From: Sphingobium sp.
GTDB lineage: Bacteria; Pseudomonadota; Alphaproteobacteria; Sphingomonadales; Sphingomonadaceae
Direction: 5' to 3'
Assembly: GCA_020446425.1 (NCBI GenBank)
Contig: JAGRES010000013.1
Span: 62,001-126,000 of the forward strand
DNA length: 64,000 nucleotides
A model generated the notes under the pieces. The model searched no databases, was not told the origin of the DNA, and saw only the letters and a program-made list of their open reading frames with translations. The translations under genes were made by a program, and so were the position numbers. Below are positions 1 through 64,000 of this stretch, one piece after another (position 1 is the first letter of the stretch; every line of letters starts with the position of its first letter).

Positions 1-409
1 TCAGGCCAGAAAGCAGCATATTGTGTTTGAACCTTCGGATGATGAACTATGGGTTCATGGCGACGACGCCGCACTGGTGCGCGCCTTTTCCAACCTGCTG
101 AACAATTCTGTGGAAGCCGCGCCGGAGGGCGGAACCATCCTTTGCGGCGTCAAAAGAGAAAATGGCCTTGCCGTCGCCTATGTCGAAGATAACGGTCCCG
201 GCCTGCCGCCGGAACGCAGGGACGACCCCTTCGCCCGCTTCGGATACAGCACCCGCCACCGGCAGGATGGAACGGCGGGCGCAGGTCTGGGCCTCGCCTT
301 CGTGCGTGCCGTTGCCCTCCAGCATGGAGGCGAAGCCCAGTATAGCGACGGAAACGACGGCGGCGCGCGGTTCTCGCTGCGCCTGCCGATTGCACCGGAC
401 GAGGAATAA
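1..409 (+). CDS. Sensor histidine kinase, C-terminal fragment (5' truncated)
   Basis: The reading frame is open from base 2, so the gene starts outside the window and only about 135 C-terminal residues are visible. They form a HATPase_c ATP-binding domain: N box NLLNNSVEAA, G1 box DNGPGLP and G2 box GAGLGLAFVRAV are all present. This is the catalytic half of a two-component sensor kinase, probably membrane-bound. The sensor and HisKA parts cannot be seen, so the signal is unknown. The GTG at base 23 is internal to the domain and is not the real start. The gene ends 2 bases before the stop codon of the convergent lipoprotein gene, leaving no room for a separate terminator. Confidence 0.85.
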   Translation, partial: QARKQHIVFEPSDDELWVHGDDAALVRAFSNLLNNSVEAAPEGGTILCGVKRENGLAVAYVEDNGPGLPPERRDDPFARFGYSTRHRQDGTAGAGLGLAFVRAVALQHGGEAQYSDGNDGGARFSLRLPIAPDEE

Positions 410-411
410 AC

Positions 412-957
412 TCAGTCCTGCGCCAGCACTGTATTCGTACGGTCCTTGCCCGGCGCATGAATATCGCTGACCGCATCCTTCGCCAGCCGGTCGAGCACGT
501 CGATGGCCTGCGCATGGCAATGGCTTTCCTGCGCATTGCCTGTGTAGAGATTTTCGCCGCTCGCGCGGTCGATGACGGCGATCCGCACGCGCATCATCCG
601 ATCCTGACAATTTTGCAGCAGCCGCTGTTTCTTGCCGTCAGACAGCATGCGCCCAGCCGTCCCTTCCAAAGATATGCTGGCGGGCCGCTCCGCAAAACCG
701 GCGGAAATGATCGCGGGCGCATCATCGGAAAAACGGAACCCCCGGTCCTGCAACGCCTTTTCCACTGCGGCGCGCAAGGCCCCATAAACAGCAGGCGGTT
801 CGCCTTTCCCTGCGGGTCCACTCGCCCAGGCCAAGGTCATCGGCTCCGCAGCTCCGTTACCGCTTGAAGTGATATGTGTCGAAACCGGCCCGGCACATGC
901 CGTGACAAGCGCGCATAAAACGACCGATGCCGTTCGTGTCGTATATTTCCAGCCCAT
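412..957 (-). CDS. Putative lipoprotein, DUF4136-like
   Basis: This 181-residue protein begins with a short positive segment and a hydrophobic stretch ending in a lipobox (VTAC, cysteine near residue 21), so it should be an outer- or inner-membrane lipoprotein. The mature part has the layout of small DUF4136-type lipoproteins: a short beta-rich domain that mentions an AVEKALQDRGFRF-like helix followed by a strand. No catalytic residues are recognisable and I cannot give a function. The ATG at 957 is the only start that keeps the signal sequence; no strong Shine-Dalgarno is visible. It is convergent with the kinase fragment and divergent from the serine protease. Confidence 0.6.
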   Translation of the reverse strand: MGWKYTTRTASVVLCALVTACAGPVSTHITSSGNGAAEPMTLAWASGPAGKGEPPAVYGALRAAVEKALQDRGFRFSDDAPAIISAGFAERPASISLEGTAGRMLSDGKKQRLLQNCQDRMMRVRIAVIDRASGENLYTGNAQESHCHAQAIDVLDRLAKDAVSDIHAPGKDRTNTVLAQD

Positions 958-1140
958 GGGCGGACGTTAGCGTCATTCGCCCGGCCATACCAGCCCCAGC
1001 GCCACACGCATTCGTTAAGCCGCTATGCTGTCCGGTTAAGCCGGGATAAAGGAATAATTAAGCATGCTGGGCCTAGAAAAAGCGAGACTTATGGTGCCGC
1101 AGCACACCGCCATGCTGCACATCTGGCGAGGGACGACAGG

Positions 1141-3399
1141 ATGGTGAAGGCATATCGCGCGGCGGCGTCCGTGCTTTCGGTTTCAATGATGGTCATGCTG
1201 AGCGCTTGCGGCGGCGGTGGAGGAGGCGTGTCATCGACGCCAGCACCTTCTCCGACACCGAGCCCATCACCTTCCCCAAGCCCGACTCCGACGCCGACCC
1301 CAACCAATTACGACACCACCGAATATGCCAACTCTACAGGCCCCAACTATCACGGTGCCATTACCGCCTATCAGAACGACGCGAGCGGCGCGGGCGTCAC
1401 GGTCGGGGTGATCGACACCGGTATTGACGTCGACAGCCCGGAATTTACCGGGCGGATCAGTTCCGCTTCAACGGCATTCAACTCAACCGGCTCCATTCAG
1501 GATACCGATGGGCATGGTACTGCTGTCACCAGCGTCATTGCCGCTGCCCGCAACAATCAGAACACGCTTGGCATGGCGTGGGAAGCCACGGTCATGGCGC
1601 TGCGTACCGATGACCCGACGGATTGCGACACCGATGGTTGTTCACACCCAACGACCTACATCCGTCAGGCAATCGACCATGCCGTCGCCAATGGCGCACA
1701 GGTCATCAATATCTCCCTAGGCGGCGATGCTCCGCCTTCCTCCCTGATCGCTGCCGTGGACCGCGCGACAGCTGCAGGTGTGATCATCGTGATATCGTCG
1801 GGGAACGACAGCGCGGCATCGCCCGATGCGTTCGCGCGCGCTTTTACCGACGCCAGCATCTCTCGCGGGCTGGTGCTGATCGCGACATCGAACAACTCCG
1901 GCGGTGTGCACAGCGATTTCGCCAATGGTGCACTAGGCTATGAGACCGTCACGCTGTCCACGATCGGAGAGAGAGTCCGCGCGCCAGACCATGAAGGGAC
2001 TCAGTTCCTGTGGAGCGGGACATCCTTTGCCGCACCGCAAGTGGCGGGAGCCATTGCGTTGATGCTCGAAGCCTTTCCCGGCATGACGCCGCAGGAAGTG
2101 GTGCAGCGCCTGCTGACCACCGCCACCGATGCGGGGGCGAGCGGCCCTGACGCGCTGTTCGGCATGGGTATTATGGATATCGCCGCAGCCTTTGCACCTG
2201 CGGGTACGACGACATTGGGCGACAGCAAGACTGCCCTTTCCCTGGCCAATAACGGAACCCTGTCGCCCGCCATGGGCGACGCGAGCGGCAGCGCCGGACC
2301 GCAGGCGGTGACAATCGACGCGCTGGGCCGCGCCTATCGTGTCGACCTGAAACGCACGCTCACTACCGGCAAGGTCCGCACCATATTGACGCCGCTCGGC
2401 GATGCGCCGCTGCGCTCTGCCTCTCTCCAACAGGGCGGCCTGTCCGGCGCGTTCAGCTTCGTTAACCGTGCGCCACATTATGACCGTTTCGGCGAACAGG
2501 CGGATATGGCCCAGCCGGGGCGTTTCTCCGGCCAGCTTCAATTCGCATTCGGCCCGAAGACGCGCATGAGCGCGGGATATGGGCTGGTAGGCCATGACCT
2601 TGCAAATGGGCTTGCAAGCAGCGCGCTGAATGCGCCGGGTCATTTTCTGGCCGCGCAGGATGCCGGTTCCAGCCTGGGGTTCCAGCCATCGCCCGATTAT
2701 GCGCTCGGCATCGGCCATGACATTGGTGAAGGCTCCACACTGACCCTCATCGCGGAAAGCGGGACGCTGGATCTGGACGAGCGCCTTACCAGCGAACGTC
2801 AGGACAGCGCTTACCGCTATCAGCAGGTCTCGGCCCGCATCCGCCATATGTCCGGCCCCGTATCGCTCTCACTAGGTGCCAGCCTGCTTCGCGAGAAGGA
2901 CACATTGCTGGGCGCACGTCTTGCGCAATTTTTCGCTGTGGAGGGCGGTCAATCGCTATTTGCCGATGCCCATGCGGACATTGCCTTATCTTCGCGCTGG
3001 ACGCTGGGTTTAGCCGCACGGCACGGCTGGACCAGTGCTACCAGCGGCGAGGCACATATCCGCACATTGGCATGGAGCGCGGATATTGCCCGCTCAGGCC
3101 TGATAAACGGGCAGGATCGCTTCGGTCTGCGCCTGTCGCAACCGTTACGCGTTACGTCCGGCGGCGTCGACGCGCTGCTGCCCATCGCCCACGATTATAC
3201 GACAGGCCAGAGCCAGTGGGCGATGCAGCGTATCAATCTGGCTCCTATGGGGCGCGAAATTGATGCGGAAATAAGTTACGGCCCACCCGTTGCAGGCGGG
3301 TGGCTCAGCCTCAATAGCTATTGGCGGCGGCAGCCCGGCCATATCGCATGGGCGAACGACGACATGGGTGGTGCGGTGCGGTTTACGCTGGGCTATTGA
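1141..3399 (+). CDS. S8 (subtilisin-like) serine protease with lipobox and autotransporter-like C-terminus
   Basis: The 752-residue product has a signal sequence with a lipobox-like LSAC (Cys23), then a Gly run and a Pro/Ser/Thr repeat linker (about residues 31-55). The subtilase domain follows, with the full triad: Asp92 (VGVIDTGID), His125 (DGHGTAV) and Ser295 (SGTSFAAPQVAG). The last roughly 350 residues alternate polar and hydrophobic strands and end in FTLGY, the aromatic ending typical of outer-membrane beta-barrels and of autotransporter domains. It therefore probably sits in the outer membrane with the protease at or beyond the surface. A GAGGGA element precedes the ATG at 1141. Its last 17 bases overlap the end of the convergent channel gene. 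Confidence 0.85.
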   Translation: MVKAYRAAASVLSVSMMVMLSACGGGGGGVSSTPAPSPTPSPSPSPSPTPTPTPTNYDTTEYANSTGPNYHGAITAYQNDASGAGVTVGVIDTGIDVDSPEFTGRISSASTAFNSTGSIQDTDGHGTAVTSVIAAARNNQNTLGMAWEATVMALRTDDPTDCDTDGCSHPTTYIRQAIDHAVANGAQVINISLGGDAPPSSLIAAVDRATAAGVIIVISSGNDSAASPDAFARAFTDASISRGLVLIATSNNSGGVHSDFANGALGYETVTLSTIGERVRAPDHEGTQFLWSGTSFAAPQVAGAIALMLEAFPGMTPQEVVQRLLTTATDAGASGPDALFGMGIMDIAAAFAPAGTTTLGDSKTALSLANNGTLSPAMGDASGSAGPQAVTIDALGRAYRVDLKRTLTTGKVRTILTPLGDAPLRSASLQQGGLSGAFSFVNRAPHYDRFGEQADMAQPGRFSGQLQFAFGPKTRMSAGYGLVGHDLANGLASSALNAPGHFLAAQDAGSSLGFQPSPDYALGIGHDIGEGSTLTLIAESGTLDLDERLTSERQDSAYRYQQVSARIRHMSGPVSLSLGASLLREKDTLLGARLAQFFAVEGGQSLFADAHADIALSSRWTLGLAARHGWTSATSGEAHIRTLAWSADIARSGLINGQDRFGLRLSQPLRVTSGGVDALLPIAHDYTTGQSQWAMQRINLAPMGREIDAEISYGPPVAGGWLSLNSYWRRQPGHIAWANDDMGGAVRFTLGY

Positions 3400-4597
3400 C
3401 CAGCCTCTGCAAATCCAGACCGCTTGGTTCCTGATAGATCCGCAAGCCGAATTCCGGCATGATCGCCAGCATATGATCGAAGATATTGGACTGAATATCT
3501 TCATAGGCCGACCAGTTGGTGGTGTTGGTGAAACAATAGATTTCGAGCGGCAGGCCAGTCGGCCCGGGATCAAGCTGGCGCACCAGCAAGGTCATGTTCT
3601 TCGCGATCTGCTCATGCGCCTTGAGATAAGCGAGCACATAAGCGCGAAAGGTACCGATGTTGGTGATCCGGCGCGCATTCACTGCATCGTCGCCGCGTCC
3701 GACCTTGCTCTCGTTCCAGCGCAATAATTCCTCATCCTTGCGCGCCAGATAATCGCGCAACAGGCTGAACCGGCGTACCCGCTCCACCTGTTCGGGCGAA
3801 AGAAAAGCAACGCTGTTCTGGTCGATCAGCAGCGTGCGCTTGATGCGCCGCCCGCCGGAGTCCTTCATGCCGCGCCAATTCTTGAAACTCTCGGCAATCA
3901 GGCGATGCGTCGGAATGGTCGTGATCGTCTTGTCCCAGTTCTGCACCTTCACCGTATGCAGCGCGATATCAATCACATCACCATCGGCGTTGAGCTGAGG
4001 CATTTCGATCCAGTCGCCCACGCGAAGCATGTCATTTGAGGTAAGCTGAACAGAGGCGACCAGCGACAGGATCGTATCCTTGAACACCAGCAGCAATACG
4101 GCGGCCATCGCACCCAGGCCGGAGAGCAGTAGGACCGGCGATTGCTCCAGCAGCGCCGCAATCACCAATATCGCCGCGCCAACGAACAGCGCGATTTTCA
4201 ACAGCTGGAGATAGCCCTTGATCGGGCGGCTGTTCGCCTCGGGTGTGCGCTGATAAACCTCGTTCACATAATCGAACCCGCCGCTGATCGCCAGGGCTAT
4301 GCTGACGATGATGCTGGCCTGCGCTACATTCTGAACGACGGTGATGGCGCCGTCCGGCAGGTTCGGCACGAACAATATGCCGTGCGAAATGATCAGCGCC
4401 GGAATGACATTGGCGAGTCGGGCCGCCGCATGATCGACCGTCAGGCTGCGCGGATCGAGAAAGGGAGCCGCCGCCCGCAATATGACTTTCTTGATGAGAT
4501 AATTGGCGGCTGCAGCGGCAAGCGCCAATGCCGTAAGGCCAAACAGGGATTGCAACCATAGCGGCTGCTCGGCGAGATAGTGTTGCAGTGCTTCCAT
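3383..4597 (-). CDS. Mechanosensitive ion channel, MscS family (YbdG/MscM type)
   Basis: The 404-residue protein has about five hydrophobic segments in its first 190 residues, then the MscS core: a pore helix GLGAMAAVLLLVFKDTILSL leading into the beta domain (DMLRVGDWIEMP). The C-terminal half carries the long insertion and the VNARRITNIGTFRAYVLAYL motif that mark the YbdG subgroup. It should sit in the inner membrane and release osmolytes on hypo-osmotic shock. The ATG at 4597 is preferred over the adjacent GTG at 4600. It overlaps the serine protease tail to tail by 17 bases; the two are not co-transcribed. Confidence 0.85.
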   Translation of the reverse strand: MEALQHYLAEQPLWLQSLFGLTALALAAAAANYLIKKVILRAAAPFLDPRSLTVDHAAARLANVIPALIISHGILFVPNLPDGAITVVQNVAQASIIVSIALAISGGFDYVNEVYQRTPEANSRPIKGYLQLLKIALFVGAAILVIAALLEQSPVLLLSGLGAMAAVLLLVFKDTILSLVASVQLTSNDMLRVGDWIEMPQLNADGDVIDIALHTVKVQNWDKTITTIPTHRLIAESFKNWRGMKDSGGRRIKRTLLIDQNSVAFLSPEQVERVRRFSLLRDYLARKDEELLRWNESKVGRGDDAVNARRITNIGTFRAYVLAYLKAHEQIAKNMTLLVRQLDPGPTGLPLEIYCFTNTTNWSAYEDIQSNIFDHMLAIMPEFGLRIYQEPSGLDLQRLVNSPA

Positions 4598-4741
4598 CAC
4601 TCAGGCGGGCCGGATCGCCTTACCTCCACTTCTGTTTTCAGGGTCGAATATGCGTTCAGCCGATGTCATATGTGAGCGTGCGGTACAACCCGCCGCACAC
4701 AAATTCCTTGTTTTTGCTACATTAAATAATCGCAACAACCC

Positions 4742-5104
4742 TTAAACGGTGAAGGACTCGCCACAACCACAACTGCCCGTGGCGTTCGGGTTCTCGAACA
4801 CAAACCCGGCGGTAAAATCATCCTCGCGCCAGTCCATCGTACTGCCCACCAGATAGAGCACAGACGCGCCATCAATGTAGAAGGTGCCGCCCGGCGTTTC
4901 GATCTTCTCGTCGAACTTTTCTTCCTCGCTGACATAATCGACCGAATAAGCAAGGCCGGAGCAGCCGCGGCGCGGCGTGGACAGCTTGACACCGATTGCA
5001 TCGTCGGGTGCCTTGCTCATCAGGTCGGCGATGCGCTGCTCAGCCGCAGGCGTCAATATGACGGCGGCGGGGCGCTGGCGGGTGGTTTTGGTTTCGGCGT
5101 TCAT
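4742..5104 (-). CDS. sufA: Iron-sulfur cluster assembly A-type carrier SufA
   Basis: A 120-residue HesB/IscA-family protein with the three cluster-binding cysteines in place (Cys48 in RRGCSGLAY, Cys112 and Cys114 in GSCGCGESF). A-type carriers accept Fe-S clusters from the SufBCD scaffold and pass them to apo-proteins. The start at 5104 gives MNAETKTT and overlaps the sufT stop as ATGA, so it is translated by coupling. The longer reading frame upstream lies inside sufT. It is the last gene of the suf operon; a second A-type carrier, erpA, lies at 49.1 kb. No clear rho-independent terminator follows it. Confidence 0.9.
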   Translation of the reverse strand: MNAETKTTRQRPAAVILTPAAEQRIADLMSKAPDDAIGVKLSTPRRGCSGLAYSVDYVSEEEKFDEKIETPGGTFYIDGASVLYLVGSTMDWREDDFTAGFVFENPNATGSCGCGESFTV

Positions 5105-5583
5105 AGCATTCCCAATTCGAGTTTCGCTTCGTCGCTCATCAGTTGTGGATCCCAGGGTGGATCCCACACCAGGTTCACATCGACCGTGCCGACGCCCGGT
5201 ACAGCGCCGACGCGCAGCTCGACTTCGGCGGGCATGCTCTCGGCCACCGGGCAGTGTGGTGTCGTCAGCGTCATCGTGACGACTGCGTGGCCTTCGTCAG
5301 TCACTTCAACACCATAGATAAGGCCCAGATCATAGATATTGACCGGAATTTCCGGATCGAAAATCTCTTTCAGCACATCAATGATCGCATCATAGGTGCT
5401 GCCGCCCGGCTCGCCCGCTTTTTCACCTTCAGGCTTTTGCGAGAGGAACCCCTCCAGATAGTCGCGCTTGCGCTCCAGCTTGTCACCCGCGCTTTCGTCA
5501 GCATCGGTAACACGAGCCTTGGGCGGAGAATCGACTGACGTGACCTCCTCCATTTTGACCATGATCTTCCGTTCCTCGCTCAT
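5101..5583 (-). CDS. sufT: SUF system accessory protein SufT (DUF59/MIP18 family)
   Basis: The 160-residue protein has a low-complexity charged N-terminal third (about residues 1-60) followed by a DUF59/MIP18 domain (YDAIIDVLKEIFDPEIPVNI to NLVWDPPW). The reactive cysteine of the family is present in TPHCPVAES. SufT-type proteins help Fe-S cluster maturation, especially under high demand. The start ATG at 5583 overlaps the sufS stop codon as ATGA and its own stop overlaps the sufA start, which puts it firmly inside the suf operon. Confidence 0.88.
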   Translation of the reverse strand: MSEERKIMVKMEEVTSVDSPPKARVTDADESAGDKLERKRDYLEGFLSQKPEGEKAGEPGGSTYDAIIDVLKEIFDPEIPVNIYDLGLIYGVEVTDEGHAVVTMTLTTPHCPVAESMPAEVELRVGAVPGVGTVDVNLVWDPPWDPQLMSDEAKLELGML

Positions 5584-6797
5584 CCGAAAATCTTCCTTAC
5601 GCGTTCTATTCCCTGCACCAGCGCTTCGACGTCGCTTTCGTTACTGTATATGCCGAAGCTGGCCCGCGCGGTGGCCGGTACACCCAGATAGTCCATCAGC
5701 GGCTGCGCGCAATGATGACCGGCGCGGATCGCCACGCCCTCCTCATCCAATATGGTGCCGGCATCGTGCGGGTGAACCCCCTCGACCTCAAAACTGATGA
5801 TCCCGGCACTGTCTTGGGGTCCGAAGATGCGCACGCTGTTGAGGGAGGACAACGCCTCGCGCGCCTTGGCGACCAGGGCCGCCTCATGCCGCTCTATCGC
5901 CTCTATGCCATAGCGCTCGACATAGTCGATAGCCGCCGTCAGGCCCATCGCCTCGATTATTGCGGGCGTGCCTGCTTCGAACCGCGTCGGCGCGGGCGCA
6001 TAGGTTGTCTTCTCGAACGTAACCCTGTCGATCATCGAACCGCCGCCCTGCCATGGCGGCATTGCATCGAGAATCTCCTTACGCACATAGATCGCGCCAA
6101 TGCCGGTCGGACCATAAAGCTTGTGCGCCGAAAACGCATAGAAATCGCAATTGAACGCCTGCATGTCGAGCTTGAGGCGCGGAATTGCCTGACACCCGTC
6201 GATCAATATTTTCGCGCCAGCCGAATGCGCAATATCGCTCGCACGACGCACGTCGAGCACGCTGCCCAGCACGTTGGAGACATGCGCGAGCGCCACCAGC
6301 TTGTGCTCTGGCCGGATCATCGCCGCCATCGCCTCAAGGTCGATCTTGCCCTCTTCGGTCAGCGGGATCACATCGATATGTGCACCGGCACGTTCGGCCA
6401 GCATCTGCCATGGCACAATATTGCTGTGATGCTCCAGCTGGCTGAGCAGGATGCGGTCGCCTGCTTTGATATTCTCCCCGCCCCAGCTTTGCGCGATCAG
6501 GTTGATGCCTTCAGTCGCGCCGCGCACGAACACGATCTCATCCGCTGTTTGCGCGCCCATGAAGCGCGCCACGGTGCGCCGCGCTGCCTCGTAGGCGAGG
6601 GTCATATTAGCCGAGCGCGCATAGACGCCGCGATGCACGGTTGCATAATCCTCGCCCATGGCGCGGGCGACTGCATCGACCACCGCCTGCGGCTTCTGCG
6701 CAGTCGCGGCGGTATCGAGATAATGCCAATCCTGGCCCTTGTCGGTTTTCAGACCGGGAAACTCGGCGCGAATAGCTGCGCTGTCGAATGCGCTCAT
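5580..6797 (-). CDS. sufS: Cysteine desulfurase SufS
   Basis: A 405-residue type II cysteine desulfurase, a PLP enzyme that takes sulfur from L-cysteine as an enzyme-bound persulfide for Fe-S cluster assembly. The PLP lysine lies in FSAHKLYGPTGIGA and the persulfide cysteine in RAGHHCAQPLMD, as expected for SufS/CsdA rather than IscS. It begins at 6797, with the ATG overlapping the sufD stop (ATGA). No sufE is present in the operon, so its sulfur-transfer partner would be SufE encoded elsewhere, or SufBCD directly. Confidence 0.93.
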   Translation of the reverse strand: MSAFDSAAIRAEFPGLKTDKGQDWHYLDTAATAQKPQAVVDAVARAMGEDYATVHRGVYARSANMTLAYEAARRTVARFMGAQTADEIVFVRGATEGINLIAQSWGGENIKAGDRILLSQLEHHSNIVPWQMLAERAGAHIDVIPLTEEGKIDLEAMAAMIRPEHKLVALAHVSNVLGSVLDVRRASDIAHSAGAKILIDGCQAIPRLKLDMQAFNCDFYAFSAHKLYGPTGIGAIYVRKEILDAMPPWQGGGSMIDRVTFEKTTYAPAPTRFEAGTPAIIEAMGLTAAIDYVERYGIEAIERHEAALVAKAREALSSLNSVRIFGPQDSAGIISFEVEGVHPHDAGTILDEEGVAIRAGHHCAQPLMDYLGVPATARASFGIYSNESDVEALVQGIERVRKIFG

Positions 6798-7546
6798 GAC
6801 AGCGCCTCCAGCTTCTCGAGCGCCGCAGCCTCGAAGCGCTCGCGCTCCGCTTCATCTGCGATACCATCGAATACGCCCGCGACAAAGGCGCGCAGCAGCA
6901 GTGTCTTGGCCGATTGGGGGGCCATCCCTCGCGATGCCATATAAAACAGCGCCTGCTTGTCGAGTTCGCCCACGGTCGCGCCATGCGCGCATTTCACGTC
7001 GTCAGCAAAAATCTCCAGCTCCGGCTTGGCATTGGCCGTCGCCGTCCGGTCGAGCAGCATGGCTTTGACCGACTGGGATGCGTCGGTAAGCTGTGCATGG
7101 CGCGCGACGGCGATCTTGCCGAGATAGCTGCCGGTCGCATGACCGCCGAGAATGGAACGCACCACTTGCTCGCTGGTCGCTTCCGGCTCGGCGTGGGTGA
7201 CGTTGGTGACGATTTCCAGTGTCTGCTCCCCGCCGCCAATAATTGCGCCGTGCAGTTCGAAATGCGCGCCCTTGCCGAGCCGCACATCAAAGGCGATACG
7301 CCCGAAGCGCCCGCCGATATTGAGCAGGTGAAAGGCGCATGAGCCGCCATCGGCAACCTCAACCGCATAGTCCTTTACCGCAACCGAACCCTCGCCTGCA
7401 TCCTGCAGCAGGGTGTGCGCCTGCACCTCGCCTGCGCCCACAACGACCCGCTCTGGCGCGGGCAGCGGCCACACCGAGGCGACGGCCTCTATGTCGCTAT
7501 AGCGCCATTCTTCCTGGCGCTTTGTCGGGAGAGTAAGCGCTGTCAC
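6794..7546 (-). CDS. sufD: Fe-S cluster scaffold subunit SufD
   Basis: This 250-residue protein is a short SufD: it has the EEWRYSDIEA N-terminal motif, a beta-helix middle and the conserved C-terminal helix region (AHGATVGELDKQALFYMASRG). SufD forms the SufBC2D scaffold with SufB and the ATPase SufC. It is shorter than the usual 400-residue SufD because the N-terminal helical region is reduced, which is common in sphingomonads. The start is a GTG at 7546 that overlaps the sufC stop codon as GTGA. Confidence 0.88.
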   Translation of the reverse strand: MTALTLPTKRQEEWRYSDIEAVASVWPLPAPERVVVGAGEVQAHTLLQDAGEGSVAVKDYAVEVADGGSCAFHLLNIGGRFGRIAFDVRLGKGAHFELHGAIIGGGEQTLEIVTNVTHAEPEATSEQVVRSILGGHATGSYLGKIAVARHAQLTDASQSVKAMLLDRTATANAKPELEIFADDVKCAHGATVGELDKQALFYMASRGMAPQSAKTLLLRAFVAGVFDGIADEAERERFEAAALEKLEALS

Positions 7547-8301
7547 GCCGCGATCACCTCGGCATAGCCTTCGCGCTCCAGCGCCAGCGCCAGCTCCGGC
7601 CCGCCGGATTTCACGATCTTGCCGCCCGCCAGCACATGCACGAAATCAGGCTCCACATAATCCAGCAACCGCTGATAATGAGTGATGAGCAGCACCGCCT
7701 TGTCAGGCTTACGCATGATTGCGTTAATGCCCGAGCCGACGGTCTTGAGCGCGTCGATATCGAGGCCGCTATCCGTTTCGTCGAGAATGGCCAGCTTCGG
7801 GTCGAGTATGCCCATCTGCACCATCTCGTTGCGTTTTTTCTCGCCGCCGGAAAAACCGACATTCACCGGGCGCTTGAGCATCTCCATGTCGAGATTGAGC
7901 AGCGCGGCTTTCTCTTTGGCCAGCTTGATGAAATCGCCACCAGACAATGGTTCTTCACCGCGCGCCTTGCGCTGCGAATTCAGACTCTCGCGCAGGAACT
8001 GCAGGTTGGACACTCCGGGTATCTCAACCGGATATTGAAAACCGAGGAAGAGTCCGGCCGCCGCACGCTCATGCGGTTCCATTTCAAGCAGGTCTACTGG
8101 TCCATTTGGGCCGTCGAACGTCACCGACCCGCCCGTCACCTCATAGCCGGGCCGCCCGCCCAGCGTATAGGCGAGCGTCGATTTCCCCGCGCCATTAGGC
8201 CCCATGATCGCATGCACCTCACCCGCATTGATGGTGAGCGACAGCCCTTTCAGGATCGGCTTGTCTGCAACGGTGTTGGAGAGATTGTCGATAATCAGCA
8301 T
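7543..8301 (-). CDS. sufC: Fe-S cluster assembly ATPase SufC
   Basis: A 252-residue ABC-type ATPase with Walker A GPNGAGKST (about residues 34-42), the SufC-type signature FSGGEKKRNEM and Walker B LAILDETDSGLD. SufC powers conformational change of the cytoplasmic SufBCD scaffold; unlike transport ABC proteins it has no membrane partner. The ATG at 8301 follows a gap of 46 bases after the small secreted-protein gene, and its stop overlaps the sufD start. Confidence 0.95.
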   Translation of the reverse strand: MLIIDNLSNTVADKPILKGLSLTINAGEVHAIMGPNGAGKSTLAYTLGGRPGYEVTGGSVTFDGPNGPVDLLEMEPHERAAAGLFLGFQYPVEIPGVSNLQFLRESLNSQRKARGEEPLSGGDFIKLAKEKAALLNLDMEMLKRPVNVGFSGGEKKRNEMVQMGILDPKLAILDETDSGLDIDALKTVGSGINAIMRKPDKAVLLITHYQRLLDYVEPDFVHVLAGGKIVKSGGPELALALEREGYAEVIAA

Positions 8302-8347
8302 GAAATACTCCGTAGGCCGCCAAACGCCGGCCGTGCGGAGCGTTCAG

Positions 8348-8761
8348 CTAAATCATTACTCGCGCGTAGGCGATGCTGGCGCGTTCCGCAGCGGCTTCCT
8401 CGATCATCGGGTCGATACCCGTCAAAGCGCCTTCCGCCTGACTGAGTGCTGCTTCCTGCGTGTGCGCCGGATTCGATGTGCGGATGTCCGTAGCGAGCTG
8501 TTCCTGAACCTCGCTGCGCACGATAGCGCAGGATTCCATGGCCTCGCGCACCATCCGGTCCTTGTCGGCCAGCGCCTGAGCGTCGACCTCTTTCAGAACG
8601 CAGTTGCGATAGCGCGTCAGGGCGGAAACAAATTGCTCGCTCAGCGGCATTTCCGCCTCGGCGGGAATGGATGTGTTGGACGGAGCGGTCTCGGCCAACG
8701 CAGGCGCGGCTTGGATTGCAAGCGCGGTAACCATAATCGCTGCCGAAATCCGTAACGTCAC
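8348..8761 (-). CDS. Secreted protein of unknown function inside the suf operon
   Basis: A GTG at 8761, preceded by an AGGAG element 7 bases upstream, gives a 137-residue protein starting VTLRISAAIMVTALAIQ and ending its signal peptide at PALA. The mature part is helical and charged, with two cysteines (YRNCVLKEVDAQ and AMESCAIVRSE) that could form a disulfide. I recognise no family. It lies between sufB and sufC on the same strand, yet a periplasmic product has no obvious role in cytoplasmic cluster assembly. It could be a stress-linked passenger or an inserted gene. Longer starts upstream lack a ribosome site. Confidence 0.6.
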   Translation of the reverse strand: MTLRISAAIMVTALAIQAAPALAETAPSNTSIPAEAEMPLSEQFVSALTRYRNCVLKEVDAQALADKDRMVREAMESCAIVRSEVQEQLATDIRTSNPAHTQEAALSQAEGALTGIDPMIEEAAAERASIAYARVMI

Positions 8762-8875
8762 ATGCGTCTCCTGCCCGTAAACCCACGCGATTCTGCGAAT
8801 CGCTGCGGTTAGCAACAGGTAAACGCATATGCGCTGCCGGAGCAAATGCGTTAATCACGAATGTCGGCTGAGCGC

Positions 8876-10357
8876 TCATCCCACGCTCCCCTCAAGGCTG
8901 ATACCGAGCAGCTTCTGCGCCTCGACGGCAAACTCCATCGGCAGCTGCTGCAGCACCTCTTTGGCGAAGCCGTTGACGATCAGGCCCACCGCGCTTTCGG
9001 TGTCGAGCCCGCGCTGCATCGCGTAGAAGAGCTGATCATCGCTGATCTTGCTGGTTGTCGCCTCATGCTCGATCTGCGCGCTCGGGTTTTTCACCTCGAT
9101 ATATGGCACGGTGTGCGCGCCGCATTGATCGCCGAGCAGCAGACTGTCGCACTGTGTGAAGTTACGCACATTCTCCGCACCTGGCCCAACGCGCACGAGA
9201 CCACGATAGGTGCCGCTGGATTTGCCCGCGCTGATCCCCTTGGAGATGATCGTCGAGCGGCTGTTCTTGCCGTTGTGGATCATCTTGGTGCCGGTGTCAG
9301 CCTGCTGATAATTATTGGTGACGGCTACCGAGTAAAACTCGCCCACGCTGTTCTCGCCGTTCAAGACACAGCTTGGATATTTCCAGGTGATCGCGCTGCC
9401 GGTTTCTACCTGCGTCCAGCTGATCTTGCTGTTCCTGCCCTGGCACAGTCCGCGCTTGGTAACGAAATTGTAGATGCCGCCCTTGCCCTGCTCATCGCCC
9501 GGATACCAGTTCTGCACGGTCGAATATTTGATCTCGGCATCGTCCAGCGTCACCAGCTCGACCACGGCGGCGTGAAGCTGGTTCTCGTCGCGCTGCGGCG
9601 CTGTGCAGCCCTCAAGGTACGAGACATAGGCCCCCTTGTCGCATACGATCAGCGTACGCTCGAACTGGCCGGTATTTTCGGCATTGATGCGGAAATAGGT
9701 GGAAAGCTCCATCGGGCAGCGCACGCCCTCCGGCACATAGACGAAGGTGCCGTCGGAAAAGACCGCGCAATTGAGCGCGGCGAAATAATTGTCGTGCATC
9801 GGCACGACCTTGCCGAGCCATTTTTTCACGAGCTCAGGATATTCACGGATCGCTTCGCTGATCGAGCGGAAGATGACGCCTGCTTCTTCCAGTTCCTTAC
9901 GGAAGGTCGTCGCCACCGACACGCTGTCGAACACCGCGTCCACAGCAACCTTGCGCGCGCCCTCAACGCCCGCGAGTACCTTCTGCTCCTCGATCGGGAT
10001 GCCAAGCTTTTCATAGACGCGCAGGATTTCGGGATCGACCTCGTCGAGCGATGCTATCGTCTCTTTCTTCTTGGGCGCGGCGTAATAATAGGCATCCTGA
10101 TAGTCGATGGCCGGGACATTGAGCTTCGCCCAGTCCGGCGTTTCCATCGTCAGCCAGTGGCGGTATGCCTTCAGCCGCCAGTCGAGCATCCATTCGGGCT
10201 CTTCTTTCTTGGCGGAAATGAAACGCACCGTGTCTTCGCTCAAACCCTTGGGCGCGAATTCCTGTTCGATATCGGACGACCAGCCATGCTCATAATCCGC
10301 GACCTTCGCGGCAGCGGCGCGGGCTTCGGCGTCCTTGATTTCGATGTCTTCGCTCAT
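8876..10357 (-). CDS. sufB: Fe-S cluster scaffold subunit SufB
   Basis: A 493-residue SufB with the standard N-terminal helical region, the beta-helix core and the conserved C-terminal block [20 protein letters not shown]. Recognisable SufB motifs include [16 protein letters not shown] and the cysteine in [18 protein letters not shown]. It is the core scaffold on which SufBC2D builds the cluster. The start ATG at 10357 overlaps the stop of the Rrf2 regulator (ATGA), so the regulator and scaffold are translated together. After its stop there are 114 bases before the next gene, which hold a CGCATATGCG palindrome and a CGATTC/GAATCG inverted repeat. Confidence 0.95.
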
Positions 10358-10785
10358 GTGCGAACCTCCATTGCCGGTTGCGGCGCGTTAGCCAGGCTCG
10401 CCAGCGTCACGCCGCCCAGCGCCCCGCGCACGGCACTATTCACTGCACCCCAGTGCGGCTGCACAGAACAGCTGCCCTCAAGCGCGCAGTCATGCCTGCC
10501 GCTCTCAACACAGGATGTCATCGCGATAGGGCCTTCGACCGCCTCGATAATGTCGGCAAGGCTGATCGCCGCAGCCGGACGCGCCAGCTTTATGCCGCCC
10601 CCTGCCCCGCGAACCGATTTAAGCAACCCCGCACGGGTCAGCAGGCTCACCAGCTTCTGTGCGGTAGGCAGTGGAACGCCGGTTTCGTCGGACAGGTCCG
10701 TCGCGCTGGTCCGCGTGCCGCCGCAATGGCGCGCCGCTGCACCCATCATCACAACCGCGTAATCGGCAAGGCTGGAAAGCCGCAA
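10354..10785 (-). CDS. Rrf2-family Fe-S cluster-sensing regulator of the suf operon
   Basis: The 143-residue protein is a winged-helix Rrf2/IscR-type repressor: HTH in the first 65 residues ([22 protein letters not shown]) and three candidate cluster ligands Cys92, Cys100 and Cys106. The spacing (x7, x5) differs slightly from IscR (x5, x5). It probably represses the suf operon when clusters are plentiful. The start is a TTG at 10785 with GGAG 8 bases upstream; this places the invariant [11 protein letters not shown] at the N-terminus. It is the first gene of the operon and an inverted repeat lies just upstream. Confidence 0.88.
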
Positions 10786-10801
10786 ATTCTATCTCCACGT
10801 C

Positions 10802-10826
10802 AAATCAGACTGATTCGCTCTGATTT
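10802..10826. promoter_or_regulatory. Inverted repeat upstream of the Rrf2-suf operon, candidate operator
   Basis: Perfect 8-base arms AAATCAGA (10802-10809) and TCTGATTT (10819-10826) flank 9 bases. A second perfect dyad, AATCAG-A-CTGATT, is nested inside at 10803-10815, so there are three half sites. The site lies 17 bases upstream of the TTG start of the Rrf2 gene, where an autorepressor would bind. That it is the Rrf2 site is inference from position and symmetry. Confidence 0.5.
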
Positions 10827-10859
10827 TCATGTGGGAGCATATGGCGCCCGGATCAAGGG

Positions 10860-11738
10860 CTAACTGATACGATTAATCTTGGTAATGCCTGTCAGCGCCC
10901 GCCGCTGAACCGTCAATTTCGCCACCATGGTCGGATCGTTCAGCAACTGATGCGGGGTAAGGCCCAGAAACTGTTTGATTTCCCGGATGAAATGCGACTG
11001 ATCATAAAAATTGCCTTCGGTGCACAGCTCAGTCCAGTTCTTCTTGTCGATCACGATCTGGGACGCACAGCGCAAGGCGCGGTATTTGCGCGCCAGCATC
11101 TTGGGCGGCGCGCCATATAACCGGTTCGTATAACGCGCCAGCTGCCGCGCCGACAGACCGGTAGCCGCGACAATATCTTCTATCTGGGGCGAGTCGGTAT
11201 CGCTCAGCCATGAGTCGATCTTGGAGACCATGTCGACCATTGAAGGCGATACCGGGGCCAACCGGCTTTGCAGAAACGCCCACAGACCTTCCGCCGCCTC
11301 GTCAATATCATGCGTCGTTCGCAGTCGTTCCAGTTCCTCCTGAAATTCTGCCCCATGAACTGCGGAAACATCGTATAGCTTATCGACCCATTTGGAAGCA
11401 TCGTCGCATCCTAGGGCATACCATCCGAGCGGCAGCACAGAGACGCCGAAAACCAACGCCGAACTGTCGAGGGAAAACCGGGTAGCGCCCATCGTCGGTC
11501 CAAGCATACATATCTCAGGCGTGGGAGCGGTAGTATCGTCGCAAAAGCGATAATGCCCCTTGCCCGCCATCATGAAGCGGAGCTGGGGCATATCTGCCCT
11601 TGTCATATCCTGATATCTGTTGAGGTCGGTTCGGAACAGATAGATCGAACCAAAGAAATACCGCATCTCGGGAGATGGCTCCCAATAGCGCAGGCTGATC
11701 GCGTCAGCCGATTGGTTCAAGACAGAAACGTCGTCCAT
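10860..11738 (-). CDS. AraC-family transcriptional regulator
   Basis: A 292-residue protein with an unidentified N-terminal sensing region and a C-terminal AraC-type double HTH (about residues 185-280: IEDIVAATGLSARQLARYTN and the second helix region FYDQSHFIREIKQFLGLTP). I chose the ATG at 11738 (MDDVSVLNQS), which has AGGGGCGG 11-12 bases upstream; the longer frame runs into a structured terminator region and is unlikely to be translated. Its target genes are not clear from the neighbourhood: the divergent pyrD is housekeeping, and the suf regulator downstream has its own control. Confidence 0.8.
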   Translation of the reverse strand: MDDVSVLNQSADAISLRYWEPSPEMRYFFGSIYLFRTDLNRYQDMTRADMPQLRFMMAGKGHYRFCDDTTAPTPEICMLGPTMGATRFSLDSSALVFGVSVLPLGWYALGCDDASKWVDKLYDVSAVHGAEFQEELERLRTTHDIDEAAEGLWAFLQSRLAPVSPSMVDMVSKIDSWLSDTDSPQIEDIVAATGLSARQLARYTNRLYGAPPKMLARKYRALRCASQIVIDKKNWTELCTEGNFYDQSHFIREIKQFLGLTPHQLLNDPTMVAKLTVQRRALTGITKINRIS

Positions 11739-11858
11739 GTTCGCTAGCCGCCCCTGCCGCGAATTATTGTCTGTGAGCCGCCAAAGGCCCGCGACCCTCA
11801 CAATGATGAGGAACACTGTCTCATACACAGGATCACATTGGAAATCACGGGGTGATTG

Positions 11859-11895
11859 CAACAAAAATGACCCGACAGCACATGGCTGCCGGGTC
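11859..11895 (-). terminator. Rho-independent terminator upstream of the AraC gene
   Basis: Minus strand: a 10-base stem (11895-11886 with 11878-11869, one G-U pair), a 7-base loop, then ATTTTTGTT. It is placed inside what would be the AraC 5' leader, so it must end a transcript starting around 11965. Confidence 0.75.
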
Positions 11896-11965
11896 TGAGT
11901 TGAAAAGGTCTCTTGGATCCAAGACCAAAGAGCCCTTCGGGTCGCAGAGCCTGTCTAGAACCTCG
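11860..11965 (-). ncRNA. Candidate structured small RNA or leader RNA
   Basis: On the minus strand a TATAAG -10-like box (11977-11972) is followed by about 105 bases that can fold into three hairpins: a small CCC-GAA-GGG loop near 11933-11947, a stem GGTCTT.../...GAGACC at 11926-11907, and a strong terminator hairpin with a U-tract ending near 11859. In the last stem the only mismatch on the plus strand becomes a G-U pair on the minus strand, which favours a minus-strand transcript. No good -35 box is visible. It lies about 120 bases upstream of the AraC start, so it could be a free small RNA or an attenuated leader. Confidence 0.45.
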
Positions 11966-12092
11966 GCCTCCCTTATACTTGTACAAATCGGACATAGCTT
12001 GGAATTTGGATGGAATTTTACATAATTTCCATCTTGGCCTGCGCTCGACATAGGGCTTTGACGCGGCAGCGGGCGCTTGGCATAGCGGCTCA

Positions 12093-13136
12093 ATGATATA
12101 TCCGTTTTTCCGCCCCTTATTATTCAGACTTGATGCAGAAAAAGCACATCATCTGACACTTGCAGCGTTAAAATGGCTGCCTGCCGGTACGCCTGCCGAG
12201 CCCGACTCGGCGTTGTCGACTATCGTAGTCGGAATCCATTTCCCTGGGCCGGTGGGACTCGCCGCCGGCTTCGACAAGGACGGGATAGTCGCCGAGAAAA
12301 TGCACCATTTTGGATATGGTTTTTCCGAACTGGGCACTCTCACCCCATTGCCCCAAGCCGGAAACCCGACTCCGCGGCTTTTTCGGCTCGCCGAAGACAG
12401 GGCAGTCATCAATCGCATGGGTTTCAACAATGGCGGGCAGGAGGAGGCAAAAAAGCGCCTTACCCGCATGCCACGCACAGGCCGCGTCATCGGCATCAAT
12501 ATCGGCGCGAACAAGGACAGCGTGGACCGGATAGCCGACTATGCAACCGGCGTCCGGAACATGGCGCCGCTGGCGGATTATCTCACCGTCAATATATCTT
12601 CCCCCAACACCCCCGGCCTGCGTGCGTTGCAGGACAGAAAAGCGCTGGACGAGTTGCTGGGTGCCGTGATGGACGCGCGCGGCGCGGACCTGACACCAAT
12701 ATTCCTGAAAGTAGCGCCCGATCTCGAACCTGCCGACATCGACGACATCGCCCAGTGCGTAACCGATCACAAAATCGACGCGCTGATTATTTCGAATACG
12801 ACGATAACGAGCCCGCCTCTGCACTCCCGCCATGCAGGCGAAGCAGGCGGCCTTTCCGGCGCGCCATTGCACGATCTGGCCCTGCAGAGGCTACGCGACT
12901 TCCGTGCCAAGCTGGGCACGGCCATGCCTCTTATTGGCGCGGGTGGCATCTCCAACGCCGAACAAGCCTATGCCCGCATCCGTGCGGGTGCATCGCTGGT
13001 GCAGCTGTACAGCGCCATGGTCTATGAAGGCCCCTGGCTCGCCGCACATATCAATCAGGGCCTGAAACAGCTGCTTGCACGCGACGGGTTCACCAATATT
13101 GCGCAGGCAGTTGGCATTGATGCGCCTTCCCACTAG
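12093..13136 (+). CDS. pyrD: Dihydroorotate dehydrogenase (quinone), class 2
   Basis: A 347-residue PyrD, the membrane-associated flavoprotein that oxidises dihydroorotate to orotate in pyrimidine synthesis and passes electrons to quinone. The N-terminal helix for membrane attachment (MIYPFFRPLLFRLDAEKAHH) marks class 2. FMN and substrate motifs are intact: GLAAGFDKDG, NRMGFNNGG, NISSPNTPGLRALQ and the C-terminal phosphate site IGAGGISNAEQAYARIRAGA followed by YSAMVYEGP. It is followed 10 bases later by ggt on the same strand. Confidence 0.95.
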   Translation: MIYPFFRPLLFRLDAEKAHHLTLAALKWLPAGTPAEPDSALSTIVVGIHFPGPVGLAAGFDKDGIVAEKMHHFGYGFSELGTLTPLPQAGNPTPRLFRLAEDRAVINRMGFNNGGQEEAKKRLTRMPRTGRVIGINIGANKDSVDRIADYATGVRNMAPLADYLTVNISSPNTPGLRALQDRKALDELLGAVMDARGADLTPIFLKVAPDLEPADIDDIAQCVTDHKIDALIISNTTITSPPLHSRHAGEAGGLSGAPLHDLALQRLRDFRAKLGTAMPLIGAGGISNAEQAYARIRAGASLVQLYSAMVYEGPWLAAHINQGLKQLLARDGFTNIAQAVGIDAPSH

Positions 13137-13146
13137 GTCTGTACCC

Positions 13147-14817
13147 ATGACCCGGCTGATCCTCGCTCTTGTTGCGCTCTTCCTGCTGCCCGTACAGGCG
13201 ATTGCCGGCGGGACCGTTTCCTCCGCCGATCCGCGCGCCAGCGAGGCGGGTATGGAAATGCTGCGCAAGGGCGGCAGCGCGACCGACGCCGCGATGGCGA
13301 TGATGCTGGCGCTGACAGTGGTCGAACCGCAATCGAGCGGCATTGGCGGCGGCGGCTTTCTTGTTCATCATGATGGCAAGGCCGGGTTGATCGACACCAT
13401 AGATGGCCGTGAAACTGCACCGTCTTCCGCCACGCCTACATTGTTCCTCGATAATGCGGGCAACCCAATGTCGTTCATGCAGGCGGTGCCGGGTGGGCGG
13501 TCCGTTGGCGTGCCCGGCAATGTGGCGTTGATGAAAATGGCGCATGATAAATGGGGCAGGCTTCCCTGGGGTGAGCTGTTCGGCCCAGCCATCCGTCTGG
13601 CACGCGACGGTTTCACGGTCAGCAAGCCTCTCTCCGGCCGCCTGCTGATGCTGGCGCAGATATGGGAAAACGGCTTTCCCGATGCACAGAAAATATACTG
13701 GATCGACGGCAAGCCCGCCCCGGAAGGCGCGACCATCCGTAATCCCGAGCTGGCTGATTTCCTTGAAACGCTGGCCAAAGATGGCCCGGATGCCTTTTAT
13801 CGCGACGGTGCACCAGCCATAATTGCAGCGGCGGCAAACGCATCGCGCAACAAGACACAGATTACCGCAGAGGACATCGCATCCTATCGCGCCAAACAGC
13901 GGCCCGCCGTCTGCGCGCCCTATCGCGCCTACAAGATATGCGGCATGGGCCCGCCTTCATCGGGTGCCACAACCGTGCTTCAGATTTTGGGCATGCTGGA
14001 GCGTTTTGACCTCAAGGCGCTGGGCAAGGATAATCCAGTCAGCTGGCACCTGATCGGGGAAGCCATGCAGCTCGCCTATGCCGACCGCGCCAAATATCTG
14101 GGCGATCGTGATTTTGTCGAAGTTCCAGTCGCGGGCCTGATCGACCCGGCCTATGTCCGCCAGCGCTCGAAACTGATTTCCACACAGCATGTGCTGGGCC
14201 AGTATGAAGCGGGCACTCCGCCCGGCGCGCCGGAACGCACCACGCCGCCGGACAAGGATATGCCGGGCACGACCCATTTCGTCGCTATCGACGATGACGG
14301 CGATGTCGTCTCGATGACATCGACCGTCGAAGGACCGTTCGGTAGCCAGCTGACCGCGCATGGCTTTTTCCTCAACAATGAGCTGACCGATTTCGATTTC
14401 ATCCCTGAGCAGGATGGAGCGCCCGTCGCCAACCGCGTTCAACCGGGCAAACGCCCGCTCTCGTCCATGTCGCCGACCATCGTCTATGACACGCAGGGCA
14501 AACCTGTTTTCGCCGTTGGTGCCGCTGGCGGCAAAACCATCATCATGCAGGTCGCCAAAGCCATCATCGCCCATCTGGACTGGGGCATGGATGCGCAGGA
14601 GTCCATCGGCCAAGGGCTGATCTATTTCAATCGCGACGGCTTGATTCTGGAACAGGGCACTGCGCTGGAAGCCATGCGGCAACCGCTGGAGAAGTTGGGC
14701 CATCACATCACTGTGAGAGAGCTGGGCCTCAAGGCCAATGCGGCTGAGCGTCTGTCCGATGACACCTGGCGCGGCGCGGCGGACCCACGCAGCATAGGGG
14801 TAGCCCTTACGGAATGA
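13147..14817 (+). CDS. ggt: Gamma-glutamyltransferase (periplasmic)
   Basis: A 556-residue gamma-glutamyltranspeptidase. The ATG at 13147 gives a clear signal peptide (MTRLILALVALFLLPVQAIA), so the enzyme acts in the periplasm, cleaving glutathione and other gamma-glutamyl compounds. The self-processing nucleophile is Thr375 in PGTTHFVAIDDDG; the lid and oxyanion motifs GPFGSQLTAHGFFLNNELTDF and RPLSSMSPTIV follow. The frame open from 13075 overlaps pyrD and is not the start. It lies between pyrD and an acyl-CoA ligase, with no evident pathway link. Confidence 0.92.
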   Translation: MTRLILALVALFLLPVQAIAGGTVSSADPRASEAGMEMLRKGGSATDAAMAMMLALTVVEPQSSGIGGGGFLVHHDGKAGLIDTIDGRETAPSSATPTLFLDNAGNPMSFMQAVPGGRSVGVPGNVALMKMAHDKWGRLPWGELFGPAIRLARDGFTVSKPLSGRLLMLAQIWENGFPDAQKIYWIDGKPAPEGATIRNPELADFLETLAKDGPDAFYRDGAPAIIAAAANASRNKTQITAEDIASYRAKQRPAVCAPYRAYKICGMGPPSSGATTVLQILGMLERFDLKALGKDNPVSWHLIGEAMQLAYADRAKYLGDRDFVEVPVAGLIDPAYVRQRSKLISTQHVLGQYEAGTPPGAPERTTPPDKDMPGTTHFVAIDDDGDVVSMTSTVEGPFGSQLTAHGFFLNNELTDFDFIPEQDGAPVANRVQPGKRPLSSMSPTIVYDTQGKPVFAVGAAGGKTIIMQVAKAIIAHLDWGMDAQESIGQGLIYFNRDGLILEQGTALEAMRQPLEKLGHHITVRELGLKANAAERLSDDTWRGAADPRSIGVALTE

Positions 14818-14856
14818 GGGGTTTATAGCTGTCGGCCCATAATACATGGAGAGTTG

Positions 14857-16656
14857 ATGCACGCCTTCGAGCAGTTCCCCAATCTCGTGACCATGTTCTT
14901 CACCCGGGCCGCGCAGCAGGGCGAAAAGCCGTTCCTGTGGCGGAAATCGGAAGGGCGCTGGCACTCGATCAGTTGGGCAGAAGCGGCGCGGCAGGTCGCC
15001 ACGCTTGCCGCTGCCTTGCGCGCGGAAGGAATCAGGGCGGGCGACACAGTTGCGCTGGTCAGCGAAAACCGCCCGGAATTCTGCATCGCAGATCTCGCCA
15101 TCATGGCGGCAGGCGCGGTGACGGTACCCACCTACACCACCAACACCGAGCGCGACCATGAGCATATTTTGACCGACAGCGGCGCGCGTGCCGTCATCGT
15201 GTCTACGGCGAAGCTGGCCAAGCCGCTGATGCCAGCGGTTTTGCGATCCAATGCACGACTGGTCATCGCTATGGAGCCGCTCCGGCAGATGCAGCTTGAG
15301 ACTTTGCGGGTGTGCCAATGGGCTGACCTGATGGCCGCGCACGCGGATGACCCGGAAGCAAGGGTCGACTATTGCGCAGGTGCGCAGGCGGCCACGCGCG
15401 ATGATCTCGCCTGCATCATCTACACCAGCGGCACCGGCGGCGCACCGCGCGGCGTGCAGCAGCATCACGGGGCCATCCTGCATAATGTCGAGGGCTGCAC
15501 CGAGGTGATCGCCACCGATTTCGGGCTGGGCGATGAGGTATTCCTGTCCTTCCTGCCTCTATCCCACGCCTATGAGCATAGCGGCGGCCAGTTCTTCCCC
15601 ATCGGTCTTGGCGGGCAGATCTACTATGCCGAGGGGCTCGACAAGCTGGCCGGCAATATCGAGGAAGTGCGCCCGACCATCATGGTTGTGGTGCCGCGCC
15701 TGTTCGAGGTGCTGCGCACCCGCGTGCTGAAAGGCATCGAAAAGCAGGGGCGGGTTCCGGTGTTCCTGCTCGATCAGGCGCTGCGCCTCGGCGCGAAACA
15801 GGTGGATGGCAAACTTGCCCTGTGGGATTGGCCAATGCGCCTGCTGGTGGAACGCACGATCAAGCCCAAGGTGCAGGCGCGTTTTGGCGGGCGCATCAAG
15901 GCGCTGGTTTCCGGCGGTGCGCCGCTCAATCCCGATATCGGCAATTTCTTTCATTCACTCGGCCTGATGCTGCTGCAAGGCTATGGCCAGACCGAAGCCG
16001 CCCCGGTAATTTCCGTCACGCGGCCATCGACCGGCCTCAAAATGGATACGGTCGGCACGCCGCTGCTCAATACCGAAATCAGGATCGCCGAGGATGGCGA
16101 AATATTGGTGCGCGGCGAGCTGGTGATGCACGGCTATTGGCGCAACTCGGATGAAACCGCGCGCGCGCTGAAAGACGGCTGGCTGCACACCGGTGACATT
16201 GGCGAGTTCGACGAGGGCGGGCGTCTGCGCATCACCGACCGCAAGAAAGACCTGATCGTCAATGACAAGGGCGACAATGTCGCGCCGCAGAAGATTGAGG
16301 GCATGCTCACCCTGCAGGATGAAATCGCGCAGGTGATGGTGAGCGGCGACAAGCGGCCCTATCTGGTGGGTATCATAGTGCCTGAAGCTGACTGGATGAA
16401 GGAGTGGGCCAAGGCCAATGGCAAGGATGCGTCACTGGATGCGCTGAAAAACGATCCCGCATTCCACAGTGCGTTGCGTGCTGCAGTGGACAGGGTGAAC
16501 AAGGACCTATCCGTCACCGAACGCGTGCGGCAATTCATTGTCGCCGACGAACCTTTCACGGTCGAAAACCAGATGATGACCCCGTCCATCAAGATCCGGC
16601 GGCATATGATCCGCAGCGCCTATCAGGACAGGCTGGACGGGCTTTATAAGGCATAG
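14857..16656 (+). CDS. Long-chain fatty acid--CoA ligase (AMP-dependent)
   Basis: A 599-residue member of the ANL superfamily. It activates long-chain fatty acids through an acyl-AMP to acyl-CoA. Motifs: P-loop IYTSGTGGAPRGVQQHH (about residue 190), the GYGQTEAAPV motif, and the hinge/lysine region HTGDIGEFDEGGRLRITDRKKDLI. The long form with the VNDKGDNVAPQKIEG block resembles the LACS/FadD15 subgroup. The ATG at 14857, three bases after a TTG, is preceded by GGAGAG. It may be co-transcribed with ggt. Confidence 0.9.
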   Translation: MHAFEQFPNLVTMFFTRAAQQGEKPFLWRKSEGRWHSISWAEAARQVATLAAALRAEGIRAGDTVALVSENRPEFCIADLAIMAAGAVTVPTYTTNTERDHEHILTDSGARAVIVSTAKLAKPLMPAVLRSNARLVIAMEPLRQMQLETLRVCQWADLMAAHADDPEARVDYCAGAQAATRDDLACIIYTSGTGGAPRGVQQHHGAILHNVEGCTEVIATDFGLGDEVFLSFLPLSHAYEHSGGQFFPIGLGGQIYYAEGLDKLAGNIEEVRPTIMVVVPRLFEVLRTRVLKGIEKQGRVPVFLLDQALRLGAKQVDGKLALWDWPMRLLVERTIKPKVQARFGGRIKALVSGGAPLNPDIGNFFHSLGLMLLQGYGQTEAAPVISVTRPSTGLKMDTVGTPLLNTEIRIAEDGEILVRGELVMHGYWRNSDETARALKDGWLHTGDIGEFDEGGRLRITDRKKDLIVNDKGDNVAPQKIEGMLTLQDEIAQVMVSGDKRPYLVGIIVPEADWMKEWAKANGKDASLDALKNDPAFHSALRAAVDRVNKDLSVTERVRQFIVADEPFTVENQMMTPSIKIRRHMIRSAYQDRLDGLYKA

Positions 16657-16796
16657 CTGGCAACAGCCTGGACTTTGCCTCCAAACAACATATTTGACTG
16701 AGACAGCTCGGAGCGAAAACCGGTAGTCTGTTCCAGTTCTCTTGCTCAAGCACGTCTGCAATCTCGCGCGCGCAACCACATAATCGTCATGAGCCC

Positions 16797-17606
16797 CTAA
16801 TCGACAGTATATTTGACAGTCGACGTCGCTTTCGCTTCATAATCGAGCTGTGTCGTTTGCCCATATCGCATGCAATCGTGAATATGGACTACACCGATTG
16901 GGTAGCCAGGGCGGTCTTCGTCCGTCACAAATGCCGTAATGATCTGACGGTCATTGAGAAGCCTCAACGCATCTTCAACAAGCATATTTGCGGGAACAGT
17001 CACCGGATTAGAAGTCATGATATCCATTGCTGTTCGGTCGAGTAAGTTTGTGAGATTGCGGCGGAGATCACCATCTGTGATCACTCCCGCCAAGCGACCA
17101 TCGGGATCCATAACTCCTGCTATGCCAAGGCTACCCGCTGTCATGGCGGTCACAACCTCCGGCATCGACTGACCAAATCCAACAAGCGGCATGCTTTCGC
17201 CAGAACGCATTATTTGCGTAACGGCTAAAAAATGAGAAGCAAGAAAGTCATCGACATGACGCCGTACGCTCGAACCCTCTCGATAATCTGCGCGGATGGC
17301 TCCGAGCACTTTACGGAGATAAAATATATTACCGATTAGCAGGCCCGAAGTGCGCGACTTGAAACCAAATAGGGGCCGGTCACCTGCCACTACATCTCGC
17401 TGCTCATTCGTTTGAACGACTATATCGTCTTCACGGATCTTCAGCTGGTCAAACCCTATGATCACATCTTCTTGATAGTGTTGAACATAGGTGGCTTTAT
17501 CGCGACCGCCGTCTATTTCGAATAAAGGAATGACGAACCCATCACCGATTGCGGAAGCATGGAGTGCGCCAGTCAACCGGAAGAATTGCGGCATTAGCGG
17601 CATCAT
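16797..17606 (-). CDS. CBS-pair protein with unknown N-terminal module; second gene of an A+T-richer cassette
   Basis: The 269-residue protein has two parts. Residues about 140-260 are a CBS pair very like the C-terminus of arabinose-5-phosphate isomerase (KdsD): VTQIMRSGESMPLV, GVITDGDLRRNL, IMTSNPVTVPA and VGVVHIHDCMRYG. The usual N-terminal SIS isomerase domain is absent. Instead there are about 130 residues of a module I do not recognise (GDGFVIPLFEID, GDRPLFGFKSR, FYLRKVLGAIRADY). It is therefore not an isomerase; CBS pairs usually sense adenine nucleotides. The ATG at 17606 overlaps the upstream stop as ATGA, so I prefer it to the TTG at 17633. Base composition is visibly lower in G+C than the neighbours. 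Confidence 0.7.
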   Translation of the reverse strand: MMPLMPQFFRLTGALHASAIGDGFVIPLFEIDGGRDKATYVQHYQEDVIIGFDQLKIREDDIVVQTNEQRDVVAGDRPLFGFKSRTSGLLIGNIFYLRKVLGAIRADYREGSSVRRHVDDFLASHFLAVTQIMRSGESMPLVGFGQSMPEVVTAMTAGSLGIAGVMDPDGRLAGVITDGDLRRNLTNLLDRTAMDIMTSNPVTVPANMLVEDALRLLNDRQIITAFVTDEDRPGYPIGVVHIHDCMRYGQTTQLDYEAKATSTVKYTVD

Positions 17607-18328
17607 GAGATGTAATTCCCGCTCTTGAGCCAAGCTCGCGTCACATCCCGGATCTGCCGTTGACGCGCGTCTATATTGTCAAGATCAAGCTTGTAAGGAA
17701 CACATTCCGCGCCCAGGCCAGATGCAAACGCCACGACCTCAGGGTCCTCCAACGCCGTATCCGGTCCCACGATAGCCAGTAGGGTCGCACGCTCCAATTT
17801 AATTGGTGCAGTGAAGTGCAGCTCTATCGAAGCCGCTCGCTGATCATAGTCCGTCTTGCCGTTTGGAACGCATATCTGCTTCATACTATAGCTATGGAAA
17901 TCGAGCGTTGAAATTCGGTTCGATAGATCATCCCGCACTTTCCATTCATAATAAGCTGCGTTGTCTTCAAAAAAAGCATTGACCACCTGAGCAGGCATTT
18001 CTTTCTTCTGCGGAAGATAATATTCTTCCATCACTGCATTATCGCAAATATCACGATAAAATTTATCATAGCCGCCAGAATCGAAAGGCAGCATACTCGC
18101 GGGACAAGGCAATTTATTGTAATCTAAAATAAATGTATAAAGTGCCGAAAAGATATCACTGCTTGATCTGCCATCACTATTCGGCCGATAACTCGGTTTC
18201 CCGTAAAAGAAGAATGAAGCCTCCTTACCAATAACGGAGTCAAGCTTTCCGACTGCAATCTCTCCGCTATCCATAATCCGCAAGAAGCTTCGTCCAAAGC
18301 AAGTGTGCATAACCGGAAGGATCGGCAT
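17603..18328 (-). CDS. Conserved protein of unknown function (FFYGKPSYR family), first gene of cassette
   Basis: A 241-residue cytoplasmic protein with no signal peptide or membrane segment. It begins with a His-containing segment (MHTCFGRSFLRIMDSGEI), then FFFYGKPSYRPN near residue 40, LPFDSGGYDKFY near 100 and a helical C-terminus. From memory, an unnamed bacterial family shares the early His, FFYGRPAYR and FPFDSGAF pattern. The His followed by a Tyr-Arg motif recalls ADP-ribosyltransferase-like folds such as DarT, but I cannot confirm that. The start is the ATG at 18328; the ATG at 18310 is an alternative. It is coupled by ATGA to the CBS protein and is A+T-rich with rare-looking codons, suggesting horizontal transfer. 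Confidence 0.7.
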   Translation of the reverse strand: MPILPVMHTCFGRSFLRIMDSGEIAVGKLDSVIGKEASFFFYGKPSYRPNSDGRSSSDIFSALYTFILDYNKLPCPASMLPFDSGGYDKFYRDICDNAVMEEYYLPQKKEMPAQVVNAFFEDNAAYYEWKVRDDLSNRISTLDFHSYSMKQICVPNGKTDYDQRAASIELHFTAPIKLERATLLAIVGPDTALEDPEVVAFASGLGAECVPYKLDLDNIDARQRQIRDVTRAWLKSGNYIS

Positions 18329-18516
18329 TGCCGCTGATGAGGAACCAATGAAGGCGTGGAAGCGGTGCGCTGGACTAGGAGTGATTGGACGGTCCTTTGA
18401 CGAGAGGTCAAGACTAGGACAGCGACTAAACAGGACTATTGGGGCTATTTCAACATCAAAAAACGGTCAGTATTTTGCTAAATCTCGTCGAAAGACTCTC
18501 ATCTTTGCAAATACAA

Positions 18517-18542
18517 TCTGATCACGTCCAGATTCTGATCAC
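18517..18542. repeat. Direct repeat near the right edge of the cassette
   Basis: TCTGATCAC occurs at 18517-18525 and again at 18534-18542, 17 bases apart, in the 229-base A+T-richer gap between the cassette and the GIN-domain gene. A perfect TTGAC/GTCAA inverted repeat also lies near 18396-18413. These could be regulatory sites of the cassette. I found no matching copy on the left edge that would mark an attachment site. Confidence 0.35.
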
Positions 18543-18557
18543 AGCCTCTAATCTAGC

Positions 18558-19268
18558 CTACTCGCCCGCTACGCCTGCGCCGCAGATCACCTTGCCCACG
18601 CCGCGCCGGTTCACGGTGCAGGATGGCTGACCCTGGACGATGGTATCGCCCGATCCGGTTGAGGTGACGCGCGCCTGACCGCTGACGGTCATGGTGATGG
18701 AGCCCGGCCCGTCATTGGCGATGGTTGCGCCCCGCGCCTCCAGGCCGGTCGCCGCCAGTTCCCCTGGCCCATTGACCGTGGCGCGCACTTCTCGTGCCGT
18801 ACCGGAAATGGTCAATTTGCCGCCGCCGCCAACATAGAGGTTAAGCCGGTCGATATCGGCCTCTTCGACGATCATCTCACCATTGCCGCTCATCGACAGG
18901 TCAGCTTCCAACCCAGCCAACTCACGAATGGCCAGCACCGCACCGCCCAGCACCATGGCGCGGCGCAATTGCCCGGTGGAGAGCATGATGGTCGGCGCGT
19001 CGACAGTGTCATCACCGCCAAAACCGCCACTTGGCCCATCGGCCATCCGCACGGTCAACAGCCCGCCCGATACCGACAATTGCACCCGGTCGAGCGCCTC
19101 GCGGTCGCCCTCTCCGCTACCGCTAACGCCACTGCCTGTCGTCAGAATGACGCGTACCGGCGCCTCGACGCGGATGCTATCGAAGCTAGTAACGATATAG
19201 CCGCGCATCGCAGCCTGAGCTGGCGTGGCCCCTGTCATCACCACAAGCAGCGCGGCAATCAGACGCAT
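18558..19268 (-). CDS. GIN-domain (DUF2807) secreted protein
   Basis: The 236-residue product starts with a signal peptide (MRLIAALLVVMTGATPAQA) and continues as a beta-helix-like repeat protein with short strands around FDSIRVEAPVRVILTTG, LSMSGNGEMIVEEAD and VNGPGELAATGLEA, the pattern of DUF2807 (GIN) domains. These are periplasmic or surface adhesion-like folds with no defined reaction. The ATG at 19268 sits directly after the U-tract of the carD terminator, and no Shine-Dalgarno is visible, so translation may be leaderless or may depend on a hidden site within the hairpin. An in-frame TTG at 19322 is an alternative with an unlikely N-terminus. Confidence 0.75.
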   Translation of the reverse strand: MRLIAALLVVMTGATPAQAAMRGYIVTSFDSIRVEAPVRVILTTGSGVSGSGEGDREALDRVQLSVSGGLLTVRMADGPSGGFGGDDTVDAPTIMLSTGQLRRAMVLGGAVLAIRELAGLEADLSMSGNGEMIVEEADIDRLNLYVGGGGKLTISGTAREVRATVNGPGELAATGLEARGATIANDGPGSITMTVSGQARVTSTGSGDTIVQGQPSCTVNRRGVGKVICGAGVAGE

Positions 19269-19297
19269 GAAAAAGGGGCGCCAAACGCGACGCCCCT
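19269..19297 (-). terminator. Rho-independent terminator of carD
   Basis: Minus strand: stem AGGGGCG-type (19297-19291 with 19280-19274, 7 pairs) followed by TTTTT. It lies 28 bases after the carD stop codon and ends immediately before the ATG of the GIN-domain gene. Confidence 0.8.
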
Positions 19298-19324
19298 CTT
19301 CAGCTTTTTCGATGAAAGCCAATA

Positions 19325-19855
19325 TTATTCCGCCTTTTCCTTGGCGTATTTCGGTGCGGCTTCATTCAGGATCTCAAGGATCTTGCGCAGCGCACTCGGC
19401 TCGTCGGTTTCTTCCATCGCGGCCAACTCACGGGCCAGACGGCTCGAAGCGGCTTCGAAAATCTGACGCTCGGAATAGCTCTGCTCCGGCTGATCGTCGG
19501 CACGGAACAGATCGCGTGTCACCTCGGCAATGGATACCAGATCGCCCGAGTTGATCTTGGCTTCATATTCCTGAGCGCGGCGCGACCACATGGTGCGCTT
19601 CACCTTCGGCTTGCCCTTGAGGGTTTCGAGCGCTTCGCCAAGCGTCTTGTTCGACGACAGCTTGCGCATGCCGACGCTTTCCGCCTTGTTCGTGGGAACA
19701 CGCAGGGTCATGCGTTCTTTCTCAAAACGCAGCACATAAAGTTCAAGGTCCATTCCCGCGATCTGCTGGCTCTGCAGCTCGATCACACGGCCCACACCGT
19801 GCTTGGGATATACAACATAATCACCGACGTCGAAGGACAGGGCTTTAGAAGCCAT
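19325..19855 (-). CDS. carD: CarD-family transcriptional regulator
   Basis: A 176-residue CarD/CdnL protein, an RNA polymerase-binding factor that stabilises open complexes, notably at rRNA promoters. The N-terminal RNAP-interacting Tudor-like domain is clear (FDVGDYVVYPKHGVGRVIEL), followed by the C-terminal helical DNA-binding domain (SRRAQEYEAKINSGDLVSIAEVTRDL). The ATG at 19855 (MASKALSF) has GAAAGG 7 bases upstream and is the correct start; the longer frame reads through the promoter. A terminator follows, so it is probably monocistronic. Confidence 0.93.
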   Translation of the reverse strand: MASKALSFDVGDYVVYPKHGVGRVIELQSQQIAGMDLELYVLRFEKERMTLRVPTNKAESVGMRKLSSNKTLGEALETLKGKPKVKRTMWSRRAQEYEAKINSGDLVSIAEVTRDLFRADDQPEQSYSERQIFEAASSRLARELAAMEETDEPSALRKILEILNEAAPKYAKEKAE

Positions 19856-19892
19856 TGGCAACCTTTCTTCATTCTCAGGGGGCGGATCAGCG

Positions 19893-19912
19893 GTGTACAT
19901 ATATGCGTACAC
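19893..19912. promoter_or_regulatory. Inverted repeat in the carD promoter region
   Basis: Perfect 6-base arms GTGTAC (19893-19898) and GTACAC (19907-19912) flank an ATATAT-containing centre, 38-57 bases upstream of the carD ATG. The centre could overlap a -10 box. The protein that would bind it is unknown. Confidence 0.35.
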
Positions 19913-20096
19913 AGGCACACCCAGTAGATGCGCGCGCCGATCTAAGGATCATTACGTAAGTCTCCTGACGGGGTGCGACGATCCCGCCTTCGAGCGTATT
20001 TTAACAGATTCGTAATAAAATTACCAGCCCGCTCATCATTATGGGGTGAGCAGGCCTCTATTGCCTAGAATTTCGGTAGAGTTGGCGGTTAACGCC

Positions 20097-20435
20097 TCAA
20101 TCGCCCTCGCCCGGCTCGGCGGAGAAATATTTCTCAAACTTGCCCTCTTCGCCCTTATGCTCATCGGCATCGTCGGGCTGTTCGCCCTTGGTAGTGATAT
20201 TGGGCCATTCAGCGGAATATTTGGTGTTCAGCTCCAGCCACTGCTCCAGGCCATTTTCGGTGTCGGGCAGGATCGCTTCAGCCGGGCATTCAGGTTCGCA
20301 CACGCCGCAGTCAATGCATTCGTTGGGGTTGATAACCAGCATGTTCTCGCCCTCGTAGAAGCAATCTACGGGGCATACCTCGACGCAATCCATATATTTG
20401 CAGCGAATGCAGGCGTCGGTCACAACATAGGTCAT
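20097..20435 (-). CDS. fdxA: Ferredoxin, 7Fe type (FdxA)
   Basis: A 112-residue [3Fe-4S][4Fe-4S] ferredoxin. The N-terminal half has all ligands: [17 protein letters not shown] and [12 protein letters not shown], with the CxxxxxxxC spacing of the 3Fe cluster. The C-terminal 50 residues are the helical extension usual in proteobacterial FdxA. It is a low-potential electron carrier in the cytoplasm; its partner is not indicated by the context. A GGGAAGGGA purine stretch lies upstream of the ATG at 20435. Confidence 0.93.
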
Positions 20436-20552
20436 CTGCGTAATTTCCCTTCCCGGCAGCGCGTCTCACGACGCGCAGGCGACTATATCTATGATCGTCC
20501 TGCTATTCCCGCCCCACGCCTGCGTCAATATCGTAATGGACAAGAAATCCTG

Positions 20553-20846
20553 TCAACTGCCCAATTCCAGCTCTTCATAGCAGGTCAGCGCTTCGCTGGC
20601 CGGTCCCCGCCGCAGGGGCAAACCAAGCACCCGGACCACACGAACCTGCGCCCCGTGAGCGAATGTTATCAGGTCGCCAACCCGTATTGGACTGTGCGCC
20701 CGTTCTATACGGCGGCCATTCACGCGCATCGTTCCCTGTTCCGCCATGGCTTGTGCTATGGAGCGGCTCTTGGCGAGACGTACGAACCAGAGATATTTGT
20801 CGATGCGAAGCGTGGGAGCATGCCCGCTCTGAACTACGCTGGCCAT
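20553..20846 (-). CDS. S4-domain RNA-binding protein (Hsp15-like)
   Basis: A 97-residue protein dominated by an S4 RNA-binding domain (RIDKYLWFVRLAKSRSIAQAM, NGRRIERAHSPIRVGDLITF). It resembles ribosome-associated heat shock protein HslR/Hsp15, which rescues stalled 50S subunits with attached peptidyl-tRNA, although it lacks the long basic tail. It starts 18 bases after the large helicase gene, so the two RNA-related genes are probably one operon. The ATG at 20846 is chosen over the TTG at 20849. Confidence 0.85.
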   Translation of the reverse strand: MASVVQSGHAPTLRIDKYLWFVRLAKSRSIAQAMAEQGTMRVNGRRIERAHSPIRVGDLITFAHGAQVRVVRVLGLPLRRGPASEALTCYEELELGS

Positions 20847-20864
20847 CAAGCCTTCACCGGGCGA

Positions 20865-23843
20865 TCAATCATTGCGTCCCAGTAATTCAGCCAGTCCGGC
20901 GAATGCGCCGCCGCCCGCCGGCCGGTCAGCCGCTTTCTCGGGACGGCTGAAACGCCCGGGCTTATTTTCACGCGCCTGCCGGCCATCCTGCTTGCGCGGT
21001 TTACCGCCCTGCTTCCCGGACGGATGATGCGCAGGGCGCGACTGGCGCGCGTCATTCCTGCCGCCACCCACTGAGCGTTCGCGCGGCTTGTACCGGCCAC
21101 GGAATACCCAGTTGGCGCCCTGAGGCTCAGCCTGCGCCTCTCCCTCTGCACTTTCCGCCACCTCGGCTTCTGGCGACGCTGGCGGCTCAACAGGTGGAGC
21201 AGGGGTTTCTTCGGGAATGAGAGGCGGCGTTTCCGCCGGAGGCACCGCAGGCGCAGGCTCATCGGGCAGAACTGGCGTTTCATCCGGTGTCGATCCGGGA
21301 TGAACATCCGGCGGGGAGAGGGGCGGCAATTCGGTTGGCATTGGCGGCGTTTCCGGGTCGCCCTGCACCGCTATGGCCGTATCGGTTTCTGCCGGAGCGC
21401 TATCCTCAGCGACAACCGGGGTTTCTGCGGGAGCGGGAGTGATGGGCCGGAACCCCGCATTGCGCATGATATGATTGAACAGTTTTTCCGACAGCCCGAG
21501 AGAGACGATAAACGGCGACGTCACGTCATAGCGCTCGTTCTTTGCAATGGCCTCGTGGCCACCACGCGCGATCCGCTCAACCATGTCGATACGCACCTGT
21601 GTATCGCCAAAACCACGATAACCCGCATGCCGTGCACCCATCTGTTCATCACGGCTGCTCAGCGTCAGCAACACAGCGCCCGCTTGCGGCAGTGGCAGCA
21701 TGGGTTTCTCACGTCTGACCGCCATCAGCGCCAGACGCCACTGCGCAGCACCGGGTTTCAAAAGCGCGTGATGATAGATATCGAGCACACCGATCGTGAA
21801 CCCGGCCTTGCGCAGCAATTGCCGCTGCTCCTTGTCGAGAAGATTGAGCGCGTCATCCAGGTCCTGCCGCGCGACAATACCGCCGGCATCCGCGAGCTGG
21901 ATGAAGAGAGCGCGTACAACCGCCGGGGTTTCGGCCTGCGTTGACTGGTCGAGTATCGTGCTAAGCGGCGCAAGATGCTTTTCATGCTGGGCCTTCATCC
22001 AAGCCCCTAATCGCGCGGTCACGCGGTTCGACACATCCTGCCCCAGCGCCATGATCGCCTTGTCTGTGCGAACCTCAGGACTGAGCAAGGCCGGGCCAGG
22101 ATGCAAGCTGGCGACTTTCTGCCCTTTCCAAGCGATAGTGGGGCTGCCCCCTGCCTCCGCCAGCAGCGAAAATTCCGCGTCGGGCGCGGCGATCAGTTCT
22201 TCGGCCTGCACGTTCAACATCTTCCCCAATCGCCGCTCCGCAGCGGCCAGCAACAATTTCCGATCCCCACCCCTAGCCAAGGGATCGACATGGAAGCGGA
22301 ATCCTTCCAGCCGTCCTAGCGTTTCTCCATCTACCTGCACAGCCCCATCTGAGTCCACATTGACAGGAAGATGCTCCGTCTTTCGGCCCAGATCGCGCAA
22401 CAGCACCGACGTCCGCCGGTCAACGAAACGCTGCGTCAACGCGGCGTGCAGGGCGTCTGACAGTTTTTGCTCCAGCGCGCGGGTGCGCTCCGCCATTTCG
22501 GCGGGATGCGCCAACCAGTCGGGCCTGTGCGCTATATAAGCCCATGTGCGCGCCGCAGCGATACGCCCCGACAGGGTATCGACATCGCCCTGCACATTAT
22601 CGAGACGGGCAATATTCTGCGCGAACCAGTCGCGCGGCACATGCCCGTCGCCCTCGCTGCGGAAGCGCCACAGGCGCGCAACCATGCGATGATGATGTTC
22701 CATGCCCAGCTTCTGGAAATCCGGCAAGCCGCAAATATCCCAAAGACGCCGCACATCCTTGTGCGTGCGCACCTGCTCGCGCACTTCGGATGCGTCGGCC
22801 ATGGCCTTCAGCACAGCCAGGTCGATAGCCTGAGGCGCAGCACGCAGTTCCGGCCCATCCGGCCGCACTTCCAGTGCCCCGATCAGCGCGTCTATGCTGT
22901 CCATCTGCGGATCGCCATCGCGCCAAAAAAGCTGCTCAATACGGGGGAATTCATGCTCTTCTATCGCAGAGATTTCCTCTGGCCGGAAAGCGCCGTCGCC
23001 ATCCTCCGCACCCAGCGATCCAAAAGTGCCATCCTTGTGATGACGCCCCGCCCGTCCGGCGATCTGCGCCATTTCCGACACGGTCAGCCGCCGCGTGTGG
23101 CGCCCATCGAATTTGCGCAAGGACGCGAAAGCGACATGGCTGACATCCAGATTGAGGCCCATGCCGATGGCATCGGTTGCAACAAGATAATCGACATCGC
23201 CGTTCAGGAACATCTGCACCTGCGCATTGCGGGTCGAGGGCGACAGCGCGCCCATCACCACCGCCGCTCCGCCGCGCAATCGCCGGAGCATTTCCGCCAC
23301 CGCGTAGACCTCTTCGGCTGAAAAGGCGACGATGGCAGACCGCTTGGGCAGGCGGGACAGTTTCCTGGCCCCGGCATAGCTGAGTGTCGAAAAACGCGGG
23401 CGAGAGATGATTTCCGCATCGGGCAGCAAAGCACGCACCATGGGCGCGAGCGCCTCTGAACCGAGGATCATCGTCTCCTCCCGGCCCCGTGCGCGCAGCA
23501 TCCGGTCGGTAAAGATATGGCCGCGCTCGGGATCCATGCCAAGTTGTGCCTCATCCAGCGCGACGAACGCAAAGTCCCTGTCTTTTAACGGCATGCTCTC
23601 CGCCGTGCACAGGTACCAGCGCGCACCGGGCGGTTCGATCTTCTCCTCGCCAGTGATCAGCGCGACCTCTTTGGGCCCCTTGATAGCCACCACCCGGTCA
23701 TAAACCTCACGCGCCAGCAGGCGCAGCGGAAAGCCCATCATACCGCTGGAATGGGCGCACAGACGCTCGACCGCCAGATGCGTCTTGCCGGTGTTGGTGG
23801 GACCAAGCACCGCCGTGACGGATGCGCGGGAGAACTCAACCAT
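20865..23843 (-). CDS. SUV3-like DEAD/DEAH-box RNA helicase with long disordered tail
   Basis: A 992-residue helicase. Motif I is GPTNTGKTH near residue 15, motif II DEAQ (VALDEAQLGMDP), and motif VI AQIAGRAGRHHKDGTFG, matching the SUV3/MgpS-type superfamily 2 helicases of alphaproteobacteria and mitochondria. A middle helical region follows, then a Pro/Glu/Thr-rich segment (about 810-900) and a basic Arg/Gly/Lys tail (about 905-990) likely to bind RNA. It probably unwinds structured RNA during turnover. The ATG at 23843 is preferred to the start at 23921, which would add residues not matching the family. It precedes the S4 gene. Confidence 0.88.
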   Translation of the reverse strand: MVEFSRASVTAVLGPTNTGKTHLAVERLCAHSSGMMGFPLRLLAREVYDRVVAIKGPKEVALITGEEKIEPPGARWYLCTAESMPLKDRDFAFVALDEAQLGMDPERGHIFTDRMLRARGREETMILGSEALAPMVRALLPDAEIISRPRFSTLSYAGARKLSRLPKRSAIVAFSAEEVYAVAEMLRRLRGGAAVVMGALSPSTRNAQVQMFLNGDVDYLVATDAIGMGLNLDVSHVAFASLRKFDGRHTRRLTVSEMAQIAGRAGRHHKDGTFGSLGAEDGDGAFRPEEISAIEEHEFPRIEQLFWRDGDPQMDSIDALIGALEVRPDGPELRAAPQAIDLAVLKAMADASEVREQVRTHKDVRRLWDICGLPDFQKLGMEHHHRMVARLWRFRSEGDGHVPRDWFAQNIARLDNVQGDVDTLSGRIAAARTWAYIAHRPDWLAHPAEMAERTRALEQKLSDALHAALTQRFVDRRTSVLLRDLGRKTEHLPVNVDSDGAVQVDGETLGRLEGFRFHVDPLARGGDRKLLLAAAERRLGKMLNVQAEELIAAPDAEFSLLAEAGGSPTIAWKGQKVASLHPGPALLSPEVRTDKAIMALGQDVSNRVTARLGAWMKAQHEKHLAPLSTILDQSTQAETPAVVRALFIQLADAGGIVARQDLDDALNLLDKEQRQLLRKAGFTIGVLDIYHHALLKPGAAQWRLALMAVRREKPMLPLPQAGAVLLTLSSRDEQMGARHAGYRGFGDTQVRIDMVERIARGGHEAIAKNERYDVTSPFIVSLGLSEKLFNHIMRNAGFRPITPAPAETPVVAEDSAPAETDTAIAVQGDPETPPMPTELPPLSPPDVHPGSTPDETPVLPDEPAPAVPPAETPPLIPEETPAPPVEPPASPEAEVAESAEGEAQAEPQGANWVFRGRYKPRERSVGGGRNDARQSRPAHHPSGKQGGKPRKQDGRQARENKPGRFSRPEKAADRPAGGGAFAGLAELLGRND

Positions 23844-24050
23844 GCGCTCTTGTCGAACAAGCGGGCGGACATCGCAAGGGGGTAGCCGCCTGTCTTTTAC
23901 CGACACCTGCGCACATCTCATCGCGCCAAACCCCGGAAAACCGGGAAATTAATTTGACTTTAACCCTCTGGCCTCACAAAAGTCGCGCAAATCGGTGCAA
24001 AGCGGGTGCGCTGAGAGAGCAAGAATTGAGACACCGGGGGGATCGCCGGA

Positions 24051-25661
24051 TTGTTTGCAAAAAGTGATTTTGGGCCAATACAAGGCAGCGCGGGCGCGTC
24101 GAGCGCGTCGCTGTGGCTGACGAAAGCGCAGGAAAACGACGCCTCCACCGGAACTTTCGGCGCACGCGTCTCCGTGCGCTCGATCATGGACTGGCGCTCT
24201 CACATCAGCAACTGGGCTTATGAGATCAACCTCGTTCCCGACCTTGGACAGAATATCGGCAGCCTGGAATGGCTGCGGGGTGCGGCGACATGCGCGGCCC
24301 TGTGCTTCACCGCCATCAGCCTGAGACCCGAATTCGCGCCTCTGCCCGCCGCACCGCAATCCGTCATGACGCCTGCAAGCTATGACGAATTCCGTTCTCA
24401 GATGATTACCCCGCTCGCGCTGGGCGCGGATAGCGGCCGCCATATGGGCTCGACCGACGCCGTCGCAGCACTGAAGGAAACGCCGGAACGGCCGATGATA
24501 CAGCTGTCCGCCGCCATCGGGGCCAGCGACAGCTTTCAGCGCACGCTCTCCCGTGCAGGTGTCAGCACATCGGACGCTAAGCAGATCGTCGAATTGCTGG
24601 GTGACGATGTCGCCCCCGGCGCGCTGACACCCGGAACGCGCCTCGACCTTACGCTTGGCCGCCGCCCGAACCGCAATGTGCCACGCCCGCTCGACGGCCT
24701 GTCCTTCCGCGCGCGGCTCGATCTTGCCATCGACGTGACACGCCAGAACGGCGCGCTCAACGTCAACCGCACCCATATCGCCATCGACAACACACCGATG
24801 CGCATTCGCGGCGTCGTGACCGACAGCCTGTATCAGGCCGCACGCGCAGCAGGCGCAACTCCGGCGACAGTGCAAACCTATCTGCGCGTCATCAAGCAGC
24901 AGGTCGCTCTGGGCCGTATCGGCGCGGGCGACCAGTTCGATATCATCGTCGCTCATCGGCGTGCCGCAACCGGCGAGACCGAGGTGGGCGAACTGCTCTA
25001 TGGCGGGTTGCAATTCGCCAGCGGCAAGAAGGTCGAAATGCTGAAATGGGCGCATCAGGGCAAGGCCGAATGGTTTGAGGCGTCCGGCGTCGGCAAGAAA
25101 CGCCCCGGCCTCGGCAAACCCGTTACTTCTGCGCGCCTTTCCTCCGGCTTCGGCATGCGTTTCCACCCCATTCTTGGCTATTCGCGCATGCATGCAGGCG
25201 TCGATTTCGCCGCCTCGACCGGCACACCGATCTATGCGGTCACCGACGGGCGCGTTTCCTATGCCGGACGAAATGGCGGCCATGGCAAGTTCGTCAAGCT
25301 CAGCCATAGCGGCGGTCTCGCGACCGGTTATGCGCATATGAGCCGCATCGCCGTATCCGCGGGCCAGCGCGTGCGGCGCGGTCAGGTTATCGGCTATGTC
25401 GGCTCGACCGGACTGTCGACCGGCCCGCACCTGCATTATGAGGTCTATCGCAACGGCAAGACCGTCAACCCGATGTCGGTCAAGTTCGAGCAGACTTCGC
25501 AGCTTGCTGGCCGTGAATTGTCGGCATTCCGCACCAAACTGGCGGATCTGAAACGCACTGCGCAAGGCCCTGTCGTCGCCGTGGTTCCCGCCAATCTGGT
25601 GAAGCCGCGCGCCGAAGAAGAAGCCAAAAAGGCCAAGCCCGCCAAGATCGCGATGCGCTAA
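24051..25661 (+). CDS. M23-family metallopeptidase (cell-wall endopeptidase-like)
   Basis: A 536-residue protein with a cytoplasmic N-terminus of about 75 residues, one transmembrane segment (about 76-96), a periplasmic region with opacity-associated/LysM-like character (TPGTRLDLTLGR, VQTYLRVIKQQVALGRIGAGDQ) and a C-terminal LytM domain. Zinc ligands are intact: RMHAGVDFAA (HxxxD), the histidine in TGYAHMSR and HLH in GPHLHYEVYRNG, so it should be an active peptidoglycan endopeptidase. The start is a TTG at 24051 after a GGGGGG stretch; this is the least certain part. A CCCGG-AAAA-CCGGG repeat (23932-23945) lies in the divergent promoter region shared with the helicase. Confidence 0.85.
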   Translation: MFAKSDFGPIQGSAGASSASLWLTKAQENDASTGTFGARVSVRSIMDWRSHISNWAYEINLVPDLGQNIGSLEWLRGAATCAALCFTAISLRPEFAPLPAAPQSVMTPASYDEFRSQMITPLALGADSGRHMGSTDAVAALKETPERPMIQLSAAIGASDSFQRTLSRAGVSTSDAKQIVELLGDDVAPGALTPGTRLDLTLGRRPNRNVPRPLDGLSFRARLDLAIDVTRQNGALNVNRTHIAIDNTPMRIRGVVTDSLYQAARAAGATPATVQTYLRVIKQQVALGRIGAGDQFDIIVAHRRAATGETEVGELLYGGLQFASGKKVEMLKWAHQGKAEWFEASGVGKKRPGLGKPVTSARLSSGFGMRFHPILGYSRMHAGVDFAASTGTPIYAVTDGRVSYAGRNGGHGKFVKLSHSGGLATGYAHMSRIAVSAGQRVRRGQVIGYVGSTGLSTGPHLHYEVYRNGKTVNPMSVKFEQTSQLAGRELSAFRTKLADLKRTAQGPVVAVVPANLVKPRAEEEAKKAKPAKIAMR

Positions 25662-25692
25662 TCCGCTTGCGGTGATTTCCGGCACATCCTAA

Positions 25693-26700
<1,008 letters not shown>

Positions 26701-26867
26701 CAAAACAGGTTCAGCCAACCCTTTTCGGCCATTAGACCATGATGATTGCAAGTTGCGCAACCATCGTTGCTTAATTTGCGTTTGCGATTGATTCTGAAGT
26801 ACAGCATTAAAAGGGCGAAATAAGGATAATTGGGTGTTTGTTTGGCATTCCACATGAGGAGACTCTT

Positions 26868-27170
26868 ATGAGAATGCTATTTTTTTATTCCGCTGCCCTT
26901 TCCGTTTCTCTGGCAGGCCCAGTAAATGCAAAGAATTCTGATGAGGAAACCTTCAAATATGATGGCGTAACCTATGTCTACAAAGTAGAGAATGAGGGTT
27001 CCGCTCAGATTATTAAGGGCAAGTCATATCCCGGCAACAAATCATTCACTCTTCGGGTGAATGACGAAACTGTTCGCGGGATTTATGGAGATCAATCCGT
27101 CAATTTCAAAGTGAAAGACGCAAAAAATGCGATCAATCGCGGAGAAGCATCAATAATCACCATGCGCTGA
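26868..27170 (+). CDS. Small secreted protein of unknown function
   Basis: A 100-residue protein with a signal peptide (MRMLFFYSAALSVSLAGPVNA) and a mature part rich in charged and aromatic residues (FKYDGVTYVYKVENEG, GKSYPGNKSFTLRVNDETVRG) that looks like a small beta-sheet fold. No family is recognised. The ATG at 26868 has AGGAGA 7 bases upstream, which rules out the earlier in-frame start at 26838. Codon use is A+T-richer than the neighbours. A strong terminator follows. Confidence 0.7.
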   Translation: MRMLFFYSAALSVSLAGPVNAKNSDEETFKYDGVTYVYKVENEGSAQIIKGKSYPGNKSFTLRVNDETVRGIYGDQSVNFKVKDAKNAINRGEASIITMR

Positions 27171-27195
27171 TTATTATATTGATCTATATCGAGAA

Positions 27196-27224
27196 AGAGG
27201 GCGGCCCACGGCGCCCTCTTTTTT
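27196..27224 (+). terminator. Rho-independent terminator of the small secreted-protein gene
   Basis: Perfect 8-base stem AGAGGGCG/CGCCCTCT (27196-27203 with 27212-27219), an 8-base loop and a run of six T. The convergent lipoprotein gene ends just beyond it. Confidence 0.85.
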
Positions 27225-27230
27225 CAGCAC

Positions 27231-27779
27231 TTATGGTTGCAGCAGCATTGCCTGCAATTTGTCGATCTCGCTATTTTGCCGGTCAACCAACGCTGACGCA
27301 CTGGCTATGGCCGTTTCCAGTTCTGCTGTTCCGTCAGATGCTTTGCCATCATATATGGCCCCCAGACGATCAGCGTGCAGACGGTCGAGTTCTGCAAGCG
27401 CAATCAGGCTACCCGAGCGCGCTTTCTCGATTTTTCCCAGCGCGATGTGCGCCAACACCCAATTCTCGCTCAGAACCGCTGCATTTCGGGCGGCACGAAC
27501 GCGCTGGGCATTTTCGGCCAGAGCCAGTTCAAACAGCGTGTCAGCGTCTTTTGCCCGCATCGAGATGTCTGCGAGCCTAAGGCTAAATGCCTTATCCGTG
27601 GCGGCATCGCCCTTCTCTGACGGTGCCCCGCCTTCCGTCATGGGCGCAGTGTCCGCATCTACATTTTCAACAGCTCTCTTGGCGAGCGAGGGGTAGCCAC
27701 GCCCATCCTCTCCCGCGCAGCCCGGCAACAGAAGAAGTCCGCATAGAAATGTTACGCTTAATCTCATACGCCCGCCCAT
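27231..27779 (-). CDS. Putative lipoprotein, helical
   Basis: A 182-residue protein. The ATG at 27779 has GGGGGAG 4-10 bases upstream and gives a short signal with lipobox LPGC (MGGRMRLSVTFLCGLLLLPGC). The mature part is mostly alpha-helical with Ala, Glu and Asp (AKDADTLFELALAENAQRVRAARNA, ETAIASASALVDRQNSEIDKL), suggesting a coiled-coil or helical bundle. No family is recognised. It is divergent from the AEC transporter and convergent with the small secreted protein. Confidence 0.65.
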   Translation of the reverse strand: MGGRMRLSVTFLCGLLLLPGCAGEDGRGYPSLAKRAVENVDADTAPMTEGGAPSEKGDAATDKAFSLRLADISMRAKDADTLFELALAENAQRVRAARNAAVLSENWVLAHIALGKIEKARSGSLIALAELDRLHADRLGAIYDGKASDGTAELETAIASASALVDRQNSEIDKLQAMLLQP

Positions 27780-27886
27780 AATCTCCCCCACCGCTGCGCG
27801 CAATGGGGCAAGCTCATCCAGCCGCATCAACCCCTGTTCAAAGCGATTGGCAATCGCTGAGCCCCGCCCTATGGGGAAGCATGCTC

Positions 27887-28819
27887 ATGGCGCTTTCCAG
27901 CATATTTCCGGTATTTGCGATCATCATGGCGGGCTATCTTGCCGGAAAAACCGGCATCGTGCCGGCAGCGGCTCATGCACAGCTCAATCGTTTCGTCATC
28001 TGGCTGGCCTTGCCTGCGCTCATGTTTTCCATCGTCGCCACCACCGATTGGCACGGCCTATGGAATGGCGATTTCGTCATCGCGATCATGAGCAGCAGCA
28101 TGGCGGTTTTCTTTATCGGCATGGCGCTGGGCCGCCTGCGCGGTCTACCGTCAGCGGACATGGCGGTCGACGGCCTCAATACCAGCTATTCCAATGCGGC
28201 TTATATCGGGCTTCCGTTATTCCTGATCGCCCTTGGCCCGAATAGCGCGCCCTATGTGATTGTCGCGGCCACGCTGATGCTCATGAGCCTGTTTGCGCTC
28301 AGCATCATAATGATCGAGCTGGGCCACAACCGGGCACACGGCATTGGGCATGCCGTCGCCAAGGCTGGGCTGGCGCTGATTCGCAATCCGGTGATGATCG
28401 GCCCCGCTTTCGGTCTGGCCTGGTGGCTCACCGGGTGGACGCTACCCGCACCTGTCGACGCATTCACCCATATGCTGGGTACGGCGGCCAGCCCCACAGC
28501 TCTGGTCGCCATCGGCCTGTTCCTGGCCGAGCGCAAACTTGGCGAAGCGTTGCACAATATGGCCGTGATCCGCCTGACTGCGGTGAAGCTGCTGCTGCAC
28601 CCGGCCATTACCGCCGTGATCGTATGGCCAGTATTAAACATGGACGCCTTTGCCGGCACCATGGCGATCCTCATTGCTGCGCTGCCCACGGGAACGGGCC
28701 CGTTCATGGTCAGCAGCTTTTATGCGCGCGACGGGAAGGCGACATCCGGCACGATATTGCTGACTACCATAGTGTCGGTCGCGACTATTGCCGCGCTATT
28801 GAGTTTTTTGCCGCGATAA
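27887..28819 (+). CDS. AEC-family transporter (auxin efflux carrier-like)
   Basis: A 310-residue inner-membrane protein with about ten hydrophobic segments and the AEC pattern: VFAIIMAGYLAGKTGIV at the start, a central LNTSYSNAAYIGLPLFL motif and the C-terminal ILIAALPTGTGPFMVSSFY. AEC carriers export small carboxylates or related anions; the substrate here is unknown. I chose the ATG at 27887 because GGGGAAG lies 7 bases upstream; the ATGs at 27881 and 27803 are less likely. It is divergent from the lipoprotein gene. Confidence 0.85.
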   Translation: MALSSIFPVFAIIMAGYLAGKTGIVPAAAHAQLNRFVIWLALPALMFSIVATTDWHGLWNGDFVIAIMSSSMAVFFIGMALGRLRGLPSADMAVDGLNTSYSNAAYIGLPLFLIALGPNSAPYVIVAATLMLMSLFALSIIMIELGHNRAHGIGHAVAKAGLALIRNPVMIGPAFGLAWWLTGWTLPAPVDAFTHMLGTAASPTALVAIGLFLAERKLGEALHNMAVIRLTAVKLLLHPAITAVIVWPVLNMDAFAGTMAILIAALPTGTGPFMVSSFYARDGKATSGTILLTTIVSVATIAALLSFLPR

Positions 28820-28834
28820 ACACCGCTGAATCGG

Positions 28835-28863
28835 TTGACATAAGCCCCTCGATCCACTAACGG
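28835..28863 (+). promoter_or_regulatory. Candidate promoter for rplU-rpmA
   Basis: TTGACA at 28835-28840, 17 bases, then TAACGG as a weak -10. It lies about 80 bases upstream of the rplU ATG. The G+C-rich leader after it can fold and may serve L21 autoregulation, but that is inference. Confidence 0.45.
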
Positions 28864-28941
28864 CCCACTTTCCGCGCGGATGCCGGGGGCCGCGGCTCCA
28901 TGGGTATGCGCCAAGCATTTTTGGATGAAGAGATTAAAGCC

Positions 28942-29310
28942 ATGTTCGCAGTCGTGCGCACGGGCGGCAAGCAGTATCGCGTTGCCGCAGGAGACAAAAT
29001 AGTCGTAGAAAAGCTGGCGGGTGAAGCCGGCGATACGATCACGCTGGACGATGTCCTGCTGGCCGGCGAAGGCGCCGACCTGAAAGACACCAAGGGCCTG
29101 ACCGTGTCTGCAGAAATCGTCGCGCAGGCGAAGGGTGAGAAGGTCATCGTCTTCAAGAAGCGCCGCCGCCACAATTATCGCCGCCGCAACGGCCACCGTC
29201 AGCGCCACACGATCCTGAAGATCGTGGCAATCGGTGGCGACAAGCCGAAGAAGGCCGCCGCCAAGAAGGCCGCGCCGAAGGCCGATGACACCGCGGCAGC
29301 CGAAGCCTGA
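28942..29310 (+). CDS. rplU: 50S ribosomal protein L21
   Basis: A 122-residue L21 with the family N-terminus [14 protein letters not shown], the [19 protein letters not shown] rRNA-binding block and a Lys/Ala-rich C-terminal extension (about residues 100-122) seen in alphaproteobacteria. The ATG at 28942 is the family start; the longer frame from 28900 adds 14 unrelated residues. It is followed after 29 bases by rpmA, its usual partner. Confidence 0.97.
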
Positions 29311-29339
29311 GCGCGGACAAGATTCAAGGAGTATAGACC

Positions 29340-29609
29340 ATGGCACATAAGAAAGCAGGCGGTTCGTCGCGCAACGGTCGCGATTCAGAATCCAAACGCC
29401 TTGGCGTGAAGAAGTTCGGCGGTCAGCACGTGATCGGCGGCAACATCATCATTCGCCAGCGCGGCACCCGCGTCTATCCCGGCCGCAATGTCGGCATGGG
29501 CAAGGACCACACATTGTTCGCGCTTGGTGAAGGCCGCGTGGTATTCCACGATGGCAAGCTCGGCCGCAAATATGTGTCGGTCGACATGGTGGCCGAAGCC
29601 GCCGAATAA
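29340..29609 (+). CDS. rpmA: 50S ribosomal protein L27
   Basis: An 89-residue L27 with the standard N-terminus [19 protein letters not shown], whose tail reaches the peptidyl transferase centre, and no cleaved leader of the Firmicutes kind. AAGGAG precedes the ATG at 29340. The rplU-rpmA unit ends at a strong terminator near 29700. Confidence 0.97.
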
Positions 29610-29680
29610 CGGACGATCTGTACCGGGTCGTCCATGGGACGCCCCGGAACACGCAGACTCGGCACCAGCCAGATCAGCAG

Positions 29681-29717
29681 ACGGGGCGCCCCAATCGGGC
29701 TCGCCCCGTTTTTTTTC
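29681..29717 (+). terminator. Rho-independent terminator after rpmA
   Basis: Perfect 8-base stem ACGGGGCG/CGCCCCGT (29681-29688 with 29702-29709), a 13-base loop and eight T. It separates the ribosomal genes from the acetyltransferase. Confidence 0.88.
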
Positions 29718-29857
29718 ATGTTTGTTTTTAAGCATGGAACTTCGATCCATCCGAAGCGTCACACGGATCGAAGCGGGAAGCGGGTAAATCCGTCTATAAT
29801 GTCGTAATGCTGTAACCGAAGATGGCCACAGCCGCGACGCACGAGAGGATAAAGACA

Positions 29858-30439
29858 ATGTTCGCAAGAACGGAAAGACTGTTACTGCGTCCCGGTTGGA
29901 CCGAGGATGCACCTGCGCTGAAGTCAGCTATTGCCGATCCGGCCGTCATCAGGAACCTGGCACAGGCTCCCTGGCCTTATGAGATCGAAGATGCACGGGC
30001 CTTTTTGACCAGTGGCTGGAATCCTGCGCGACCAAATTTCCTGGCGTTCAGCCGCACCCGCGGTGCACCCAGGCTGATCGGCGGTTGCGGCATCCGCGAC
30101 GATGCCGACGGCGATCTGGAGCTGGGATACTGGATCGCTCGGCCCTATTGGGGCCTGGGCTTCGCGACTGAGGCCGCCAGCGCAGTGATGCAACTCGCAC
30201 GCGCAACGGGCATGCCCCGCATAAAGGCAGGCCATTTTGTGGATAACCCCGCGTCAGGCAGGGTTTTGTGCAAGCTCGGTTTTCGCCCCACCGGGCGTGT
30301 GGAGAAGCGTTTCAGCCGTGGCAGAGGCACAGACGTTGAAACCATGCTGTTTGAAGACAGCGGCTCAGGCGCGGGTCCCAAACCGGGCAATGAACCCGTG
30401 CAGGAACTCTATACGGACCAGGCGGCAATTGCCGCCTGA
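29858..30439 (+). CDS. GNAT-family N-acetyltransferase (RimJ/RimL-like)
   Basis: A 193-residue acetyltransferase starting MFARTERLLLRPG, the usual beginning of RimJ/RimL-type GNAT proteins. The acetyl-CoA binding core is ELGYWIARPYWGLGFATEAA, followed by the VDNPASGRVLCKLGFRPTG motif. Its substrate is not known. The ATG at 29858 has GAGAGGAT upstream; the start at 29822 lacks one. A perfect 20-base palindrome (30419-30438) covers the last codons and stop, possibly a weak terminator. Confidence 0.85.
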   Translation: MFARTERLLLRPGWTEDAPALKSAIADPAVIRNLAQAPWPYEIEDARAFLTSGWNPARPNFLAFSRTRGAPRLIGGCGIRDDADGDLELGYWIARPYWGLGFATEAASAVMQLARATGMPRIKAGHFVDNPASGRVLCKLGFRPTGRVEKRFSRGRGTDVETMLFEDSGSGAGPKPGNEPVQELYTDQAAIAA

Positions 30440-30541
30440 GTCCATTTCTGGCACAGTTCAATCTAAGTAAAATCCCGCAATTTCTTGCAGTTGTAACAAT
30501 ATGCCATCATGTTCCAATCACAGGAACAGGGGTGAGTCATT

Positions 30542-31855
30542 ATGATTAATTGCAAAAGATTCGCAGAATCATTAGCATTTAGCGTGAAATTTCAGACTGT
30601 TATCGCTACCGCCGCTTTGTCGATATCGGCAGGGGCAGCCAGCCAACCAGCTCTCGCCAATACGCTGACTCAGGAACAGGCGTTGGGCAAAGCGCTGTTT
30701 TTCGACAAGAGCCTGTCTGCGACGGGACAACAGGCATGCGGATCATGCCATTCGGCCAGCACCGGCTTTACCGACCCCGACAAGTCACACCCCACATCCA
30801 AGGGCGACAACCCGCTCCTGTTCGGCAACCGCAATACGCCGACCGCCATGTATCAGGCCTACAGCCCCGAATTCGGTTATGACGCGACCGAGGGTCTGTG
30901 GGTTGGCGGCCAGTTTCTCGATGGGCGGGCAGCAACACTTGAGATACAGGCCATGGCGCCGTTTCTGAACCCTGTGGAAATGGGCAACGCCTCCAAGGCC
31001 GTGGTCATCGCGAAACTGCAGAATGGCATCAACGCCTCGGCTTTCACCGCCGTTTATGGGGCCGATATCTTCAACAATGTCGACAATGCCTATGACAAGG
31101 TGGCCCAGGCCATCGCATCCTACGAGCGCTCTTATGAGCTGTCACCCTTCACCTCCAAGTTCGATTATTACCTCAAGGGCGAAGTCAAGCTGACGCAGAG
31201 CGAACAGCGCGGCCTTGCGCTGTTCAACGATCCGATGAAGGGCAATTGCGCGGCTTGCCACATCAGCGATCCATTAGATGACGGCACACCGCCGCTGTTC
31301 ACCGATTTCACATACGATAATATCGGCATTCCGAAAAACTATGGCAGCGACTTCCTGACGCTCGACGATGAATTCAACCCCGACGGCACCAGCTTCATCG
31401 ACTATGGCCTCGGCGGCGTGCTGGATGACGAAGACCTTTATGGCGCGTTCAAGGTTTCAACCCTGCGCAACATCGCGATCACCGGCGCCTATGGCCATAA
31501 TGGCTGGTTCGACACGCTCGATCAGATTGTCGATTTCTACGCCACGCGCGACGTAAAGCCGCAATGCACCAGCTCAAACATTAGCTCGACCGAGGCGATG
31601 CTGCTGGGCTGCTGGCCGAAAGCGGAATTTCCGGACCAGATGAATGTCGATGAGCTCGGCAACCTGCCGCTCAACAAATGGGAAAAGCAATATATCGTCA
31701 GCTTCCTCGGCACGCTGACCGACGGGTACAGCTTCGCCGCTGTGCCGGAGCCGCAGACATGGGCGCTGATGATCGTCGGGCTTGGTGGTGTTGGCGCGGG
31801 CCTGCGCCGCTCGCGCCGCAGGCAGGCGAAACGCGCCATACAAACCGCATCCTGA
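30542..31855 (+). CDS. Di-haem cytochrome c peroxidase/MauG-family protein with PEP-CTERM sorting tail
   Basis: A 437-residue exported protein with a signal peptide ending at SQPALA, two c-type haem sites CGSCH (66-70) and CAACH (236-240), and the CCP/MauG fold (ALFFDKSLSATGQQ, NRNTPTAMYQ, FKVSTLRNIAITGAYGHNGW). The last 37 residues are a PEPxxWA-CTERM signal: VPEPQTWALMIVG, a hydrophobic helix, then an RRSRRR cluster. That tail targets a protein to exosortase for cleavage and surface or matrix release, which is unusual for a redox enzyme. GGGGTGAG precedes the ATG at 30542. No exosortase gene is in the window. Confidence 0.88.
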   Translation: MINCKRFAESLAFSVKFQTVIATAALSISAGAASQPALANTLTQEQALGKALFFDKSLSATGQQACGSCHSASTGFTDPDKSHPTSKGDNPLLFGNRNTPTAMYQAYSPEFGYDATEGLWVGGQFLDGRAATLEIQAMAPFLNPVEMGNASKAVVIAKLQNGINASAFTAVYGADIFNNVDNAYDKVAQAIASYERSYELSPFTSKFDYYLKGEVKLTQSEQRGLALFNDPMKGNCAACHISDPLDDGTPPLFTDFTYDNIGIPKNYGSDFLTLDDEFNPDGTSFIDYGLGGVLDDEDLYGAFKVSTLRNIAITGAYGHNGWFDTLDQIVDFYATRDVKPQCTSSNISSTEAMLLGCWPKAEFPDQMNVDELGNLPLNKWEKQYIVSFLGTLTDGYSFAAVPEPQTWALMIVGLGGVGAGLRRSRRRQAKRAIQTAS

Positions 31856-31867
31856 AAAGGAGAGCTT

Positions 31868-31904
31868 GCGGGGCAGGTCGCGTCCCCCTGCCCCGCATCT
31901 TTTC
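31868..31904 (+). terminator. Rho-independent terminator after the di-haem peroxidase
   Basis: Perfect 9-base stem GCGGGGCAG/CTGCCCCGC (31868-31876 with 31888-31896), an 11-base loop, then ATCTTTT. The U-tract is short. Confidence 0.7.
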
Positions 31905-31930
31905 TGGCCATCCGGGGAAAGGCGCGATAA

Positions 31931-34701
<2,771 letters not shown>

Positions 34702-34706
34702 GCTCT

Positions 34707-35846
34707 ATGGGCGATCCTTCTTCTTCACTGGCGGGCTTTCCGGCGGCATCGGTCAAGCGGCTGGTCGTCAAGATCGGCTCTGCCCTGCTCGTCGACAGCG
34801 ACGGCGCGATCCGCAGCGAGTGGCTGGCGGGCGTCGCGGCAGATATCGCCGCGCGGCGCACGGCGGGACAACAGATCATCGTCGTATCCTCCGGCGCGAT
34901 TGCGCTGGGTGCGCGCCGCCTTGCCCTGCCCAAGGGCGGGCGTGGCAGCCTGGACGATGCACAAGCCGCCGCCGCCGTTGGCCAGATCGCGCTGTCGGGG
35001 CATTGGGCGAGCCTGCTTGGCGACAATGGCCTCACCGCCGCCCAGATGCTGCTCACGCTTGACGATCTGGAAAACCGCCGCCGCTATCTCAACGCCGCCG
35101 CCACGCTGGAGAGGCTGCTCTCGCTGGGCGTCGTGCCGGTCATCAACGAGAATGACAGCGTCGCCACCACGGAAATCCGCTTCGGCGATAATGACCGGCT
35201 GGCCGCGCGCATCGGGCAGGCGGCGCGCGCCGATGCCGTAGTGCTGCTCTCCGATGTTGATGGCCTCTACACCGCCAATCCGCACGGCAACCCGGATGCG
35301 CGGCTGGTACCCGAAGTCAAGCGTATCGACGCCGATATTCTGGCCATGGCCGATGGCGGATCGGGCAGCGGCATGGGGTCGGGCGGCATGGCCTCCAAAA
35401 TCGAAGCCGCGAAAATCGCCACCGGCGCAGGCGCGCACCTAGCAATCATTTCGGGCAAGGCGGATCGGCCCTTGTCGGCATGGGAAGGCGGCGCGAACGG
35501 CACCATCTTCCTCGCGCAAACGGGCAAGCGCGCGCGCCAGAACTGGATCGCGGGCCGCTTAACGGTGAAGGGCTGGATCCTGATCGACGCTGGTGCAGAA
35601 GCGGCGCTGCGCAAGGGCAACAGCCTGCTTCCCGCTGGCGTTACTGAAATCGACGGTAGCTTCGCGCGCGGCGATATGGTCGATATCTGCGCGGCGGATG
35701 GCCAGCCCATCGCGCGCGGCCTTGCCGAATATGACGCCGATGACGCGCGGCGCATCGCGGGCAAACGCAAGAGCGAGATCGCATCGCTGCTCGGCACCGC
35801 CATGCGCCCCGCACTCGTCCACCGGGACCATATGGTCATCCTATGA
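34707..35846 (+). CDS. proB: Glutamate 5-kinase
   Basis: A 379-residue ProB that phosphorylates glutamate in the first step of proline synthesis. The amino-acid kinase domain (VVKIGSALLVDSDG, VSSGAIALGARRL, INENDSVATTEIRFGDND, GSGMGSGGMASKIEAAKIA) covers about residues 15-265 and a PUA domain the rest (GWILIDAGAEAALRKGNSLLPAG). Its stop overlaps the next gene's start as ATGA, linking proline synthesis transcription to the reductase of the sphingolipid cluster. Confidence 0.95.
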   Translation: MGDPSSSLAGFPAASVKRLVVKIGSALLVDSDGAIRSEWLAGVAADIAARRTAGQQIIVVSSGAIALGARRLALPKGGRGSLDDAQAAAAVGQIALSGHWASLLGDNGLTAAQMLLTLDDLENRRRYLNAAATLERLLSLGVVPVINENDSVATTEIRFGDNDRLAARIGQAARADAVVLLSDVDGLYTANPHGNPDARLVPEVKRIDADILAMADGGSGSGMGSGGMASKIEAAKIATGAGAHLAIISGKADRPLSAWEGGANGTIFLAQTGKRARQNWIAGRLTVKGWILIDAGAEAALRKGNSLLPAGVTEIDGSFARGDMVDICAADGQPIARGLAEYDADDARRIAGKRKSEIASLLGTAMRPALVHRDHMVIL

Positions 35847-36751
35847 CACGCATCGTCGCAATGACCGGCGCAACCGGCTTTGTCGGCGCTGAGACGCTCG
35901 ACCAACTCGCAGAAGCCGGTTTCGAGATCCGCGCGCTCGTCCGCCGCGCGCAGAACGAACGGGCGCATGTCACGTGGGTGCCCGGCTCTCTCAACGATCC
36001 TGCCGCGCTCGATACATTGATCGCGGGTGCGGACATCGTGCTGCATATCGCCGGGGTGGTGAATGCACCCAATCGGGCAGGGTTCGAGGCAGGCAATGGC
36101 GCCGGAACCGCCAATGTCATCGCCGCAATGAAGCGCGCGAGCCTGACGCGCCTGATCCATGTATCCTCCTATGCCGCGCGCCAGCCGGAGCTGTCCGACT
36201 ATTGCGGGTCGAAGCATCTGGCCGAGGAACATGTGCGTGCGTCCGGCCTCGATTGGACCATGGTCCGCCCGCCCGCCGTTTACGGCCCGCGCGATACCGA
36301 GTTCCGCGAAGTCCTGCGCGTGGCCCGCCATGGCCTGCTGCCCGTTCCCTCCGTTGGCCGCGCTTCGCTTATCCATGTGCGCGATCTAGCGCGCGTGCTT
36401 GTCGCGCTGTGCGGCGGGGCGGGAGACCAGCATGTTGGCGCTTTGTGGGAAGTCGATGACGGCGCACCGGATGGCCTGTCACACAAGGAGTTGGCTGCCG
36501 CCATTGGCCGCGCGCTGGGCCGCAGGATTATCGCCCTGCCCGTGCCGCAGGCCGCACTGATGACGATTGCCAGGGCAGACCGGCTGGTGCGCGGCAGCCG
36601 CGCCAAGCTGACGCCCGACCGCGTGCGCTATATGTGTTACCCGGATTGGGTGGTCGACCCCGCCAAACGTCCGCCCGCCGATTTCTGGGCGCCCCAGATT
36701 TCCTATGACGAGGGCCTTGCCGAAATAGCCGCTTCCTTCAAAAGAGGGTAA
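35843..36751 (+). CDS. NAD(P)-dependent epimerase/dehydratase-family reductase, CerR-like
   Basis: A 302-residue extended short-chain dehydrogenase with the nucleotide motif GATGFVGAETLDQL, the HIAGVVNAPNRAGF loop and a catalytic-type Ser-Tyr region (HVSSYAARQPELSDYCGSKHLAEE, YxxxK replaced by YCGSK). In Caulobacter an epimerase-annotated protein next to serine palmitoyltransferase and its carrier protein acts as ceramide reductase (CerR); the same gene order here suggests the same role, reduction of the 3-keto group. That is inference from context and family. It is coupled to proB by ATGA and followed by the carrier protein. Confidence 0.75.
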   Translation: MTRIVAMTGATGFVGAETLDQLAEAGFEIRALVRRAQNERAHVTWVPGSLNDPAALDTLIAGADIVLHIAGVVNAPNRAGFEAGNGAGTANVIAAMKRASLTRLIHVSSYAARQPELSDYCGSKHLAEEHVRASGLDWTMVRPPAVYGPRDTEFREVLRVARHGLLPVPSVGRASLIHVRDLARVLVALCGGAGDQHVGALWEVDDGAPDGLSHKELAAAIGRALGRRIIALPVPQAALMTIARADRLVRGSRAKLTPDRVRYMCYPDWVVDPAKRPPADFWAPQISYDEGLAEIAASFKRG

Positions 36752-36850
36752 GGGGTCGCCATACCCCTGCCCGATTACCGCCTTATTCGCTTGCCAAAGA
36801 CCGCCAAGCACAGGCATGAACCGCCACTGGAATAACAAGAAAGACGACAG

Positions 36851-37093
36851 ATGACCGATCGCCAGCAGATTTTCGACAGCATCGCCGCGCAGATCGCGCC
36901 CTTCAACAAGAAGGAGGTTGAGCTGACCGAGAGTACCACTTTCGCAGGCGATCTGGAGTGGGATAGCCTGACCGTCATGGATTTCGTCGCTGCGATTGAA
37001 GACGAGTTCGACATCATCATCACGATGAACATGCAGGCGGAGATCGAAACCGTGGGACAGCTCGTCGACGCGGTCGTGAAGTTGCAGGGATAA
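36851..37093 (+). CDS. Acyl carrier protein for sphingolipid synthesis
   Basis: An 80-residue acyl carrier protein with the phosphopantetheine serine Ser39 in EWDSLTVMDFVAAIEDEF. The motif DSLT instead of the DSLD of AcpP and the separate location beside serine palmitoyltransferase mark it as a dedicated carrier (AcpR-like), which hands the acyl chain to the synthase. It lies 99 bases after the reductase; a nested palindromic repeat separates it from spt. Confidence 0.85.
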   Translation: MTDRQQIFDSIAAQIAPFNKKEVELTESTTFAGDLEWDSLTVMDFVAAIEDEFDIIITMNMQAEIETVGQLVDAVVKLQG

Positions 37094-37103
37094 TCATGAA
37101 TCC

Positions 37104-37228
37104 CGTTCGTCCTGAGGAGCCGCGCATGCCTGTGCTTGTCGAAGGCGAAGCGGCGTCTCGAAGGACAGAACGCAGAGGGCCCTTCGAGACAGGGCTTCGA
37201 CAAGCTCAGCCCCTCCTCAGGGCGAACG
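37104..37228. repeat. Nested palindromic intergenic repeat (REP-like, sphingomonad type)
   Basis: Three nested pairs of arms: CGTTCGTCCTGAGGAG-like outer arms (37104-37119 with the complementary block ending at 37228, two mismatches/indels), CTTGTCGAAG with CTTCGACAAG (37135-37144, 37195-37204, perfect) and GTCTCGAAGG with CCTTCGAGAC (37155-37164, 37181-37190, perfect). From memory this is a high-copy intergenic element in sphingomonad genomes. Only one copy lies in this window. In RNA it would form a long stem between the carrier protein and spt genes and may alter message stability. Confidence 0.8.
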
Positions 37229-37248
37229 GATATTAGGACCGATACAAG

Positions 37249-38454
37249 ATGACCGATCTTTTCTCGAAATTCGACGCGCTAATTGGGGAGCGTGAGGCGC
37301 TGCTCGCCACGGGCGTACGCGACCCCTTCGCCATCGTCATGGACGAGGTAAAATCCCCCACACTTGCCGTCATCAAGGGCAAGGAGACGATCCTGCTCGG
37401 CACGTACAATTATATGGGCATGACTTTCGATCCCGACGTGGTGCAGGCGGGCAAGGATGCGCTCGATAATTTCGGATCGGGTACCACCGGCAGCCGCGTT
37501 CTCAACGGCACCTATCAGGGCCACAAGGCGTGCGAAGAGGCGCTGCAGGAATTTTACGGCATGGATCATGCCATGGTCTTTTCGACCGGCTATCAGGCCA
37601 ATCTGGGTATGATCTCCACGCTCGCGGGCAAGGGTGACTATATCATCCTCGACGCCGACAGCCACGCGTCCATCTATGACGGCTGTTATCTCGGCAATGC
37701 GGAGATCGTGCGCTTCCGCCACAACAGTGTCGAGGATCTCGACAAGCGTCTGGGCCGCCTGCCGGAAGACGCGCAAAAGCTGGTGGTGCTGGAAGGCGTC
37801 TATTCGATGCTGGGCGACATCGCGCCGCTGCCCGACATGGTCGCCGCTGTCCGCAAGCACAAGAATTGCATGATCCTGGTCGATGAAGCGCACGGCATGG
37901 GCTTTTTCGGTCCCAATGGACGCGGCGTATACGAGGAGCAAGGCGTCGAGGACGAGATCGACTTTGTCGTCGGTACCTTTTCCAAAAGCGTCGGCACGGT
38001 CGGCGGCTTCTGCGTATCCAACCACCCGAAGTTCGAGGTGCTACGCCTGGTGTGCCGCCCCTATGTGTTTACCGCATCGCTGCCACCCAGCGTTGTCGCC
38101 ACCGCCGCGACCTCGATCCGCAAGCTGATGCACGCGGGGAACAAGCGCGCGCATCTGTGGGAGAACAGCAAGCGCCTGCATACCGGCCTGCGCGAAATGG
38201 GATTCAAGCTCGGCACCGAAACGCCACAATCGGCAATCATCGCCGTGATCCTGACCGATCAGACGCAGGCCGTTGCCATGTGGCAATCGCTGCTGGAGCT
38301 GGGCCTTTACGTCAACATGGCGCGTCCGCCCGCGACGCCGGCAGGCACCTTCCTGTTGCGTTGTTCGCTATGCGCTGAACATAGTGACGAACAGGTCACA
38401 CAGATCCTCGGCATGTTCGAAGCGGCGGGCAAGGCGACCGGCGCGATAAGCTGA
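37249..38454 (+). CDS. spt: Serine palmitoyltransferase
   Basis: A 401-residue alpha-oxoamine synthase family PLP enzyme that condenses L-serine with a palmitoyl thioester to 3-ketosphinganine, the first step of sphingolipid synthesis. The PLP lysine is Lys246 in GTFSKSVGTVGGF, with DEAHGMGFFG upstream and the glycine-rich GSGTTGSRVLNGTYQGH substrate loop. The adjacent carrier protein and the clear sphingomonad setting favour SPT over the related KBL and ALAS enzymes. Sphingomonads use this product in place of lipid A. Confidence 0.9.
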   Translation: MTDLFSKFDALIGEREALLATGVRDPFAIVMDEVKSPTLAVIKGKETILLGTYNYMGMTFDPDVVQAGKDALDNFGSGTTGSRVLNGTYQGHKACEEALQEFYGMDHAMVFSTGYQANLGMISTLAGKGDYIILDADSHASIYDGCYLGNAEIVRFRHNSVEDLDKRLGRLPEDAQKLVVLEGVYSMLGDIAPLPDMVAAVRKHKNCMILVDEAHGMGFFGPNGRGVYEEQGVEDEIDFVVGTFSKSVGTVGGFCVSNHPKFEVLRLVCRPYVFTASLPPSVVATAATSIRKLMHAGNKRAHLWENSKRLHTGLREMGFKLGTETPQSAIIAVILTDQTQAVAMWQSLLELGLYVNMARPPATPAGTFLLRCSLCAEHSDEQVTQILGMFEAAGKATGAIS

Positions 38455-38522
38455 CCGGATTACAGTCTGTTACAGTTCCTAACGCGCTTTCCTCTGTTCC
38501 GCTTATGGTCTAGACAGGCGCA

Positions 38523-40532
38523 ATGGCGGACCCTATCCTTGACGATATGGAGGATGTAACCCCTTGGAAAAAAAGGGTTGATCGCGCGCTGCCGATATTG
38601 ATCGGCACGTCCCTGTTCATCGCCATCGGGGCCCTGCTTTATTATTCCAGCATGACCGCGCGAGACCAGAACCGCGCTCTGATGGATCAGCAGCGCAGCT
38701 ACGAGATCGTCACGCTGTCCCGGCGCCTTGACTCCACCATCGCCAAAGCGGAGTCCACGCTTGCCCGCTATGTCATCAGCATGGACCGCGACATCGGCCT
38801 GCAATATCAGGATAAATGGCAGTCGGCATCGAAAGAACTGGAGGCTCTGAAGCGCGTAACACGCAACGACCCGGTGCAAAGGCAACTGGTCGACAAGCTG
38901 AGCGCCGCATATCGTGAACGCGGCAATACGCTGAACGATATCGCACTGCGCATCAATTATAACCAGAAGGAAACCGCGCTCGGCAAATTCTATCAGGCCA
39001 GCAAGGCGCAAAGCCTCGCCCGCATCAACAGCCTGCTCGAGCAGGTTATAGAAACCGAGAACGAACGCCTGCGCGAAAGCAATGTCGTTGTCGAAAAGGC
39101 CGGAGACGAAGTCCAGCAGGTTACCAAGACATACCGGCTTGTCGGCCTCGCCCTGATCATTGGCCTGCTGGTTCTGGGCTGGTTTGTGCGCATGATCATG
39201 CAGGAGCGCCGGCGCGAGCGGCGGGAAATTGATGACGAATATTTCCGCGCGCAGGCTCTGGAGGCAGCTGTCTCCGCACGCACGGAAGAGCTGCAACTGG
39301 CTTATGCCAAGCTGCAACAGGAATCCTCGGAACGAGCCCGGGCAGAGGAAAGCCTACGGCAGATGCAGAAGATGGAAGCCGTCGGCCAGCTGACCGGCGG
39401 CATCGCCCATGACTTCAACAATATGCTGACCGTGGTGGTGGGCGGGCTGGAGCTGGCGCGCAAGCGGGTCGAGGACGTGCATGACGCCGTGCGCCATATC
39501 GACAATGCGATGGAGGGCGCGAACCGCGCTTCAGAACTGACGCGACGCCTGCTGGCCTTCGCGCGCTCCGAACCGATGCTGCGGGAAACCCGGTCGCCCG
39601 ATGAGCTGGTTCAGGGGATGGCCGACCTGATCGACCGCGCCATTGGCGACCAGGTGAAGGTCAATCTGGACCTGCATTGCGACGACTGGAAAATCCATGT
39701 CGACAGCCACCAGTTCGAAAATGTCGTGATCAACCTGGCGGTCAATGCGCGCGATGCGATGGAAGGCCGCGGCACCCTGACCATCCGGACCGGGCATAAC
39801 CGGCTGCGCGCTGGCGAGATTGGCGACTGCGCCGCGGGTGAATATATATTGCTGTCGGTCGTCGATGACGGATGCGGCATGTCCGAACATGTTCTGGAGC
39901 ATGTGTTCGAACCCTTTTTCACCACTAAGGATATCGGCAAGGGCACAGGCCTGGGCCTCAGCCAGGTGTTCGGTTTCGTTCGTCAGTGCGCCGGAGAAAT
40001 TCGCATTACCTCGCAACCGGGCCAGGGCGCGAAGGTCGATATATATCTCCCCCGCCATCAATCGGCCCCCGTCGGCATGCAACCTGCGAATATAGCGCAA
40101 CCAGCCAAGCCTGTTGCCTCGGCCGATAATGATGATGCCCTGGGCGTGAAAATATTGGTGGTTGAGGATGATCCCCGCGTTTTGGCGCAAACCCGGTCCG
40201 CTCTCGCGGACCTCGGTCATGACTGCATAAGCTGTGACCACCCGCACAAGGCGATCGCCATGTTGCAGGAAAACCGGGATATCGAACTTATCCTCAGCGA
40301 TGTTCTGATGCCCGACATGACCGGGCCGGAGATGATCGCGTCGCTACCTCCGCTCTATCAGAGCATACCGGTAGTATTTGTGACAGGATATGCGGGCGAT
40401 GTTTCCGGCAATGAAATGTTCGAGGGCCATTCCCTGCTGCGCAAACCCTATACACTCATGGCATTGAAGCAGGCGATCACGCAGGCAGTCAGCCAACAGC
40501 GCGCTTTATCATCAAGCGTGGTACAAGCATGA
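38523..40532 (+). CDS. Hybrid sensor histidine kinase with receiver domain
   Basis: A 669-residue membrane kinase: transmembrane segment about 21-43, a CHASE3-like periplasmic helical domain, second segment about 207-225, coiled coil, HisKA with His296 (GGIAHDFNNMLTVVVGG), HATPase (NLAVNARDAM, DDGCGMSEHV, GKGTGLGLSQVFGF) and a C-terminal receiver with Asp593 (LILSDVLMPDMTG). Its location inside the sphingolipid cluster suggests, without proof, that it senses envelope state. Its 3' end overlaps the convergent Tam41-like gene by 44 bases. Confidence 0.9.
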   Translation: MADPILDDMEDVTPWKKRVDRALPILIGTSLFIAIGALLYYSSMTARDQNRALMDQQRSYEIVTLSRRLDSTIAKAESTLARYVISMDRDIGLQYQDKWQSASKELEALKRVTRNDPVQRQLVDKLSAAYRERGNTLNDIALRINYNQKETALGKFYQASKAQSLARINSLLEQVIETENERLRESNVVVEKAGDEVQQVTKTYRLVGLALIIGLLVLGWFVRMIMQERRRERREIDDEYFRAQALEAAVSARTEELQLAYAKLQQESSERARAEESLRQMQKMEAVGQLTGGIAHDFNNMLTVVVGGLELARKRVEDVHDAVRHIDNAMEGANRASELTRRLLAFARSEPMLRETRSPDELVQGMADLIDRAIGDQVKVNLDLHCDDWKIHVDSHQFENVVINLAVNARDAMEGRGTLTIRTGHNRLRAGEIGDCAAGEYILLSVVDDGCGMSEHVLEHVFEPFFTTKDIGKGTGLGLSQVFGFVRQCAGEIRITSQPGQGAKVDIYLPRHQSAPVGMQPANIAQPAKPVASADNDDALGVKILVVEDDPRVLAQTRSALADLGHDCISCDHPHKAIAMLQENRDIELILSDVLMPDMTGPEMIASLPPLYQSIPVVFVTGYAGDVSGNEMFEGHSLLRKPYTLMALKQAITQAVSQQRALSSSVVQA

Positions 40533-41409
40533 AAGCAGCGAGCAACGGGTGACGCCGCTGCCACGGCGTAATGACGATATCCGTGCCGGCATGCCGGTTT
40601 ATCTTCCACGCCAGATAATCTATTCCTCCGGCGAAAGTGAAACTCGCCTTCGTCAGCCGCACAACGCTCAGCCACTTGCCGCGCCACTGCAGCTTGCGCC
40701 AGCGCCGTGCATTGGCACGCTGCGCTGGCTCGCTTGATGAGGCTCCCGGGTCGATGGCTCCCTCGGCAATGGCCGCATCGAACACCTTCCGGTAATATTC
40801 GGGATCGGCATCGACAATGCTGGCCGCCCTACCCTTGCGCTCGGCGCGCAGCTCGGCGCGATAGGTATGCGAAAAGCCATGGTCGAATACGGCCTGCCAA
40901 TCGCCACGCCGGTCCGCCGCAACGCCGGGCAACGCCATGGTGAGCAATGTCGGCGCAGCGGCGCTGACAGCATTCGCCATGGCAGTGCGCGCCTCGTCAT
41001 CCGCTATCCAGACGAGCCGCGACGGCTGCGCGAAGCGCGCCCATACCGAAACATTATCAGCCTCCGCCCCACACAGGCGCTCAAAATCTGCCTGCGACAG
41101 AACGGCATATTTGGCGCTCAACCCATCATGCGCGAAGGGAAATACATTGGGGGGAATGAGGCGGTTAGCAATAGCCAGCCAGCTCTTGCCATAAGCGGAG
41201 CGATAATCGGATACGATCAGATAGAAATCGAGCATCAGTCCATCGAGCTGACGCTCGCGCAGGCAGGACCCATAAAACAGCACCGCCCGCGACGCGCCGG
41301 GATAAAGCGCCGCAATCGCCTCCGCCATCGCGGTGGCACGTGAATCAACCGGTTGCGACAGTTCATCGGCAACAAGAGCCGATAGTTTAGATTGGCTGGA
41401 GAAGGTCAC
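40489..41409 (-). CDS. Tam41/Mmp37-like nucleotidyltransferase, candidate CDP-lipid synthase
   Basis: A 306-residue protein with no signal peptide. Its N-terminal half fits the Tam41 (mitochondrial CDP-diacylglycerol synthase) pattern: FYGSCLRERQLDGLMLDFYL (residues 45-64, GS followed by Asp56 and Asp61 as metal ligands), then LSAKYAVLS (97-105) and WARFAQPSRLVW (123-134), equivalent to the K-YGVI and L-AGR-KP blocks. Tam41 makes a CDP-lipid from a lipid phosphate and CTP. The upstream lipid kinase is coupled to it by a GTGA overlap, so a kinase product (phosphatidate or ceramide phosphate) is the likely substrate. The family assignment is from motif memory; substrate is inference. A basic, hydrophobic C-terminus may bind membrane. 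Confidence 0.65.
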   Translation of the reverse strand: MTFSSQSKLSALVADELSQPVDSRATAMAEAIAALYPGASRAVLFYGSCLRERQLDGLMLDFYLIVSDYRSAYGKSWLAIANRLIPPNVFPFAHDGLSAKYAVLSQADFERLCGAEADNVSVWARFAQPSRLVWIADDEARTAMANAVSAAAPTLLTMALPGVAADRRGDWQAVFDHGFSHTYRAELRAERKGRAASIVDADPEYYRKVFDAAIAEGAIDPGASSSEPAQRANARRWRKLQWRGKWLSVVRLTKASFTFAGGIDYLAWKINRHAGTDIVITPWQRRHPLLAAFMLVPRLMIKRAVG

Positions 41410-42380
41410 GCCGCCAGACGCAGGAAGGGTACGGGCGGTGTCGATTTAAGGACGATGGGCCGCCCTTCATCCGCCTGAAAAATCTCGCCATCCAGAATGA
41501 CGCTGCTGTTCTCGCCCTCGATGCGGATGGTATCGCCATGCTCCAGATGGATACCCTCCATCTGGCGCGAACCGAACCGGCCCAATATGCTCAGGAACAG
41601 CATGACGAACACAGCCTTCGGGCTGTGATCGACCGCCAGCAATTTCAAACGGCCGCCTGCGGCCTGTCCGGCAGGGCGCGCACCCAGCAACAGCTTTTCC
41701 AGCGTCGTGACGATAAGCACCGCAAATCGGCCCGCCAGCTGCCCGTCTCGGATCAGCGATATGGACACAGGCCGCGCGGCGGGCGGCATATACCGCCCCT
41801 TGATCCCGAAAAACACGGACGCCAGCACCGCCATAGCCGTCAGGAAGTGCGATATCCCGTTGGACAGGCCCAGCGGATAGATGCGGTTGCGGCAATAGAG
41901 GATCGAATCCGCCAGGCCCGCTCCGCCCAAAAACATTCCCAGCACCGGGCGGCTGCTATCCTCTCCATCAGACAGGGCGATCAGCTCACGCGCGACGACA
42001 TGGTTGGCGATGTCCGTCTTCGCGATATGGACAATGCGCTCCAGCGCCTTGATGGGGTCGCCCCGAATACCCAGATCAAGTGCGATCAGATTGGTCTTGC
42101 CATTGGGTAGCACCGCAACCGGAGGTACAGCACCGCCTTCAAAATAGCTGCCCTGATACAGCTCGGTCAGCGCGGTCTGCACCGTACCATCTCCGCCGTT
42201 GATGACGATCACGGTCGGCTTCACATGCGCGATCATCTGCATTGCGCGGCCGATCTGCTCGACGCTTTCTACTTCATAATGGAAGATATCGAGATGGTTC
42301 GCGCAATAGCTGCGGACGCGCGGAAGCAACTGGCGGTTGCCCGTCGATCGGGGATTGGACAGTAAAGCGACGCAAACCAT
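41406..42380 (-). CDS. Diacylglycerol/ceramide kinase-like lipid kinase
   Basis: A 324-residue DAGK-catalytic-family kinase with the nucleotide motif INGGDGTV (residues 60-67), PNGKTNLIALDLG and a C-terminal beta domain with GDTIRIEG and DGEIFQAD. It phosphorylates a membrane lipid. Caulobacter CpgB, a member of this family in a sphingolipid locus, is a ceramide kinase, so ceramide is a good candidate substrate here; diacylglycerol or sphingoid base are alternatives. AAAGGGGAGGG lies upstream of the ATG at 42380. Its stop overlaps the Tam41-like gene as GTGA; DUF2141 lies upstream. Confidence 0.8.
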   Translation of the reverse strand: MVCVALLSNPRSTGNRQLLPRVRSYCANHLDIFHYEVESVEQIGRAMQMIAHVKPTVIVINGGDGTVQTALTELYQGSYFEGGAVPPVAVLPNGKTNLIALDLGIRGDPIKALERIVHIAKTDIANHVVARELIALSDGEDSSRPVLGMFLGGAGLADSILYCRNRIYPLGLSNGISHFLTAMAVLASVFFGIKGRYMPPAARPVSISLIRDGQLAGRFAVLIVTTLEKLLLGARPAGQAAGGRLKLLAVDHSPKAVFVMLFLSILGRFGSRQMEGIHLEHGDTIRIEGENSSVILDGEIFQADEGRPIVLKSTPPVPFLRLAA

Positions 42381-42407
42381 ATGGACCGGCGGTGTGCCCT
42401 CCCCTTT

Positions 42408-42911
42408 CTACATATATTGCAGCCGAATGGCGATGCTGGTGGGATGCTTGCCGACATCGACGCCCACCTTGTCGACCGGCGGCTTGCCCAGATTGAAGAT
42501 ATTGGCCTTCGGATTATTGGAAAATCCGCCGCCATCTTTCCAGATGTCGGTCTTGCCATTGCCATTGGCGTCATGACGCACGGCAATTCCATAGCTGCCT
42601 GCGGTGGGAACCGGCATACAAACGCGCATGACGCCGTTCACCGGCTTCACGTCCATCTCGATGCGATTGAGCCAGCGCCCTTTTTCCAGCCACTCGCTCT
42701 TGGTCGCGCGATAGGACTGAACACGGATACGGCCATTATCCTTCTCGAAATTGCGAATTTCGATCAGCACGGCGGGGCCGGAATTGGAATAGCATTTGCT
42801 CATATCGTTCGATATGACCTGCTTCGCATAGGCCAGCGATTGCGTACTGACCGCGCTCAGGGCGACGCAGCCAAGTGCAAGCACCGGAACTTTGCGTGAA
42901 AATTTAAACAT
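42408..42911 (-). CDS. DUF2141 secreted protein
   Basis: A 167-residue exported protein: signal peptide MFKFSRKVPVLALGCVALSAV to about residue 25, then a DUF2141 domain with VLIEIRNFEKDNGRIRVQSY and the signature IAVRHDANGNGKTD. The family is a small periplasmic beta-sandwich of unknown role. The ATG at 42911 has GAGGAGAG about 9 bases upstream; the frame open to 43001 reads through the divergent lptF promoter. It heads a three-gene unit with the lipid kinase and Tam41-like gene. Confidence 0.85.
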   Translation of the reverse strand: MFKFSRKVPVLALGCVALSAVSTQSLAYAKQVISNDMSKCYSNSGPAVLIEIRNFEKDNGRIRVQSYRATKSEWLEKGRWLNRIEMDVKPVNGVMRVCMPVPTAGSYGIAVRHDANGNGKTDIWKDGGGFSNNPKANIFNLGKPPVDKVGVDVGKHPTSIAIRLQYM

Positions 42912-43037
42912 GACCAAGTCTCTCCTCGAAGCTATAGCCCGCACATGGCACATGCCGGTGCGCGGGTGGCCCTGTTCGCCCCAAGGGTGATATGGGATCA
43001 ATTTGCGGCCAAATCATGGTGACGGGACGACGATAAA

Positions 43038-44255
43038 TTGAAACCGCTGAGTGCGACCGACCGCTACATCGCGAAACAGATTGCCATTCCGCTCGCCAGC
43101 ACGCTGGTGATCGCCGCGATGCTGCTGGTGCTCGACAAGATGCTGCGCCTGTTCGATTTCGTCGCAGCGCAAGGCGGCCCGGTCAGTGTCGTATGGCGTA
43201 TGCTGGCCAATATGCTGCCCGAATATCTATCGCTGGGCATCCCGATCGGTCTGATGCTGGGCATATTGCTGGGGTTCCGTAAGCTCGCTTTGTCATCCGA
43301 GCTGGACGTGATGCGCGGTGTCGGCCTGTCCCCTGCCCGGTTGCTGCGTGTGCCCTATATGTATGCCATTGCACTCGCCGCCGTGAACTTCGCAATTGTC
43401 GGCTTCATTCAGCCCTATGCCCGCTATGCTTATGAAGGCCTACAATATGAGCTGCGTTCCGGCGCGCTGGGCGCGTCGATCAAGGTCGGGGAATTCACCA
43501 ACCTAGGCAAGCAGATGACCCTGCGCATCGAGGAAAGCCGCGATCAGGGCCGCGACCTGCATGGCATTTTCGTGCGCGTCGAACAGAAAAGCGGACAGTC
43601 GCTGGCGGTGACCGCCGCGCGCGGCACCTTTCTGGGCACCGATGATCCAGACACGATCATATTGCGCCTGACCGACGGCGTATTGGTGCAACGTTCCGAC
43701 AAATTATCCAGCCCGCGTATCCTCAGCTTTTCCGGGCATGACCTACCGATCGACCTGCCGAAGATCGAGAATTTCCGCGGGCGCGGCGACAGGGATCGCG
43801 AGCTGACTCTGCCCGAACTGGTGCAGGTCGGCATGGCGGACAAGACCGATGTCATGACCCGCAACGAGGTGCGCGCCAATTTCCACTTCCGGCTGGTCGA
43901 GGTGGCGATGATGTTCCTGCTGCCACTGGCGGCGCTGGCCTTCGCCATACCGCCCAAACGCTCGACATCGGCGCTCGGCGTATTCCTGTCTATCGTCTTT
44001 ATCGTGACCTATCACAAGATCAACCAATATGCCGAAGCGATGGGCGCATCCGGGCGGATCGACCCGCTACTGGCCCTGTGGGTTCCCTTCATGGCCTTCG
44101 CCGCGCTGATCCTGTGGATGTACCATGTCATTGCGCATCGACCCGGCGGCCAGCCTATCGGTGCGCTAGAGGCTGTATTTGCCAAGATCACCCGCTGGCT
44201 CTCGAAATGGTTCCGTTTCGGGCGGCAGAGGCTCAAGCATAACGTGCAGATGTAG
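43038..44255 (+). CDS. lptF: LPS/lipid export permease LptF (YjgP/YjgQ family)
   Basis: A 405-residue permease with three N-terminal transmembrane helices (about 15-105), a periplasmic jellyroll domain (about 130-260) and three C-terminal helices (about 295-385). Start motif DRYIAKQIAIPLASTL and the GFRKLALSSELDVMRGVGLSP coupling helix are typical. LptF and LptG with the ATPase LptB extract a lipid from the inner membrane for transport to the outer membrane. The start is a TTG at 43038. In sphingomonads, which lack classical lipid A, the cargo may be a glycosphingolipid. Confidence 0.9.
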   Translation: MKPLSATDRYIAKQIAIPLASTLVIAAMLLVLDKMLRLFDFVAAQGGPVSVVWRMLANMLPEYLSLGIPIGLMLGILLGFRKLALSSELDVMRGVGLSPARLLRVPYMYAIALAAVNFAIVGFIQPYARYAYEGLQYELRSGALGASIKVGEFTNLGKQMTLRIEESRDQGRDLHGIFVRVEQKSGQSLAVTAARGTFLGTDDPDTIILRLTDGVLVQRSDKLSSPRILSFSGHDLPIDLPKIENFRGRGDRDRELTLPELVQVGMADKTDVMTRNEVRANFHFRLVEVAMMFLLPLAALAFAIPPKRSTSALGVFLSIVFIVTYHKINQYAEAMGASGRIDPLLALWVPFMAFAALILWMYHVIAHRPGGQPIGALEAVFAKITRWLSKWFRFGRQRLKHNVQM

Positions 44256-44267
44256 GGCGAGGCCGCG

Positions 44268-45368
44268 ATGCAACTCCAGTTCTTCCCATCCCGCCGCCTC
44301 GCCATCTATATGGCACGCAGCTTCCTGATCCGCAGTTTCGCGGTGCTGGCCATGCTGGTGGTGGTGCTGATGACGCTCGATCTGCTTGGTGAGAGCGGTA
44401 ATGTGCTCGCCGCACCGGGCAATGGCGAAGCGGAGCTATGGCGCTATGTCGGCCTGCGCCTGCCGCAGATTGTCGCCCGCTTCCTGCCCTTCTCGGTTCT
44501 GCTCGGTACACTCATCACGCTGGCGACGATGAACCAGCATAGCGAGATCGTGTCGATGAAGGCGGCAGGGTTATCGGCGCACCAGATATTGGCGCCGCTG
44601 TTTCTCGCCGCGGCTGGTATCGCGATCGTCAGCTTCACATTCAACGAGCGCATCGTCACGCGGGCGACCGCCGCGCTCAACGCCTGGGAAGACGTCGATT
44701 TCGGCGAGGTGCCGCGCGACAGCGGCGTGAAAACCAATGTGTGGGTGCGCGAGGGCAATAACCTTGTCACTGCGGGCATCATCACCGGCAGCGGCCATGA
44801 AGTCGCGTTGCAGCAGGTGGAGATCTTCAACCGCATCAACAACAGGCTCGTCAACATCATCCGCGCGCCCAACGGGCATTATGACCCGCAGGCGAAGGAC
44901 TGGGTGCTGGAAGGCGCGAAACTGTTCGACGTCAATCGCGGCACGGTCAACCATATCGGCACCATCCATGCCGCCAGCGGCGTGCGGCCAGATCAGTTCA
45001 CGCTGGCCAAGGTGGACCCGGACGGCTTGACATTCTTCAAGCTGCGTGAGGCCATATCCGACCTGCGCGATGCGGGTCGCCCAACCCAGTCGCTGGAGGC
45101 TAGCCTGTGGCACAAGCTGGCCGGGCCGCTTTCCGCCCTGCTGATGCCGCTGCTGGGTTCCGTATCGGCCTTCGGCTTAGCGCGCTCGGGCCATTTGTTC
45201 GTGCGCGCGGTGATCGGCATGGCGCTGGGCTTCACCTATTTCGTCGCGGATAATTTCGCGCTCGCCATGGGCAATCTGGGCGCCTATCCGCCCTTCCTCG
45301 CCGCGTGGGCGCCGTTCCTGCTGTTCGTTCTGGTGGGCGAAGCGGTACTGATCCGCACGGAGGAGTGA
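44268..45368 (+). CDS. lptG: LPS/lipid export permease LptG (YjgP/YjgQ family)
   Basis: A 366-residue paralogue of LptF, 12 bases downstream, with the same 3 + periplasmic + 3 helix layout. N-terminus RRLAIYMARSFLIRSFAVL and the MNQHSEIVSMKAAGLSAHQI coupling helix are clear. It pairs with LptF in the transport complex. It is followed 4 bases later by the convergent desaturase gene, leaving no room for a terminator. Confidence 0.9.
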   Translation: MQLQFFPSRRLAIYMARSFLIRSFAVLAMLVVVLMTLDLLGESGNVLAAPGNGEAELWRYVGLRLPQIVARFLPFSVLLGTLITLATMNQHSEIVSMKAAGLSAHQILAPLFLAAAGIAIVSFTFNERIVTRATAALNAWEDVDFGEVPRDSGVKTNVWVREGNNLVTAGIITGSGHEVALQQVEIFNRINNRLVNIIRAPNGHYDPQAKDWVLEGAKLFDVNRGTVNHIGTIHAASGVRPDQFTLAKVDPDGLTFFKLREAISDLRDAGRPTQSLEASLWHKLAGPLSALLMPLLGSVSAFGLARSGHLFVRAVIGMALGFTYFVADNFALAMGNLGAYPPFLAAWAPFLLFVLVGEAVLIRTEE

Positions 45369-45372
45369 AACC

Positions 45373-46431
45373 TCAGTCGCGCTTCACCATTGTGCTGCGC
45401 GCGATCTTCGCCACCAGAGGCAGCATGCCTTTATAGTTGGCGCGCTCATAGGTGGAGCCCGCACCCAGATGCGCAGTCAACCGGCGGTTGGCCTCGGCCA
45501 ATGAATGATAGGGCATGCTAGGGAGCAGGTGATGCAGCGCGTGATACCGCAGGCCGACCGGCGCCCACAGGCCCGGCAGCGTACCTGGCGGTGGCACATT
45601 GACCGAATCCAGATATTGCGCGGTCACCGTCATCGCCTCGCCATCATTCTCCCAGAGATGCGCAACCAAGGTACGCAGCTGGTTCAATACAGCGGTCAGT
45701 GAAAACACGCCCAGCGCAATAAGCAGCGGACGCCAGCCGATAAACTGCGTGCTCGCCAGCAGCGCGATGGCCCACACGCTTGCGCCCAGTTCCTGCCAGA
45801 ACACCATGCGCTTGAACGCCCCTTCGGGCGGGCGGCGGCGGAAATCCGGGTTGATCGACAGCGCCGACACACGCTCCCACACCAAAGTACGCAGCGGCGG
45901 AATGAGCGCCCCCAGCGGCACCAGTATCGCCGAGCGGATGAGCAGCAATGGCGGCGCGAGCAGCGCCACCACGATGAACAGCGGCAGCGACCATGGCTTC
46001 ATCAGCGCGAGCGGCAGATATTCCGGATCGTCCGGCGTGCCATAGCGCGTGCGCGCATGATGCAGCGTATGCACGCCCTCATACATGAAGGAGGGCGTGA
46101 GCATAGGAATGCCGACAATCAAGTTCCAGACAAAGCGGAAGCCGGGCAGCGCATTCTTGTGAATATGGGTCAGTTCATGGATGAACAGCAGCGCGCGATA
46201 CAACGCGAGCGCCGCCACCACGCCGCTCGCCACGGCCAGCGCACCGTTTTCCAGCAGGATCGCTCCGGCCAGCGCAGCATAACCGACAACTGCCGAAATT
46301 AGCATGTCCGGCCAGTAAATTCCGGGCCGCGCCGCCGACAGGTCGCGCGTCAAATCTACCGCCGCGCGCAACATCGCCGCGTCATCGGGGGTCTTGGCCG
46401 CCTTCTTGTCTATCTTCTCATACGCCGTCAT
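45373..46431 (-). CDS. Membrane fatty acid desaturase/hydroxylase family protein
   Basis: A 352-residue inner-membrane di-iron enzyme with the three histidine boxes: HELTHIHK (HxxxH type), HTLHHARTRYG (HxxHH) and HALHHLLPSMPYH (HxxHH). Several hydrophobic helices lie between them. It uses O2 to introduce a double bond or hydroxyl into an acyl or sphingoid chain. Position between lptG and the ceramide-synthase-like gene suggests a sphingolipid substrate, but the sequence does not prove it. The ATG at 46431 (MTAYEKIDKK) has GAGGCGGG upstream. Confidence 0.82.
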   Translation of the reverse strand: MTAYEKIDKKAAKTPDDAAMLRAAVDLTRDLSAARPGIYWPDMLISAVVGYAALAGAILLENGALAVASGVVAALALYRALLFIHELTHIHKNALPGFRFVWNLIVGIPMLTPSFMYEGVHTLHHARTRYGTPDDPEYLPLALMKPWSLPLFIVVALLAPPLLLIRSAILVPLGALIPPLRTLVWERVSALSINPDFRRRPPEGAFKRMVFWQELGASVWAIALLASTQFIGWRPLLIALGVFSLTAVLNQLRTLVAHLWENDGEAMTVTAQYLDSVNVPPPGTLPGLWAPVGLRYHALHHLLPSMPYHSLAEANRRLTAHLGAGSTYERANYKGMLPLVAKIARSTMVKRD

Positions 46432-46517
46432 GCACCCGCCTCTAAAATCCAATTGCGCGCAGATCATGGCAGCAAAGTGACATAATCATTGTCCAACTTC
46501 CCGGCACATCGTAACAA

Positions 46518-47723
46518 GTGCGCCGCATTCCCGGCTTTGACGCCAGTCAATATGAAAGCACCGTCGTGACAGCATCCGAAGTAGTGATCTCTCCCGTTTC
46601 CGGCAAGGCGGACCTGAAGGCGTTCGTCGATTTCGCCTGGGACGTTTACAAGGACGATCCGAACTGGGTGCCGCCGCTGAAGGACGAAGTCCATGGCATG
46701 CTGACCCCCGGCAAGAACCCGTTTTTCGGACATGCCGAGGCGCAATATTTCCTCGCGCGGCGCGGCGGCGCGATCACCGGACGCATTTCCGCGCATATCG
46801 ACACGCTGGCGCTGACCATGCCGCCGGAGCAGGGCATGGGCCCCGGCACCGGTTTCTGGGGGATGTTCGACGCGCTGGACGGGGAAAGCGCACAGGCGCT
46901 GATCGCCACCGCCGAAGACTGGCTGCGCGGCAAAGGTATGACGCGCGCCCTGGGACCGATCTCGCTCTCGATCTGGGAGGAGCCGGGTCTGCTCACCAAG
47001 GGGCATGACCATCCGCCAACGGTGATGATGGGCCACCATCTCGCGCGCTATCAGCCTTGGGTCGAGGCGGCAGGCTATGCCTCCGTCAAGGAACTGCGCA
47101 CCTATGAACTGGACATCACGCAGGATTTCCCGCCGCTGATCCAGCGCATCGTAAAGTCTGGCGAGAAGAGTGACCGCATCCGCATCCGCAAGGTCGACAA
47201 GCGCAAGTTCGACGAGGAAGCTGCGATCATCCTCGCCATCCTCAACGACGCATGGGGCGACAATTGGGGCTTTGTGCCGATCACGGATGAGGAAGTGGCG
47301 TTCACCGGCAAGAAGCTGAAACCCATCGTGTTCGAGGATCTGATCCGCATCGCCGAGCTGGATGGCGAACCCGTCGCGTTCATGATGACGCTGCCCGACC
47401 TCAATGAAGTGCTGAAGCCGCTCAACGGCAATCTCTTTCCGTTCGGTTGGGCCAGGCTGCTCTGGTGGCTGCGCAAGCCGAAGGTTCGCACGATGCGCGT
47501 GCCGCTGATGGGCGTGGTCAAGCGACTTCAGGCCAGCCGCATGGCCAGCCAGCTTGCTTTCATGATGATCGAATATATCCGTCGCTCCGCAATCACCGAC
47601 TATGGCGCAACGCGCGGCGAGATCGGCTGGGTATTGGATGACAATCAGGGCATGAACGCGATTGCCGACGCCATCGAAAGCCAAGTAAACAAAGTCTATA
47701 CGGTGTACGAGAAGCCGCTGTGA
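46518..47723 (+). CDS. GNAT-like acyltransferase, bacterial ceramide synthase (bCerS)-like
   Basis: A protein of 401 residues from the GTG at 46518, or 385 from the GTG at 46566 (MTASEVVISPVSGKADL), which looks the more natural start. It has the family opening DLKAFVDFAWDVYKDDPNWVPPLKDE followed by FGHAEAQYFLARRGG-AITGRIS, a GNAT-like fold. Databases often label such proteins N-acetyltransferase; the Caulobacter ceramide synthase bCerS belongs here, N-acylating the sphingoid base. The match rests on memory of the family and on the sphingolipid cluster. It is divergent from the desaturase. Confidence 0.7.
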   Translation: MRRIPGFDASQYESTVVTASEVVISPVSGKADLKAFVDFAWDVYKDDPNWVPPLKDEVHGMLTPGKNPFFGHAEAQYFLARRGGAITGRISAHIDTLALTMPPEQGMGPGTGFWGMFDALDGESAQALIATAEDWLRGKGMTRALGPISLSIWEEPGLLTKGHDHPPTVMMGHHLARYQPWVEAAGYASVKELRTYELDITQDFPPLIQRIVKSGEKSDRIRIRKVDKRKFDEEAAIILAILNDAWGDNWGFVPITDEEVAFTGKKLKPIVFEDLIRIAELDGEPVAFMMTLPDLNEVLKPLNGNLFPFGWARLLWWLRKPKVRTMRVPLMGVVKRLQASRMASQLAFMMIEYIRRSAITDYGATRGEIGWVLDDNQGMNAIADAIESQVNKVYTVYEKPL

Positions 47724-47772
47724 GCGCCAGCCCACGACCTGATTGCTAACGTCGTGCGGGGCTGTTCTCGAC

Positions 47773-48168
47773 CTATGTGCTGCTGCGGTGTATCAAACCG
47801 ACAGCCAGCCCAAACAAGCCGAATTGTATAATGAGATAGGCTGATTCCATGATCATGAATTCAGCGCAGTTCGGTATTGTATTTTTCGCAACAAAAGCCA
47901 GGACATGCGATGTCCAGAAGAATAATCCCATTAGACTCGCAAACTGAAACGCTCGAACGAATCCTGCGCTGTTACCTTGAAAATGAGGATAGATCAGCGC
48001 CAGAGCGATGCCCTGCATGACGATTGCGGCAAGTCCAAGCAAGACGTTAGGCTCACCCTCGAAGTAGCCAAATGCTACATATTTTTCCCTGAAAAATCCG
48101 AGGTGCCAGCCAATGGCCAACGGAAAAACTATCAATATGTAAGCCGACGCCGTGAGGACCAATTTCAT
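47773..48168 (-). CDS. Small membrane protein of unknown function
   Basis: A 131-residue protein with four hydrophobic segments (about 5-22, 40-57, 72-92, 103-125) and few charged residues, so an inner-membrane protein. The ATG at 48168 has AGGTAAG 5 bases upstream; the longer frame to 48282 is not supported. No family is recognised with confidence. Its composition is clearly A+T-richer than the adjacent xth and acyltransferase genes, which hints at later acquisition. Confidence 0.65.
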   Translation of the reverse strand: MKLVLTASAYILIVFPLAIGWHLGFFREKYVAFGYFEGEPNVLLGLAAIVMQGIALALIYPHFQGNSAGFVRAFQFASLMGLFFWTSHVLAFVAKNTIPNCAEFMIMESAYLIIQFGLFGLAVGLIHRSST

Positions 48169-48287
48169 AGTCTTACCTAATGTATCGAGCTCGCTGGGGA
48201 TAATCGTCGGCTCGGTGAGAAATGCCAACCTATTAGGCGTAGCTTTCGATACGCCACAACATCGTAAATGTTCGATTCCCATTATTT

Positions 48288-49064
48288 TCAGACATCCCGC
48301 ATCTCAATCCACACCGGAGCATGATCGCTGGCCTTTTCCCGCCCGCGATACTCCTTGTCCACCTGCGCATCCGTCAGCCGGTCCGCCGCGACCGGTGAGA
48401 GCAACAGATGGTCGATGCGAAAGCCCGCATTGCGCGGCCATGCACCGGCCTGATAATCCCAATAGGTCCACACGCCGCCCACCGGGTGCCGCATGGCGAG
48501 CGCATCCGTCCAGCCATCGCCCATCAATGCGCGATAGGCGGCGCGGCTTTCCGGCTGCATCAGCGCATCGTCCTGCATCGCCTGCACCGAATAGACATCG
48601 CGGTCATAGGGGATGACATTGTAATCGCCTGCAAGGATAGCGGGCACTTCCTCCGCCCAGATTTGCGCCGCGCGGTCGCGCAGCCGCTTCATCCAGCGCA
48701 GCTTGTAATCGAACTTCGGGCCCGGCTGCGGATTGCCATTGGGCAGATAGATGGAGGCAATGCGCACCCCCTTCACATCGGCCTCGACATAGCGGCTATG
48801 CTCGTCCTCCGGCTCGCCATCCAGCCCGCGCTGCACCTCGACCGGCGTTTCCCCTCGCGCCAATATGGCGACGCCGTTAAACCCCTTTTGCCCGTGCCAG
48901 AGCGCGCCATAACCGGCGGCCTCGATATCCTTTTCGGGAAAGGTTTCGTCGGAGGTTTTCAGTTCCTGCAGGCAGGCAATGTCCGGCTTGGTCTCGTCAA
49001 GCCATTCGATCAGGCGCGGCAGGCGCGCCTTGATGCCGTTGATGTTGAAAGTGGCGATACGCAT
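48288..49064 (-). CDS. xth: Exodeoxyribonuclease III
   Basis: A 258-residue AP endonuclease/3'-5' exonuclease of the exonuclease-endonuclease-phosphatase superfamily, acting in base excision repair. Motifs: RIATFNINGIKARLP, CLQELKTSDETFP (Mg-binding Glu), AGDYNVIPYDRDVYS, and the catalytic DHAPVWIEM end. The start at 49064 is the family start. The previous gene erpA ends 48 bases upstream on the same strand. Confidence 0.93.
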   Translation of the reverse strand: MRIATFNINGIKARLPRLIEWLDETKPDIACLQELKTSDETFPEKDIEAAGYGALWHGQKGFNGVAILARGETPVEVQRGLDGEPEDEHSRYVEADVKGVRIASIYLPNGNPQPGPKFDYKLRWMKRLRDRAAQIWAEEVPAILAGDYNVIPYDRDVYSVQAMQDDALMQPESRAAYRALMGDGWTDALAMRHPVGGVWTYWDYQAGAWPRNAGFRIDHLLLSPVAADRLTDAQVDKEYRGREKASDHAPVWIEMRDV

Positions 49065-49112
49065 GGCGCACAGGGAGCGGAAATCATGCGACCCGTCAAG
49101 CCTTGGCGTGGA

Positions 49113-49439
49113 TCAAATGGAGAAGGATGAACCACAACCGCACCCGGCGGTCGCATTGGGATTGGTCACCTTGAACGCCGCGCCGCCCAGATCCTCGACA
49201 TAATCGACCGCGCTGCCGCGCACCAAATCAAGGCTCATCGCATCGACGACCAATGTGACGCCATCGGTTTCGACCGATGTATCGTCCTCTTCAACGCCGT
49301 CAGCCAAGCCGAAGCGATATTGAAAACCGGAACAGCCGCCACCTTCCACCGCCAGCCGCAATATGGCCGGTTTTTCCTGCTTGTGGGCAATGACCGCAAC
49401 GCGCGCGGCCGCCGAAGGGGTGAGGATGATGTCACTCAT
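49113..49439 (-). CDS. erpA: Iron-sulfur cluster insertion protein ErpA-type carrier
   Basis: A 108-residue A-type carrier with the three cluster cysteines Cys36 (GGGCSGFQYRF), Cys100 and Cys102 (AGCGCGSSFSI). The GFQYRFGLAD sequence after the first cysteine resembles ErpA more than SufA, so it would deliver clusters to essential targets such as isoprenoid enzymes. The ATG at 49439 (MSDIILTPSA) is the family start. A strong terminator (49496-49522) of the gene upstream separates it from the M23 peptidase. Confidence 0.88.
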   Translation of the reverse strand: MSDIILTPSAAARVAVIAHKQEKPAILRLAVEGGGCSGFQYRFGLADGVEEDDTSVETDGVTLVVDAMSLDLVRGSAVDYVEDLGGAAFKVTNPNATAGCGCGSSFSI

Positions 49440-49495
49440 ATATTGACAGATATGATAGCGGCGCGCGCATCGCAAGCCTGCAAGAGTTCATATCA

Positions 49496-49522
49496 TAATA
49501 AAAAGACGCGAAAGGTTTCGCG
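49496..49522 (-). terminator. Rho-independent terminator after the M23 peptidase gene
   Basis: Minus strand: CGCGAAA-CC-TTTCGCG (49522-49507, 7-base perfect stem with 2-base centre) followed by TCTTTTTATTAT. It lies 11 bases after the stop codon of the M23 gene. Confidence 0.85.
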
Positions 49523-49533
49523 CCTGCGGCCAA

Positions 49534-50301
49534 TTATTTCGCAGCCTTTTCCTCTGTCGCGGTCGGGCCGCCCAGAGCGATGTTCGCGCGAGCGTTCAGC
49601 GCCATCGCGCGTTCCGATCCAATCACGAAAGGCAGCGGGTTGATCGCGGCGCCAGCAATACGGATTTCATAATGCAGGTGGCTACCGGTCGAACGGCCCG
49701 TCGAACCCATCAGGCCGATGAGCTGGCCGCGGCGGACGCGCTCATTGGGCTTTACGACCAGTTTGGAAAGATGACCGTAACGAGTCTGCGTGTCGTTGCC
49801 ATGGGCAATTTCGATGAACTTGCCATAGCCGTTGACCCACTGGGACCGGCTGACGATGCCGTCGGCGGTCGCATAGATCGGCGTGCCGACCGGGCCGGGG
49901 ATATCAATACCCTTGTGCATGCGCGTACGGCCACTGAACGGGTCGGAGCGGACACCATAGTTGCTGGTCAGCGCCAGATCGTCCACCGGACGGCCCGTGG
50001 GGATATAGATTTCGGCGCGCGGTTGCGCCTGGCCTGCATGATCGAACTTTTTCCAGCTGGAGAACAGATTAGCGAACGTCTTGTCCTGCCCCTGTGCAAC
50101 CGGCTGCTGCACTTCGGTCAGGTCGTCGCTCCACGGATCGTCGTCCGCGTTGGTCGCATTGGTCAGCGTGTCAGCATGCGCGGGAATGGCTGCGGTGCAG
50201 ATCGCCAAAGCCGCCGCACCCAGCGACATTTTCAGCATTCCGGCAAAACCATGGAACCGACGCACAGCGGTTTCGTTGATGTCTACAGTTGTTTTTGACA
50301 T
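49534..50301 (-). CDS. M23-family periplasmic metallopeptidase
   Basis: A 255-residue exported LytM protein: signal or anchor segment about 20-43 (ending at IPAHA), a short linker, then a peptidase domain with zinc ligands in MHKGIDIPG (HxxxD), the RYGHLSKL histidine and HLH in TGSHLHYEIRI. All ligands are kept, so it should be an active peptidoglycan endopeptidase or hydrolase rather than an EnvC-like activator. Starting ATG is at 50301. A second M23 protein with a membrane anchor is at 24.1 kb. Confidence 0.88.
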   Translation of the reverse strand: MSKTTVDINETAVRRFHGFAGMLKMSLGAAALAICTAAIPAHADTLTNATNADDDPWSDDLTEVQQPVAQGQDKTFANLFSSWKKFDHAGQAQPRAEIYIPTGRPVDDLALTSNYGVRSDPFSGRTRMHKGIDIPGPVGTPIYATADGIVSRSQWVNGYGKFIEIAHGNDTQTRYGHLSKLVVKPNERVRRGQLIGLMGSTGRSTGSHLHYEIRIAGAAINPLPFVIGSERAMALNARANIALGGPTATEEKAAK

Positions 50302-50398
50302 GCGACCCTATCCATTCGCCCGGACGTTGCCGGACGATTTACATTTCTTAAGCGGTTTTTAATTCCGCCCCCGTGGGAACATGTCTGCCAGACAAAGG

Positions 50399-51211
50399 TT
50401 AATAGGCAAGCGGGATATAATAATCGCGCGTTAAACCGGCCTGATCACGCGCCGAGTCGTTGAATGGTGGCTTCAACACCCCCCGAAAGTGCCGATTTAC
50501 AAGGTTTTGGTAATGATAAGGGGCACTTAACCCTAATCGCTTCGTCGCCGCATTGAACCACTTGGTCCCAAATGCGACGTGGCGAATTTCGTCCGTCATG
50601 ATTCTCGCAAGCATGCGACTCGATGAAAAATCACCGGCATCGTTAAATTTTTTGATCGTTTCCGGCGTGATATCGAGCGCCCGCGCCTCCAGCACCATGG
50701 GCACGATGGCGAGACGCGCGAGCGCGTCCCCCGCCGTTTCCTGCGCCGCTTCCCACAGCCCGCCATGCGCCGGAAGAGCACCATAATGGCTGTCCATTTG
50801 CCGCAAGCGCCGGTCGAGCAATGCGAAATGCATTGCCTCATCCGCACCCACGCGCAGCCAGTCGCCGACAAATTCCTGTGGAAATTCGCTGCCAAAACGA
50901 CCGATCAGGTCGAAAGCCAGGTCAATTGCGACGAACTCGATATGCGCCAGCGCATGCAACATCGCGATACGGGCGCGCTCCGACCCGCCCTTGCCGCGTT
51001 TGGGCATTTTATTGGGCGGCAGCAGCTCCGGCGTGTCGGGCCGTGCCGGTTCGTCCGGCATCGCCGCGTCAAACCGATGGTCGAGCCTGCCCTGCCGCCA
51101 GGCCCGCGCCACGCTGCGCGCGAGCATCAGTTTGGCGCGCGGCTCCGCCGTCAGCAGTACCGCACGGCACGCTTCGCCAATAGTCGTGAATGCCGGAGCC
51201 GCGTCAGCCAA
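50399..51211 (-). CDS. Ferritin-like domain protein, DUF455 family
   Basis: A 270-residue protein with a ferritin-like four-helix bundle and the ExxH-type metal ligands expected for DUF455: HIEFVAIDLAFD, ADEAMHFALLDRRL, LEARALDITPETI and DEIRHVAFGTKWF. It probably holds a di-iron centre; the reaction is unknown. The start is a TTG at 51211 inside the end of bcp (overlap of 8 bases), suggesting coupling to the peroxiredoxin and an oxidative-stress or iron link. Confidence 0.85.
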   Translation of the reverse strand: MADAAPAFTTIGEACRAVLLTAEPRAKLMLARSVARAWRQGRLDHRFDAAMPDEPARPDTPELLPPNKMPKRGKGGSERARIAMLHALAHIEFVAIDLAFDLIGRFGSEFPQEFVGDWLRVGADEAMHFALLDRRLRQMDSHYGALPAHGGLWEAAQETAGDALARLAIVPMVLEARALDITPETIKKFNDAGDFSSSRMLARIMTDEIRHVAFGTKWFNAATKRLGLSAPYHYQNLVNRHFRGVLKPPFNDSARDQAGLTRDYYIPLAY

Positions 51212-51674
51212 GCGCTTTCACGGCCTCCAGCACTTCGGCGGCATGGCCTTTCACCTTCACTTTGGGCCACACGCGGGCGATCACGCCATCGGCACCCACC
51301 AGAAATGTCGCGCGCGCAATCCCCATATATTTGCGGCCATACATGGACTTTTCCACCCATGTGCCAAACGCCTCGCACACACCGCCTTCTTCATCCGACG
51401 CCAAAACGACCTTCAGGTCATATTTGTCGCGAAACTTGGCGAGCTTGGCGGGCTTGTCCTTCGACACTCCAACGACCGGCACCCCGGCCTTGGCGAACTC
51501 AGCCATCAGCTCGGTAAAATCCTTGGCCTCGGTTGTGCAGCCGGGCGTGTCGGCCTTGGGGTAGAAATAGACGATCAGCGGCTTGCCCTTGTATCGCGCC
51601 AGGGAAAAGGCAGCGCCATCGATATCCACCAGATTGACATCGGGCAAAGTATCGCCTGCTTCGAGCATGATCAT
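51204..51674 (-). CDS. bcp: Peroxiredoxin Bcp/PrxQ type
   Basis: A 156-residue thiol peroxidase with the peroxidatic cysteine Cys46 in PKADTPGCTTEAKDF, which reduces hydroperoxides with thioredoxin. There is no second cysteine five residues on (the position reads EAKDF), so it is a 1-Cys or atypical type. The ATG at 51674 overlaps the glnE stop (ATGA) with GAGGAGAA just upstream; the ATG at 51668 is an alternative with better spacing. Confidence 0.92.
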   Translation of the reverse strand: MIMLEAGDTLPDVNLVDIDGAAFSLARYKGKPLIVYFYPKADTPGCTTEAKDFTELMAEFAKAGVPVVGVSKDKPAKLAKFRDKYDLKVVLASDEEGGVCEAFGTWVEKSMYGRKYMGIARATFLVGADGVIARVWPKVKVKGHAAEVLEAVKALG

Positions 51675-54406
51675 TTCTCCTCATTAGGCTCACTAGGCGG
51701 CACGCTGTCGACAATGGCGCGCCATTCACGCGACACGCTTTGCCGCGCCGCGTCCAGCATGGCAAGCAGGTCTGCCCAGTCTTTCGCCCCGCATCGCTGC
51801 GCCACCAGCATTTTTGTCGCTTCGGGCGGTTCGGTCGAAGCGGGCGAAACGAGACGCGACACCACTAGATAGCGCGTCAGCAGATCATGCGCCGCACCCA
51901 TGCTTTCCGGCAGCAGGCCAGACGCGGAAAGAGCGCGGACAGAAGCGCCCAGATCGGGGTCGAAACCGGTGCGGTGAACAAGCTGCGTCACCTGCACCAG
52001 AAATTCGAGATCGACCAGCCCGCCCTCGGCCAGCTTGATGTCGAGCGGCCCGGCAGGCGGCTTGTGCCTGGCGATCTCGCCGCGCATCTTGACCGCGTCC
52101 GCGGTGATCATCGCGCCATCACGCTCTCGCCGCAGCGCCTGGTCGATAACCTGCTGCACGGCTGTGCGCGCCGCACCCGAACCGAAAATGGGCCGCGCGC
52201 GGGTGAGCGCCAGATTTTCCCATGTCCATGCATTTTCCGACTGATAGCGCGCGAAACTGTCCAGACTGGCGGCCAGCAGCCCCTGAGCCCCGAATGGCCG
52301 CAGGCGCGTGTCGACTTCATAGAGCGGCCCCGACGCCGTGGGAACGGAGAGCGCATTGCCAATACGCTGCGCTAGCCGGTTGAAATATTGGGTCGCGCCC
52401 AGCGCCTTCGCGCCATCGGATTCAGTATTATATTGGCCCGTGAACAAATAGATCAGGTCAAGGTCGGATGCGTAGGTCAATATGCCGCCGCCCATGCGAC
52501 CCAGCGCCACGATCACCAATTCGCAGCCGGGTACGCGGCCATGCGCACGCGCAAATTCTTCCTGTGTTGCACGCGCCAGCACCTCGACCGCACCTTCGGC
52601 CAACCTGCCATAGCCGCGCCCTACTTCCAGCGGATCGACCGCACCGCATACGATCTGTGCACCGAGCGCGAAGCGGCGCTCGCCTATCTTCTGCCGGACC
52701 CTGTCGAGCAGAAGCTGATAATCGTCGCCCTCTTCCCCACTGGCCAGCCATTCGACAAGTTCCGGCAGCTCGGGGATAGGCTCCAGCGCGCTGGCGTCGA
52801 TCAACCCGTCGAGCAGTTCCGCCCGCCGCCCGAGATCGTCCGCTAGTGCCGGTGCATGACTCAATATCTGTGTCAGCATCGTCACCAATACCGGCTGCGC
52901 CGCTAGAAGCTTGAAGAAGTTGATCGCGCTGGGCAGGCGCCGGATCATGTCGTCGAGCCGGTTGAGCGCCGACACCGGGTCAGGGGCATGCGCCAGCCCG
53001 GCGAACAGGTTTGGCAATAAATCTTCCAATGCCTCGCGGGCAGACGAAGTACGCAAGGCCCGTACCGATCCATCGCGCCAGCGCATGATGCGCGTGGTCG
53101 CGGTTTCGGCATCTGCAAAGCCCAATGCCGCCAACTGCTCCGTCAGCCGCTCCGGTGTTGACGAGAATTTCTCGGCCTCCTTGTCAGGCGCAAGCTTGTC
53201 GTAATTGGCGCCCACCCATTCGACTTGCGGGCGCAACAGCCCGAGCAATGCCTCGCCATTCTCCAGGCCATGCAGGTGCGCCACATTGTCGAGCGCATCC
53301 CTATTGGCGGGCAGTTCATGCGTCTGGCGGTCGTCCACCATTTGCAGGCGATGCTCGATCGTGCGCAGCAGCACATAGGCCTCATCCAGCCGGTGCGCCG
53401 TTGCCTGGTCGATAACATCCCCTTCCGCCAGCGCCCGCAACGCCGTGCGTGTCGCACCAGTGCGCAGTTCAGGATGCCTGCCGCCATGAATAAGCTGATG
53501 CACCTGCGCGAAAAACTCGACTTCCCGGATGCCGCCCCGTCCCCGCTTCAAATCGAAGCCGGGTCCGAAGGCCTGACCGCTGGCATAATGATCGCGAATG
53601 CGGCGGCTGATATCGAGGATCGCGTCTATGGCCCCGAAATCGAGCGAGCGCCGCCAGATGAACGGGCGGATGGCGCGCAGGAAATAATCGCCAAGCGTAT
53701 GGTCGCCCGCACATACCCGCGCACGAATGAACGCCGCCTGCTCCCACCCCAGCGCCATGCTCTCATAATAGCTGATCGCGGCTTCGACAGGCAGCGCGAC
53801 CGGCGTAGCTTCCGGCGAGGGCCGCAGGCGCAAATCGATGCGAAACACATATCCGTCGCCATCGCGCGCAGACAATATCTCGACCATGCGCCGCGCGATC
53901 CGTACCGCCGCCTCGACCGGTTCTTCCTTGGCGCGGCGAGGCAGCGTTTCGGGGTCGAAAATCAGGATCGGGTCAATGTCGGAACTGTAATTCAGTTCCT
54001 GACTGCCATGCTTTCCAAGCGCGATGACGGCAAAGCCGCGCGGCTCTTCATCGGGATAGCGTTCGGCAAATGCGGCCATGAGCGCCGCATGCACCGCTTC
54101 ATCGGCAAAATCCGATAATGTCCGCGTGACCGTGTCGAAGTCCCACACGCCGGCAAGATCGGCCACGCCCGCGATGAGGGCGATGCCGCCACGGCGCAAC
54201 CGCAGGCTGCGGCATATATCGCCTTCTTCCCCCTCCACTGCGGGTAAAGCCGCCCATGCATCGTCGACTGCGCCCCCTGCAAGATATGCCGCTATTTCAC
54301 CATGCCGGTCGGCCATGCGCGACAAGAACGGGGAATATTCGCGTGCGCGATCAAGCCCCTGTCCCAAATCGGCACAGTTTTTCAGCTGATCCGCGTCTCT
54401 TGCCAT
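51671..54406 (-). CDS. glnE: Bifunctional glutamine synthetase adenylyltransferase/deadenylylase
   Basis: A 911-residue GlnE that adds and removes AMP on glutamine synthetase in response to nitrogen status. Both nucleotidyltransferase domains are intact: adenylyl-removing, GSQELNYSSDIDPILIF (about residue 140), and adenylyl-transferring, MGGGILTYASDLDLIYLF (about residue 650), each followed by a helical HD-like region. The ATG at 54406 with AAGGTAG upstream is the family start; the frame to 54442 runs into an upstream direct repeat. bcp is coupled downstream. Confidence 0.94.
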   Translation of the reverse strand: MARDADQLKNCADLGQGLDRAREYSPFLSRMADRHGEIAAYLAGGAVDDAWAALPAVEGEEGDICRSLRLRRGGIALIAGVADLAGVWDFDTVTRTLSDFADEAVHAALMAAFAERYPDEEPRGFAVIALGKHGSQELNYSSDIDPILIFDPETLPRRAKEEPVEAAVRIARRMVEILSARDGDGYVFRIDLRLRPSPEATPVALPVEAAISYYESMALGWEQAAFIRARVCAGDHTLGDYFLRAIRPFIWRRSLDFGAIDAILDISRRIRDHYASGQAFGPGFDLKRGRGGIREVEFFAQVHQLIHGGRHPELRTGATRTALRALAEGDVIDQATAHRLDEAYVLLRTIEHRLQMVDDRQTHELPANRDALDNVAHLHGLENGEALLGLLRPQVEWVGANYDKLAPDKEAEKFSSTPERLTEQLAALGFADAETATTRIMRWRDGSVRALRTSSAREALEDLLPNLFAGLAHAPDPVSALNRLDDMIRRLPSAINFFKLLAAQPVLVTMLTQILSHAPALADDLGRRAELLDGLIDASALEPIPELPELVEWLASGEEGDDYQLLLDRVRQKIGERRFALGAQIVCGAVDPLEVGRGYGRLAEGAVEVLARATQEEFARAHGRVPGCELVIVALGRMGGGILTYASDLDLIYLFTGQYNTESDGAKALGATQYFNRLAQRIGNALSVPTASGPLYEVDTRLRPFGAQGLLAASLDSFARYQSENAWTWENLALTRARPIFGSGAARTAVQQVIDQALRRERDGAMITADAVKMRGEIARHKPPAGPLDIKLAEGGLVDLEFLVQVTQLVHRTGFDPDLGASVRALSASGLLPESMGAAHDLLTRYLVVSRLVSPASTEPPEATKMLVAQRCGAKDWADLLAMLDAARQSVSREWRAIVDSVPPSEPNEEK

Positions 54407-54419
54407 TGCACTACCTTGC

Positions 54420-54446
54420 TGCACAAATTTCTTGTTGCACAAATTT
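54420..54446. repeat. Direct repeat upstream of glnE, candidate regulatory site
   Basis: TGCACAAATTT occurs twice (54420-54430 and 54436-54446), spaced 16 bases, 14-40 bases upstream of the glnE ATG. It could be a tandem binding site or an expression-control element in the glnE leader. No known factor is assigned. Confidence 0.4.
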
Positions 54447-54502
54447 ACATCAGTTCATCGATTCAATGGGAACAATGACCGCGCATCTACGTCTTTTCCA
54501 GT

Positions 54503-54709
54503 ATGAATGATCGCAAATCATCATCCGAAGACGGAAGGGTCGGCACCCGCAAGGGATCCAAAGCGGCGTTTCATCGCTCTTTGCGTCCAACGGAGGGTAT
54601 AGCGCGAGCCCTGCTCAGCGCCTTCCCGGCGACAGGTGCCAAGCCGCTGCCCAGCGATATGCTGGAGCTGCTGAACAAGCTGGACCACACCACGAGAGCC
54701 GCTGACTAG
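54503..54709 (+). CDS. Small NepR-like protein (candidate anti-sigma factor), uncertain
   Basis: A 68-residue cytoplasmic ORF: a basic, disordered start, then RPTEGIARALLSAF and PLPSDMLELLNKLD. The second half resembles NepR, the anti-sigma factor of the alphaproteobacterial general stress response (helix 1, then P-x-P-x-x-M-x-x-L-L-x-x-L). The ATG at 54503 has no clear ribosome site, and no phyR or ecfG is nearby, so it may be an orphan paralogue or not a gene. I would not rely on the function. Confidence 0.4.
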   Translation: MNDRKSSSEDGRVGTRKGSKAAFHRSLRPTEGIARALLSAFPATGAKPLPSDMLELLNKLDHTTRAAD

Positions 54710-54876
54710 CATGACGCCAGTTGATGGCGGCAGACAACCATGCCAGATCATGAGACCTTCCTCATGCCTCCTTACACATTCAACTTACGCTCCCAATCAC
54801 CGCCTATCGCACAGATTTGAGGTTGTGATTTCAGCAGGATTTGGGCTTTGTAGTGGCAGAGGCGTAAGGACAGTCG

Positions 54877-55794
54877 ATGCAATTGCGGTATCTGGAATAT
54901 TTTGCAGCGGTCGCCCGAGAACGGCATTTCGGGCGCGCGGCACAGGCATGCCATGTCGCACAGCCCACGCTGTCCGCCGGGATTGTCGCACTGGAAGAAA
55001 TGCTGGGCCGCCAGCTCATATTGCGCGACCGGCGGTTTCTTGACCTGACGCCAGAAGGCTATGCCGTGCTGCCCTTCGCGCAACAGATGATCGCCGATCA
55101 AGCCGCGATGCGCGCCGCGATAGACAGCGGAACCGGCCCGCTGCGCGGTACCCTGCGGCTGGGCGTCATTCCCGCTGCCATGCCATGCACTGGTCATCTG
55201 GTCGCGGGTATTTCTGCACTGCAACCCATGCTGAAGATCGCGATCCGTTCGATGACATCGCGCGAAATCGAAAGCGGGCTGGTGGCGCACGATCTGGATG
55301 CAGGCGTTACCTATTTGTCGAGCGAACCGCCTGCGCAGGTACACAGCGTGCCGCTCTATCAGGAGCGGTTCCTGTTCGCGACGCGGCGGACGGGAATGTT
55401 CGCAGGTCGCACCACGCTATCCATGGCGGAGGCCGCCGCCCAGCCGCTCTGCCTGTTGCATCAGGGAATGCAGAACCGCCGGATACTGGATGCAGTATTG
55501 GCTCAGCGTCAGATCGAAGCGGAACCCGTCGCAACGGCAGACAGCTATGTCGCTCTGTTCGCCATGGTGGCTTATGGCGGTGTCGATGCCATCGTGACCG
55601 ACAGCCACCGCTCGCTGGTCGAGGCGCACCCGGAAATCCTGCTGATCGAATTCGATGATCCGCCACCGCCGAACCAGATAGGCCTCGTCATTCCCAGCCG
55701 CGATCCAGCGTCACCACTTTCCCGTGTAGCCGCTCTGGCTGCGCAACAGCTTATGATAGACAGCGTCGATTACAAATCGGCAAATCCTATTTGA
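54877..55794 (+). CDS. LysR-family regulator of the formate dehydrogenase operon
   Basis: A 305-residue LTTR: N-terminal winged HTH (MQLRYLEYFAAVARERHFGRAAQ, VAQPTLSAGIVALEEMLG) and a C-terminal effector-binding domain (about 90-295). It is 31 bases upstream of fdsG on the same strand, so it is very likely the local regulator (FdsR-type), responding to formate or an associated anion. A 167-base stretch without a gene lies upstream. Confidence 0.88.
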   Translation: MQLRYLEYFAAVARERHFGRAAQACHVAQPTLSAGIVALEEMLGRQLILRDRRFLDLTPEGYAVLPFAQQMIADQAAMRAAIDSGTGPLRGTLRLGVIPAAMPCTGHLVAGISALQPMLKIAIRSMTSREIESGLVAHDLDAGVTYLSSEPPAQVHSVPLYQERFLFATRRTGMFAGRTTLSMAEAAAQPLCLLHQGMQNRRILDAVLAQRQIEAEPVATADSYVALFAMVAYGGVDAIVTDSHRSLVEAHPEILLIEFDDPPPPNQIGLVIPSRDPASPLSRVAALAAQQLMIDSVDYKSANPI

Positions 55795-55825
55795 CATTGT
55801 CGATTATCGGGATCAGCGTCGTTCA

Positions 55826-56266
55826 ATGGACATGACCAGCGAAAATGCGGAGCTTTCCGCTATTGTCGAGCGGTATCGCGATGCGGAAGGAGGGCTGCTC
55901 CCGGCGCTGCGCGATATTCAAAATACATTTGGCCATATCAGTGACGCCGCCAAGCGGCAGTGCGCGGAAGTCTTCAACCTCTCCCGCGCCGAAGTGCATG
56001 GCGTTGCCAGCTTCTATCATGATTTCAGGGACCAGCCCACAGGCAAACCGGTCATCCGCCTGTGCCGGGCGGAAGCCTGTCAGGCGCGCGGCGGAGAAGC
56101 ACTGGCAGCGGAAGCCGAGAATATGGCAAGCGGGCGTGTCATGATAGAGCCCGTCTATTGCCTCGGCCTGTGCAGTGTCGGTCCCAATGCGATGGTGGGC
56201 GAACAGGTACATGCGCGCCTGGGCAAGAGCGATATCGCGCGTCTGATTGATGAGGCAGCGGCATGA
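55826..56266 (+). CDS. fdsG: Formate dehydrogenase gamma subunit, FdsG
   Basis: A 146-residue NuoE-like thioredoxin-fold protein carrying one [2Fe-2S] cluster. The four cysteines are in CRAEACQARG and YCLGLCSVGPNAM. It relays electrons between FdsB and FdsA in the soluble NAD-dependent formate dehydrogenase. The ATG at 55826 or 55832 could be used. It ends with an ATGA overlap with fdsB. Confidence 0.9.
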   Translation: MDMTSENAELSAIVERYRDAEGGLLPALRDIQNTFGHISDAAKRQCAEVFNLSRAEVHGVASFYHDFRDQPTGKPVIRLCRAEACQARGGEALAAEAENMASGRVMIEPVYCLGLCSVGPNAMVGEQVHARLGKSDIARLIDEAAA

Positions 56267-57801
56267 GCCGGGTTATCTGCATATCGGATGACGCGCTCGC
56301 CATCGCGTGCGGCGCGGACCGGGTGGCGGAGGCCTTTGCAGAGGCCGCACCAGATGCCGAGATCCGGCGCGTGTCGAGCTGGGGCATGCACTGGCTGGAG
56401 CCGCTGGTGGAAGTCGACGGCATCGGCTTCGGCCCGGTAACTACGGATGATGTCGCAGCCATTCTTGATGGCAGTTCGGAAAAGCGCATTGGCAAGGTCA
56501 CCGAGCATCCCTGGATCGCCAGGCAGCAGCGGCTCACCTTTGCACGCGCAGGCCAGACCCGCCCGCTCGACCTTGGCGATTATGAAGACACCGGCGGCTG
56601 GGCGGGCTTGAAACGCGCGCGGGACATGACGCCTCAGGCGGTACTGGACGAGGTCAAGGCATCCGGGCTGCGCGGGCGCGGTGGCGCGGGTTTCCCCGCA
56701 GGCATCAAATGGCAGACCGTCGCCGATGCAGCATCAACCCGCAAATATATCGTCTGCAATGCTGACGAGGGCGACAGCGGCACCTTCGCCGACCGGATGC
56801 TGATGGAAGGCGACCCTTATTGCCTGATCGAAGGCATGGCGATTGCAGGTCATGCCGTGGGCGCGATGCAGGGTTATATCTATCTGCGCTCCGAATATCC
56901 GCATGCGATGGCCAAGCTGAACGCCGCCATCGAAGCATCAGCGCATATCGTCGCCCCCTTCCAGCTGGAGGTACGCATGGGCGCGGGCGCCTATGTATGC
57001 GGCGAGGAAACGTCGCTGCTCAACAGCCTGGAAGGCAAGCGCGGCGAAGTGCGTGCCAAGCCCCCGCTCCCCGCAATCGAAGGCCTGTTCGGCAAGCCGA
57101 CCGTCGTCAACAATGTCCTGACGCTGGCTGCGATCCCGTGGATCATGGCGCATGGCGGCGCGGCCTATGCCGACTATGGCATGGGCAGATCACGCGGGAC
57201 GATGCCGATCCAGATTGCGGGTAATGTGAAACATGGCGGGCTCTACGAAACCGCGTTCGGCGTTACGCTGGGCGAACTGGTGAGCGATATCGGTGGCGGT
57301 ACCGATAGCGGAGGTACACTGCGCGCCGTGCAGGTCGGCGGGCCGCTCGGCGCTTATTTCCCCCCTACCCTGTTCGACACTCCGTTCGATTATGAGAGCT
57401 TCGCGGCTAAGGACGGGCTGATCGGTCATGGCGGCGTGGTGGTGTTCGACGACAGCGTCGACATGTGGGCGCAGGCCCGGTTCGCGATGGAATTCTGCGC
57501 ACATGAAAGCTGCGGCAAATGCACACCCTGCCGTATCGGATCGGTGCGTGGCATGGAAACGCTCGACCGGATGCGTGGGGGCGGACGCGCAGGTTCCGAT
57601 AGTGTCGAAGCCTTGCCGCAAATCCGCAACACGTCTGGCGGCGTGCGCGAGGCGTCAGCCGAACTGGAGCTCATCACCGACCTGTGCGACCTGATGCAGT
57701 CGGGCTCGCTCTGTGCATTGGGGGGCTTCACCCCCTATCCGGTGATGAGCGCGATCCGCCATTTCCCGGAGGATTTCGGAATTGCCGAAGCGGCGGAATG
57801 A
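56263..57801 (+). CDS. fdsB: Formate dehydrogenase beta (diaphorase) subunit, FdsB
   Basis: A 512-residue NuoF-like flavoprotein that reduces NAD+. An N-terminal thioredoxin-like region (about residues 1-110) lacks the cluster cysteines of NuoE but fills the same place. Then come the FMN/NAD sites RGRGGAGFPAGIKW and CNADEGDSGTFADR, and the [4Fe-4S] motif ESCGKCTPCRIGS near residue 415. It starts as an ATGA overlap with fdsG and is followed by fdsA after 21 bases. Confidence 0.93.
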   Translation: MSRVICISDDALAIACGADRVAEAFAEAAPDAEIRRVSSWGMHWLEPLVEVDGIGFGPVTTDDVAAILDGSSEKRIGKVTEHPWIARQQRLTFARAGQTRPLDLGDYEDTGGWAGLKRARDMTPQAVLDEVKASGLRGRGGAGFPAGIKWQTVADAASTRKYIVCNADEGDSGTFADRMLMEGDPYCLIEGMAIAGHAVGAMQGYIYLRSEYPHAMAKLNAAIEASAHIVAPFQLEVRMGAGAYVCGEETSLLNSLEGKRGEVRAKPPLPAIEGLFGKPTVVNNVLTLAAIPWIMAHGGAAYADYGMGRSRGTMPIQIAGNVKHGGLYETAFGVTLGELVSDIGGGTDSGGTLRAVQVGGPLGAYFPPTLFDTPFDYESFAAKDGLIGHGGVVVFDDSVDMWAQARFAMEFCAHESCGKCTPCRIGSVRGMETLDRMRGGGRAGSDSVEALPQIRNTSGGVREASAELELITDLCDLMQSGSLCALGGFTPYPVMSAIRHFPEDFGIAEAAE

Positions 57802-57822
57802 AACCTAAGATGGACATGTACC

Positions 57823-60666
57823 ATGGGCTATGAACCTCAGGCCGATTTCGGCACCCCAGAAGCGAAAGGCGCACCCGTCACGCTGACTATCGACGGCCAG
57901 TCTGTGACCGTACCCGCCGGTTCAACGGTGATGCGCGCGGCCGCTGAGGCCAACACTTTCATACCCAAGCTGTGCGCGACCGACAGCGTGAAGCAGTTCG
58001 GTTCCTGTCGCCTGTGTCTGGTCGAGATCGACGGACGGCGCGGCACCCCGGCAAGCTGTACCACGCCAGTCGAGGCGGATATGGTCGTTCATACCCAGAC
58101 ACCGCGCCTCCAGAAACTGCGCAAGGGCGTGATGGAGCTTTACATCTCCGACCATCCGCTCGATTGCCTCACATGCGCCGCCAATGGCGATTGCGAGCTA
58201 CAGGATCAGGCAGGCGCGGTCGGCCTGCGCGAAGTCCGCTATGGCTATGAAGGCGCAAATCATCTGGACGTCTCCAAGGACGTCTCCAACCCCTATTTCG
58301 ATTTCGATCCCGCCAAGTGCATCGTCTGTTCGCGCTGCGTGCGCGCGTGCGACGAGGTGCAGGGCACCTTCGCGCTGACTATCGAGGGCAGCGGTTTCGG
58401 GTCGAAGGTGTCGGCGGGTACCGGCCTCGACGATTTCCTGTCATCGGAATGCGTATCCTGCGGCGCGTGCGTTCAGGCCTGCCCCACATCGACGCTTCAG
58501 GAAAAGAAGGTGGCGGAAATCGGCACGCCCGACCGTTCCGTCGTCACCACGTGCGCCTATTGCGGCGTCGGCTGCACCTTCCGCGCGGAGATGCGCGGCG
58601 AGCAGCTGGTGCGCATGGTGCCATGGAAGGACGGCAAGGCCAATCGCGGGCATAGCTGCGTCAAGGGACGCTTCGCCTGGGGCTATGCCCAGCATCAGGA
58701 CCGCATCACCAGCCCGATGATCCGCGAGCGTATCGACCAACCCTGGCGCGAAGTGTCATGGGAAAAAGCGCTTTCTCACGCAGCATCGGAGATCAAGCGT
58801 ATTCAGGCGAAATATGGCACGCGCTCGACCGGCGGCATCACCTCGTCGCGCTGCACCAACGAAGAGACCTTTCTGGTTCAGAAGCTGGTGCGTGCGGGCT
58901 TCGGCAACAACAATGTCGATACATGCGCGCGTGTATGTCATTCGCCCACCGGCTACGGTCTGAAAACCACCTTCGGTACGTCGGCGGGCACGCAGGATTT
59001 CGACAGTGTGATGGATGCCGACGTCATCCTAATCATCGGTGCGAACCCGACGGATGCTCACCCGGTATTCGCCAGCCGCATGAAGCGCAGGCTGCGCGAA
59101 GGCGCTAAGCTGATCATTGTCGATCCGCGCGGCATTGACCTGGTCCGCTCGCCCCATATCGAAGCCGCACATCATCTGCCGCTGCGCCCTGGCACCAATG
59201 TCGCGGTACTGACGGCAATGGCTCATGTGATCGTGACCGAGGGTCTGGCCGACGAAGCCTTCATCCGCGAACGCTGCGACTGGGACGAGTATCAGGACTG
59301 GGCGGCGTTCGTGTCTGATCCCAAGCGCTCACCCGAAGCAGTCGAGCCGTTGACGAAGGTTCCGGCAGAGGTGCTACGGGAGGCCGCACGGCTCTATGCT
59401 ACCGGCGGTAACGGCGCGATCTATTATGGCCTCGGCGTCACCGAGCACAGCCAAGGCAGTTCCACCGTGATGGCGATCGCCAACCTCGCCATGGCGACCG
59501 GCAATATCGGCCGTCCCGGCGTCGGCGTGAACCCGCTGCGTGGCCAGAATAATGTGCAGGGTGCGTGCGACATGGGCAGCTTTCCGCACGAACTTCCCGG
59601 TTACCGCCATATTTCGGACACCGAAACCCGCGCACTGTTCGAGGGCGACTGGGGCGTATCGCTCGATTCCGAGCCGGGGATGCGCATTCCCAACATGCTC
59701 GATGCCGCGGTCGATGGCGCGTTCAAGGCGATCTATATTCAGGGCGAGGACATTCTCCAGTCCGACCCCAATACCCATCATGTCGCGGCGGGGCTCGCGG
59801 CAATGGAATGCGTGATCGTGCACGACTTGTTTCTCAACGAGACGGCGAACTACGCGCATATCTTCCTGCCCGGCTCTACCTTCCTTGAAAAGAACGGCAC
59901 CTTCACCAATGCCGAACGACGCATCCAGCTCGTTCGCAAGGTGATGACTCCAATGAACGGGATGGAGGACTGGGAAGTGACGCAGCGCCTTGCGCAGGCA
60001 CTGGGGCTCGACTGGAACTACACGCATCCGTCGCAAATCATGGACGAGATTGCGCGACTGACGCCGAGCTTCGCAGGCGTGACTTTCGACCGGCTGGACG
60101 CCGAAGGCTCCCTCCAATGGCCGGTTAATGACAAGGCGCCGATGGGGTCGCCGGTCATGCATATTGACGGCTTCGTGCGCGGGAAAGGCAAATTCGTGGT
60201 CACCGATTATGTGCCAACGGATGAAAAGACCGGGCCGCGCTATCCGCTTTTGCTCACCACCGGACGCATATTGAGCCAGTATAATGTCGGCGCACAAACC
60301 CGCCGCACTGAAAATACCGCTTGGCACCCCGAGGACCGGCTGGAAATCCATCCGGTCGACGCCGAGGACCGCGGCCTGCGCGATGGCGACTGGGTGCGCC
60401 TCGCCAGCCGCTCTGGCGAAACGACGCTGCGGGCGCTGGTGACGGACCGGGTCGCGCCGGGCGTGGTATACACGACATTCCACCACCCCGCGACGCAGGC
60501 CAATGTCGTGACCAGCGAATATTCGGACTGGGCAACCAACTGTCCCGAATATAAGGTGACAGCGGTACAGGTTTCTGCATCCAATGGTCCCACCGACTGG
60601 CAGGAGGATTACGAAGCCTTGTCGGAACGGTCCCGGCGGATCGCGCATCAGGAAGCGGCGGAATGA
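57823..60666 (+). CDS. fdsA: Formate dehydrogenase alpha (molybdenum catalytic) subunit, FdsA
   Basis: A 947-residue molybdopterin enzyme that oxidises formate to CO2. N-terminal ferredoxin-like region with [2Fe-2S] and further clusters (CRLCLVEIDGRR, CLTCAANGDCELQ, CIVCSRCVRACDE, CVSCGACVQACP), then CAYCGVGCTF for the cluster next to the bis-MGD cofactor. The Mo ligand is Cys372 with His373 in ARVCHSPTGYG, so this is a cysteine, not selenocysteine, enzyme. The C-terminal bis-MGD domains are complete. Formate:NAD+ activity is the likely role, with FdsGB. Confidence 0.95.
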   Translation: MGYEPQADFGTPEAKGAPVTLTIDGQSVTVPAGSTVMRAAAEANTFIPKLCATDSVKQFGSCRLCLVEIDGRRGTPASCTTPVEADMVVHTQTPRLQKLRKGVMELYISDHPLDCLTCAANGDCELQDQAGAVGLREVRYGYEGANHLDVSKDVSNPYFDFDPAKCIVCSRCVRACDEVQGTFALTIEGSGFGSKVSAGTGLDDFLSSECVSCGACVQACPTSTLQEKKVAEIGTPDRSVVTTCAYCGVGCTFRAEMRGEQLVRMVPWKDGKANRGHSCVKGRFAWGYAQHQDRITSPMIRERIDQPWREVSWEKALSHAASEIKRIQAKYGTRSTGGITSSRCTNEETFLVQKLVRAGFGNNNVDTCARVCHSPTGYGLKTTFGTSAGTQDFDSVMDADVILIIGANPTDAHPVFASRMKRRLREGAKLIIVDPRGIDLVRSPHIEAAHHLPLRPGTNVAVLTAMAHVIVTEGLADEAFIRERCDWDEYQDWAAFVSDPKRSPEAVEPLTKVPAEVLREAARLYATGGNGAIYYGLGVTEHSQGSSTVMAIANLAMATGNIGRPGVGVNPLRGQNNVQGACDMGSFPHELPGYRHISDTETRALFEGDWGVSLDSEPGMRIPNMLDAAVDGAFKAIYIQGEDILQSDPNTHHVAAGLAAMECVIVHDLFLNETANYAHIFLPGSTFLEKNGTFTNAERRIQLVRKVMTPMNGMEDWEVTQRLAQALGLDWNYTHPSQIMDEIARLTPSFAGVTFDRLDAEGSLQWPVNDKAPMGSPVMHIDGFVRGKGKFVVTDYVPTDEKTGPRYPLLLTTGRILSQYNVGAQTRRTENTAWHPEDRLEIHPVDAEDRGLRDGDWVRLASRSGETTLRALVTDRVAPGVVYTTFHHPATQANVVTSEYSDWATNCPEYKVTAVQVSASNGPTDWQEDYEALSERSRRIAHQEAAE

Positions 60667-60905
60667 ACAGCGAGGAAAAGCTGGTCTATATGGCGAACCA
60701 GATTGCCCGCAATATTGCGCCCTCAGGCGCGGGCGAAGCAGCTGAAGCGGTGGCCGACCATATCGCGCATTTCTGGGACCCGCGCATGAAGCAGATGATC
60801 TTCGCCCATATCAACGCTGGATCCACAGACCTGTCGCCATCGGCGCTTGCCGGATTGAAGCTGTTGCGAACGCAAGATGCATCGGGACAGTCCAGCGCCG
60901 GATGA
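60663..60905 (+). CDS. fdsD: Formate dehydrogenase delta subunit, FdsD
   Basis: An 80-residue FdsD with the family features KLVYMANQIARNI and a HIAHFWDPRMKQMIFAHI motif. It assists cofactor loading or stabilises the assembled enzyme. It is placed between fdsA and fdhD, coupled to both by 4-base overlaps. Confidence 0.88.
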   Translation: MNSEEKLVYMANQIARNIAPSGAGEAAEAVADHIAHFWDPRMKQMIFAHINAGSTDLSPSALAGLKLLRTQDASGQSSAG

Positions 60906-61702
60906 CGGAAGGCGCGCGCACAGTCACCCTGACCAAGGTTGGCCCGGACGCTTCCGCATCCCCGGCTGTCCGGCCTGTCGCGGTGGAGCGGCCCGTCGCC
61001 ATTGAGATAAACGGTATCGGCTATGCCGTGCTGATGGCGACACCATGCGACCTGAATGATCTCGCCTATGGCTTTCTGAGGTCGGACCGTCTGGTGGACC
61101 GGCCGGATCAAATCCTGTCAGTTGAACCTCACGAAACGCCCAATGGTTTCGTTCTCCGCGTCAATGTCGATGCAAGCTGCGCAGACCGGATAACGGATCG
61201 TGTCCGGCACCGGCTGTCGGAATCCTCATGCGGCCTGTGCGGCATCGAAAATCTGGAGCAGGCGATGCGCCCGTTACCCATGGTGACTTCGGCAAGCGGT
61301 GCGGACGATTCCGCTATTTTTGCCGCGCTGGCGGGTATAGAGACGCAGCAGCACCTCAATATCGAAACCGGCGCGGTGCACGCAGCGGCCTTATGTTCCC
61401 CGAGCGGAGATATTCTTCTCGTTCGCGAAGATGTCGGCCGGCACAATGCCTTCGACAAGCTGCTCGGCGCGATGATGCGGCAAGGGCTCGACTGGCAGCA
61501 GGGGTTCGCGCTTCTCACATCGCGCTGCTCCTATGAACTGGTAGAGAAAGCCGCTCTCGCCAACTGCCCCATGCTGGTCACCATCTCCGCCCCCACCAGC
61601 CTAGCGCTTGAAAGAGCGAGAGAGTGCCATCTCGCCATGGCCGTGCTGGCTCGCCATGACGGATATTGGCTGTCGCGTCACGATGAGGCCGCTACGCCAT
61701 AA
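60902..61702 (+). CDS. fdhD: Formate dehydrogenase accessory sulfurtransferase FdhD/FdsC
   Basis: A 266-residue FdhD that passes sulfur from a cysteine desulfurase to the molybdenum cofactor, which formate dehydrogenase needs for activity. The functional cysteine loop is Cys110-x-x-Cys113 (SSCGLCGIENL), and the C-terminal REDVGRHNAFDKLLG block is typical. It starts with a 4-base overlap with fdsD (ATGA) and ends 7 bases before the convergent LysR gene. Confidence 0.92.
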   Translation: MTEGARTVTLTKVGPDASASPAVRPVAVERPVAIEINGIGYAVLMATPCDLNDLAYGFLRSDRLVDRPDQILSVEPHETPNGFVLRVNVDASCADRITDRVRHRLSESSCGLCGIENLEQAMRPLPMVTSASGADDSAIFAALAGIETQQHLNIETGAVHAAALCSPSGDILLVREDVGRHNAFDKLLGAMMRQGLDWQQGFALLTSRCSYELVEKAALANCPMLVTISAPTSLALERARECHLAMAVLARHDGYWLSRHDEAATP

Positions 61703-61709
61703 GTGGCTA

Positions 61710-62606
61710 TCAGCCGGTCGCCCTGTTTAGCTGCAACGTGCATTCCTCCAGCCACTTCGCTACCGCATCAATACGCGCGAGGCGGCGCATATCGGCATGA
61801 ATCACCAGCCAGAAGCTGCGTGTGATGGCTATGGGCTTTTCCCCTTCATGCAATAACGGGCGCAGCTGACTATCCTGCACCGCCAGGAAATCAGGCAATA
61901 TACCGATACCAGCGCCATGACGGATCATGCTGTGCTGCACATTGATACTGGTGGACCGCAACTGCGCCTCCAGCCCCGATTCTACTTCATCGATATAATC
62001 CAGTTCCGGCGCAAAGATGAACTCGGGCACATAGCCCGTCAGGCTGTGGCCGCGCAGATCGTCCACGCAGGATGGTGTACCATTTTCTTCAAGATAGCTA
62101 TGCGAGGCATAGAGGCGCAGCGTATAATCTCCCAGTTTCCGCACCATCAGCCTGCCTCGCTGTGGGCGTGCGAGCATGACCGCCATGTCGGCTTCACGCC
62201 GTGAAGGGTTGAGAAAACCCGATGCGGTAATGATGTCGAGACCGATATGAGGATGGCGTGCGTGGAAATCGGCGATCCGGGGCGCGAGCACCCATGTACC
62301 GAAACCCTCGGCCACCGACAGGCGAACCTGCCCCGATAGGGCATGCTGCTCACCGGTCACTTCCTCCATCGCTGCCAGGGCCGCGCTTTCGGCACTCTCG
62401 GCATGCCGCATCAGCGCCTGTCCATGTGGGGTCAACCGGCGGTCATTACCGCCACCCTCGAACAAATCCGCCTCCAGCGCGCTGGACAGGCGCGTCAGCC
62501 TGCGCCCTATCGTAGTGGCGTCAACTCCAAGCGTGCGCGCCGCCGGCGCAATTTTCCGCGTGCGCGCGACAGCGAGAAAGATGCGCAGATCGTCCCAGTC
62601 GAGCAT
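61710..62606 (-). CDS. LysR-family regulator divergent from mmsA
   Basis: A 298-residue LTTR: HTH MLDWDDLRIFLAVARTRKIAPAA followed by LGVDATTIGRRLTRLSSALE, then an effector domain. Divergent placement, 118 bases from mmsA, with a dyad between them, makes it the likely regulator of that gene or of valine catabolism. Its 3' end meets fdhD tail to tail. Confidence 0.88.
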   Translation of the reverse strand: MLDWDDLRIFLAVARTRKIAPAARTLGVDATTIGRRLTRLSSALEADLFEGGGNDRRLTPHGQALMRHAESAESAALAAMEEVTGEQHALSGQVRLSVAEGFGTWVLAPRIADFHARHPHIGLDIITASGFLNPSRREADMAVMLARPQRGRLMVRKLGDYTLRLYASHSYLEENGTPSCVDDLRGHSLTGYVPEFIFAPELDYIDEVESGLEAQLRSTSINVQHSMIRHGAGIGILPDFLAVQDSQLRPLLHEGEKPIAITRSFWLVIHADMRRLARIDAVAKWLEECTLQLNRATG

Positions 62607-62617
62607 ATTGCCTGCCT

Positions 62618-62655
62618 ATTTATGCTGCAAAAATGCAGCTTTGATATGCATAAAT
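62618..62655. promoter_or_regulatory. Nested dyads between the LysR gene and mmsA, candidate operator
   Basis: Outer arms ATTTATGC (62618-62625) and GCATAAAT (62648-62655), perfect 8 bases, and inner arms GCTGCA (62624-62629) and TGCAGC (62634-62639) with AAAA between. The region is A+T-rich and lies 12-49 bases from the LysR start, as expected for a LysR-type binding site. Confidence 0.5.
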
Positions 62656-62724
62656 ACGCAATTGAAGGCAAAAGTGCAAAGGTTCTATAGTCGCTGCAGA
62701 TAGAGAATCACAGGATGCCTAATC

Positions 62725-64000
62725 ATGCGCGAAATAACCCACCTCCTCGCCAATGACGTTACCATGCCCGGTGCCGTATCCGGGCGCATCGGCGACGTGT
62801 TCGACCCAAATAACGGCGTTGTGCAAGCACAGGTTACGCTCGGAGACAAAGCGCTGCTCGACAGGGCTGTAGCCGTGGCCAAGGCCGCGCAGCCTGCATG
62901 GGCCGCAACCAACCCGCAACGCCGCGCACGCATCATGTTCGCATTCAAGGCGCTGGTCGAAAAGAACATGGACGAACTGGCGCACATGCTCAGCTCCGAG
63001 CATGGCAAGGTGATCGCAGACGCTAAAGGCGACATCCAGCGCGGCCTTGAGGTGATCGAATTCTGCTGCGGCATCCCGCATGCATTGAAGGGCGAATATA
63101 CCTATGGCGCGGGCCCGGGCATCGACGTCTATTCCATGCGCATGCCACTCGGTATTGGCGCGGGTATCACCCCTTTCAACTTCCCGGCGATGATCCCGAT
63201 GTGGATGTTCGGCCCTGCTATCGCCACAGGCAACGCTTTCATCCTCAAACCCTCCGAGCGCGACCCCAGCGTGCCGGTGCGCCTCGCCGAGCTGATGCTA
63301 GAGGCGGGTCTGCCCGAGGGCATCCTTCAGGTGCTGCATGGCGACAAGGAAATGGTCGACGCGATCCTCGACCATCCGGACATTAAGGGCGTCAGCTTCG
63401 TCGGCTCGTCCGATATCGCGCATTATGTCTACAAGCGTGGCGTCGACGCGGGCAAGCGTGTGCAGGCTATGGGCGGCGCGAAGAACCACGGCATCGTCAT
63501 GCCGGACGCCGATCTCGACCAGGTGGTGAACGACCTTTCCGGCGCAGCCTTCGGCTCGGCGGGTGAGCGCTGCATGGCGCTTCCGGTCGTGACGCCGGTG
63601 GGCGAGAAGACCGCCAACGCACTGCGCGAGAAGCTGATCCCGGCCATCGAGGGCCTGCGTGTCGGCATATCGACCGACGAGGAAGCGCATTATGGCCCCG
63701 TCGTCACCGCCTCGCACAAGGCAAAGGTCGAGCAGTGGATCCAGACCGGCGTCGATGAAGGCGCGGAGCTGGTCGTCGACGGGCGCGGCTTCAAGCTGCA
63801 GGGGCATGAGGACGGTTTCTTCGTCGGCCCGAGCCTGTTCGATCATGTGAAGCCGACGATGCAATCCTACAAGGAAGAGATATTCGGCCCCGTGCTTCAG
63901 ATGGTGCGCGCCGAAAGCTTTGAGGAAGCGCTCGCCCTGCCCAGCCAGCACCAATATGGCAATGGCGTCGCCATCTTCACCCGCAATGGCCATGCGGCGC
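62725..64000 (+). CDS. mmsA: Methylmalonate-semialdehyde dehydrogenase (CoA-acylating), 3' truncated
   Basis: The frame is open from the ATG at 62725 to the end of the window, giving 425 residues of an enzyme that is usually about 500. It oxidises methylmalonate or malonate semialdehyde with CoA and NAD+ in valine and inositol breakdown. ALDH features: the FNFPAMIPMWMFGPAIATGN motif, PSERDPSVP, VGSSDIAHYVYKRG, and the catalytic Cys283 in GSAGERCMALPV. The EVIEFCCGIPHALKGEY segment is characteristic of MmsA. An AGGAT lies about 8 bases upstream. Confidence 0.92.
   Translation, partial: MREITHLLANDVTMPGAVSGRIGDVFDPNNGVVQAQVTLGDKALLDRAVAVAKAAQPAWAATNPQRRARIMFAFKALVEKNMDELAHMLSSEHGKVIADAKGDIQRGLEVIEFCCGIPHALKGEYTYGAGPGIDVYSMRMPLGIGAGITPFNFPAMIPMWMFGPAIATGNAFILKPSERDPSVPVRLAELMLEAGLPEGILQVLHGDKEMVDAILDHPDIKGVSFVGSSDIAHYVYKRGVDAGKRVQAMGGAKNHGIVMPDADLDQVVNDLSGAAFGSAGERCMALPVVTPVGEKTANALREKLIPAIEGLRVGISTDEEAHYGPVVTASHKAKVEQWIQTGVDEGAELVVDGRGFKLQGHEDGFFVGPSLFDHVKPTMQSYKEEIFGPVLQMVRAESFEEALALPSQHQYGNGVAIFTRNGHAA

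Follow-up and report, generated by a model that had tools for sequence, protein, structure and literature searches.

The window, a stretch of 64,000 nucleotides from a sphingomonad chromosome, contains 11 named open reading frames between positions 35843 and 47723 (about 12 kb), all of them open at the following coordinates:

35843..36751, forward strand: SDR/epimerase-type reductase, CerR-like, ceramide reductase by position (Pfam NAD_binding_10/Epimerase; position kept in many relatives)
36851..37093, forward strand: dedicated acyl carrier protein, ACP (PP-binding; adjoins SPT in relatives)
37249..38454, forward strand: serine palmitoyltransferase, SPT (NF047603 above cut-off; PDB 2x8u)
38523..40532, forward strand: CHASE3 hybrid histidine kinase with receiver domain, accessory (Pfam CHASE3-HisKA-HATPase-receiver)
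40489..41409, reverse strand: Tam41-like nucleotidyltransferase, TAM, CpgC-like by position (predicted-structure match to Tam41)
41406..42380, reverse strand: DAGK-type lipid kinase, KIN, CpgB-like (DAGK_cat; motifs; PDB YegS)
42408..43001, reverse strand: DUF2141 protein (PF09912; alignment of relatives)
43038..44255, forward strand: LptF, sphingolipid-locus type (TIGR04407 above cut-off; copy number; tree)
44268..45368, forward strand: LptG, sphingolipid-locus type (TIGR04408 above cut-off; copy number; tree)
45373..46467, reverse strand: membrane fatty acid desaturase/hydroxylase, accessory (PF00487, FA_desaturase)
46518..47723, forward strand: tandem-GNAT acyltransferase, CERS, bCerS-like (predicted-structure match to tandem GNATs)

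Profile matches and predicted folds back this set from the reductase through the bCerS-like acyltransferase, and the genes named in a preliminary description of the DNA are thus real. The reductase frame overlaps proB by 4 nt, as the TAM frame does that of KIN. TAM and KIN adjoin each other near spt, with the hybrid kinase as the one gene between spt and TAM. As in the Caulobacter cluster, the genes for Spt, its carrier protein, the CerR-like reductase and the bCerS-like acyltransferase are co-located. SPT scored 791 bits with NF047603 (cut-off 670), and its closest PDB chain by sequence is the serine palmitoyltransferase 2x8u (E 5e-231). Bacterial ceramide synthase, bCerS, is GNAT-related. 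The CERS protein of the window had no match in a Pfam search; 21 of the 25 members of its alignment matched the GNAT family (E up to 1). Its predicted structure (pLDDT 90.3) matches tandem-GNAT structures with E 1.5e-14 and suggests the GNAT-related acyltransferase fold of bCerS.

KIN is a DAGK_cat protein in Pfam and finds YegS in the PDB (E 2.6e-7). The GGDGT and LDGE motifs are invariant or almost so in its alignment. CpgB-type ceramide kinases are marked by a GGDG motif and by absence of the eukaryotic CxxxCxxC, according to the available part of PMC10331486, and KIN, read by eye, has the former and lacks the latter. Caulobacter CpgB has ceramide kinase activity (PMC10331486, available part), and KIN is probably a CpgB-like ceramide kinase, as predicted from its sequence.

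TAM is more distant from known families. It matched no Pfam or NCBIfam model, and the Tam41 sequence model matched none of 37 proteins (TAM and 36 relatives, E up to 10), so that TAM is no Tam41 member by curated model. PDB sequences searched with a TAM profile likewise gave no match (best E 0.5). In Foldseek, the top PDB match of its AlphaFold2 model (pLDDT 91.5) was mitochondrial Tam41 (6ig4, E 3e-6); below it ranked an uncharacterised protein of nucleotidyltransferase-like type (E 3e-5), then aminoglycoside nucleotidyltransferases (E 2e-4). Against five Tam41 chains the model gave TM scores of 0.43-0.53 at 13-14% identity. TAM is hence predicted to have the Tam41 fold, though with a TM score of only about 0.5. 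It contains YGS and DF motifs, which we take to occur in the same order in Tam41. In Caulobacter the gene at the CpgC position is needed for CPG (PMC11324152, available part), and the available part of PMC12275187 assigns no activity to CpgC, the second enzyme of the pathway. From the modelled fold and the adjacency to the kinase gene, TAM is probably a CTP:ceramide-1-phosphate cytidylyltransferase, with ceramide-1-phosphate as putative substrate.

The neighbourhood recurs in the order CerR-ACP-SPT-[TAM KIN DUF2141]-LptF-LptG-CERS. Among 40 regions (L035-L074), picked from 55 TAM genomes of higher similarity, 39 have LptF or LptG, 35 SPT and 35 CERS. Other orders of the class contributed 20 neighbourhoods (LptF/LptG in 17, SPT in 16, KIN in 18). 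The 80 named loci, which are the best matches to one TAM, show Lpt in 64, SPT in 58, CERS in 55 and KIN in 64; in a second count, KIN is missing from 15 of 80. Its recurrence beyond the family and the order of the window shows that the cluster is more than chance. Its order is thus conserved, with exceptions, across Sphingomonadales and the class, and the lack of conservation that would speak against the cluster is not what we see. An everywhere intact cluster is ruled out by split and partial loci. A KIN-DUF2141-LptF-LptG part stands without TAM and SPT in 15 of 15 same-genus regions. TAM and SPT are no more than 12 kb apart in 49 of 80 genomes (0 of 25 in the low-similarity group), and in 25 of 80 the TAM/KIN pair is distant from SPT or on a different contig. 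The linkage of synthesis, activation and Lpt genes first proposed for this locus hence holds as a recurrent pattern across the class, but not as one obligatory unit.

Within a sample of 118 genomes of the order, TAM and KIN are no more than 2 kb apart in all 80 TAM genomes, and they overlap by 4 nt in 11 of 49 loci. Both occur in 80 genomes, KIN only in 17, TAM only in none and neither in 21 (Fisher 3e-13, uncorrected for relatedness); a recheck with a profile found TAM in 0 of the 38 TAM-less genomes. Presence is nested, with SPT followed by the kinase (97/118), TAM (80/118) and a CpgD-like gene (18/118), as expected of a pathway. Five genera show both presence and absence, each time for TAM and KIN jointly. 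Seven genomes without the pair were inspected: SPT adjoins LptFG and CERS in five and stands apart from LptFG in two, and DUF2141 is also lost in four of those five. One same-genus genome lacks the TAM/KIN/DUF2141 block and has the rest of the cluster intact.

TAM and KIN might instead belong to glycerophospholipid metabolism, with KIN converting diacylglycerol to phosphatidic acid, TAM serving as a second CDP-DAG synthase and the adjacency to SPT being historical. The top fold match of TAM is indeed a CDP-DAG synthase, KIN belongs to the DAGK/YegS family, and Caulobacter CpgB phosphorylates diacylglycerol in vitro with comparable activity (PMC10331486, available part). A housekeeping step, however, would forbid the absence of both genes from 21 of 118 genomes that retain SPT, unless another enzyme covers it. 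Furthermore, sphingolipid genes are the neighbours in most of the class loci inspected, and the Caulobacter genes at the matching positions are required for CPG (PMC11324152, available part). We thus regard a glycerophospholipid role as unlikely.

Like the LptF2/LptG2 genes of the Caulobacter cluster, LptF and LptG lie inside the locus. They score 247.5 with TIGR04407 (cut-off 230) and 297.3 with TIGR04408 (cut-off 240), respectively, and by copy-number count they are the sole pair in the genome. A search for LpxC, the sign of lipid A synthesis that would go with an LPS-type Lpt system, was negative in all 118 genomes of the order, the window's included; its controls were positive in 4 of 14 cases, Caulobacter among them. 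The initial guess of organisms without classical lipid A was thereby borne out. In an LptF tree of 63 hand-picked loci, for which the program warned of long branches meeting, second copies form one clade (100/100) and sphingolipid-locus copies, including that of the window, another (99/95); two rows (Nitrospirota, a delta-type symbiont) lie outside both. Six second copies are labelled probable LPS-type by their distance from the sphingolipid locus; LptD adjoins LptG in one second-copy locus (L165), and there is no LptD within the short flank of another (L181). The Lpt trees left out three frames of more than 520 residues (L073, L145, L268), and before tree building L269 was reassigned to the second copies of sphingolipid type, and L270 and L272 to the extra copies. 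For LptG, the tree was computed by a quick method only.

The pair could still be ordinary Lpt permeases with a non-sphingolipid cargo, the cluster marking only an old neighbourhood. Both proteins do exceed the cut-offs of generic LptF and LptG models, and LptFG is distant from SPT in some family members (e.g. G078, G108). Such a cargo is nevertheless improbable in our view: the pair is the only one in a genome of an order in which LpxC was not found, it falls into the sphingolipid-locus clade and not the probable LPS-type clade, and 39 of 40 regions have LptF or LptG next to TAM/KIN. Conversely, a dedication of LptFG to the phosphorylated lipid only is ruled out. LptFG is kept with SPT in genomes from which TAM and KIN are gone, so that this lipid cannot be its sole cargo. 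The available part of PMC11324152 calls the route of sphingolipids to the outer membrane unknown. In our literature search, with most subscription papers outside its scope, no title or abstract among those listed tested Lpt transport of sphingolipids, and DUF2141 and sphingolipid were not found together.

The DUF2141 protein (PF09912) has an apparent N-terminal signal sequence, as judged by eye. Of 50 TAM-bearing regions in the order, 44 have its gene no more than 4.5 kb from TAM; by construction, this count scores regions without TAM or KIN as lacking DUF2141. DUF2141 thus tracks the TAM/KIN block. In three class loci, the slot between a phosphoesterase and LptF contains a protein that we take to be HIT-like from its motif. 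We have considered CC_1157 of Caulobacter as a candidate DUF2141 protein. Of 80 clustered regions, 13 have the hybrid histidine kinase, each of them from the window's own family, and 21 have the desaturase; neither is therefore a core part, for the kinase this role being ruled out, and their proposed membership in one system was not supported. An AasR-like cluster is found in 35 of 80 regions. At the locus itself AasR is absent by a window search with 6 of 36 AasR-like members as queries, which gave weak matches only; these fall on an AMP-binding gene of the window at a distance of 20 kb. For clusters of relatives, the labels AasR, flippase (Flip), hydroxylase (FAhyd), HIT-like and CpgD were given by eye.

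The CDP-alcohol transferase CpgA and the cytidylyltransferase CpgD are not inside the cluster. CpgA-like, CpgD-like and flippase genes are found in an unlinked second locus of the same genome (G000:C3). The preliminary view of 35843-47723 as one system is to this extent incomplete, as further head-group genes lie outside it. CpgA (E <= 1e-40, a value chosen after the gap was visible) and CpgD (E <= 1e-20) occur together in 18 of 118 genomes, CpgA only in one and CpgD only in none (Fisher 2e-20, uncorrected for relatedness); at E <= 0.001, 52 of 118 genomes match CpgA. TAM is present in 18 of 18 CpgD genomes. In Caulobacter, CpgD synthesizes CDP-glycerate (PMC12275187, available part). Direct formation of the phosphodiester by TAM, which would place glycerate or another alcohol onto ceramide-1-phosphate without free CDP-ceramide, would account for the 62 of 80 TAM genomes that lack CpgA and CpgD at these thresholds and is an earlier proposal retained as a possibility in PMC11324152; we think it has little chance of being correct, as the Tam41-nearest nucleotidyltransferase fold argues for nucleotide transfer and the authors themselves call the step 'energetically not very favorable' (PMC11324152, available part).

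We hence favor, as fairly likely, a pathway in which ceramide is made, phosphorylated, activated by CTP as CDP-ceramide and exported by the Lpt system. The analysis establishes which genes are present, their folds, order and copy number, their nested occurrence and where they fall in the tree, whereas the CDP-ceramide step, substrates, head group and Lpt cargo are inferred. Ceramide would be produced by Spt and its carrier protein together with the bCerS-like acyltransferase and the CerR-like reductase, and KIN would convert it to ceramide-1-phosphate. TAM probably joins CTP to this product to give CDP-ceramide, and a CDP-alcohol-type transferase could use the latter to form charged lipids, for example ceramide phosphoglycerate. 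With the CpgA-like transferase, the CpgD-like cytidylyltransferase and the flippase of the second locus, a CPG2-type second step would be permitted. LptF and LptG would then carry ceramide-anchored lipids, either glycosylated or phosphorylated, toward the outer membrane instead of LPS.

What goes beyond PMC11324152, as far as its available part extends, is the sole LptFG pair, of the sphingolipid-locus clade, in an order without detected LpxC, the nested presence with loss of the TAM/KIN/DUF2141 block in a same-genus genome, and the unlinked CpgA-like, CpgD-like and flippase genes. We may speculate, with somewhat less than even confidence, that the LPS-type Lpt permease was lost from sphingomonads, whose outer membrane depends on an LptFG lineage dedicated to sphingolipids, that an undescribed Tam41-like family makes CDP-ceramide and that periplasmic DUF2141 belongs to the phosphosphingolipid branch as a novel component. 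Because no LpxC was found in the order and a single LptFG pair lies beside the ceramide genes, Lpt transport can be tested easily and cleanly in sphingomonads, without the background from LPS that Caulobacter has. The nested presence of kinase, TAM and CpgA/CpgD provides an independent comparative ordering of pathway steps, and natural losses of the block within one genus point to lipids worth comparing.

Among known systems, mitochondrial CDP-DAG synthase Tam41 (6ig4, 6ig2) shares with TAM a fold alignment over nearly the full length. TAM differs from it in its 13-14% identity, the TM score of about 0.5, the missing sequence-model match and its ceramide gene neighbours. With the LptB2FG lipopolysaccharide exporter the locus LptF and LptG share curated-model scores above cut-off; in contrast, they group in a clade apart from the probable LPS-type copies, and their genome lacks LpxC. 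For Sphingomonas wittichii and Zymomonas mobilis, Sphingomonadales orthologues of the Caulobacter genes are reported as sets scattered across 6 and 10 regions, respectively, that lie far apart (PMC11324152, available part), whereas the core is contiguous in the window and in most of the 40 regions. The closest known system is the Caulobacter crescentus cluster CC_1168-CC_1152 with LptF2/LptG2, for which gene grouping and the export idea are already published (PMC11324152, available part); the grouping first noted here is thus confirmed, but not new. Both clusters share the cerR-acp-spt core and the CDP-DAG-synthase-like and ceramide-kinase-type genes adjoining spt, and have LptF/LptG and the ceramide synthase gene further along. 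Caulobacter has CC_1159/CC_1158/CC_1157 in the slot held by DUF2141 in the window. CpgA-like and CpgD-like genes also exist in the window's genome, but unlinked, like the flippase. In contrast to Caulobacter, the window locus is without AasR, its LptF/LptG are the sole pair rather than second copies, and the genome is without LpxC. By gene order and gene families, the locus is hence the Sphingomonadales variant of the Caulobacter phosphosphingolipid cluster and not a new kind of cluster.

In the window, eleven cluster genes follow one another downstream of proB on contig C8 of the 2.73-Mb genome, in the order that the preliminary description had given, and frames, profiles and fold matches bear out that they lie together at 35843-47723. 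Serine palmitoyltransferase (SPT), LptF and LptG scored over the curated profile cut-offs; family-profile matches were also obtained for the DAGK-type lipid kinase, DUF2141, the desaturase, the CHASE3 hybrid kinase (HK), the SDR and the carrier protein (ACP). Two window proteins, the Tam41-like nucleotidyltransferase (TAM) and the tandem-GNAT bCerS-like acyltransferase (CERS), had no match of their own in the profile search. TAM and the kinase (KIN) overlap by 4 nt, as they do in 11 of 49 loci compared:

40489..41409 (-): TAM, CpgC-like by position
41406..42380 (-): KIN, CpgB-like

Among solved structures, the TAM model (pLDDT 91.5, alignment of 37) matched mitochondrial Tam41 best (E 3e-6, 13-14% identity, TM about 0.5); next came an uncharacterised nucleotidyltransferase-like protein (E 3e-5) and, behind it, aminoglycoside nucleotidyltransferases at E 2e-4. 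Judged by this model, the predicted fold of the CpgC-position protein resembles Tam41. The CERS model (pLDDT 90.3) gave a tandem GNAT match (E 1.5e-14), and the GNAT family was matched by 21 of 25 CERS alignment members, the window protein not being among them. Elsewhere in the window, 16797-17633 encodes a CBS-domain protein that we take to resemble KdsD/KpsF; its N-terminal half is without family, and the gene lies in the lowest-GC part of the window. A di-haem cytochrome c peroxidase with a PEP-CTERM sorting signal lies at 30542-31855.

Gene order across Sphingomonadales, as compared in 118 genomes spread evenly over the order (GTDB sense), proved to be conserved with exceptions. SPT matched in all 118, with at least 556 bits in 117 and a paralogue-level match only in G013; KIN was present in 97 and TAM in 80, always within 2 kb of KIN (80/80). 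SPT lay within 12 kb of TAM in 49 of these 80 genomes, namely 49/55 of a higher-similarity group and 0/25 of a low-similarity group belonging to the same family, in which the TAM/KIN pair is found elsewhere or on another contig. We read 60 regions. Of these, 40 came from the 55 higher-similarity genomes and 10 from the 25 of low similarity; the remaining 10 were SPT neighbourhoods (seven genomes without TAM and KIN, one low-similarity and two KIN-only genomes). The 40 higher-similarity regions held LptF or LptG in 39 cases, and SPT and a bCerS-like gene in 35 each. In the class, TAM occurred in 26 of 193 genomes, including two of the window's own family; 20 neighbourhoods read from the 24 others contained KIN (18), LptF/LptG (17) and SPT (16). 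At least 585 relatives of a single TAM came up in a scan of named genomes. In the 80 best of them, many of whose loci end at contig ends, we counted Lpt genes in 64, SPT in 58, KIN in 64, CERS in 55, and Lpt or SPT in 77. The records include Sphingobium, Sphingosinicella, Kordiimonas, Dongia, Pelagibius, Burkholderiales, Nitrospirales, Desulfosarcina and Marinimicrobia. In loci L224, L232, L252, L255 and L258, TAM/KIN occur together with Lpt, CERS or CpgA genes; the names of these records are Nitrospirales, Olavius-associated Delta 1, Desulfosarcina and Marinimicrobia, and the gene set therefore extends outside Pseudomonadota. Probably, the locus works as one whole system of synthesis, activation and export.

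Furthermore, the losses follow a pattern. Over the 118 genomes, 80 have both TAM and KIN, 17 KIN only, none TAM only and 21 neither. A TAM profile run against the 38 TAM-less genomes, with no TAM-positive genome included, found TAM in none; the same profile recovered the 26 in the class search. Five genera show both presence and absence, and in each of them TAM and KIN were gained or lost jointly. In the seven TAM/KIN-less genomes read, SPT stands beside LptFG and a bCerS-like gene in five; four of these, the same-genus G088 together with G004, G033 and G098, lack the entire TAM-KIN-DUF2141 block, and the fifth, G116, retains DUF2141. SPT and ACP are separate from LptFG in G078 and G080. A CpgA-like CDP-alcohol transferase occurs in 19/118 genomes at E <= 1e-40 and in 52/118 at E <= 0.001, with a gap in E values from 5e-48 to 7e-20, and a CpgD-like cytidylyltransferase in 18/118 at E <= 1e-20. 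All 18 CpgD genomes carry CpgA and TAM; CpgA and CpgD are at most 5 kb apart in 14 of them, and in four no more than 10 kb separates CpgA from TAM. Presence is therefore nested, SPT > KIN > TAM > CpgA/CpgD, with the one exception G116, where TAM, KIN and CpgD are all absent but a weaker CpgA-like gene (38% identity) is present. This would match the order expected from chemistry, from ceramide via ceramide-1-phosphate to an activated or first-head-group lipid and then a second head group. The co-occurrence test that had been proposed gave Fisher values, ignoring relatedness among genomes, of 3e-13 for TAM/KIN, 2e-20 for CpgA/CpgD and 6e-4 for CpgD/TAM.

The window genome itself carries candidate genes for the last step in a three-gene island on another contig, unlinked to the window:

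L152, contig C3, 3090-6851: flippase-like (Polysacc_synt) gene, CpgD-like cytidylyltransferase and CpgA-like CDP-alcohol transferase, side by side

Within a 10-member CpgA cluster, its CpgA-like protein is 37-52% identical to seven over most of the length and 31-36% to the other three over a shorter span. By eye, the neighbours of the island resemble ctaA and sdhB.

DUF2141 is found at most 4.5 kb from TAM in 35/40 and 9/10 order regions with TAM, unlinked TAM/KIN pairs included, near KIN in 15/15 same-genus KIN loci, and near TAM in 2/20 class loci. The ten SPT regions without TAM had it in G116 only. Near TAM in the 80 best-matching named loci, out of at least 585 relatives, we found DUF2141 alone in 36, phosphoesterase and/or CpgA alone in 24, both in two and neither in 18. 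There are thus two main cluster designs, one with DUF2141 in the middle and one with CpgA and phosphoesterase. Among the papers searched, none mentions DUF2141 together with sphingolipid. A presumably HIT-like protein, labelled from its motif, occurs in loci L134, L135, L141, L151, L082 and L084; in L135, L141 and L151 it sits between phosphoesterase and LptF, where Caulobacter has CC_1157.

In 15 further same-genus regions, picked around LptF/LptG, KIN-DUF2141-LptF-LptG stand together in all and CERS in 14; TAM and SPT were not found within the 14-18 kb read in any. In named Sphingobium loci the arrangement is TAM-HK-SPT-ACP, with neither KIN nor LptFG inside the available stretch. Together, these split layouts suggest that TAM and KIN have come apart in this genus; judged by the shared layout, the genus of the window is probably Sphingobium. 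KIN is lacking at 15 of the 80 best-matching named TAM loci, drawn from at least 585. In a genome without TAM, a shortened kinase (L291, G042:C3, 7699-8493; 273-residue frame, inner part missing) adjoins LptF, LptG and CERS and may be a decaying copy. The f7 genomes (e.g., L093, L094) have a kinase immediately beside SPT, TAM not being found in the genome, and may use another head-group route.

LpxC was not found in the 118 order genomes (4/14 controls positive, including Caulobacter and E. coli), in agreement with the earlier view of organisms without classical lipid A. The two LptF_LptG matches of the window genome are the window pair. A single pair was found in 15/15 same-genus genomes, one with an additional weak fragment; the nine other genomes searched include G002 with four matches and the incomplete G008 with none. 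Outside the order, 13 of the 19 TAM-bearing class genomes searched have a single pair, within 10 kb of TAM in 12 and about 11 kb away in one, and six have two. The LptF tree places six second copies from outside sphingolipid loci, one of which (L165) adjoins LptD, in one clade (100/100), and 54 rows including the window and sphingolipid-locus copies in a separate one (99/95). Two rows (Nitrospirota, delta-type symbiont) belong to neither clade and have long branches, whose joins could be spurious according to the program's warning. A quick-method LptG tree is in agreement, with support 99 for five second copies and 83 for the rest. The pair retained in the order thus belongs to the sphingolipid-locus lineage. 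Since LptFG is retained where TAM/KIN are gone, its predicted cargo must include lipids besides phosphosphingolipids, most likely glycosphingolipids, the main sphingomonad lipids.

In Caulobacter, according to PMC11324152, the order is aasR, cerR, acpR, spt, CC_1161, CC_1160, CC_1159, CC_1158, CC_1157, LptF2, LptG2, cerS, CC_1153, CC_1152. There, CC_1160 is the ceramide kinase, CPG requires CC_1161 and CC_1160, LptF2/LptG2 transport is a proposal and an NDP-activated ceramide is suggested. PMC12275187 gives CDP-glycerate as the CpgD product and describes the CpgC mechanism as yet unidentified. Class loci L141 and L132 have nearly the Caulobacter order plus one or two extra genes. From its likeness to the Caulobacter order and genes, the window locus is a variant of this known cluster. 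In PMC11324152, the genes appear scattered in two Sphingomonadales species; in contrast, we find a distinct Sphingomonadales design. To the known cluster our analysis thus adds this design, a single LptFG lineage, nested losses and a predicted Tam41-like fold at the CpgC position.
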